IMG/VR virus record: IMGVR_UViG_3300027365_000050
Span: 1-27,898 of that record
DNA: 27,898 nt
Strand: one strand, 5' to 3'
Source of the DNA: a virus
The notes below the pieces were generated by a model. It was not told where the DNA came from. It was given only the letters and a program-made list of their open reading frames with translations, and searched no databases. Below are positions 1 to 27,898 of this stretch, piece by piece; the first letter of the stretch is position 1, and every line of letters starts with the position of its first letter. The translations under genes were made by a program, and so were the position numbers.

Positions 1-54
1 ATACCAACTATTTCTGCTCCACCAAAGTCTAGGTCAGCTTCTAATATATAATCA
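1..54. repeat. Terminal direct repeat, left copy
   Basis: Bases 1-54 are identical to the last 54 bases of the window. The repeat lies inside a gene whose frame stays open across the join, so it is best read as assembly overlap of a circular or circularly permuted genome rather than as a packaged terminal repeat or attachment site. Confidence 0.95.
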
Positions 55-107
55 CCACTAAGTGACATATTTAGAAATTCAGAGGTTGTAGTTATACTTG
101 TAGCCAT
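1..107 (-). CDS. Beta-helix (GLUG-type) fibre protein, N-terminal part (continues at right edge)
   Basis: This is the 5' end of the gene that resumes at the right end of the window. The start is ATG at 107-105, preceded by a GAGAGGGG Shine-Dalgarno site, and 35 full codons follow (beginning MATSITTTSEFLNMSL) before the left edge. Joined through the 54-base overlap, the frame continues without a stop into the minus-strand frame that ends at 26839, giving 370 residues. The N-terminal stretch carries the pattern GDYILEADLDFGG, typical of the opening of GLUG/beta-helix surface proteins. See the entry at 26839-27898 for function. Confidence 0.9.
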   Translation of the reverse strand, partial: MATSITTTSEFLNMSLSGDYILEADLDFGGAEIVG

Positions 108-124
108 TATTTACAACCCCTCTC

Positions 125-511
125 TTAAACTAAACTAATCTGTATATAAGTTGGTGTTGCTTTTAATGTAAATTCTCCATCATAAGAGAAATTAGCAGGA
201 GTATTAAAGTCTTCTCCAATAATAAATGTACTATCCCAAGTCCATTCTCCAATTCCATCATCATAAGCACCACTTTTAGATCTCCAACCTGCAACTTCTG
301 TACCTTCTGTTACTGGAAAGGGAATATCTTGTGCTAATTGTATTCTACCATCTGTAGTTCTATCCCAAGTATAAGTTGGTGTAAACCCTGTAGCTGAGTG
401 TGTAGGAACAACATCTGATACCTCAGTTCCACTACTGTTAACTAATACAACTCCTTGGAAATCATTATATATACTATCTCTAGCTCCATTAAGAGCTGTT
501 AAATCAATCAT
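125..511 (-). CDS. Small beta-rich head-fibre/decoration-like protein
   Basis: A 128-residue protein preceded by a strong AGGAGG site 17 bases before a clear ATG start; it lies just downstream of minor capsid protein 2 and 17 bases before the beta-helix fibre gene. By eye it resembles the small beta-sandwich fibre proteins of Bacillota phages. It has an early EVSD segment, a W-D-R-T-T-D-G segment near residue 50, an FPVTEGTEVAGW segment near residues 65-76, and an ending of the form F-x-x-D-G-E-F-T-L. In that family the middle portion is a jelly-roll-like domain often found in head or tail fibres. A structural role is inferred from position and composition (low charge, many T/S/W); the specific assignment is tentative. 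It could equally be a capsid decoration protein or a fibre base. Confidence 0.6.
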   Translation of the reverse strand: MIDLTALNGARDSIYNDFQGVVLVNSSGTEVSDVVPTHSATGFTPTYTWDRTTDGRIQLAQDIPFPVTEGTEVAGWRSKSGAYDDGIGEWTWDSTFIIGEDFNTPANFSYDGEFTLKATPTYIQISLV

Positions 512-545
512 ATTTAAACCTCCTAAAACATCTCATAAATTAGTC

Positions 546-1397
546 TTAATCTATTTCAAATAATCTATTACTTAATCTCTCATCTTCTTCAACATCATCA
601 GCTAACTCCTCTACATAAGGTACAAACCTGTGTAAGCAATTAGGATGAATTACTCCTTGTCTATTAGGTAATGCATTATCAATAGAAGGAAACCTATCAC
701 TTTCTCCACTTAAAGAATAAACTCTTCTTTCTAATGGTGCACATATAGGACAAGGATTACCATGAGAAGTTAATTGTACTAAATCTCTCCCCATACTTTC
801 TAACTGATTAAATACACCTTTATTTGTAGCTTCACCTATAACAGTTCTTGCTGACATCTCTGCATACCTTGTGAGCGACCAATCTCGCCCTGCTGAGTCA
901 ACAAAGGATGTAATACCCTGCTTAGATAACTTATCCGCTAATTCCTTCTGTGCCTGCTGTATAGTCTGTCCTGTAGTAAGTTTCTTCTTAGCAACTTCTA
1001 ATTGTATCTTTCTTAACTCATCTTTAACTTGTCTTCCTACAAAGTTGTGTGCTTTAACCATATTATTATAAAAGTTTTGTTGCATTATTCTAACAGCATC
1101 TTTGTGTACTTTAGCAAAATTACTTGCAATAGTATAATCAATATTATTATTATCAAATAGTTTTAGAATACCATTACGAGAACTTCTGTAATTAGTAGGG
1201 ATAGCTTCATTTGAGAACTTATAAACAACTTCATTTAACTCATTTATTTTATTATTAACATCTTTTAATAAGGCTCGCTGAAAGGCAGCCATATTTCCTG
1301 CTGTCCTTTTCTTTTTAATTGTCTTAATTAAACTATCTCTTGCATCAGTATAAATTTTTAATAATTGTCTTAAAGCTAAATCTCTGTCAAATGCCAC
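546..1397 (-). CDS. Phage minor capsid protein 2 (portal-associated, MuF-like position)
   Basis: 283 residues from the GTG at 1397. That start has an ideal AGGTGAT ribosome site; an in-frame TTG at 1412 would add five residues but has no good site. The N-terminal two thirds is helical. The C-terminal part has the signature of the minor capsid protein 2 family: SHGNPCPICAPLE (Cys 216 and 219), then RRVYSLSG, then HPNCLHRFVPY (His 251, Cys 254, His 256), a probable zinc site. Members sit in the head at or near the portal and are needed for assembly or DNA ejection. The gene normally follows the portal directly; here four fibre-like genes intervene upstream and three downstream before the scaffold. 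The family call is confident; the exact role in this phage is inferred. Confidence 0.85.
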   Translation of the reverse strand: MAFDRDLALRQLLKIYTDARDSLIKTIKKKRTAGNMAAFQRALLKDVNNKINELNEVVYKFSNEAIPTNYRSSRNGILKLFDNNNIDYTIASNFAKVHKDAVRIMQQNFYNNMVKAHNFVGRQVKDELRKIQLEVAKKKLTTGQTIQQAQKELADKLSKQGITSFVDSAGRDWSLTRYAEMSARTVIGEATNKGVFNQLESMGRDLVQLTSHGNPCPICAPLERRVYSLSGESDRFPSIDNALPNRQGVIHPNCLHRFVPYVEELADDVEEDERLSNRLFEID

Positions 1398-1414
1398 ATA
1401 ATCACCTACCAATC

Positions 1415-4390
1415 TTAGAATATTGCTTCTAAATAAATATACCTATCAACCTTACCATTAAGAATTAATTCTCTGTCAATAATACCTTCTAAATTAATTT
1501 CTCTATTAAGAGTTGCATTAACTATCAAATATCTCTCTATATCAGCATTTAATGTTATAGTACCAATACCTAAACTATCAAAATCAATTGCTTTTACTAA
1601 TAAACCTTTTAACTGAGTATTAACCTCACTTTTACTAAGTATTAATACTTTATTTAACTCCCTATACACTTCAATAAGGTTTTTATTAGTTATTATATCT
1701 TCTTTTGGTAATAGTAATTTAAATCCTGTACCTATTAAACTTGAAGGTTTATAAGTAACAATATTATTATCAACTTTGTTTAAGTCAATAAATATATTTG
1801 TTCTATTTATAAGAGCTATTAAATGCCCCTGTAAGGTTGCTGTGCTACTTGTTAATGCTATAACACTATCAATGTATTTAACTGCCTGTATGGCTGGTTT
1901 ATGACCTTCTACAAGGCTCTGAGAGGAACTTAATTGTATTAAGAGACTCTTACTAATACTAATAGTAGGTAAATACTTATTAATAGAAATATCTTTCTTA
2001 ACTAATGTAATAATATTATCAGTATTAGTAATAACATTAACTGAATACTTATTAACAGATATATCTTTCTTAACTAAATCTAAACTAACATTTCTACTAA
2101 CATTAATAGATAGATCAAACTTATTAACATTAACATCTTTTTTACTTATATTTAAATTAATGTTTTGACTTGTATTGATTGTAACTTGATAATTATTTAC
2201 ATTTATATTCTTAGGTGGTGCATTTACTTGGACAATTTTACTAATTCTAATAGTAGGTATATATTCATTAACTTGTGATGTCTTTGTTAGTATATCTATA
2301 TAAATATTATCAATAGAAATTATTAAAGGTGTATACTTTACAACTGAAACTAATTTTGAAAGAAGATTAATATTAATATTTACAGAAGAAACTATATCAA
2401 GTGTAAAAGTGTAACTATCTGTGTTAATAGTATTCTTTAATAGATTAACACTTACATTTTTTGGTTGTAAAGGCCACATCCTTGCTCCATATAAACCAGG
2501 GTCAGATGTAACCATTATAGCATCATTAGTAATAACAGTGTTAATTTGACTTTTTAGAGTACCATCAGGGTTTATTCCAAAAACATTATTGTCTAAACTT
2601 GAACTATAAACTGTACCGTCTGGGTTTACGTCTATATCTGTTATAGTATTGGTGTGTTGAGAAAATGTCCACTCTAAAACTCCATCACTATTTCTTATTT
2701 TATAAACATTTCCATTATAAGTACCTATATAAGAAAATTCATTATCAACAGCTGTTGCCCTAATAGATGATTGGGCATCTGTATTATTCCAAATTAAGTT
2801 TCCATTATTATCTCTTTTTTCTAAATTATCATCAACATATCCACCAGTATAAATATTTTTATTTAAATCTAATGCTATACTTTCTGTTCTTGTGGTATTA
2901 GTATTAAATTTATACTCTAAATTACCACTAGGACTAACTTTATGAACAAAGCTATCATTATCTGATACATAAATATATTTATCTTTATCAACAGCTACAG
3001 AGTAAGTTGCATTAGAACCAGACTCATAAGACCAGATAAGGTTCAAATTAGAGTCAAATTTCTTTAAAGTAGTTAAGTGAGATACATAAATGTTACTATC
3101 TAAATCAATTGCAATACTTCTTAATCCAGCAGTAAAATCTTCACTATCAAAGCTTACTGCATCTCCTGTTTCTAAATTAAGTGTTCTAATGTGATTATCA
3201 CTACAAATAGATGCTCCAATATTAGATTTTAAATTTATAGAAAAGTCTTCAATATCATAAGCATAACTAACATCCCAATAAACTTGGTTAAAATCTTCTC
3301 TTAATTTAACAAACTCATTAGATATTGAGCTTGCATAAAAAGGATAAGAAGAGGTTGTATTATGTGTTATTGAGTAAGACTGGCTGGATACTTGCTCTTT
3401 AATTAAACTAATTAAATTATCTAAAACAATTAATACAATTTCTGGTGAATAAGTGCTAGTAGTTACTTGTTTATTTGGTATTGAAATATTTACATTTGTT
3501 TCTGAAGGAGCTAAAAACCCTCCACTATAAGTACCAGGCTCTACTGCTACAGCTTGAACCCAATCTCTTAATTCACTATATAACCAACTATAGTTTGAAC
3601 CATCAGTTAATATCTTATGGACAATATCGTTACCTCCACCAGCATAAACAAAACCATCCTGGTCGACTCTAACTACTTCTTTTCTACTAGAAGTCCAGTA
3701 TGTCCAAATACTAGAACCAGAAGTATCAATTTTTTCTACATGTCCACTCCAACTAGAAGAATAAATATAAGGAGTATCACCTGTTGTTAAATCAGTACAA
3801 ACATCATTACCTGTTATATTATAATACCATATTTGATTACCATCAGAGTCTAATTTAAAAACAGTACCATTATCATTACCATAATAAATATTACCACTAT
3901 TATCTATTGTAATACCACGTATTCTATGAACTTTATCTGCAATCCATATATTATTTCCATCATTATCTATTTTATGGAGTTTACCATTCGAATCGCCACT
4001 ATAAATATTACCGTCTAAATCAATCTCTAATCCAAAAACACCTGTATTATGTCCTGTATATGTCCAAACTACATTACCACTAGAATCTATTTTTCTTACT
4101 TCATTATCATAAGTAGAAATATAAATTGTATCATCATTTCTTAAAACTAATGACATTATATAATGGTTTGCTACGAGCCCTCTTCTAACTAAATCTCCTG
4201 TAGCAGGGTCTATTTTAGATATTTCACCATTATCATACCCATAATACATATATTCATTTCCATAAGCACCATCTCTAATAGTATCTCCAAAGGGTCTTGT
4301 AAACCATAACTCATTACCAGCACTATCTATACCTGCAATTATTCCATCATAAGCACCAGCATATACATTATAATCGCCCAAATATATCAC
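1415..4390 (-). CDS. Double beta-propeller (PQQ/YVTN-like) fibre protein with C-terminal beta repeats
   Basis: 991 residues, with a GTG start at 4390 behind an AAAGGA site. Residues 1-290 and 390-640 are two beta-propeller blocks built from repeats of about 40 residues of the type D-x-D-G-N-I-Y...G-x-V-x-K-I-D-x-x-G-N-x-x-W, as in PQQ-like and BamB-like propellers. Many of the loops (DLDGNIY, DNSGNIY, DSDGNQI) look like calcium-binding DxDGN loops. Each propeller ends in a similar linker (PGTYSGGFLAPSETNV at 286-300; PGLYGARMWPLQPKNV at 631-646), so the module was duplicated. After residue 645 come about eight short repeats, roughly 25 residues each, of alternating hydrophobic/polar strands (for example INLNISKKDVNVNKF, VSLDLVKKDISVNKY, IITLVKKDISINKY). 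No signal peptide is visible. Placed between portal and minor capsid protein, it is probably a virion fibre or receptor-binding protein. No enzyme activity is implied. Confidence 0.8.
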   Translation of the reverse strand: MIYLGDYNVYAGAYDGIIAGIDSAGNELWFTRPFGDTIRDGAYGNEYMYYGYDNGEISKIDPATGDLVRRGLVANHYIMSLVLRNDDTIYISTYDNEVRKIDSSGNVVWTYTGHNTGVFGLEIDLDGNIYSGDSNGKLHKIDNDGNNIWIADKVHRIRGITIDNSGNIYYGNDNGTVFKLDSDGNQIWYYNITGNDVCTDLTTGDTPYIYSSSWSGHVEKIDTSGSSIWTYWTSSRKEVVRVDQDGFVYAGGGNDIVHKILTDGSNYSWLYSELRDWVQAVAVEPGTYSGGFLAPSETNVNISIPNKQVTTSTYSPEIVLIVLDNLISLIKEQVSSQSYSITHNTTSSYPFYASSISNEFVKLREDFNQVYWDVSYAYDIEDFSINLKSNIGASICSDNHIRTLNLETGDAVSFDSEDFTAGLRSIAIDLDSNIYVSHLTTLKKFDSNLNLIWSYESGSNATYSVAVDKDKYIYVSDNDSFVHKVSPSGNLEYKFNTNTTRTESIALDLNKNIYTGGYVDDNLEKRDNNGNLIWNNTDAQSSIRATAVDNEFSYIGTYNGNVYKIRNSDGVLEWTFSQHTNTITDIDVNPDGTVYSSSLDNNVFGINPDGTLKSQINTVITNDAIMVTSDPGLYGARMWPLQPKNVSVNLLKNTINTDSYTFTLDIVSSVNININLLSKLVSVVKYTPLIISIDNIYIDILTKTSQVNEYIPTIRISKIVQVNAPPKNINVNNYQVTINTSQNINLNISKKDVNVNKFDLSINVSRNVSLDLVKKDISVNKYSVNVITNTDNIITLVKKDISINKYLPTISISKSLLIQLSSSQSLVEGHKPAIQAVKYIDSVIALTSSTATLQGHLIALINRTNIFIDLNKVDNNIVTYKPSSLIGTGFKLLLPKEDIITNKNLIEVYRELNKVLILSKSEVNTQLKGLLVKAIDFDSLGIGTITLNADIERYLIVNATLNREINLEGIIDRELILNGKVDRYIYLEAIF

Positions 4391-4416
4391 CCACTTTCCT
4401 TTATAAGTTAACTAAA

Positions 4417-4707
4417 TTATTGTTTTTCTAATTTTGCTATTCTATCTTCTAATTCTTTTATTCTCTGCTCTTCTTTAGTTAAAGGTATATCTTCATATTC
4501 ATACCATATTTCTTTAGTTTGTGGGTTAATATAAGCTACAGCTTTCTTTCCCTCTATATTCTCTCTCTTAGGGACACTTTCAACTTCAATACCTTGTTTT
4601 ATTCTTTCTAAAGGTAAACCATTCTTTTCATCATAAGGTTGGTTGTGTATCATAGTAATCTTAGCTCTAGTTTCTGTTTCTTTCTCAAAGAATACAACTA
4701 CAGGCAT
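4417..4707 (-). CDS. Small fibre-associated protein with C-terminal coiled coil
   Basis: 96 residues. The ATG at 4707 follows a GGGGGAG site two bases after the preceding 33-codon gene. The C-terminal third (YINPQTKEIWYEYEDIPL, then TKEEQRIKELEDRIAKLEKQ) is a short extended segment followed by a charged coiled coil. That ending is common in small proteins encoded beside tail-fibre genes of Bacillota phages, where it is often followed by an XkdX-type peptide. Its place next to the propeller fibre fits a fibre chaperone or trimeric connector. No enzymatic motif is visible. Confidence 0.6.
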   Translation of the reverse strand: MPVVVFFEKETETRAKITMIHNQPYDEKNGLPLERIKQGIEVESVPKRENIEGKKAVAYINPQTKEIWYEYEDIPLTKEEQRIKELEDRIAKLEKQ

Positions 4708-4709
4708 TG

Positions 4710-4811
4710 TTACTCCCCCTTTGAATTTTTCTTCTGCTCTATTAATTTATCAATAAAATCTTTAGTTTCTGTTTTCTTTTTTGGAATACCAATCTTCATA
4801 TCTTTACTCAT
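4710..4811 (-). CDS. 33-residue basic microprotein (fibre block)
   Basis: The ATG at 4811 begins one base after the stop of the upstream gene, and the TAA at 4710 sits two bases before the next start, so the frame fills the gap between two real genes exactly. The product (MSKDMKIGIPKKKTETKDF at the start, ending KNSKGE) is lysine-rich with no recognised domain. The tight packing suggests translational coupling. Its own ribosome site (GTGGTGA) is moderate. It may be a small fibre accessory peptide; function unknown. Confidence 0.55.
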   Translation of the reverse strand: MSKDMKIGIPKKKTETKDFIDKLIEQKKNSKGE

Positions 4812-4812
4812 A

Positions 4813-5241
4813 TTAAGTCACCACGTCATATAGACCATTTGCATCTACTGTTAAAGTATATTCTCCATTAACACTTTCTTGTACTCCACCAAAGTTAATA
4901 TGCTCCATTAGGTAACTATCTGTATCGTCAGTACCTACTGTATAAATTACAGCATGACTAGCAGATATTGAAGTACTTGCTCCAAATGAAATATTATCAG
5001 CATCTACATTAATTGTCCCTGTAGCTTGAGTTACTACAACATTACTTAAAGCTTGTCTTGTATAATCAGCGTCTACAACTTCATTAGCAACTATATCTGA
5101 TACTGTATTATCTGTTTCACTAAAAGTATGATTAGCATCAAGTAACATACATTCTAAATTACCTGCACCTTCAATATCTGGTATTAAAGAATTTAATGCA
5201 TTATTAAAAAAGTTTCCATATAAATTTACTGTTACTGCCAT
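4813..5241 (-). CDS. Small structural protein, head-fibre/decoration type
   Basis: 142 residues, ATG at 5241 with an AAGGAG site. The layout matches a widespread family of phage structural proteins: an opening of the form MAVTVNLYGNFFNNALN, a segment L-E-C-M-L-L-D-A-N-H-T-F, then D-I-V-A-N-E-V-V-D-A-D-Y-T and A-V-I-Y-T-V-G-T-D-D-T, and an ending of the form F-G-G...S-V-N-G-E-Y-T-L-T-V-D-A-N-G. Family members are usually encoded near head or fibre genes and are thought to be virion proteins. It is the first gene after the portal. Role inferred from family appearance and position. Confidence 0.65.
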   Translation of the reverse strand: MAVTVNLYGNFFNNALNSLIPDIEGAGNLECMLLDANHTFSETDNTVSDIVANEVVDADYTRQALSNVVVTQATGTINVDADNISFGASTSISASHAVIYTVGTDDTDSYLMEHINFGGVQESVNGEYTLTVDANGLYDVVT

Positions 5242-5267
5242 CTATTATTCACTCCTTATAAAAAGTT

Positions 5268-6686
5268 TTATTGTTCTGTTCCTTCTTCTTCCTCTTCTCC
5301 AGTTTCTCCAAATACTGTAGGAGCTGGTTCTGGAGGGGCTGTTCTCATAGCATCTTGCTTCATTTTATCTAATTCAGACTGTAATTCTTCTCCTGTTTTA
5401 TTATCAAGAGATTTAATAGCACTTTCTTGTGATATAGTAGCTTTATCTGCTGTTCTCTTTCTCATAATTTCTGCTTGTTCAGCAGGGTCATCTGGTAATC
5501 CATCATTCCATTCAATCTTTAAATCAGTTAATTCTGGTGTATCTATTCCATTCTTTCTTTCTAATTCATTAGCTGTCTTAATCATTTTAGGTAATACATC
5601 ATCAAAAGGTAATCTTTTACGTGAAGTTCTTGCAACACTTCTCATAAGTAACCTTCTCATAGCACTACCACTAGGAACACTACCATTTTCAAATAAACTA
5701 AAAGCCGCCGCATTAGTATCTGTTACAATATAAAGCATTTTCATTATCTTATCAATATATTTAAAGTTAGCTTCTAATCTAGCATCCCAAGTTAAATATC
5801 CTGGAGGTTCTTCATCAGGCCCTACTTCAAAGTATCTACCACCAACATCTACATTCTCTTCGCCTGTTGTAGGGTCATAAGTACTGTTCTTTTGAGGCCC
5901 ATACATATTAGGGTCACTATGCCTATCAAGTATCTTAGCTATCTGTGCAAGACGTATATCAAGCTCTGCGAATAGTGTATCTGCCTCTGTGTAATCATCA
6001 ATCCCATATAAACTATCATCTATCTGTAGATTAGGTACATGGAATATTAATGGTTTATTAACACCTGTTAACTCTTCGTCTCGTTCAATTATTTCTAATA
6101 TCTCATTATTCTTTAGTATATAAGTTCTATAATCAATTCTACCTGCTTGATGAACTTCTACATAGAGTTTCTTTCTATCCTTATCAATCTTCTCTGTAAA
6201 AGCAATTACGTGTGCATTAATCTTATTAATATTACCTCTATCTAATACAGGAAACCAATATTGAGCTGGAACAACTTGGAACTTAGCTTGTCCATCCTCC
6301 ATTACAACCTTATAAATTGCATCTCCTCTATAACTTTGAGATAATGCTGCTTTATAATTTTTAGTCTTTGTATTATTCATCTCAATAAAATTATCTAACC
6401 ACTTTTGTGCTTCTTCATCTTCACCTGCTGAATACATTGGTTCTTCACCAAATAATAAATCTGAATATAACTTACTTACTGCTGATGGAAAATTAACTGA
6501 TATTTGTAATAAATTAGAACTATAATCTAAATCAATTCTCTCCATCATATTTTCTAAATAAACTTCGCTATGTTTTCCTAAGAATAATTTTTTATTGTTG
6601 TTATATCTATCTAATCTTTCTTTATGACCTTTTGGAGGCCAATTCTTACCTGTATGTAAAAAATTTATTTTGTCTGGATTTATCAT
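5268..6686 (-). CDS. Phage portal protein, SPP1 gp6-like
   Basis: 472 residues; ATG at 6686 follows a GGAGGTG site, 11 bases after the terminase stop. The portal forms the dodecameric ring at the capsid vertex through which DNA is packaged and ejected and to which connectors bind. The length, the position directly after the large terminase and the sequence pattern fit the SPP1 gp6-like portal family: an N-terminal wing, a clip/stem region around NINKINAHVIAFTEKIDKDR, then a central GIDDYTEADTLFAELDIRLA segment, and a GSVPSGSAMRRLLMRS segment near residue 335. The acidic tail (EEEEEGTEQ at the very C-terminus) is typical of a flexible portal tail. Confidence 0.9.
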   Translation of the reverse strand: MINPDKINFLHTGKNWPPKGHKERLDRYNNNKKLFLGKHSEVYLENMMERIDLDYSSNLLQISVNFPSAVSKLYSDLLFGEEPMYSAGEDEEAQKWLDNFIEMNNTKTKNYKAALSQSYRGDAIYKVVMEDGQAKFQVVPAQYWFPVLDRGNINKINAHVIAFTEKIDKDRKKLYVEVHQAGRIDYRTYILKNNEILEIIERDEELTGVNKPLIFHVPNLQIDDSLYGIDDYTEADTLFAELDIRLAQIAKILDRHSDPNMYGPQKNSTYDPTTGEENVDVGGRYFEVGPDEEPPGYLTWDARLEANFKYIDKIMKMLYIVTDTNAAAFSLFENGSVPSGSAMRRLLMRSVARTSRKRLPFDDVLPKMIKTANELERKNGIDTPELTDLKIEWNDGLPDDPAEQAEIMRKRTADKATISQESAIKSLDNKTGEELQSELDKMKQDAMRTAPPEPAPTVFGETGEEEEEGTEQ

Positions 6687-6697
6687 TCACACACCTC

Positions 6698-8083
6698 CTA
6701 AAAACCTTTTGGTTTACCTACAACTCTACTAGCTCTCCTATTTAAAGCTAACTCTGTTAATGCCCATACTAGAGCATCTAACCTATCTGGAGAGTCACTT
6801 CCTTGCTCCCAAGTTGTAAGTTGATCTTCTAATTTCTTTAATTTACCTACATGAAAAACTTTACCTTGTTCATATATTGAAGCAATAGGTTCTGCTCTTA
6901 CACGTTTACCTCTAGATGCTCTAACCTTCTTATATGATACATTTCTACTCTCACTTCTTAAAACACTTTCTACCATATCCCCACCTTGATTAACTTCTGC
7001 AATAATAGTATCTGCATTATACTTTTCATAAGCCGCTATAGCTATCTTAGCCCAACCATTAGGAGATGCTTTAGTTGATCTATCCTCTAACACATAAATG
7101 TAATTATCTTCTCCTATACCCGCTACTATGATACCTGTCTCATCACTTTTTGCTTTATTAGTTGTTGCAGGGTCAATAGCAACTACAATTTTCTTTAAGT
7201 CTGGATAGTCTTTAGAATACTTAAACATATCATAATTCCATAATGCACTTTCATCAGTCTTTCTAGGTTCTTGCTGATATAAAGATAAAAACATTCTATC
7301 TAATAAGGTGTTTCTAATATCTTCTAATTCAGATACAGGGTATCTTTCTTCCCATAATGCTTCTCCTTCTTGTCTTCCTAAAATGTCTTCTTCTTTTGCA
7401 ATTGCTGGAAAATTAACTATATCCCAATTATTACCTTCTTGTTTTAATAACCTACCTGCTAAATCGTCTTCATGCCATCTAGTCATTACCAATACAATAG
7501 CTCCATCTGGAGTTAATCTTGTACGTAAAACTGACTGATACCATTTCCAAACTTTCTCTCTATATGTCTTACTAGAAGCTTCTTCCCAGTTCTTAACAGG
7601 GTCATCTATTATTGCTACGTTAGCACCTCTACCAGTAATAGGGCCTCCTACTCCTGCTGCTGTTAAACCACCATCATAACCTTCTATATTCCAATTTTTA
7701 ATAGCTGAACTATCATTTGCTAAAGAAACATCAAATAGGTCTGCATTATCTCTTAAAGTATTTCTAGCAATTCTTGAAAAATCATAAGCTAAATCAGCTG
7801 CATAAGAACTCAATATAATTTCTTTATTTGGATTTTTACCTAAATACCAAGCAGGGAATTTCTTACTAACTACTTCCGATTTTCCGTGTCTTGGAGGTAA
7901 GAAAACCATTAATCTTTTAAGTTCTCCATTTTCTACTGCTTCTAATTTTTCACATATTAACTCTAAATGCTTTGCTCTCATCCATTTATAATCACTATCA
8001 TACTCAAGAAAATGTGAAAGGTGTCTTCTAGATAACTCTCTTTTAGCTTCCCTCGATTTTTCGATTAACTTCTTCAAGTGCAA
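6698..8083 (-). CDS. terL: Terminase large subunit (ATPase-nuclease)
   Basis: 461 residues. It drives DNA packaging and cuts concatemers. Walker A is FLPPRHGKS (residues 61-69, K68); Walker B is VAIIDDP (156-162). A TRWHEDDLAGRL segment follows at 201-212. The RNase-H-like nuclease domain begins with VVAIDPATTNK (Asp304), and SPDRLDALVWAL (431-442) supplies further acidic residues. The start overlaps the small-subunit gene by 41 bases. TTG at 8083 and TTG at 8077 are both possible behind GAGGAG (spacers of 4 and 10 bases); no ATG is near. All motifs look intact, so the enzyme should be active. Confidence 0.95.
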   Translation of the reverse strand: MHLKKLIEKSREAKRELSRRHLSHFLEYDSDYKWMRAKHLELICEKLEAVENGELKRLMVFLPPRHGKSEVVSKKFPAWYLGKNPNKEIILSSYAADLAYDFSRIARNTLRDNADLFDVSLANDSSAIKNWNIEGYDGGLTAAGVGGPITGRGANVAIIDDPVKNWEEASSKTYREKVWKWYQSVLRTRLTPDGAIVLVMTRWHEDDLAGRLLKQEGNNWDIVNFPAIAKEEDILGRQEGEALWEERYPVSELEDIRNTLLDRMFLSLYQQEPRKTDESALWNYDMFKYSKDYPDLKKIVVAIDPATTNKAKSDETGIIVAGIGEDNYIYVLEDRSTKASPNGWAKIAIAAYEKYNADTIIAEVNQGGDMVESVLRSESRNVSYKKVRASRGKRVRAEPIASIYEQGKVFHVGKLKKLEDQLTTWEQGSDSPDRLDALVWALTELALNRRASRVVGKPKGF

Positions 8084-8468
8084 TCAACTCCTCATCGGAA
8101 AGTCCCGATAAGTCATACTCTACTTCAATTGGTTCTCCGTTATTTCCTGTAACTTCTTTTCTATCCTTATATTTATTCTTCATTTCAAAATAAAGTTTTA
8201 TAGCTCTTACATTACCATCTTTTGCTCTTTTTATTAAAGATTTCCATATATTAGCTTCTTGACTGTCTGTGTAACTATCAATTTTTCTATCAACTGCTTT
8301 TTTAAATTCTTCATCATCTAACCAATCATATATAGTAGACCTTGCTACTCCACATTTCTCTGCGATAGCCTTTATAGAGGTAATGGAAGGGTCAACAAAC
8401 ATAGGTAATGCAGTCATTTGCTTTTTTGTTAGGTTAGCATATGTAGTTTTCTGTTTTTTACTAGTCAA
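8043..8468 (-). CDS. terS: Terminase small subunit
   Basis: 141 residues from the TTG at 8468, which has a strong GGAAGGAG site eight bases upstream. A longer frame starting at GTG 8507 would overlap the zinc-ribbon gene and lacks a good site. The N-terminus carries a helix-turn-helix (about residues 28-52: SITSIKAIAEKCGVARSTI then YDWL), the DNA-recognition domain of small terminases. A helical oligomerisation region (60-105) and an acidic C-terminal tail ending SGLSDEELIALEEVNRKIEG follow. It lies just upstream of, and overlaps, the large subunit. It should recognise the packaging site, probably within or near this region. Confidence 0.9.
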   Translation of the reverse strand: MTSKKQKTTYANLTKKQMTALPMFVDPSITSIKAIAEKCGVARSTIYDWLDDEEFKKAVDRKIDSYTDSQEANIWKSLIKRAKDGNVRAIKLYFEMKNKYKDRKEVTGNNGEPIEVEYDLSGLSDEELIALEEVNRKIEGS

Positions 8469-8485
8469 TGTAAACACTCCTTCCA

Positions 8486-8665
8486 CTAGGTGAATATATC
8501 TTTCCACGCTGTTTTTATTGCTTTCTTTAACTCTTCTATAGCTAATCTTAATTCATAAACTTGTATTTCATATGTATCTTTAAAAGTTTCCCTACATTCG
8601 GGACAATATCTATTTATCAACTCATCACCATCATACTCTTTATAACAAAGATTACAGATACTCAT
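8486..8665 (-). CDS. Zinc-ribbon microprotein, 59 residues
   Basis: The ATG at 8665 follows an AAGGGGGAT ribosome site; the TAG at 8486 lies 17 bases before the small-terminase start. The product begins MSICNLCYKEYDGDEL and contains two Cys pairs, C4-x2-C7 and C21-x2-C24 (YCPEC), a classical zinc-ribbon knuckle, followed by an alpha-helical acidic/basic segment (YEIQVYELRLAIEELKKAIK). Small zinc-ribbon proteins at the head of terminase operons are known, but their role is not established. DNA binding at the packaging site or a regulatory role is a guess. The gap-filling position and intact Cys pairs make this a convincing gene despite its size. Confidence 0.8.
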   Translation of the reverse strand: MSICNLCYKEYDGDELINRYCPECRETFKDTYEIQVYELRLAIEELKKAIKTAWKDIFT

Positions 8666-8692
8666 AAGATTTATCCCCCTTATAATTTAACT

Positions 8693-8779
8693 CTAATTTA
8701 AAATATTAAATATAATTAAATATCTATTAAAATTAGTTCTATCAATTGTGTTATCAATAGGTCTTTTACTTATGGGCAT
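8693..8779 (-). CDS. 28-residue ORF or leader peptide upstream of the zinc-ribbon gene
   Basis: The ATG at 8779 is preceded by a full GGAGGTG site (minus strand of 8786-8792). The product begins MPISKRPIDNTIDRTNF and ends in a short hydrophobic run. The ribosome site lies in the internal loop of a hairpin (8781-8819), so its translation may be structure-controlled. It may be a leader peptide, the start of a decayed gene, or chance. Confidence 0.4.
   Translation of the reverse strand: MPISKRPIDNTIDRTNFNRYLIIFNILN
8717..8745 (-). promoter_or_regulatory. Weak sigma-A-like promoter candidate before zinc ribbon/terminase
   Basis: On the minus strand a TTGATA box (8745-8740) is separated by 17 bases from TATTTA (8722-8717). 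The -35 is 5/6 to consensus and the -10 is weak. In such AT-rich DNA this could be chance. Confidence 0.25.
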
Positions 8780-8780
8780 T

Positions 8781-8819
8781 CCTAACACCTCCTGTAAGGC
8801 TCTCATAGCCTACACTAGG
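8781..8819 (-). promoter_or_regulatory. Hairpin carrying a Shine-Dalgarno site
   Basis: On the minus strand, TGTAGGCT pairs with AGCCTTACA (one bulged T) around a five-base loop. An outer CCTA/TAGG stem then encloses the GGAGGTG site used by the 28-codon ORF. The GC-rich stem stands out from its AT-rich surroundings. Confidence 0.5.
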
Positions 8820-8909
8820 CATTTAAATCTTTTAATAGTGTTACACACCACATTTTAATTAAACCCTCTTATAAGCTGTTCTCATTATAAAACTTGAATA
8901 AATTAGCAT

Positions 8910-8936
8910 AAAAAAGAGAGAGCTATTAACTCCCCT
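8910..8936 (-). terminator. Candidate terminator after the HNH gene
   Basis: On the minus strand GGGGAG...CTCTCT can pair (with G-T wobbles) around TTAATAG, followed directly by a run of six T. It lies about 30 bases after the HNH stop codon. It would separate the accessory genes from the terminase operon. Confidence 0.45.
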
Positions 8937-8964
8937 ATATAATCCTTAACCAGAAATTTATCAA

Positions 8965-9450
8965 TTAAGACCTTCCACTAAAATAATTATGAAGTCCTTT
9001 AACATCATCTTTTCTAACATTTCCATTAATAAGTTGAGAAATATAAGAATAGTGAACATCAATTCCTAAACTTTTTAGTTCATCTGATAGCTCCATTAAA
9101 GTATAATCGTTACTATAATATTTCTTAAAAATTACAAATAACTCTACATCATCTAATCTTGTATTATGAAATTTTATGTGTTCTTGAGGAGTCATCACTT
9201 CTAAATGAGCTGGATTAACACAATTTTTATTACCACAAGTATGATGAACAACTAAACCATCTTCTAGGTCAGTCTGATTATCAAATGTTTTCATTAACCT
9301 GTGAACTAATACATGTTCTCCACCTTTTTGGTATTGAGGGTAACCACTACCCATTATGTATGGATATAGGTAACAACCATCTTCTGTAACAGTAACATCA
9401 CTAAGAATACCCTCTACAACATCAGCTTTAATCTCTTTAAATTTAATCAC
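8965..9450 (-). CDS. HNH homing-type endonuclease
   Basis: 161 residues from GTG 9450, nine bases after an AAAGGGGA site; a TTG at 9459 is in frame but abuts that site. The core VVHHTCGNKNCVNPAHLEVM (residues 67-86) is the HNH_3-type motif, with His69/His70 (catalytic), Cys72/Cys77, Asn79 and His82. It is followed by TPQEHIKFHN. Upstream, VHRLMKTF precedes the motif as usual. The C-terminal 50 residues (YTLMELSDELKSL...HYSYISQLINGNVRK) look like a helix-turn-helix for target recognition. Free-standing HNH nucleases near terminase genes are common in phages, acting as homing elements and sometimes aiding packaging. No intron around it is evident. Confidence 0.88.
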   Translation of the reverse strand: MIKFKEIKADVVEGILSDVTVTEDGCYLYPYIMGSGYPQYQKGGEHVLVHRLMKTFDNQTDLEDGLVVHHTCGNKNCVNPAHLEVMTPQEHIKFHNTRLDDVELFVIFKKYYSNDYTLMELSDELKSLGIDVHYSYISQLINGNVRKDDVKGLHNYFSGRS

Positions 9451-9525
9451 TTTTATCAATCCCCTTTAGATTAATTTTTTTCATCCCCTTAGTATGTTTT
9501 AATAATGAGCTTATTAAATTTATAT

Positions 9526-9565
9526 AAAAATGTATAGATGGAGGAAAGGGGATGTACAACCTCCA
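9526..9565 (-). terminator. Weak terminator-like hairpin after the 61-residue gene
   Basis: TGGAGG (9539-9544) and CCTCCA (9560-9565) pair perfectly around a 15-base loop; on the minus strand a run of five T follows about ten bases later. The long loop and offset T run make this a weak terminator. It might instead be an RNA or protein recognition hairpin. Confidence 0.35.
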
Positions 9566-9576
9566 CCTAAATTTTA

Positions 9577-9762
9577 TTAACTAATTAAATCATCTATGAA
9601 TTGAATATTATCACTTAAATCAACATCAATACCATATTCTTTATATAGTTCTTCTTCAAATTGTTCTTGATATTCTCTTACATCTTCTGATGGTAAACCT
9701 TCCATTTCATCATAGAATAAATATATTTTATTTAATATCTTACTATAATTAATCATTATCAT
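9577..9762 (-). CDS. Small acidic protein, 61 residues, first gene of the leftward unit
   Basis: ATG at 9762 follows GAAGGA with six-base spacing. The product is strongly acidic, with many Asp/Glu (PSEDVREYQEQFEEELYKEY, then GIDVDLSDNIQFIDDLIS). No domain is recognised. It is the first gene leftward of the non-coding hub, where phages often place early host-takeover or DNA-mimic proteins; that is only a possibility here. An in-frame ATG two codons in is an alternative start. Confidence 0.65.
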   Translation of the reverse strand: MIMINYSKILNKIYLFYDEMEGLPSEDVREYQEQFEEELYKEYGIDVDLSDNIQFIDDLIS

Positions 9763-9785
9763 TCACTTTCCTTCTTTTTCCCTCT

Positions 9786-9948
9786 CTACTACTATTACTC
9801 GTATTTAAGGTGCTAAAAGTTTACATTTAAACTAAATTAATTCAAATAAATGTAAATAATTGTCAAATAAGAGGAAATATCAATCTTTTTTAACTAATTT
9901 CAATTCTATGTAAACTTTTGAGGGGTAAAATGTGAGTAATAGTAATAG
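9786..9948. repeat. Long imperfect inverted repeat with AT-rich spacer
   Basis: The left arm 9786-9826 and right arm 9908-9948 are each 41 bases. The inner 12 bases (AAAAGTTTACAT / ATGTAAACTTTT) are perfect complements, the outer 15 (CTACTACTATTACTC versus GAGTAATAGTAATAG) pair at 14 of 15, and the 14 between are poorly matched. The 81-base centre is nearly all A/T. A third partial inner copy (ATGTAAACTTT) is at 10385-10395. Confidence 0.75.
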
Positions 9949-10037
9949 ATAGTTATACTACTAAACTAACTAATACTAACTAGCTAATACTACTAATACA
10001 AGTAACTCAAATAGAAAACAGAAAAGGTCTTCCTCTC

Positions 10038-10050
10038 CCAGCGAAGCTGG
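10038..10050. other. Perfect CCAGC-GAA-GCTGG hairpin
   Basis: A five-base perfect GC-rich stem with a GAA triloop in an otherwise AT-rich region. No T tract follows on either side, so it does not look like a terminator. It may be an origin or regulatory RNA element. Confidence 0.5.
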
Positions 10051-10068
10051 ATGATGGGGCTATATTAA

Positions 10069-10114
10069 AGGGGTAATAAAGACATTGTCAGACAAGCTGA
10101 CGAATAAAACCCCT
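10069..10114. other. Two-tier hairpin in control region
   Basis: The inner stem GTCAG (10087-10091) / CTGAC (10097-10101) is perfect. The outer arms AGGGGT (10069-10074) and ACCCCT (10109-10114) are also exact complements, with unpaired A-rich strands between. It includes one of the six GGGGTAA motifs. Confidence 0.5.
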
Positions 10115-10277
10115 CTTATAGGTGTATTAGATTAACTATTCCTATCAGTATCTTTATACCTTACCTATTAGCTATCTCTAGGAGAACAGATAAAACCTCT
10201 AATACTCTCCAATACTACCAATTACTTCTGTATCCTTCCTATTTGATAATCTCTTTGTATAATACACCTTAAATGGG

Positions 10278-10299
10278 TACGTTTATAGTGAAGGGGTAA
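10278..10299 (+). repeat. Iteron-like repeat copy A (partial)
   Basis: TACGTTTATAGTGAAGGGGTAA matches the 3' half of copies B and C, sharing GTGAAGGGGTAA with copy B. Confidence 0.55.
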
Positions 10300-10323
10300 A
10301 GTTTTTAATTAATTTTACTTATA

Positions 10324-10370
10324 TTTTGCATAAAGTGCCTAAAATATCGTTGTAATAAGTGAAGGGGTAA
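10324..10370 (+). repeat. Iteron-like repeat copy B (full 47-base unit)
   Basis: The unit begins TTTTGCATAAAGTG, has TAAAAT at its centre, then GTTGTAATAAGT, and ends in AGGGGTAA. Copy C starts 132 bases later and matches it along nearly the whole length. An inverted copy of its GCATAAAGT core (ACTTTATGC) lies at 10391-10399, between B and C. Confidence 0.75.
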
Positions 10371-10455
10371 TAGTTTAGTAATCAATGTAAACTTTATGCT
10401 ATATAAAATCGTATATTAGTATTAGAGAGGATAAATTAAATTAATTTGTGATTTA

Positions 10456-10503
10456 TTTTGCATAAAGTGGGTAAAATGTGGTTGTAATAAGTAGAGGGGG
10501 TAA
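10456..10503 (+). repeat. Iteron-like repeat copy C (full 48-base unit)
   Basis: Same order of words as copy B: TTTTGCATAAAGTG, TAAAAT, GTTGTAATAAGT, AGGGGGTAA. The two differ at only a few bases and one single-base indel. Confidence 0.75.
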
Positions 10504-10576
10504 AAAGAGAGAAACTATTCTATTAGAAATTATTTAAATTAATTTACAACCTCATTTATACTTTTACCCTTTTTTA

Positions 10577-10602
10577 TCGTTGTTGTTAGTGAAGAGGGTA
10601 AA
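10577..10602 (+). repeat. Iteron-like repeat copy D (partial)
   Basis: TCGTTGTTGTTAGTGAAGAG followed by GGTAAA corresponds to the 3' half of copy B. It ends about 55 bases before the sigma-factor start, so it could belong to that gene's promoter or operator. Confidence 0.55.
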
Positions 10603-10656
10603 TAAGACAATATTTATAAGGCACAAATAAAAAATAACAAAGGGGATTGATTAATA

Positions 10657-11289
10657 ATGAATAACCAAACTTATAAGATGATGGTAAAGGTAGCTGAACT
10701 AGTAGAGGAAACAGAAGAGAAAGAATTAATTAAGATGTATCAGAATGGTAGAGAGAATGAAGCATTAGCTAAGATATTTGTAATGAATTATGGAATGATT
10801 TGTAAAATAAGTAATAAGTATCAGAGTATTGAACAAGAAGTAGCTGATAGTATAGCATTAGAAAGTTTAGATATATGTTTAAGAGATTTTAAATTTGAAG
10901 GAGCAGCTAGGTTAACTTCATTCTTTAATAGAGTATATAAGAATAAATTAATTAATACTTTAAGAAGAAACCAAGCTGATAAGAGAACATTAGATAGAGA
11001 TAGTAATAGTATTGAGGCTATTACAGAAGCAACAGAAGGTAATTTTGGTGTAACTTATGAAGATAATAACATCTACTATGAGAATAAAATAGAGTTTGAC
11101 TTCTATGAGTTAGATTTTCTTACACCTAATGAGAAAGATATACTAAATGAGTTTAATAAGTGTGGTTTTAAGGTTACTAAATCAGATATAGCTGATAGGT
11201 TAGATGTACATAAGTCTTCTATTAGTAGAGCTATTAATAGATTATCTGATAAGTTACCTCAATTAAAAGAGGAATTATTTAATAACTAA
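10657..11289 (+). CDS. Sigma-70-family RNA polymerase sigma factor (phage-encoded)
   Basis: 210 residues. Region 2 spans about 34-104: ALAKIFVMNYGMICKISNKY, then a conserved acidic segment (EVADSIALESLDICLRDFKF), then SFFNRVYKNKLINTLRR, matching the core-binding and -10-recognition helices. Region 4 spans about 155-200: LTPNEKDILNEF, then SDIADRLDVHKSSISRAINR, a helix-turn-helix for -35 recognition. No region 1 or region 3 is evident, as in short ECF-like or phage sigma factors. It is the only clear transcription regulator in the genome. It faces away from the structural operon and lies just downstream of the direct repeats. It probably redirects host RNA polymerase to phage promoters. The start ATG has an AAAGGGGAT site almost identical to that of the GIY-YIG gene. 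Confidence 0.85.
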   Translation: MNNQTYKMMVKVAELVEETEEKELIKMYQNGRENEALAKIFVMNYGMICKISNKYQSIEQEVADSIALESLDICLRDFKFEGAARLTSFFNRVYKNKLINTLRRNQADKRTLDRDSNSIEAITEATEGNFGVTYEDNNIYYENKIEFDFYELDFLTPNEKDILNEFNKCGFKVTKSDIADRLDVHKSSISRAINRLSDKLPQLKEELFNN

Positions 11290-11312
11290 GTTTTAAGAGT
11301 AGGAGAAATAAA

Positions 11313-11384
11313 ATGAAAATTAAAAAGAAAACTCATTATTTTTTTTTTAAGAATAAAGTAAAATTTTTACATAATTACTTATAA
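11313..11384 (+). CDS. 23-residue basic ORF between sigma factor and GIY-YIG gene
   Basis: ATG at 11313 has an AGGAG site seven bases upstream and lies 23 bases after the sigma stop. The product (MKIKKKTHYFFFKNKVKFL then HNYL) is very basic. It contains a run of ten T (11339-11348), so length variation by slippage is possible. It may be real or chance. Confidence 0.3.
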   Translation: MKIKKKTHYFFFKNKVKFLHNYL

Positions 11385-11407
11385 ATTACAAAAGGGGATG
11401 CTTAATA

Positions 11408-12193
11408 ATGAAAAAAGGTTATATTTACTGTATTGAGAATAAGATTAATGGAAAGAAGTACATAGGACAGACTAATAATTTTGAAAAGAGAAAAAAAGAA
11501 CACTTATACGAATTAAGAAACAAGAAACATATTAATAATCATTTACAAGGTGCTTTTAATAAGTATAGAGAAAGAAACTTCAATATTTATCTTTTATCTG
11601 TAGTTAGTTTAGAAGATGTTTATGAGGAAGAGAAAAAATGGATAGAATACTATAATACTTTTAAAGGTGAGGGGTATAACTTAACTATTGGAGGAGAGGG
11701 AACTGGTAGTGGAGAAAATCACCCTTCTTATGGTAAACATATTAATAGTGGAGAGAATAATCCTATGTATGGGAAGGTTAGAAGTAAGGAATCTAATTTA
11801 AAGACAAGTAAATCACTAAGAAAATACTCAGAGATTAATTGTACTCACGTATTTGAGATTATGAAGCTTTATTTTGAAGAAAACTTAACTCAATCCCAAA
11901 TAGCTTACTTATATAGCTCTAGTGAGTCTATTATTGGAGAAGTAATTAACTTAAATCATTGGACAGTAGAAGATTTAAGTAAAAGAGAATTAGAATGTAA
12001 TAGTAAAGGTTCAAAAGTAGGATATAGGGATGTATTTCCTATAATGAAAATGTATTTTGAAGAGAATAAGACTCAATCAGAGGTTGCAGAAAGGTTTAAT
12101 GTAAAACAAGCGTCTATTAGCAGAGTTTTAAACTTAAATCATTGGACTACTAGAGGTCTTGATAAGAGTAATACCCTCTCAGAGGCTGTATAA
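11408..12193 (+). CDS. GIY-YIG homing endonuclease with duplicated HTH tail
   Basis: 261 residues. The nuclease domain occupies about 1-95: GYIYCIENKINGKKYIGQT holds the GIY (5-7) and YIG (18-20) elements, Arg28 lies in FEKRKKEH, and the acidic EEEKKWIEYYN segment (73-83) holds the metal-binding Glu. A NUMOD3-like stretch (GENHPSYGK and GENNPMYGK, about 102-123) follows. The tail has two homologous helix-turn-helix units: VFEIMKLYFEENLTQSQIAY (148-167, ending INLNHWT) and VFPIMKMYFEENKTQSEVAE (209-228, ending LNLNHWT). This is the layout of phage homing enzymes such as I-TevI relatives and SegA-type free-standing nucleases. No flanking intron was recognised. Confidence 0.9.
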   Translation: MKKGYIYCIENKINGKKYIGQTNNFEKRKKEHLYELRNKKHINNHLQGAFNKYRERNFNIYLLSVVSLEDVYEEEKKWIEYYNTFKGEGYNLTIGGEGTGSGENHPSYGKHINSGENNPMYGKVRSKESNLKTSKSLRKYSEINCTHVFEIMKLYFEENLTQSQIAYLYSSSESIIGEVINLNHWTVEDLSKRELECNSKGSKVGYRDVFPIMKMYFEENKTQSEVAERFNVKQASISRVLNLNHWTTRGLDKSNTLSEAV

Positions 12194-12317
12194 GCCTTAT
12201 ATAGAGGAGTAATCAAAAGTATAGTATATTACACCCTTAACTAATATAAACCTCCTTATGGTGGTGTTATGAGCCTTACACAGGGTTCTAACATAAATAA
12301 CTAAATAAAAAAGAAAT

Positions 12318-12348
12318 GCCCCCACTTTTTACGGTGAGGGCTTTTTCT
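12318..12348. terminator. Bidirectional rho-independent terminator
   Basis: GCCCCCAC (12318-12325) pairs with GTGAGGGC (12334-12341) with one C-A mismatch and an eight-base loop. It is followed by TTTTT on the plus strand and, on the minus strand, by ATTTCTTTTTT. It lies between two converging genes and should stop both transcripts. Confidence 0.85.
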
Positions 12349-12364
12349 ATATATATATATATGT

Positions 12365-12769
12365 CTATTCTGGCTTCTTTAGCTCATCTCCTAGTTGTAT
12401 TAGTAATTCACCCATAATAGGCTCATACTGAGTACCAGGAATTTCCTCTTTCACCTTATCAGCTAAAATCTTATAAAACTTATCGTCTAGATCAGTTTCC
12501 ATCAATGCCTCTAATGCTTTAGCTACCATTTCATTCATAATCCGTTTTCCTCCTAGTTTAATTAATATTATTAAAATGTACCTTGCTATCCTTACCTTCA
12601 TTTCATCAGTCCCTAATAACTCATAGTCCAATACTAGTTGATTTAACTTTTCATCATTATACTTTTCAACATTTTCCAACTTTGTATTAGCTATCCTTTT
12701 ATTAGCCTTCTCTATAAGACTGTCTATACTTTCCTGTTCATATAAGAGTTCATCTCTCTTTATCCTCAT
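12365..12769 (-). CDS. Uncharacterised protein after the endolysin, with internal start
   Basis: 134 residues; last gene of the leftward structural/lysis unit. The N-terminal 77 residues are helical and charged, ending in a hydrophobic stretch (RIARYILIILIKLGG, 60-74). Residues 78-134 (starting MNEMVAKALEALMETDL) form an acidic helical part. The codons for L-G-G-K inside the frame spell AGGAGG, ten bases before the ATG at residue 78, so a 57-residue short form may be made. The gene may be two formerly separate genes joined in frame. No family recognised. Lysis-associated position suggests a holin-linked or regulatory role, but this is unproven. Confidence 0.6.
   Translation of the reverse strand: MRIKRDELLYEQESIDSLIEKANKRIANTKLENVEKYNDEKLNQLVLDYELLGTDEMKVRIARYILIILIKLGGKRIMNEMVAKALEALMETDLDDKFYKILADKVKEEIPGTQYEPIMGELLIQLGDELKKPE
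12538..12554 (-). promoter_or_regulatory. Internal ribosome binding site with in-frame ATG
   Basis: On the minus strand AGGAGG (12554-12549) is followed by ten bases and ATG (12538-12536), in the same frame as the surrounding gene. It would start a 57-residue product. Confidence 0.55.
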
Positions 12770-12775
12770 TCCTAA

Positions 12776-13147
12776 TCAAACCCTTTCATCCCACCTTGCT
12801 TTATAACCTCTTACATCAAGATGAATAAAAGTATTATATTTTCCTATACCATCAAAACCTAATCTCTCTGCTATTTCTTCTAAATCATCAATATCAACAG
12901 GAATAGTAGATAGCAGTATGTCCACAGCCTTACCTTGTTTATGAAGACTATTCTTACTTCCTCCAACTTGTCTATTTCTTTCCTCACATCTATAAGCTGA
13001 GGTTATAATTAAAGGGACATTTAAAAAATCCCTTAATTGTTGTAGGTTTTCTAGTAATTGCTCATCTATTTGAACATGTTGATGGTCTGGATGAGTACAC
13101 TCAAACTCTTTTAGATTAAAGTCTTTACTAATTTGAATATTATTCAT
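12776..13147 (-). CDS. Endolysin, M15-type peptidase (L-Ala-D-Glu or D-Ala-D-Ala family)
   Basis: 123 residues, the catalytic domain alone, with no cell-wall-binding domain. The family pattern is intact: TSAYRCEERNRQVGGSKNS (49-67), SLHKQGKAVDI (67-77: zinc ligands His69 and Asp76), and FIHLDVRG (107-114: His109 zinc ligand, Asp111). Peptidases of this type cleave peptidoglycan cross-links or stem peptides and serve as endolysins in many Bacillota phages. It lies directly after a coiled-coil/TM protein (13486-13157), forming a lysis pair. The ATG start has an AGGAGGAT site. Confidence 0.9.
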   Translation of the reverse strand: MNNIQISKDFNLKEFECTHPDHQHVQIDEQLLENLQQLRDFLNVPLIITSAYRCEERNRQVGGSKNSLHKQGKAVDILLSTIPVDIDDLEEIAERLGFDGIGKYNTFIHLDVRGYKARWDERV

Positions 13148-13156
13148 AATATCCTC

Positions 13157-13486
13157 CTAGAATAAACTGTCAAATACACCTAATTCATATAAGTAAAGGA
13201 TAAATGTTATTCCTGTAAATATCCAACTACCATACCTTCTTAAATAATCTTTTACTTGTTTATTAGTCTTCTGTTTAGTTTCTATATCACATACATTTTC
13301 TTTTACCTGCTTTAAACCATCTTTCATTTCTTCTACTTCAATTTCTGCTTCTTCTAAGTCTTCTCTCAAACCATTATATTTTACAATTATTCTATTAGTT
13401 TCAGAGAGGGAAGCTTCTAACTCATCCATTCTATCCATTAAATTACCAATTACTTCTTTATTAGAGAGAAAGTTCTCATCTGCCAA
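13157..13486 (-). CDS. Coiled-coil protein with C-terminal membrane anchor (XhlA-like, lysis)
   Basis: 109 residues from TTG 13486 behind GAGGTG. Residues 15-80 form a long charged coiled coil (NLMDRMDELEASLSETNRII, then further heptads). Residues 86-104 (GSWIFTGITFILYLYELGV) are one membrane-spanning helix at the C-terminus. This is the layout of XhlA/haemolysin-type proteins, which pair with holins or act themselves at the membrane in the lysis cassettes of Bacillota phages. The gene sits directly before the endolysin. No separate classical two-TM holin was found, so it may be the holin itself. Confidence 0.75.
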   Translation of the reverse strand: MADENFLSNKEVIGNLMDRMDELEASLSETNRIIVKYNGLREDLEEAEIEVEEMKDGLKQVKENVCDIETKQKTNKQVKDYLRRYGSWIFTGITFILYLYELGVFDSLF

Positions 13487-13528
13487 TTACAACACCTCGT
13501 TTATACTTGGTTGATATAGTAATTCTTC

Positions 13529-13663
13529 TTATTCTTTATTTTCTTCTTGCATAATTCTAGTGACTTTATTTAGTAAATTCTCTACAGCAAAACTGCTTGC
13601 TTGTGTCTCTTGTGCAAATCTACTGAACAACTTATTTAGTTTTTCCATTGTTTCCTTTTCCAT
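13529..13663 (-). CDS. 44-residue protein overlapping the 3' end of the tail-hub gene
   Basis: The ATG at 13663 follows an excellent AGGGGGAAT site located inside the end of the tail-hub gene; the TAA is at 13529. The two genes overlap by 32 bases in different frames. The product begins MEKETMEKLNKLFSRFAQE and is amphipathic-helical. Short proteins often occur here between tail fibre and lysis genes (XkdX-like position), but the sequence does not show a recognisable XkdX motif. The strong ribosome site is the main evidence. Confidence 0.6.
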   Translation of the reverse strand: MEKETMEKLNKLFSRFAQETQASSFAVENLLNKVTRIMQEENKE

Positions 13664-16600
13664 TTTTATTCCCCCTACTTTTTTGAGCTTCTAATTTCTC
13701 TTTATCTAAATCAAATTCAGCATTTCTTTGATAAGCCTGCTCTAAGTCTCCTATATCAGTATATTTTCTTTCTGCACCATCCCAAGCTTTTTCAGCGTCC
13801 TCATCTTTTCTAGTACCAATAACTAGAATATTATACTCTCCATCTTTATCTGTTTCTATTAGTAATTTATTATCTTCTATATTTCCATATCCACTACCAA
13901 AATGGTTTTGAGGATTTACAAATACTTGTGAGTCTTTATTTAAATATTTAAAATAGGATGGTAATTTTATTTCTTTTTGATTATTTTCTACATTAACAGA
14001 ATACCTATAAATATTATCTCCTGCTGTATTAGTCTCAACTGTACTATGGTATAAGTAGTATTCTTGCTTATCTTTATTTGGATGATGAATTTTAAAGTTC
14101 TTAGTTGAACCTGTTAATGTGCCTGTAATATCAACATTTCCATAAAACTGAGCATTACCACTTAACTCAAAATAAGCAGATGAGCTATAATTAGCATCAG
14201 ATTGAGGTCTAGCTGTTAGTTTTACATTAGTATTACCCATTTCATCTCTTAAATAAAGTCTACCACCAATAGCATAGCCTTCACCTGAACTATAATTACC
14301 TTGAAAATAAGTACCTCCATCAAGAAATACAGTATTATACTCATTAGCATTAAACATTTCAAATGTACCACCCTGTAAAGTAGTGTCAACCCCCATTATA
14401 ACTCTTTCTCCAGTTCCAGACCAATCATATACGCCTATAGTACCTACATCTAAATCATTTGGAGATTGAGTAGTTATTTGTACTACATCATATCCACCAT
14501 TTATAATTGATAAACCCTTTTGGTCAAATATCATTCCATTTCCACTAGGACTTAAAGTTTCTCCAGCTTTTAAACTACCTTCCAAATCAACTTCACCTGG
14601 GAATGTAGCTTCTGTATCTGATAATGTAAATTGAGATGAATTTATATATAGGTTATTTCCATCAAAATCAACATAATTAGTTGAATTACCTAATCTACCT
14701 GTAGCAGCAGTTAGTTCACCACCAAATGTACCTTTTGCAGCAGATAACTCACCACTAAATACAGCATTACCGTTTTTATCCATACTAAAATCATCTGTAC
14801 TAATACTTAATCCTGTATTATCTAAGTCAAAGAAGTTATTTGTCCCAGATTTCAAAGTTATTTGGTCTGAGTCAATATATACTTTATTTTCTGAGCTATC
14901 AATTGAGAATATAGGACTACTAACTGTTGTACCTGCTGTGGTATCACCAAATATTCTAAATCTATCAGCTCTTACTGCAAATTCAGAGGTTTCTCCTTCT
15001 AAATTTAAACCAAATCCAGTAACTACTTCTGTTCCATTAGATGTTGTCTGTATCTTAACTGAGTACTCATCTGATAATTGCTGTATTTGAGATGTATTAG
15101 TAGTACCATCTGGGAATACTTCATTAACTGTAGTTGTTATATCTGAACCATTAGTATCAATCCAACTTCCATTAGAGGTAGAACGACTTTCATTTAAACT
15201 AATAGTACTTGATAAACCAGTAGTTAATTTACTTTCGTCTATTACTCCATCTGGAATATCTGGTTCTTGAATACCAAATATTGTTACATTAACAGGGTCA
15301 GATTTAGTTTGTTCAAATAAAGCTAGGTTATGAATTGGATTATAAACACTATCATAAGCTCCAACTCTAATATCAAATGATTTTCCTGTTTCTGCTTCAA
15401 AATAGTAAACACCATCACCTAATTCATTAACTGATATTTGTATTTTTTGTTCATTTCCAATAGGGTCTCCTGTATCAGGGTCTACCTCTTGAAAGAATAA
15501 TCTATACCCTAAAATTTCTTTCTCTTCTGAGGTTGTAGAACCAGAACTAACTAATTGACTAGTCTCAGAAAATACATTAGGAAGAGTTATTTTAATTGAA
15601 GAAAGTAAAGGTTTAACATCTTGACTAGTAAAGTCTAATTTCTGAATACCAGGATGTTGTATATTTGCTTGCTCTGGTATACTATAATTATTACTTTTAT
15701 CTTTACCTGCAACATAAAAGTTATAACTTTCTTCCCTTGGAGCTGTATTAGTATCAAAACCTTCAAACTTGTAATTTAAATTCTTACCTTTGGTTATAAT
15801 ACTATTTGAATTTATTATAGTTCCAAAATTAGTGTCATTTAATCTAACAACATATTCATCAAAATGGTTTTCAAATGTTGGTTGCCAACTTAACTTAATA
15901 TAGTCAGCTCCCCAATATATATTATGCCAAGGAACTGTATTAGGGTCTCTATCAATATTCCCTGCTACAACATTATATTCAGCAGAAGGTTCTGATACAC
16001 TATCTTGAGAACCTACATGTACTAACTTTAAATAATATGTTTGTCCCATAATCATTTCATCAGCAAAATTAAATTGAGTAGCTTTAGCTTGTTTTGTAAA
16101 GTCATAAGTACCTGCATCACTAATATTAATATTTGGAGTCTCAGATACAAATACTTTTGAATATTTCCAACTAATACTATCTGTTATTGGACTATCAAAA
16201 CTCATTCTTGCACCATTTGCTGTTGGTCTAATTTCTATATTAGCAGGTGATGAAATTAAATTATAATCTCTAACATCACTACTAGAAATAGGTTCAGCTG
16301 CACCTGGTCTAGTTTCATTTCTTAACCATTTAGATTGCCCACCTCTAACTTTACCTGTTGCCTGTATTTCTGTTCTTAATGTACTAGTATCATCAGATAT
16401 ACTTATTCTATGTCTTACACTATCTACTGCATAAAAATCTACTGTAGAAGACATTTCTGGGTAATCTAATGTTATAGTGTCAAATAAATCAATCTGTGGA
16501 AATATAGGCATATCAATATTAGTCTTTGAAATTAACTCAGATAGGTCATTAATAGCATAATTTGAAAGTCTATCAGCTTCTATATGCTTATCAATCTCAT

Positions 16601-17516
16601 CTAGAAACTTTAATTCCATTGGTCTTCTACCATATTTATCAATTGAGGTCTGATCTTTATTAACAACCTCTTGTATATTCCCGTTACTATCTTGATAAAC
16701 TACTTTACAAACATTCCTTATATCATTATCATTAATAGATAAGTCTTGTGTATATATATCATCAGTAGCATCAAATGCATAATCAACAGCAGATTTAGTA
16801 CGAGGTGGTTTTATTATTTGTAATTGCCATTCATCAGCAGTTTCATTGTATCTATAACCCATAAACCAACCACTAACAGTTATAAAGTTTTGTACAGCAT
16901 CCCAGACACTCTTATACTCTATCTTCTGCTTCTTAACTCCTAAAGGTAAGTTATTAATATCATATACTGTAGGAGGGTCTTCCATATTGTCATTTATAAT
17001 ATTTCTAATAACATTTATAGCTGTATCTGAACCAGAAGAAGCAACTTCATACTCTCCTTCTATATAAGAGTACTGCATCCTTTTAGCGTAATCTCTACCA
17101 TCTACTTCAACTACTCCAGCACTAGGGTTAGCATCTGCACTATCAATGTATCCTGCAAATATATCATAAAAGGTAGGACTTGTTTCTCCTTGACTCTGTA
17201 TTCCTACCCTTACAATAACTTGTCTCATAGGAAATAGAAGTGGTTCATATTCATCTCTTCCATCATCATCTACATCAAAATTATTCCAACTAGAATTCTT
17301 GTCTTTAGGTGCAAAGTTACTATCTTCATCATTAACTACTGTGAAACTAACTGTCCTTACAACACTATCTGCACCACTATCACCTGTACCAAGAGCAGAT
17401 ACATCCCCTAATTCTACATCTATATCTGATACATGAGTTGTTATATCCTCCCATGTACTACCATCTGGTCTAGAGACCAAAATCTGAGGTATAACTTCCC
17501 TATTTGTATTTATCAT
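13632..17516 (-). CDS. Tail hub/baseplate protein with Fn3-like and fibre domains
   Basis: 1294 residues, ATG at 17516 with a GGAGGTAT site. The N-terminal ~400 residues look like a tail-tip hub (gp27-like fold of phage tail endopeptidase-type proteins). Features include early SFTVVNDEDSNFAPKDKNS, then FYDIFAGYIDS, VEVDGRDYAKRM, and SGWFMGYRYNETADEWQLQI. From about 415 to 760 come Fn3-like beta-sandwich segments (ANIEIRPTANGARMSFDSP; YIKLSWQPTFENHFDEYVVR; IKITLPNVFSETS). The C-terminal part (about 770-1200) is Gly/Ser/Thr-rich, with strand patterns such as FSMDKNGNAVFSGELSAAKG, typical of a trimeric side fibre. The extreme C-terminus is charged (EKLEAQKSRGNKNGKGNNGK). It ends the tail module, after the tape measure and a small tail protein. 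No peptidase motif is evident. Confidence 0.85.
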   Translation of the reverse strand: MINTNREVIPQILVSRPDGSTWEDITTHVSDIDVELGDVSALGTGDSGADSVVRTVSFTVVNDEDSNFAPKDKNSSWNNFDVDDDGRDEYEPLLFPMRQVIVRVGIQSQGETSPTFYDIFAGYIDSADANPSAGVVEVDGRDYAKRMQYSYIEGEYEVASSGSDTAINVIRNIINDNMEDPPTVYDINNLPLGVKKQKIEYKSVWDAVQNFITVSGWFMGYRYNETADEWQLQIIKPPRTKSAVDYAFDATDDIYTQDLSINDNDIRNVCKVVYQDSNGNIQEVVNKDQTSIDKYGRRPMELKFLDEIDKHIEADRLSNYAINDLSELISKTNIDMPIFPQIDLFDTITLDYPEMSSTVDFYAVDSVRHRISISDDTSTLRTEIQATGKVRGGQSKWLRNETRPGAAEPISSSDVRDYNLISSPANIEIRPTANGARMSFDSPITDSISWKYSKVFVSETPNINISDAGTYDFTKQAKATQFNFADEMIMGQTYYLKLVHVGSQDSVSEPSAEYNVVAGNIDRDPNTVPWHNIYWGADYIKLSWQPTFENHFDEYVVRLNDTNFGTIINSNSIITKGKNLNYKFEGFDTNTAPREESYNFYVAGKDKSNNYSIPEQANIQHPGIQKLDFTSQDVKPLLSSIKITLPNVFSETSQLVSSGSTTSEEKEILGYRLFFQEVDPDTGDPIGNEQKIQISVNELGDGVYYFEAETGKSFDIRVGAYDSVYNPIHNLALFEQTKSDPVNVTIFGIQEPDIPDGVIDESKLTTGLSSTISLNESRSTSNGSWIDTNGSDITTTVNEVFPDGTTNTSQIQQLSDEYSVKIQTTSNGTEVVTGFGLNLEGETSEFAVRADRFRIFGDTTAGTTVSSPIFSIDSSENKVYIDSDQITLKSGTNNFFDLDNTGLSISTDDFSMDKNGNAVFSGELSAAKGTFGGELTAATGRLGNSTNYVDFDGNNLYINSSQFTLSDTEATFPGEVDLEGSLKAGETLSPSGNGMIFDQKGLSIINGGYDVVQITTQSPNDLDVGTIGVYDWSGTGERVIMGVDTTLQGGTFEMFNANEYNTVFLDGGTYFQGNYSSGEGYAIGGRLYLRDEMGNTNVKLTARPQSDANYSSSAYFELSGNAQFYGNVDITGTLTGSTKNFKIHHPNKDKQEYYLYHSTVETNTAGDNIYRYSVNVENNQKEIKLPSYFKYLNKDSQVFVNPQNHFGSGYGNIEDNKLLIETDKDGEYNILVIGTRKDEDAEKAWDGAERKYTDIGDLEQAYQRNAEFDLDKEKLEAQKSRGNKNGKGNNGKTK

Positions 17517-17522
17517 ATATTA

Positions 17523-17879
17523 TTATACCTCCTCTATTGTTAAGGATAACTTTCTACCATCTGCTTGCCATCCACTACCATCTCTAGCTTCGAACTGTGT
17601 TCTCTCTGCACTTATATCTGTTATATATACTTGATAAGATACACCTTCTATAACAAATGTACCAGATGCAAACTTAGTTGACTCTAATTCATCAATTAAT
17701 AAGTCTGCATCCGCTTTCTTCATTGGTCTAGTTTCTAATTCATAAACCTTTTTAGTTACAATAGAGTCTTGCCTCATTTTACCACGTGCTGTACGAGTAC
17801 GTTCTCCTATAACTTTAGTTGATACATCTTGTGAATAAATATAAGGTATATCTATATTGTTGTATGTTGCTGTTGCCAT
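17523..17879 (-). CDS. Small tail protein between tape measure and hub
   Basis: 118 residues. Position (directly after the tape measure, directly before the tail hub) is that of a distal-tail or tail-tip adaptor. The protein is beta-rich with a conserved-looking end (GSGWQADGRKLSLTIEEV). Its length is well below that of typical distal tail (Dit) proteins, so the exact homology is uncertain. Assignment is from position. Confidence 0.6.
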   Translation of the reverse strand: MATATYNNIDIPYIYSQDVSTKVIGERTRTARGKMRQDSIVTKKVYELETRPMKKADADLLIDELESTKFASGTFVIEGVSYQVYITDISAERTQFEARDGSGWQADGRKLSLTIEEV

Positions 17880-17884
17880 CTATA

Positions 17885-20800
17885 TCAACCCCTACTTATT
17901 CCATATTTAGACTTGTTTCTCTTCTTATTAGCTTTCTGAACAGCTTCATCTACTTTTTGGTTGAAATCATTCATACCATAAACAGAACCATCAAAATGAA
18001 CATGAACACTATTACCTGTTAAAGCTCCTTGCTGTTCTTCATTAGCTATAATTTCTCCTCTATGTACCTCAGCTATACCACTACCAAGAACTGTTCCACC
18101 AACTGCTGCAGAAGGAATATTAATTCCAATTGCCGCCTCCATAGAACGTCTTGCAATCTTGAATATATCTGGTACATTTTGGAGTTCTTTATTCATTTCC
18201 TCCATACTTTCAGTTGTTTCTTCTGTACCATTCTTTAAGTCATCTAATGATTGTTCTAAAGTATCTGTACTTACTGTTAGACTTACATAATCTATATCTA
18301 CAAAAGGTATTTTATTTAACATTTTAATAATACCATTAATTAACAATTCAATACCTTGTGCTACAAAGTTCCAAGCATCTAAGATACCTTTAGCTATTGT
18401 TAGAATTACTATACCTACAAATCTAAACACCTTTGCTACAGCCTCTAATAGAGGTTTAAGGACTCTTAATACAGGAGCAAATACTTCTCCTATAATATTA
18501 GCTATCTCAGCTAGTACAGGCCCTATATCTTCCATTACTTTAGCAAATGTACCACTATTTTGTACCATAGACATAATTCCGCCTGCAAAATTACCAGATA
18601 ACATTTCTGATAGTCCTCCACCAGCTCCACCAGCTCCTTGTAAAATAGAACCAGTTACAGCTTTTAGATTACTACCAATCTTCTTCCAGTCTATCCCTGT
18701 TACTGTTTTTGCAAACATATTCTTCATATCACTTAGTTTATCGTTCCAAGGTTTTTGAAGCCATTCTTTAGCATTACTAAAAGCACTAAGAGATTTACTC
18801 CACATACCTTTAACTTTTTCTTTTAAATCTATCCATGCAACTCCGATTTTACCCATTAATTTAGTCCAAGCATCTTCTGTTTTTCCTGGTAATGGAACGT
18901 GTTTACCACTACCTCCAGTATTATCATTACTGCTCTCTGGTTTCCCAAATATTTTATCTATTATATCTTTAAAGTTATTTATTGAGTCTTTAACTTTATC
19001 TCCTAAATTGTCTGTTCCTTCAAAAGGTAAAATGTTTCCAATCACATTTAATACATCTACAAGAACATCTAATAAGGCACTAAACCCTTTTCCTAAGATT
19101 TCAGTTATACTTGACATATTATCAGACAAGTCTTTTATCCAAGTTGAAATTCCTTGGAAAGAAAATCCACCAGAACCACTTGATAAGCTTGTCATTACTG
19201 AACCACCATCTTGGTAACCTTTTGTTCTCATACCTTCTAACATTCTTGTTAGTTGGGGGAATTTATTAACCATCCAAGAAGGCATTACCCATTCTCCTCC
19301 ATGAACTACACCTGCAACTTTATCTTTTCCTATATCGCCTGTGAGACCTCCTGTTTTAAAGCCATGACCTATTATACTATCTCTACCACCATTAGGGTCT
19401 ATAAGTGACTCATACAGCCAATTAAGAGGGTTCTGAACGGTATTCTGTCCACTTTGAGCATTATCCCCTATACCAAACTTATTCTGTCCTACATTTCTAT
19501 TCATCCAATTCCAAATATCAAATATACTATCTAAACCTTTTACAGTAAATTCCCAAGTTGTTTTAACTATATTATTAAACCAATCATAAGCATCTTCTCT
19601 TATCCACTTAGCGGCATCATTAACTAAATCAACTGTAAAGAACCAACCTGTTTCTACTGCTCCTGTTAGACCTGGTGCTTTTCCTTCTAACCATTCCCAA
19701 CCATCTCCAGCAATATCTATTATCCAGTTCCATCCAGCTTCCATCCATTGTTTAATATCTTCCCACTTTTCTCTCCAAGTGGTATTCTTCATCCAATCCC
19801 AAGCGTCTCCACTTGTTTCAATTATCCAATCCCAAGCTTCTCCCATCCATTCTAACATTTTATCATAAATAGGTTTTAAATGATTGTTCCATATAGTTTC
19901 TGTTTTATCTCTAATTCCACCCCAATTTTCTGTCCATGCTGTATAAAGCATATAAGAAGCGGCGGCAATTGCTAATGTACCTAATACTATTGGTGAAGTA
20001 ATGACCCCAAAAATAGTACCAAGAATTGCTAAACTCTTTATTACTGTCTCTACTGCAAATGTAAATAAACCTAATCCTGCTACAACAGCTAATACTTTTG
20101 AAGTAAATAAGGTGAAGTTCTTTATATTATTTAATACACCTTCATCTAAATTAGATAAGTTCTCAACTATATCTGCTGTTTTAGTTACAACTTTTGTAGC
20201 TTCTGGGAGGAATTGCTTACCTAATGCTCCTCTAAGGTTTCTCCATTCACCACTTAATCTTTTTAACTGGTTCTCTAATGTATGACCTGTTCTAATAGCA
20301 TCTCCTTGGATATGATTTGTATTATCCATTAAGTAATTATATCTTAACTGAACTTTTCTTGCTTGAGACATTTTTTCTACGTTAGCATCTATACCTTTCT
20401 CTAATGCATAAGCTTGTAATGTTGCTTGTGTTAAATCTATACCAAAAGTTCTTAAGGGTTTTACCATTCCCATTAATCCACTCTGGATTGCATCAAATGC
20501 TTGTTCATCAGCTACATTAAAGAATGAGCCTAAGTCAACAGCTAGAGTTGTTAAGTTCTTTGACATTTGTTCTGTCTGTTTATTTGTACCTAATAAAGGT
20601 TTTAATATTGCTTGGTTCATAGCACTAAATTGTCTCATTTGATAAATAGAACGGTTCATAGCACCTGCTGTCTCATCTGCCCAATCATTAATAGCATCTG
20701 CTGAGTCTCCAAAACTCTGATTAACTACGTTATTTAATTCTTGTGATGCAGAAGCCGCTTGTACCATATAACTTGTAGCCGCTCCTATACCAGCTAGAGC

Positions 20801-20941
20801 AGTAGTAGCTACCTTAGCCGCTCTCTTTATTGTTCTTGAAGCAGATTTCATTCGTCTTTCTGCATTTCTCATTCCTTTATCTAAGCCAGAGGTATCTGCA
20901 TTTATGTGAGCTGTTAATGTTCCGAGATTAATTTCAACCAC
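17885..20941 (-). CDS. Tape measure protein
   Basis: 1018 residues from GTG 20941. It begins with the usual tape-measure opening (LTAHINADTSGLDKGMRNAE), followed by a long helical region and a hydrophobic segment (283-334: KVLAVVAGLGLFTFAVETV...AIAAASYMLYTAW). Next is a Trp-rich tandem repeat (EAWDWIIETSGDAWDWMKN and AGWNWIIDIAGDGWEWLEG, about 365-425). Further on come a VAGVVHGGEWVMPSWMVN segment and a C-terminal GGTVLGSGIAEVHRGEII segment, both typical of the class. By the usual rule of about 0.15 nm per residue the tail would be near 150 nm, i.e. a siphovirus. The gene is preceded by the frameshifted chaperone, as usual. The ribosome site is weak, so coupling with the chaperone extension (7 bases upstream) is likely. 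Confidence 0.92.
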   Translation of the reverse strand: MVEINLGTLTAHINADTSGLDKGMRNAERRMKSASRTIKRAAKVATTALAGIGAATSYMVQAASASQELNNVVNQSFGDSADAINDWADETAGAMNRSIYQMRQFSAMNQAILKPLLGTNKQTEQMSKNLTTLAVDLGSFFNVADEQAFDAIQSGLMGMVKPLRTFGIDLTQATLQAYALEKGIDANVEKMSQARKVQLRYNYLMDNTNHIQGDAIRTGHTLENQLKRLSGEWRNLRGALGKQFLPEATKVVTKTADIVENLSNLDEGVLNNIKNFTLFTSKVLAVVAGLGLFTFAVETVIKSLAILGTIFGVITSPIVLGTLAIAAASYMLYTAWTENWGGIRDKTETIWNNHLKPIYDKMLEWMGEAWDWIIETSGDAWDWMKNTTWREKWEDIKQWMEAGWNWIIDIAGDGWEWLEGKAPGLTGAVETGWFFTVDLVNDAAKWIREDAYDWFNNIVKTTWEFTVKGLDSIFDIWNWMNRNVGQNKFGIGDNAQSGQNTVQNPLNWLYESLIDPNGGRDSIIGHGFKTGGLTGDIGKDKVAGVVHGGEWVMPSWMVNKFPQLTRMLEGMRTKGYQDGGSVMTSLSSGSGGFSFQGISTWIKDLSDNMSSITEILGKGFSALLDVLVDVLNVIGNILPFEGTDNLGDKVKDSINNFKDIIDKIFGKPESSNDNTGGSGKHVPLPGKTEDAWTKLMGKIGVAWIDLKEKVKGMWSKSLSAFSNAKEWLQKPWNDKLSDMKNMFAKTVTGIDWKKIGSNLKAVTGSILQGAGGAGGGLSEMLSGNFAGGIMSMVQNSGTFAKVMEDIGPVLAEIANIIGEVFAPVLRVLKPLLEAVAKVFRFVGIVILTIAKGILDAWNFVAQGIELLINGIIKMLNKIPFVDIDYVSLTVSTDTLEQSLDDLKNGTEETTESMEEMNKELQNVPDIFKIARRSMEAAIGINIPSAAVGGTVLGSGIAEVHRGEIIANEEQQGALTGNSVHVHFDGSVYGMNDFNQKVDEAVQKANKKRNKSKYGISRG

Positions 20942-20948
20942 CTACTTT

Positions 20949-21514
20949 CTAGCCTTCTACTGTCTTAACTAACATTGCTCCGTCAGCTTTACTAATTTCT
21001 CTATTACCTTGTCTCTTTTTATAATTTACATATTGTTTCCATTGTTCAAATTCTGTGACAGGTAAAGCTCGCACTTCATGAGCAAATTTATTTAACCTAT
21101 CTGCAATTGTGAAGATTGCAAGCTCCTCCTTGTCATACTTTAGTTTTTTACTTCTTCCTCATCCTGTACATTTAATAGGTTAAGAGCGACTTCTCCAACT
21201 TTATCTAACCATTTAGCTGTACTAGGTGAGTTAAGCATACTATCAAGGTCTGCTTCATCAAATACTTTCTCACCATCTGGTGTATAAGTACATTCAATAA
21301 CAGCATACGCTTGCATTTTACCTGTATCTATAGTGTCAAAATCACCATTAGCTTGTGCTGACTGAACTTTAGACTTCTGTAGAATTTTAGTTCTCTGTGC
21401 TACAGATGGTTCTTTAACTACTACAGATAATTTATCATTAATCTTAATTTCTTTCTTCTTAAAGTCCTTACTCTTACCAACAGTTTCTTTTCTAATATCA
21501 TCTTTAATAGACAT
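20949..21514 (-). CDS. Tail assembly chaperone, -1 frameshift product (gpG-gpT type)
   Basis: Ribosomes that slip -1 at 21149-21143 continue past the TAA of the short chaperone into a second frame, adding 64 residues (starting LKYDKEELAIFTIADRLNKF, ending KADGAMLVKTVEG, stop TAG at 20949). The total is 188 residues, joined as 21514-21143 plus 21143-20949 on the minus strand. The second frame has no convincing start of its own, and the slip site lies exactly at the end of the first frame. In lambda and many siphophages this pair (G and G-T) guides tape-measure folding and tail-tube assembly. Here the pair sits in the expected place, immediately before the tape measure gene. Confidence 0.88.
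21140..21514 (-). CDS. Tail assembly chaperone, short form (gpG-type)
   Basis: 124 residues, ATG at 21514 with a GGGAGTGA site. Helical and charged, starting MSIKDDIRKETVGKSKDFKK and ending NVQDEEEVKN. It lies upstream of the tape measure and ends directly after the slippery site. This is the unframeshifted product of the same gene as the 188-residue form. Confidence 0.88.
   Translation of the reverse strand: MSIKDDIRKETVGKSKDFKKKEIKINDKLSVVVKEPSVAQRTKILQKSKVQSAQANGDFDTIDTGKMQAYAVIECTYTPDGEKVFDEADLDSMLNSPSTAKWLDKVGEVALNLLNVQDEEEVKN
21143..21149 (-). promoter_or_regulatory. Programmed -1 frameshift slippery site A AAA AAC
   Basis: On the minus strand the heptamer AAAAAAC is in register with the chaperone codons (GTA AAA AAC TAA). 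The stop codon is immediately downstream. This is one of the strongest known -1 slippery heptamers, in register and at the right place. An AAGGAGGAG sequence follows about ten bases downstream (21131-21123). Confidence 0.9.
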
Positions 21515-21571
21515 ATATATTCACTCCCTATTTTTTAGTAAATCTTTAATAATTAATTTAAATTTGACAGT

Positions 21572-21601
21572 ATTATATTGCATTTTACAATACCCTCTAA
21601 A
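21572..21601 (-). promoter_or_regulatory. Sigma-A-like promoter before tail chaperone/tape measure
   Basis: On the minus strand TTTAGA (21601-21596) and a perfect TATAAT (21577-21572) are 18 bases apart. An inverted repeat TATTG-7-CAATA overlaps the spacer and -10 and might be an operator. It would transcribe the chaperone, tape measure and later genes. Confidence 0.55.
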
Positions 21602-21721
21602 ACTGCTTAAATTGGACATATAGAGCAGTATTTCCTAAAAGGTACTAAACCCTTGCTTTCCAAAATAAATCGATTCTAGACACCATTTTAAGCCTCTGAG
21701 AAGGTTATGCAATAATAATAG

Positions 21722-21753
21722 TTTGTAATAAAAGGCAGGAATTGCACCTGCCT
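21722..21753 (-). terminator. Strong rho-independent terminator within the tail module
   Basis: AGGCAGG (21753-21747 on the minus strand) pairs perfectly with CCTGCCT (21739-21733) around a seven-base loop, followed by TTTTATTA. It begins 10 bases after the stop of the upstream tail protein and should end or attenuate the capsid/tail-tube transcript. Confidence 0.85.
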
Positions 21754-21762
21754 AAATATCTT

Positions 21763-22413
21763 CTAAAAATCAGACCATCCAAAACCTACACCATTACCAT
21801 TATCATTTAAAACTAAACTGATTTGTTCTTCTTCTAAACTGTCTACTTCACCATTAACGTTATTACTTTCCATTATCATATACCCTCTAAATATAGGATT
21901 ATCTGCTCCACCTGGTTGAATTTCAATGATTATAGGGTCACCATTCTCCCAAATATTGAAGAGAATATCTGCCTCAGTTAAATCAGAAATTAACCTTGTA
22001 ATAGAAGCATTTATATCCCATAATGTAGAGACATATGTTCTGTATCCATTATTACTTTGAGCATCATCATAATTACTTGCATCTTCTAGATTAACAGATT
22101 GATCAAGAGTATATTCTCTACCATAACTTATAGTCTGTGTAGGAAAGTACTCTCCATCAACTGTAATTGCTCCAGTCTTTTCTGTAGAGAAAGTAACTTT
22201 TCCAAATAGATAATTAATATTTTCTATATCAGAAGAAGGAATTGCTGATGCATCCTCATAAAAAGTAGGCTCAACAGAAGTATCCCAAACCTCTTTAGAT
22301 GTATCATCTATTTGATATTGGTTGGTTAAAGTAGTAGCAGTCATTGACTCAGCATTAAAAGCTGTAACTGTACCATTTCTTTTAATAACTGTATTGTATC
22401 CTGCTGTGCTCAT
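21763..22413 (-). CDS. Tail-tube-like major tail protein (larger of two)
   Basis: 216 residues; ATG at 22413. It carries the layout of a phage tail-tube protein, including an early ikrnG-x-x-x-a-f-n-a-e-s-M segment, a QIDDTSKEVWDTSVEPTFYE segment, and YLFGKVTFSTEKTGAITVDG. The C-terminal part carries RTYVSTLWDINASITRLISD. Followed directly by a strong terminator. Because a 126-residue tail protein precedes it, one may be the tube and the other a tube cap, decoration or second tube subunit. Confidence 0.75.
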   Translation of the reverse strand: MSTAGYNTVIKRNGTVTAFNAESMTATTLTNQYQIDDTSKEVWDTSVEPTFYEDASAIPSSDIENINYLFGKVTFSTEKTGAITVDGEYFPTQTISYGREYTLDQSVNLEDASNYDDAQSNNGYRTYVSTLWDINASITRLISDLTEADILFNIWENGDPIIIEIQPGGADNPIFRGYMIMESNNVNGEVDSLEEEQISLVLNDNGNGVGFGWSDF

Positions 22414-22443
22414 TAAATCACCACCTTGTATTTGAGATTATAT

Positions 22444-22824
22444 TTATACTTCTGTTAATTGACCATTACCTTGAATTGTAACTTCTACTGTCTCTTTATC
22501 TGCTACTGCACCAGAATAATTGAAAGACTCAACTACACCAACACCAGAAAATCCTGCTGTACCATCAGGTAAATATTCTACATCTACACCTTCTCTATTT
22601 AACCATGCACTCTTTAAAGCTGTAAACGCTGGGTCACTAGGTGAATGTTCTAGAGTTAGAGACATAGACCAATCTCTTAAACCATAAAATCTACTTCTAT
22701 AACCTGCAACATTAGTAAATTTAGTATCGTCTAGAATTTCCCCACCCATATCCATGCTAGCACTATTAGCAGGTGCTTCATTAGTATCTACATTAATTGT
22801 TTTTTCATAAGCTGCTTGACTCAT
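22444..22824 (-). CDS. Tail-tube-like protein (smaller of two)
   Basis: 126 residues; ATG at 22824. It has the gpV/TP901-type tube pattern: RSRFYGLRDWSMSLTLEHSP, then FTALKSAWLNREGVDVEYLP, then GFSGVGVVESFNYSGAVADK, with a final V-E-V-T-I-Q-G-N-G-Q-L. It lies between the tail terminator and the larger tail protein. This is the better match to a canonical tail tube. Confidence 0.8.
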   Translation of the reverse strand: MSQAAYEKTINVDTNEAPANSASMDMGGEILDDTKFTNVAGYRSRFYGLRDWSMSLTLEHSPSDPAFTALKSAWLNREGVDVEYLPDGTAGFSGVGVVESFNYSGAVADKETVEVTIQGNGQLTEV

Positions 22825-22843
22825 AATTTAACACTCCTTATTT

Positions 22844-23245
22844 TTAATTTCTATTCCCACTTGGTGTGGGTTCTCTACTTATTCTAAAATTCATTGTCCA
22901 AATTGCTCTTCCATTTTCATCATACTCTATAAAACCTATATCACTTTCCATCCAGATACCTACATAGGTGGTAGAATTAATAACTTGTTTAGGTAATCCT
23001 AATAAAGCATCTTTTATTTCTACACACTTATCATACCCATTGACATAACTAGAATTTCTAACACGAATTAACACAGTAGGTTGTCCTTGTGAAAATTTAG
23101 GATTAGGAGGATAACCACCTGTATCATATAGAGTAATAACATTATTAGGTTTAGCAGGTTCTTTTGATATGTGCATATCTTCCTTAAATACTGCTACACC
23201 TTTGTTCTCTAAAATATCTTTTAAATCATTAGCAGGTGTACTCAT
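22844..23245 (-). CDS. Tail terminator/tail completion protein
   Basis: 133 residues. The pattern ANDLKDILENKGVAVFKEDM, YDTGGYPPNPKFSQGQPTVL, RVRNSSYVNGYDKCVEIKDA, LLGLPKQVINSTTYVGIW is that of the minor-capsid/tail terminator family (SPP1 gp17-like), which caps the tail tube and joins it to the head. Its place between the gp10-like protein and the tail tube is canonical. Confidence 0.82.
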   Translation of the reverse strand: MSTPANDLKDILENKGVAVFKEDMHISKEPAKPNNVITLYDTGGYPPNPKFSQGQPTVLIRVRNSSYVNGYDKCVEIKDALLGLPKQVINSTTYVGIWMESDIGFIEYDENGRAIWTMNFRISREPTPSGNRN

Positions 23246-23246
23246 T

Positions 23247-23666
23247 CTAATCCACCTTCGCTTTCTTTCTTATTAAATCTACATACTTCATTGTATTATT
23301 CTTCATAGGCTCTTCTAAATATTTAGCTTGTCCACCTTTAGGGTGGTTATATTCTACTTCTTCATGTTGTTTAACTGCATATTCTTCACCAAAACCTATT
23401 TCTGCTGATGGGTTATCAATAGCTTCAATTATAAGAGGGTTTTTAATTATAGTACCCATTTCAGTACCTTCTGCTATCTGTTGGTTATTAAACTCAACAT
23501 AACCACTACCTCTAAGAGTACCAGTCATAACAGGTGCAAGTTTAACACTTTCGCTTAATAAGTCTAAACCAACATCTTGTACACCTTCTGATACATCACC
23601 TTTAATCTCTTCAATAGCTTCATTTAAATTTCTCTCAACATTCTTTAATCCTGTTAATCCCTCCAT
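23247..23666 (-). CDS. HK97 gp10-like head-tail joining protein
   Basis: 139 residues from ATG 23666, which overlaps the stop of the upstream gene (TAATG), so translation is coupled; a GTG nine bases earlier is also in frame but less likely. The pattern SVKLAPVMTGTLRGSGYVEF and EIGFGEEYAVKQHEEVEYNH, with a helical C-terminus ending in basic residues, fits the HK97 gp10-like family. It is placed between the head-closure and tail-terminator genes. Confidence 0.85.
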   Translation of the reverse strand: MEGLTGLKNVERNLNEAIEEIKGDVSEGVQDVGLDLLSESVKLAPVMTGTLRGSGYVEFNNQQIAEGTEMGTIIKNPLIIEAIDNPSAEIGFGEEYAVKQHEEVEYNHPKGGQAKYLEEPMKNNTMKYVDLIRKKAKVD

Positions 23667-23995
23667 TATAACCACACCTTATATCCATCAAAATTACCAT
23701 CTATATCAACTCTAATAGAGGTTGTTATTACTTCATAACTATCAACATTTAATGGGTCAGACTCATTAGTTTCTCCTCTATATAGTCTAATTGTTTTGTA
23801 CCTATATGGTAAGTCTTTATTTAACCAAACTTGACTTGTACTAACTACTTCTTTACCCATATTATCTTTAGTTTTATCAACTTTATCTTGCCATCTAACA
23901 TAAGCAATCTTTGGATTAGACCAAGAGTAGCCACCAAAACCATCAGTTTCTCCTACCCAGTAAGTAGCTTTTTGATTTAAGTAATCTTCTATCAT
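23666..23995 (-). CDS. Head closure (stopper) protein, SPP1 gp16-like
   Basis: 109 residues, ATG at 23995, one base after the adaptor stop. It is beta-rich, with QKATYWVGETDGFGGYSWSN and TTSIRVDIDGNFDGYKVWL at the end. It lies in the usual order adaptor, stopper, gp10, tail terminator. Family match by position and by the ATYW...GYSW opening. Confidence 0.75.
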   Translation of the reverse strand: MIEDYLNQKATYWVGETDGFGGYSWSNPKIAYVRWQDKVDKTKDNMGKEVVSTSQVWLNKDLPYRYKTIRLYRGETNESDPLNVDSYEVITTSIRVDIDGNFDGYKVWL

Positions 23996-23996
23996 A

Positions 23997-24500
23997 TTAT
24001 CCCAACCTTACTGTGGACTTTATATAGCCTCTTAGGAGAGATTTTGCCTCTGGACTTACTAAACCCCTACCCTGTTGTTTAAACTTAACTACATCGCTGT
24101 TATACGTCCTGCTAGTGTCTCCTATGGACTCTTTCTCTATACCATCTTGTAACTTCTCTTCTAACTTATTATTTTGTTTTATTAGAGCAAGAGCTTCTTC
24201 ACAAGTAGCATCTAGTAATTGTTGAGGTTTAGTCCCACTCACTATACTTTGGTCTTCTGGGAAAAAGTAATTAGGTGAGTGTGAATAAACTCTAGGAAAT
24301 TCTAATGGTTGATTAGAACTGGACTTTCTACCAATAAAATTAAGATAATCTATTCTCTTTGTAGCTGTAATTAATGCTTTCTTTTTATCAACATCAGTAG
24401 TCTCATTCCAATCAGAATTATTTAACCTCATTTCAAAATAATCTTCTGCATCTTCTAAACTTATATAGCTGTTTTCATCAACCATAATTGTAACTGCCAT
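23997..24500 (-). CDS. Head-tail adaptor (SPP1 gp15-type; DnaT-like annotation)
   Basis: 167 residues. It has SYISLEDAEDYFEMRLNNSD, then KKALITATKRIDYLNFIGRK, then EFPRV, then QQLLDATCEEALALIKQNN. This alpha-helical pattern is common to head-tail adaptor proteins, often annotated as 'DnaT-like'. Role: first connector ring below the portal. It should not be counted as a DNA replication protein. Confidence 0.8.
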   Translation of the reverse strand: MAVTIMVDENSYISLEDAEDYFEMRLNNSDWNETTDVDKKKALITATKRIDYLNFIGRKSSSNQPLEFPRVYSHSPNYFFPEDQSIVSGTKPQQLLDATCEEALALIKQNNKLEEKLQDGIEKESIGDTSRTYNSDVVKFKQQGRGLVSPEAKSLLRGYIKSTVRLG

Positions 24501-24541
24501 TTAATCACCTCTTTATCAAATACTTAATATAACAGTACCTT

Positions 24542-24793
24542 TTATCTCACCTTCTTAATTTTATCTATTAAATCATCCTTCTTTAGTGAGTAATAACCAG
24601 TCATGTCTAATTCTTTAGCAATCTCTCTTAACTCTACAACAGTATAATCTTCTAAAGTAGCTTGATCTTTATTTTCTTCTTTAATATCATTACTTTCTTC
24701 TTCTACAATTTCATATCCTAAGTCTTTCCATTTTTGGTTGAAGGCACGCTTTGACACGTGCCTATAACAACCTCTTTCTTTAATTGTAATCAT
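24542..24793 (-). CDS. Small head protein with HeH/SAP-like C-terminal domain
   Basis: 83 residues. The N-terminal 28 residues (ITIKERGCYRHVSKRAFN...) are basic and beta-like. Residues 46-80 (LEDYTVVELREIAKELDMTG, then LKKDDLIDKIKK) form a helix-extended-helix motif related to HeH/LEM/Rho-N domains. Such small proteins are common immediately after the major capsid gene. Function unknown, possibly DNA or connector binding. Confidence 0.7.
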   Translation of the reverse strand: MITIKERGCYRHVSKRAFNQKWKDLGYEIVEEESNDIKEENKDQATLEDYTVVELREIAKELDMTGYYSLKKDDLIDKIKKVR

Positions 24794-24814
24794 CAGTTAA
24801 CAACTCCTAACTAT

Positions 24815-25696
24815 TTACACAATAGCTTCGGTGTGAACATAAATTCCATTAACTTTATTGTCTGGAGTAAAGATATCGTGATATACTCTAGACTGCATTA
24901 ACCAACCATCTTTTCTTTGGTTAGTGTTAGGGTCAAAGATTTTTAGTTCTTGTTGCTTAACAATAGGTAGTCCTGCACTTTGATGTACTAACATAAAGTT
25001 AATAGCATTTCCAGTGGCAGAGAAACCATAAGTAGAAGCACCATTATTAAGAGTAATAGCATCATTAAATCTGCTTTGAGGTACTTTGATTACAGGAATA
25101 TTATCATAAGTATCTACTTTTCTATCACCAATTTGTGCCATCTGTCTATCAAACAAGTCAGAATTTCTCATGTTACTAATTGTTTGAGGACTAGCAAATA
25201 GATATAATCCTTCTCTTGGTACTTCATTATTATCAATAGATACTAGAGCAGTTTCAATTGCTTCTACTGTATCAGAAACTGTTAAATCAGCATTTACAGT
25301 TTGAGCAGTTGGAGCTTTAGCTGCTAGTTGAGCATATCTATAAGCATCAAATTCTGGAGCAACTTTTGTTCTAGCAAATTGACTAGAAGCAAATGTAAAT
25401 ACAGAGTCTAAAGCTTCTTCATTGTCCTGTCTATCAATAGTAAATTCTACACCTCTATCTTGTCCTAGAGAATGAGTTTCCCAACTAAAGTTTACGCTTC
25501 CTTCTGGGTAACCTGTAGCTCTATCATAATCTCCTAATCCATCTACAACAATCTTAGGCAGTAAAATTTCTCCTGCACCTTGTGCTTGTCTTACTAATTC
25601 GTCTGGAATACTTAATACACTAGAAGTTAATTCCCTCTTATACTGTTCATCCAATAAAGTTGTGTACTTTTGTGCTAATTCAATTGTGTTAGCCAT
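24815..25696 (-). CDS. Major capsid protein (HK97 fold)
   Basis: 293 residues; ATG at 25696. Its position after the scaffold and the pattern LAQKYTTLLDEQYKRELTSS, then RATGYPEGSVNFSWETHSLG, then QDRGVEFTIDRQDNEEAL, then LYLFASPQTISNMRNSDLFD fit HK97-fold major capsid proteins of Bacillota phages with a separate scaffold. No protease gene is present, so capsid maturation probably does not involve proteolytic cleavage. Confidence 0.92.
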   Translation of the reverse strand: MANTIELAQKYTTLLDEQYKRELTSSVLSIPDELVRQAQGAGEILLPKIVVDGLGDYDRATGYPEGSVNFSWETHSLGQDRGVEFTIDRQDNEEALDSVFTFASSQFARTKVAPEFDAYRYAQLAAKAPTAQTVNADLTVSDTVEAIETALVSIDNNEVPREGLYLFASPQTISNMRNSDLFDRQMAQIGDRKVDTYDNIPVIKVPQSRFNDAITLNNGASTYGFSATGNAINFMLVHQSAGLPIVKQQELKIFDPNTNQRKDGWLMQSRVYHDIFTPDNKVNGIYVHTEAIV

Positions 25697-25740
25697 TTAA
25701 AATCTCTCCTTATAATTTGTTTTAATTTATTTTAGTAATG

Positions 25741-26319
25741 TTACATTCTTCCAAATTTGTCTATTTGTTTCTTAGCCCATTCCCTAGTATCAGGTTCATC
25801 ATTACTTTCACCAGGATTTGTTTGCTTACCAACATCTTTCTTTCCTTCTTGTTCAAATAAATAATCATCAGTCTCTTTTAGACTCTCTAACTGCTCATCT
25901 AAACCTTCAATACCATCCTCACCAATAGAAACTTCTTCCATACTCATTAATGCTTTAACTGCTTTAGGGTTTCTTGCCTTCTCTTTTAACAGTCTTTTAT
26001 CAATCTCTGACTCAAGTCTAGTCTGTTCCAACTTCTTCTGCATCTCTTCTTTTTCTTTCTCATTAGCATTTTGTAATTCTTCAATTTTAGTTTTTAACTC
26101 TTCTGATGTAGTACTATCCTCTTTTAATTGATTGAATTGACTGTCTCTTTCTTTTAGCTGAGTTTCAAGAGCTTCTTTTTCTTCTTTAAGTTTCTCTCTT
26201 TCTTTATTAAAGGAACTTTTGGTTACATGATTTTCTTCCTTAACTAGTATTACATCATCACCCATTTTACCTTTAACTTGTTCAGCAAGCTCTTCACCTA
26301 AAACTTCTACTAAATCCAT
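25741..26319 (-). CDS. Scaffold protein (phage minor structural GP20 family)
   Basis: 192 residues, strongly charged and mostly coiled coil (about residues 30-112: NKEREKLKEEKEALETQLKE...). The C-terminal part is acidic and ends in a basic helix (REWAKKQIDKFGRM), which in scaffolds binds the capsid. It matches the GP20-type scaffold in layout and lies just before the major capsid. ATG at 26319 with a strong AAAGGAGTG site. Confidence 0.88.
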   Translation of the reverse strand: MDLVEVLGEELAEQVKGKMGDDVILVKEENHVTKSSFNKEREKLKEEKEALETQLKERDSQFNQLKEDSTTSEELKTKIEELQNANEKEKEEMQKKLEQTRLESEIDKRLLKEKARNPKAVKALMSMEEVSIGEDGIEGLDEQLESLKETDDYLFEQEGKKDVGKQTNPGESNDEPDTREWAKKQIDKFGRM

Positions 26320-26358
26320 TAATATTCACTCCTTTTATTTTCTGTTCGATTTTGTTAC

Positions 26359-26375
26359 GGCAGTCTCCTTCTGCC
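26359..26375 (-). other. Hairpin in the scaffold/capsid leader
   Basis: GGCAG/CTGCC perfect stem with a seven-base loop (minus strand AAGGAGA). The loop contains a Shine-Dalgarno-like AAGGAG, and AGGAGACTG occurs twice within the leader, once in the loop region and once just upstream. It may be an RNA control element for capsid expression. Confidence 0.45.
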
Positions 26376-26400
26376 TACAGTCTCCTCAGTTTTCGGTCAT

Positions 26401-26429
26401 AGGATACCAAAAAAGACCAGGTTTAACAA
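26401..26429 (-). promoter_or_regulatory. Extended -10 promoter for scaffold/capsid genes
   Basis: On the minus strand TTGTTA (26429-26424) and TGG-TATCCT (-10 at 26406-26401) are 17 bases apart, with the TG extension directly before the -10. The predicted start would leave a leader of about 75 bases before the scaffold ATG. Confidence 0.5.
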
Positions 26430-26451
26430 TTTATATTATTTTCTGTAATAT

Positions 26452-26814
26452 CTAAGTATTTACTGAGTCCTTTACAACAAATTCTCCTCTACTAATTGTA
26501 GATACAAAAGCTTCATTTAAATCTGTATCTTCCAACTTTAATTCATGGTCATATTTCCTTGGTTCTAAATTTAGAGTATCATTTTCATTTAACATAAAGA
26601 ATATATTATAAATAGAGCTATCTTCCTTATCAACTTCTATATTAATTTCACCTGGATAACTTTTCTGTAAAATTACATCATCTTCATTAATGTTATAAAC
26701 TACATACCAATGAATTTCATCTATTTTACTTAAATCATTGATACCTGATGTTTTAAAAACAATTCTTTTGGAGTTACCTTGATAAACTTCAAAATCTTCA
26801 CTAGTAGGTATCAT
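26452..26814 (-). CDS. Small beta-sandwich fibre protein (BppU N-terminal-like)
   Basis: 120 residues. The pattern 'F-E-V-Y-Q-G-N-S-K-R-I-V-F-K', 'I-H-W-Y-V-V-Y-N' and 'P-R-K-Y-D-H-E-L-K-L-E-D...S-T-I-S-R-G-E-F-V-V-K-D-S-V' is that of the short immunoglobulin-like domain found in BppU-type baseplate proteins and as small stand-alone proteins in fibre operons. In most phages it belongs to the tail tip; here it sits between the beta-helix fibre and the scaffold. ATG at 26814 with a GAGAGGTGAT site. Confidence 0.6.
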   Translation of the reverse strand: MIPTSEDFEVYQGNSKRIVFKTSGINDLSKIDEIHWYVVYNINEDDVILQKSYPGEINIEVDKEDSSIYNIFFMLNENDTLNLEPRKYDHELKLEDTDLNEAFVSTISRGEFVVKDSVNT

Positions 26815-26838
26815 TCAATCACCTCTCTTTAAACTAAA

Positions 26839-27898
26839 TTAGTTTCGTCTACCTGCCTCTAAAATAACACCTCTCTTTAAATCAGCTAATAATACTTCCT
26901 CTCTTACAAGTAATATTCTTCTTCTTTTAGAAACATAAATTTGTAATTCAACTTTAGCACCTTTTTGTATTACTTCTAACTGTTGTGAGTTTATATCTAT
27001 ATTTAAATCAATATTAGAACCTTTTTTTATCTTCTCAAGTAATGTCTGTGAATTAATTCCAATACCAATATTAATACTTTCTCCATTTTGATACTTCTCT
27101 AATAATGTTTGTGAGTTTATATCTAATTCTAGACTAACATCATTACCACTAGAAAACTTCTCTAATAGTATCTGTGAGTTAACATCAACACTTATATCAA
27201 CCATAGAACCGTCTGATAGACGCTCTAGGATAGTCTGTGAGGACACTATAAGCTCTAGAGGTACATTAACCCCTCTAGTCTCTATCTGTGGTGTAAACTC
27301 CAATACAGGGTAATTACCATCTTCTAATTTCCAAATATGAGTATCCCAACCAGCATCTAGGAAAGTCTGTTTTGTTCTAGCTTCACTATCAGTAAGTGGT
27401 GTACCATTACCATTATCTGTAATATCATTATTATCTACATAGAAACAATCAGATACAGTAGATGAATGTAATATATTACTTACAGCACCATCTAAACTGC
27501 CAGTATTTGTAGTAATATTTACAGCAAAACAATTTTCAACTTTACTTGTATCCATTGTTCTACCAACAAATACACCACCATACTGGATACTAGATAAATA
27601 CATTTCAGTATTCATTACTTTACAATCTCTTATAATTCCATTCTCTTCTGTCCAACCTGCAATCATTCCTGCATAATAACCTGTCTGTGGTTTACCATTG
27701 TCTATAGTAAGTCTTTCCACTATTCCATTTAAACCTACACCATAAAATAATGTACCCACATTTGAGAAATCTATTCTATAATTACTAATAGTGTGATAGT
27801 TACCGTCAAAGTGACCTGTAAAAAATGTTTCACTAGTTTGCCCTATACCAACTATTTCTGCTCCACCAAAGTCTAGGTCAGCTTCTAATATATAATCA
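26839..27898 (-). CDS. Beta-helix (GLUG-type) fibre protein, main part (starts at 107, wraps)
   Basis: C-terminal 353 of 370 residues in this window (the overlap repeats part of the gene); the true start is at 107. Residues up to about 215 form a GLUG-like beta-helix: HFDGNYHTISNYRID, GTLFYGVGLNGIVERLTI, GYYAGMIAGWTEENGIIRDC, YGGVFVGRTMDTSKVENCFA, ending in IWKLEDGNYPVLEF, the usual closing of this adhesin-like class. From about 220 there are five repeats of about 23 residues with NSQTLLEK or similar at the core (SSQTILERL, NSQILLEKF, NSQTLLEKY, NSQTLLEKI, NSQQLEVI). The tail is basic. It is likely a virion adhesin or fibre encoded in the head cluster. A GTG at 27759 is not the real start. 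Confidence 0.85.
   Translation of the reverse strand, partial: DYILEADLDFGGAEIVGIGQTSETFFTGHFDGNYHTISNYRIDFSNVGTLFYGVGLNGIVERLTIDNGKPQTGYYAGMIAGWTEENGIIRDCKVMNTEMYLSSIQYGGVFVGRTMDTSKVENCFAVNITTNTGSLDGAVSNILHSSTVSDCFYVDNNDITDNGNGTPLTDSEARTKQTFLDAGWDTHIWKLEDGNYPVLEFTPQIETRGVNVPLELIVSSQTILERLSDGSMVDISVDVNSQILLEKFSSGNDVSLELDINSQTLLEKYQNGESINIGIGINSQTLLEKIKKGSNIDLNIDINSQQLEVIQKGAKVELQIYVSKRRRILLVREEVLLADLKRGVILEAGRRN
27845..27898. repeat. Terminal direct repeat, right copy
   Basis: Identical to bases 1-54. With one copy removed the circle is 27,844 bp. Confidence 0.95.

Follow-up and report, generated by a model that had tools for sequence, protein, structure and literature searches.

A fibre/adhesin-type gene block within the head operon of a siphovirus, possibly encoding head or neck adsorption cassettes

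Layout of the split head operon

The window (the whole 27,898-nt stretch of viral DNA analysed here) encodes a siphovirus with an SPP1-like head, in which portal, minor head, scaffold, capsid, connector and tape-measure genes were all detected. ORF calling places seven further genes on the minus strand inside the head operon, and the resulting order is portal–[142, 33, 96, 991]–minor head–[128, 370, 120]–scaffold–capsid, where the numbers are protein lengths in amino acids and give the genes their names (g142, g33 and so on). All seven lengths are exactly those listed in a first-pass annotation of this DNA. The features are as follows:

8043..8507, minus strand, terminase small subunit, flank (phrog_24579, 1.6e-27)
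6698..8083, minus strand, terminase large subunit, flank (phrog_38, 1.7e-113)
5268..6686, minus strand, portal, SPP1 gp6-like, flank (PF05133, 9e-26; phrog_533, 2.5e-45)
4813..5241, minus strand, g142, phrog_644 protein and proposed fibre anchor/adaptor (phrog_644, 3e-9; AF2 fold)
4710..4811, minus strand, g33, small ORF without a family match, the weakest of the seven (ORF call)
4417..4707, minus strand, g96, phrog_3834 fibre-associated accessory protein (8.9e-22)
1415..4390, minus strand, g991, large adhesin/fibre (PQQ_2, 5.4e-19; phrog_8401, 2.7e-67; repeats)
546..1412, minus strand, minor head protein between the half-blocks, flank (PF06152, 3.7e-33; phrog_581, 8.5e-41)
125..511, minus strand, g128, first gene of the second half-block, without a family match (70% homologue at L229:2803-3186)
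1..107, minus strand, g370, N-terminal part (the gene crosses the circular joint)
26839..27898, minus strand, g370, remainder (phrog_30905, 1.1e-6; 69% homologue at L229:3204-4313)
26452..26814, minus strand, g120, last gene of the second half-block, no confident family (55% homologue at L229:4330-4692)
25741..26319, minus strand, capsid scaffold, flank (PF06810, 1.2e-33)
24815..25696, minus strand, major capsid protein, flank (phrog_422, 6.1e-82)
13632..17516, minus strand, tail-tip protein of 1294 aa (PF09327 Phage_Tail_Tip, 4.5e-9)
12776..13486, minus strand, holin-like gene (called from its position and a C-terminal hydrophobic segment seen by eye) and M15 endolysin (phrog_894, 9.6e-34)

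The ends of the window carry a 54-bp direct repeat. After removal of one copy (27,844 bp) an intact 370-aa frame spans the circular joint, and a 94-base pattern across this joint has an exact match in another contig, L229. To place the two interruptions among relatives, 95 portal-bearing loci were used (91 found and 4 references), 82 of which also hold the minor head gene; the other 13 were left out of the portal-to-minor head gap, nine having the scaffold directly 3' of the portal, three lying at a contig edge and one being unlabelled. In this comparison, which includes several near-duplicates, the portal-to-minor head gap has a median of -1 bp and a maximum of 1,042 bp (82 loci) against 3,855 bp in the window, and the minor head-to-scaffold gap a median of 114 and a maximum of 1,212 bp (51 loci) against 2,070 bp. 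The annotation had described the head-gene order as interrupted twice, and this is borne out by ORF coordinates, profile matches and gap sizes. A fibre/adhesin-type block within the head operon is unusual for this portal lineage, whose relatives in genomes are all from Bacillota by record title (26 of 26). By eye, ribosome-binding sites are plausible for six of the seven ORFs and weak for g33. The codon usage (RSCU) of the block matches that of the rest of the genome (r = 0.99), and an origin as a foreign insert was rejected on this ground. In the ORF list of the window the tail-tip gene is not separated from the holin-like gene by any fibre gene, and the 1294-aa tail-tip protein is the other candidate host-binding protein of the virion.

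Proteins of the block and their relatives

The g142 protein matches phrog_644 over its full length (E 3e-9, residues 1-137 of 142) and its AF2 model is confident (pLDDT 85, pTM 0.82). The model resembles the KP1 baseplate cup (9f4a, Z 13.7), the Bxb1 tail tip (9d93_Ra, Z 10.6, 100 residues), the GP4 fibre I/adaptor (8jou_a, Z 9.2, rmsd 3.1, 117 aligned), the Bas63 connector (9mt4_K, Z 7.4) and the Sf14 neck (9c39_K, Z 6.6), 'connector' (9mt4) and 'neck' (9c39) being the wording of the structure entry titles. The predicted structure thus supports a fold like that of known fibre anchors, which are located at tail tips (Bxb1, KP1) as well as at necks (GP4, Bas63, Sf14). What g142 appears to share with GP4 fibre I is the fold, which does not by itself prove the function, and its score against the corresponding family (PF23140) is 15.8 bits, under the Pfam cut-off of 27. 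The g142 family also gives a weak profile match to Bxb1 gp31 (E 0.012). When individual members of the g142 family or the adaptor of contig L117 were searched by sequence against the PDB, no credible match appeared, and the lower Foldseek/VIA rows (lipocalins, PRMTs) were taken as noise.

The g96 protein matches phrog_3834 over residues 6-95 of its 96 (8.9e-22). Its end fits a coiled coil by eye, so the proposed 'coiled-coil accessory' can be kept there and nowhere else in the block. The g991 protein contains a PQQ/BamB-type beta-propeller (PF13360, PQQ_2, 69.2 bits, over the cut-off of 27.6) and has repeat periods of 39 and 24 aa, which correspond to an N-terminal propeller of ~640 aa with 39-41-aa blades and to C-terminal 24-aa repeats. 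Scanning the viral contigs with this protein gave no match. Propellers of this type are common outside phages.

In the second half-block, g370 has C-terminal repeats with a period of 21 aa. These strand-rich repeats are similar in style to those of g991, and BLAST of the two sequences against each other gives a weak match (best E 0.026). As to the label of GLUG adhesin, the signal in g370 is sub-threshold (PF07581, 18.5 bits, cut-off 20.5; its L229 homologue 17.7). For g120 the label of BppU-like protein found no support: Pfam gives no family at E<=1 (none at E<=0.1 for its L229 homologue), and hhalign against MiniFlayer gp9 returns a probability of 0.1%, with weak power from profiles of 1-3 sequences. 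The single-sequence AF2 model of g120 is of low confidence (pLDDT 44) and speaks neither for nor against a BppU-like N-terminal fold. A kinship of g120 with an L133 protein that adjoins a giant gene (pairwise E 0.009, 23% over 61 residues) was judged too weak. By profile comparison g128 is unrelated to the g142 family, and neither g120 nor g128 has a match among phage records. The fibre/adhesin character that had been read into the block is supported, the BppU label is not, and the GLUG label falls short of the cut-off.

Only the second half-block is present in L229, where the order is terminase–portal–[128–370–120 homologues]–scaffold–capsid–connectors–lysis. The homologues are 70% (g128, directly 3' of the portal), 69% (g370) and 55% (g120) identical, and no tail genes were found between the connectors and the holin-like gene/lysin. 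L229 has a 127-bp exact inverted end repeat, which may be an assembly effect, and the contig may be incomplete. Three long-tailed loci have a similar block between capsid and connector: L117 (a g142-family gene, a CBM96 protein of 906 aa and a Gp77-like adaptor, PF23148 1.5e-7), L121, and L240 (a weak Gp80-like match, phrog_3834, a weak PQQ match and a 1,085-aa protein). The portal scan of viral contigs gave no relative and the capsid scan one near-identical contig, L008. The TerL scan gave 80 viral loci, and at E 1e-4 none of them matched at least three proteins of the window. The open-access literature searched held no account of such a block within a head operon; subscription papers and preprints were largely outside this search.

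Proposed head or neck fibres and the alternatives

Based on these data we consider it fairly probable that the block consists of two exchangeable adsorption cassettes, which reside in the head operon and build fibres anchored at the head or neck. Several lines of evidence point this way: L229 holds the g128-g370-g120 homologues in the head position without tail genes from connectors to lysis, the g142 fold matches neck, connector or short-tail anchors (GP4, Bas63, Sf14), the gene directly after that of the capsid belongs to the g142 family in 13 of 37 viral loci and in MiniFlayer, phiCbK_243 directly precedes what the consulted part of the phiCbK report proposes as a head filament, L117, L121 and L240 hold their blocks between capsid and connector, and the tail-tip-to-holin interval is empty of fibre genes. 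The proteins would be produced alongside those of the head and be built into the virion either on the capsid or at the head-tail neck. In such a scheme g142 would provide the docking site, with g96 and perhaps g33 assisting assembly, g991 would be the long fibre whose beta-propeller contacts a host-surface sugar or protein, and g128-g370-g120 would form a second appendage. Both appendages may at first hold the host reversibly, and the tail-tip protein would then commit the phage to injection. The weakest steps, which we infer, are the site on the particle and the binding to the host.

The main rival, which we regard as possible but unlikely, is that these are ordinary tail-tip or baseplate fibres, assembled at the tail tip next to the 1294-aa protein, whose genes moved to the head operon. 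The two best g142 fold matches (KP1 baseplate cup, Bxb1 tail tip) are tail-end parts, and the empty interval before the holin-like gene also agrees with such a move. The family contexts weigh in the same direction: in actinophages the g142 family comes after minor tail genes; among eight viral records that also have a tape-measure match it is downstream of the tape measure in five and upstream in three; and of 35 loci with the g96 family 23 show tail-side markers and one is head-side, the gene usually following a fibre gene ahead of lysis. Both families thus occupy tail-fibre positions in other phages, an outcome that the first-pass annotation had named as counting against its view, and the word 'relocated' is fair at the level of gene order. 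Yet the L229 half-block in head position, in a contig whose connectors are followed by lysis with no tail genes in between, the MiniFlayer-like elements, which keep a g142-family gene next to that of the capsid, and the neck anchors among the fold matches all speak against a tail-tip site. Gene position itself leaves the virion position unfixed, because in A-1(L) the neck-fibre genes lie far from other structural genes, according to the consulted portion of that report (PMC10966104).

Another hypothesis, very unlikely in our view, is that the genes are morons, expressed late as surface-changing factors outside the virion, such as secreted or cell-surface adhesins. The abundance of PQQ/BamB-type propellers outside phages would fit this, but the tight packing with head genes at matching codon usage, the anchor-like fold of g142, the repeated pairing with structural operons and the lack of an evident signal sequence in the translations (read by eye) do not. 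Slimmer still is the chance that the halves have unrelated roles, with g128-g370-g120 as head decoration and g142-g96-g991 as a tail or neck fibre, since, although the second half occurs alone in L229 and the halves, each with one large repeat protein, flank the minor head gene, the similar style of the g991 and g370 repeats argues against it, weak as their BLAST match is.

Returning to fibres at the head or neck, a broader version is tentative and rather doubtful: one adsorption system on exchangeable cassettes would be common to a long-tailed phage and to the tail-gene-less L229, maybe its satellite or a mini-phage. An element of the L229 type might retain a head-borne grip of its own and either borrow a tail or dispense with one, much as MiniFlayer clings to the neck of its helper. 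If the proteins do sit on the head or neck, the cassettes would offer phages and satellite-like elements a mobile route to exchange attachment devices without involving the tail, with a bearing on host range, hitch-hiking satellites and the question of which proteins form head filaments like that of phiCbK. For phrog_644, a family of unknown function in hundreds of phage records, fold and context provide a testable role in fibre anchoring.

Comparison with named systems

Among the closest systems is the Streptomyces satellite phage MiniFlayer, whose gp6-gp9 are called a putative adsorption module in the part of the authors' report consulted (PMC10690885). Its gp6, matched in 360 phage records, is a g142-family protein (38% identity) encoded next to the capsid gene; after it come a small ORF, a giant LamG protein and a 'tail fiber' of 111 aa, so that anchor family, small ORF and giant adhesin share the head operon as in the window. 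It differs in having LamG instead of a propeller and a set after the capsid gene rather than the portal, no tape-measure or tail-tube gene is annotated in the stretch examined, and its gp9 has no detectable relation to g120. In phiCbK, the g142-family gene phiCbK_243 immediately precedes, on the head side of its structural module, the gene for a giant repeat/lectin protein. This 2,799-aa glycine-rich ConA-like protein (gp76) of a jumbo prolate phage is proposed by the authors as the head filament, but it went undetected in virions and the role is unproven, as far as the consulted text of the report goes (PMC3556154); the missing detection weighs against the head or neck reading.

GP4 shares the fibre I fold with g142 (8jou; PF23140, PF23148) but is a podophage, and Bxb1 gp31, the 'tail wing arm' (9d93), is alike in fold but belongs to the tail tip of a mycobacteriophage. 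The Bacillota cassette fibre-phrog_3834-XkdX-holin (phiCD27, D6E, Osiris, pCD1602_4) has the g96 family in common with the window, and in pCD1602_4 and several viral loci a propeller adjoins the phrog_3834 gene in the same way; that cassette occupies the tail-lysis position, whereas the block is in the head operon and has no XkdX. The first-pass view of an unusual adsorption system is plausible, though such a system would have precedents and not be unique. Further precedents, as described in the consulted parts of the respective reports, are capsid domains that bind glycans in Douge, turrets on the capsid of HFTV1 and fibres on that of 7-7-1.

An interrupted head operon

The window, a virus record from IMG/VR, is 27,898 bp long with a 54-bp direct repeat at its ends; with one copy removed (27,844 bp) the frame of g370 (the seven block genes are named by their size in aa) runs unbroken across the joint. 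The late genes lie on the minus strand, in this order:

terminases, portal, g142, g33, g96, g991, minor head, g128, g370, g120, scaffold, capsid
connectors, two major-tail-type genes, chaperone, tape measure, 118-aa gene, 1294-aa tail-tip gene
holin-like gene, then M15 lysin

The first-pass annotation described seven genes splitting the head cluster, and the sizes that it gave agree exactly with the ORFs. Two adjacent genes at 21763-22824 both hit phrog_1407, a family of major tail proteins, at 1.5e-12 and 0.0012. Replication, integration and repressor genes were not recognisable in this closed 27.8-kb siphovirus record, whose stretch 8486-12325 holds only small ORFs apart from:

8965-9459, HNH gene
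10657-11289, sigma-factor-like gene
11408-12193, GIY-YIG endonuclease

The phage itself could rely on a host or helper for its replication.

A portal alignment search gave 65 viral and 26 genome loci which, with four reference phages, made up 95 loci labelled by iterated profiles. The minor head gene follows the portal in 82 of them, with a median gap of -1 bp and a maximum of 1,042 bp, compared with 3,855 bp in the window. The gap between minor head and scaffold (51 loci with a recognised scaffold) has a median of 114 bp and a maximum of 1,212 bp, against 2,070 bp in the window. Among the relatives, the longest ORF separating portal from minor head measures 205 aa. None of the block proteins had a BLAST match at E 1e-3 among the forward-strand ORFs (at least 40 aa) of the 95 loci, whose flanks reach up to 10 kb from the portal, with distant tail tips outside the comparison.

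Within the block, g991 combines a propeller of the PQQ type (69 bits against a cut-off of 27.6; blades of 39-41 aa) with 24-aa repeats arrayed in its C-terminal part; the propeller matches at 22 places in the 440-kb record of Salicola phage SCTP-2. The g370 protein has 21-aa repeats and a GLUG motif below threshold, g96 is a phrog_3834 protein, and family searches with g33, g128 and g120 gave no confident match.

The cassette shared with L229

A 94-base pattern spanning the window joint had a sole match, the 8,467-bp viral contig L229. Its TerL belongs to a different family and its portal is not alignable with that of the window by BLAST, yet falls in the same PHROG; the two are different phages. 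Its order is:

TerL, portal, g128/g370/g120 homologues, scaffold, capsid, connector, 138-aa gene, holin-like gene, M15 lysin, g134

Identity to the window is 70% for g128, 69% for g370, 55% for g120 and 37% for the capsid, followed by 72% for the holin-like gene, 77% for the lysin and 78% for g134, the 134-aa gene after the lysin (window 12365-12769), which is without a family match. At the DNA level a stretch of g370 reaches 95% identity, so the cassette and the lysis genes look to have been traded by recombination. Tail genes are absent from the 8.5-kb contig, including its connector-to-lysis interval. The contig ends in an exact 127-bp inverted repeat which may be assembly-derived, so L229 may be incomplete; L229:1-8467 is a candidate satellite or mini-phage, or else an assembly product. 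That L229, whose usual tail interval is empty of tail genes, keeps the shared cassette between portal and scaffold speaks most for a role at the head or neck; a tail part would more easily travel with a tail.

Relatives and fold of g142 and g96

The g142 protein is a member of phrog_644 (3e-9), a family without assigned function. Its structure model (pLDDT 85), built from an alignment with 32 relatives, was re-aligned first to the KP1 baseplate cup (Z 13.7), then to the Bxb1 tail tip (Z 10.6) and the GP4 fibre I/fibre-tail adaptor (Z 9.2); the Bas63 connector (Z 7.4) and Sf14 neck (Z 6.6) fall below Z 8, where, as the tool itself warns, a match may reflect merely a common arrangement. A Foldseek search of the PDB gave nothing below E 0.001 (best Bxb1, 0.013). 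As these matches span KP1 and Bxb1 as well as GP4, Bas63 and Sf14, the modelled fold is that of fibre-anchoring parts from both tail ends.

Gene positions are similarly spread. In the Streptomyces satellite phage MiniFlayer, gp6 (g142 family) lies immediately 3' of the capsid gene, and in 13 of 37 viral loci (capsid gene called by homology) a family member directly follows the capsid gene. These 13 uncultured viral contigs, with a MiniFlayer-type capsid gene and then a phrog_644 gene (L098, L099, L102, L103, L105, L107, L109, L112-L115, L124, L126), have portal and scaffold upstream wherever they extend far enough, and make up a wider MiniFlayer-like group. In phage phiCbK (L091:9001-17891) the gene is on the capsid side, directly 5' of the head-filament candidate gene, and may encode the filament's anchor. 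In Pseudomonas 8P and Microcystis MJing1 it belongs to the structural module and comes after the portal or DUF5309 gene; its place in phages of Gordonia, Rhodococcus and Mycobacterium is behind minor tail genes or next to the lysin. A tape-measure search matched 8 of the 18 g142-family records entered, with the gene by coordinates upstream in three (L117, L121, L133) and downstream in five (L108, L119, L123, L127, L130). L133:9866-20298 carries a tandem pair of g142-family genes, with large repeat genes (1,024 and 1,393 aa) and small companion genes of 117-163 aa close by.

For the g96 family, 23 of 35 viral loci have a preceding baseplate gene or a following XkdX, holin or lysin gene; a g991-like propeller lies within 3 kb upstream in eight, two have the propeller only, nine show no marker, and one, L240, places the family member upstream of its tape measure.

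Proposed head or neck fibres and known cases

Two further viral loci have fibre blocks inside the head operon, as independent parallels to the window; both are judged long-tailed from their tape-measure genes:

L240: portal, protease, capsid, 74 aa, 55 aa, 129 aa (weak Gp80-like match, E 0.0082), phrog_3834 protein, PQQ propeller (weak), 1,085 aa, connector, head closure, tail
L117: scaffold (called from position only), capsid, 398 aa, g142 family, 906 aa (with CBM96), 97 aa (GP4 fibre-tail adaptor family, above cut-off), connector, tape measure

From gene order, homology and fold we infer the function and virion position of the block proteins, and we lean towards fibres of the head or neck. 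That the block is a displaced gene set encoding tail-tip fibres is rather unlikely, and fits the cassette shared with L229 less well; for the g142-g991 half the head or neck role is less certain, because its fold matches and relatives span both neck and tail tip. The remaining readings together take the rest of the probability.

Head-side fibre cassettes have earlier cases in MiniFlayer and phiCbK, candidates according to their authors (PMC10690885 and PMC3556154). What is new here is a block split around the minor head gene, a propeller version within the window's portal lineage, and a half-block, g128-g370-g120, common to the window and L229.

Follow-up and report, generated by a model that had tools for sequence, protein, structure and literature searches.

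A complete-looking 27,844-bp siphovirus circle with no recognisable replication genes and a repeat-bearing non-coding hub beside a sigma-like gene

How a tailed phage is copied when its closed genome appears to carry no gene for replication is the question raised by positions 1 to 27,898 of IMG/VR record IMGVR_UViG_3300027365_000050, the 27,898-nucleotide stretch that was analysed here and is called the window. The annotated related phages that we inspected all carry a helicase loader, a primase/helicase, a replisome organiser or a similar protein. A closed phage circle without any replication gene would, if true, be an unusually reduced host-dependent replicator, or alternatively an indication that the early and late genes of a tailed phage can be divided between separate replicons. 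A literature search found no precedent for tailed phages with early and late genes on separate replicons, and nothing usable on replication-gene-free ones.

The first 54 bases of the contig are identical to the last 54, the longest overlap present, and merging them gives a circle of 27,844 bp. The open reading frame over the join reads through and encodes a 370-aa GLUG protein (26839..27844, with its start within 1-124, minus strand). Independent support for the join was sought, given the shortness of the overlap and its location within a GLUG-motif gene. A pattern derived from the overlap was found in one other IMG/VR contig, L126 (3300027365_000167, 8467 bp), where the GLUG orthologue is contiguous. 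The window join with 150 bp on either side is 98.7% identical to L126 over 298 nt, ungapped, and the gene order in L126 (127-aa protein, GLUG protein, 120-aa protein) is that of the window. Since the terminase, portal and capsid of L126 differ from those of the window, this contig represents a different phage, and the join does not stem from an artefact in one assembly. A contig from a second sample (L082, 3300009194) matches window positions 21940-27627 at 99.98% over 5688 bp. The late-gene order is canonical and continues across the join. With ends that join continuously and an independent contig in agreement, the circular genome appears complete; the overlap, the 370-aa frame and L126 thus bear out the preliminary description, in which a complete-looking circle closed through an intact gene.

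The circle holds 33 genes and is 91% coding. A late operon of 25 kb runs leftward (minus strand) from a non-coding hub at 9763..10656. It begins with an acidic 61-aa ORF for which relatives were not found (9577..9762), an HNH homing endonuclease (8965..9459; phrog_826, E=1.6e-18; Pfam HNH_3) and a 59-aa, cysteine-rich, zinc-finger-like protein with weak matches only (8486..8665), followed by the terminase small subunit (8043..8507; phrog_24579, E=1.6e-27), the terminase large subunit (6698..8083; phrog_38, E=1.7e-113; Pfam Terminase_6N/6C) and the portal protein (5268..6686; phrog_533, E=2.5e-45). After the portal come two small proteins, a beta-propeller protein, the minor head protein (546..1412; phrog_581, E=8.5e-41; Pfam Phage_min_cap2), a 128-aa protein, the GLUG protein over the join, a 120-aa protein, a scaffold protein and the major capsid protein (24815..25696; phrog_422, E=6.1e-82). 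The operon continues with head-tail genes, tail tube, chaperone, tape measure protein (17885..20941; phrog_1535, E=9e-36), tail tip, a holin-like gene, an M15 peptidase endolysin (12776..13147; phrog_894, E=9.6e-34; Pfam Peptidase_M15_3) and a 134-aa protein adjoining the lysis genes (12365..12769). The rightward (plus) strand carries only a sigma-like gene and a GIY-YIG homing endonuclease gene (11408..12193; phrog_314, E=2.3e-29; Pfam GIY-YIG and NUMOD3), and a terminator-like hairpin (12318..12341) lies between the two convergent units.

Two products of the leftward strand deserve separate mention. The beta-propeller repeat protein (991 aa, window 1415-4390; PQQ_2, phrog_8401) is adhesin-like, and its place between the portal and minor head genes is unusual for such a protein. 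Directly after the capsid gene, window 24542-24793 encodes an 83-aa protein with a Rho_N (SAP-like) domain.

The siphovirus gene set (terminase, portal, capsid, tape measure, tail and lysis) is thus present in canonical order. Searches of PHROGs, Pfam, NCBIfam and PDB matched only packaging, head, tail and lysis functions, the HNH and GIY-YIG endonucleases and the sigma-like protein. The same searches found no polymerase, helicase, primase, initiator, SSB, recombinase, integrase or repressor, a result that could miss a protein of a novel family. The preliminary description, made from the sequence with a count of about 35 genes, had likewise recognised no replication, recombination, integration or repressor gene, and the profile searches agree with it; its inventory had, on the other hand, omitted the sigma-70-family factor at 10657-11289. 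Judged by its gene content, the genome is that of a small siphovirus with late genes plus one predicted regulator.

A replication module lies between lysis and terminase in PMBT5, RG-TP1, TPWB-10, TVCOM_ph1 and a Vagococcus phage-plasmid. In the window, the corresponding slot (8508-12364) is contiguous inside the contig, distant from the join, and contains nothing but endonucleases, small ORFs, the hub and the sigma gene. Eggerthella phage PMBT5 (30.9 kb) has the nearest annotated capsid relative (38%), the same late gene order and a similar size, but carries a DnaC-like helicase loader, an SSB and a Holliday junction resolvase between lysis and terminase. Among the portals of the phage collection, the closest (36%) is that of Terrisporobacter phage TVCOM_ph1, which has the same head gene order; this phage differs in being temperate, at 41.5 kb, with a DnaD-like loader, SSB, Erf and an integrase.

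The hub is the circle's only divergent gene boundary. At 894 bp it is the only non-coding stretch above 300 bp, the next largest being 299 and 248 bp, which upholds its earlier description as the only sizeable non-coding region, and it holds no ORF above 26 aa. The dyad (I1, 9782-9851/9883-9952) and the direct repeats (10304/10436) reported earlier are both present. They are, however, instances of the same element: the hub repeats are six, probably seven, copies (A to G) of one module of about 50 bp, with the dyad arms corresponding to copies A and B facing outward and the supposed iterons to D and E. Each module has a T(A/T)AAAT-type box and, in the 22 bases that follow, a purine-rich end.

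Module copies were aligned by eye and with MAFFT. In leave-one-out profiles, modules A-E and G ranked 4 to 7 when every position of the circle was scored, and outscored at least 299 of 300 shuffled hubs, figures that are somewhat optimistic because the copies were initially chosen by eye. The best-pair statistic is unaffected by that choice: the best pair, D versus E, is identical at 41/50 positions, whereas no pair in 60 shuffled hubs exceeded 32/50. A family-size statistic at 19/30 identity did not discriminate the modules, whereas the leave-one-out profiles did, and a profile scan of the circle found no site outside the hub scoring near the modules.

Module A (9779..9828, minus strand; leave-one-out score 39.2, 0/300 shuffles) points toward the leftward late operon, beside its first ORF. 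Module B (9906..9955, plus strand; 0/300 shuffles, 35/50 identical to A) points toward the ORF-free centre of the hub, a position like that of PE1 in phage c2. Modules G (10249..10298; 0/300), D (10320..10369; 0/300), C (10383..10432; 1/300, 35/50 identical to A), E (10452..10501; 0/300) and F (10550..10599), all on the plus strand, lie upstream of the sigma gene with a spacing of 63-98 bp. F is a weak or partial copy, its score being reached by 75/300 shuffles, although over the final 23 nt it matches D at 83% identity. Between B and G lies the 293-bp ORF-free centre (9956..10248), a possible primer-transcript region with the short hairpins CCAGCGAAGCTGG and GTCAGacaagCTGAC.

RNA folding of this centre was weakly above chance (z -1.6 to -2.2), and sliding folds were mostly within chance. 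An Rfam search of the hub gave chance-level matches only and none at the gathering threshold; together with the sliding folds, this led us to reject a conserved RNA in the hub. The hub also contains a GCGAAGC mini-hairpin (window 10039-10045), and mini-hairpins of this type are present in the origins of some phages.

Immediately to the right of the hub lies the gene for the sigma-70-family RNA polymerase sigma factor (10657..11289, plus strand, 210 aa). Its product matches NCBIfam TIGR02937 over residues 35-200 and model positions 1-161 of 165 (E=5.7e-11), spanning sigma-70 regions 2 to 4. The score of 42.3 bits is under the curated cutoff of 42.9, which is a naming threshold and not a biological feature. 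The product also matches phrog_351 (E=2.6e-7) and is 24% identical to Gp69, the sigma-70-family factor of Streptococcus phage Dp-1, which differs in its size of 56.5 kb and in encoding DnaC, DnaB, DnaG and a DNA polymerase around the sigma gene. Structure prediction without an alignment gave a pLDDT of 37. On E-value and coverage, the protein bears a strong likeness to a divergent member of the sigma-70 family.

What the modules do can be approached from their arrangement. The preliminary description called them iteron-like; the repeats are real, about 50 bp long and 63-98 bp apart with one copy inverted, but they are probably not iterons. Copies point outward into the flanking units, no match to a Rep family was found on the circle, the gene beside the repeats is sigma-like, and the hub lacks an exact DnaA box (TTATNCACA), with one-mismatch sites about as frequent as chance predicts for the window. 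For these reasons, and from module orientation, position and the adjacent sigma gene, the modules look more like an array of predicted promoters, in which A faces the late operon and the other copies face rightward toward the sigma gene. Against a promoter array, the module spacing is unlike that of a standard sigma-A promoter. For plain promoters it is also odd that five or six copies precede a short unit and one precedes the 25-kb operon.

GC skew around the circle follows gene orientation and the coding strand, so it is no independent sign of an origin and gives no origin location. No convincing relatives of the hub DNA were found in searches that included 50,697 phage records.

The closest known parallel is with the lactococcal c2-type phages (Ceduovirus), whose origins lie between divergent gene blocks and between the promoters PE1 and PE2, give rise to a non-coding transcript, and support plasmid replication without phage proteins (PMC7150918). 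The circle shares with them a small siphovirus genome, a non-coding region between divergent gene blocks, and an ORF-free stretch between promoter-like elements, here the 293 bases flanked by B and G, whose promoter role is predicted. It had been suggested earlier that a c2-like mode could apply. The layout at the divergent boundary fits, but the parallel is looser than that, since the early genes of c2-type phages include ERF, SSB and polymerase-type ones (PMC7150918), none of which was found here, while a sigma factor is predicted here and none is mentioned for the c2-type phages in that source. Comparison of the hub with known c2-type origins revealed no convincing similarity among the 50,697 phage records, and the known c2-type ori types are themselves dissimilar to one another (PMC7150918). 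By its gene content the circle appears to exceed c2 in lacking early replication and recombination genes, and we do not claim membership of the c2 type.

The account we put forward, tentatively and at somewhat less than an even chance, combines divergent promoters under sigma control with replication by the host's replisome, for which a hub transcript may serve as primer, as it does in c2. Host RNA polymerase would transcribe the sigma gene first. The sigma factor would then recognise the hub modules, amplify expression of its own gene to the right and activate the leftward 25-kb late operon. The host replisome would copy the DNA from the hub, and the replication primer would be a non-coding transcript begun at module B and ending before G, resembling that of the c2 origin. 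Replication is probably host-dependent, and copying by the host from the hub would be the simplest route for an isolated circle to persist. The weak RNA structure of the hub centre and the early replication and recombination genes of c2-type phages count against this account.

The main alternative is that the circle is the late-gene part of a divided system, with replication proteins supplied by a helper phage, a plasmid or a second segment. That only late functions are present on the circle agrees with this, and a segment given over to late control could well carry a sigma gene. L126, a different phage, has GLUG and lysis genes in common with the circle, so the related elements probably share a host. 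A partner was not found, however: module patterns gave 0, 0 and 24 hits in IMG/VR, the 24 unrelated in context. This is weak evidence, since the search covers viral records, among which a partner lacking structural genes might not be counted. We regard a divided system as somewhat unlikely, and its specific form, a bipartite tailed double-stranded DNA phage with this circle as late-gene chromosome and the replication genes on a separate replicon, as unlikely. A milder alternative to the bipartite reading is that this tailed phage may be self-sufficient, with a sigma factor that makes the primer transcript as its sole protein related to replication.

A distinctly unlikely explanation is that the circle encodes an unrecognised initiator, either the 61-aa or the 59-aa protein or the sigma-like protein acting at the hub repeats. 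The repeats do stand directly upstream of the 210-aa gene, as iterons stand before a rep gene, and several small proteins have no relatives. Yet the fit of the 210-aa protein to sigma-70 models and the missing exact DnaA box count against it, and proteins of 59 and 61 aa are very small for initiators. The 134-aa protein, which the preliminary description had listed as a candidate, is an improbable one: its 135-aa orthologue lies beside the endolysin in L126, an otherwise different phage. Structure prediction of the 134-aa protein without an alignment gave an all-helical, low-confidence model (pLDDT 45).

It is improbable that the circle is a deletion derivative of a larger phage, having lost the early module and being carried by its parent. 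What is absent corresponds exactly to the module that related phages have between lysis and terminase, and the hub region has a homing endonuclease on either side; but the hub is elaborate and not a scar, the only other contig found with the same capsid gene is a collinear piece of the same genome, and a longer form was not found, though near records may be missing from the searched set. Least credible is an assembly artefact that conceals a larger genome: although this is a metagenomic contig with a short overlap within a repeat-bearing GLUG-family gene, the circle has no exact repeat of 20 bp or more, the gene order at the join is canonical, and L126 reads straight across it, which rules out closure through a 54-bp GLUG repeat and makes the artefact very improbable.

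As to the host, relatives of the portal and capsid proteins are mostly phages or phage-plasmids of Bacillota, although the nearest capsid relative infects Eggerthella (Actinomycetota). No capsid relatives were found in genome contigs, and terminase relatives are mostly alphaproteobacterial, which is uninformative about the host. The host is thus probably in Bacillota, a tentative assignment.

L126 itself shows several further features. Its lysis cassette (7040-8149) is 76% identical at the DNA level to that of the window (12365-13486), and the GLUG region is 82% identical (98.7% around the join). This sharing, despite different terminase and capsid genes, suggests recent exchange of particular modules and a shared host. 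Positions 1-127 and 8341-8467 of L126 form an exact inverted terminal repeat of 127 bp, within which the terminase gene starts; as 127 is a common assembler k, the repeat may have arisen in the assembly graph, or it may be real. In L126 6245-8149, head genes and two adaptor-sized ORFs are followed by the lysis cassette with tail genes absent between, which would fit a phage with a short tail, a fragment or a rearranged element.
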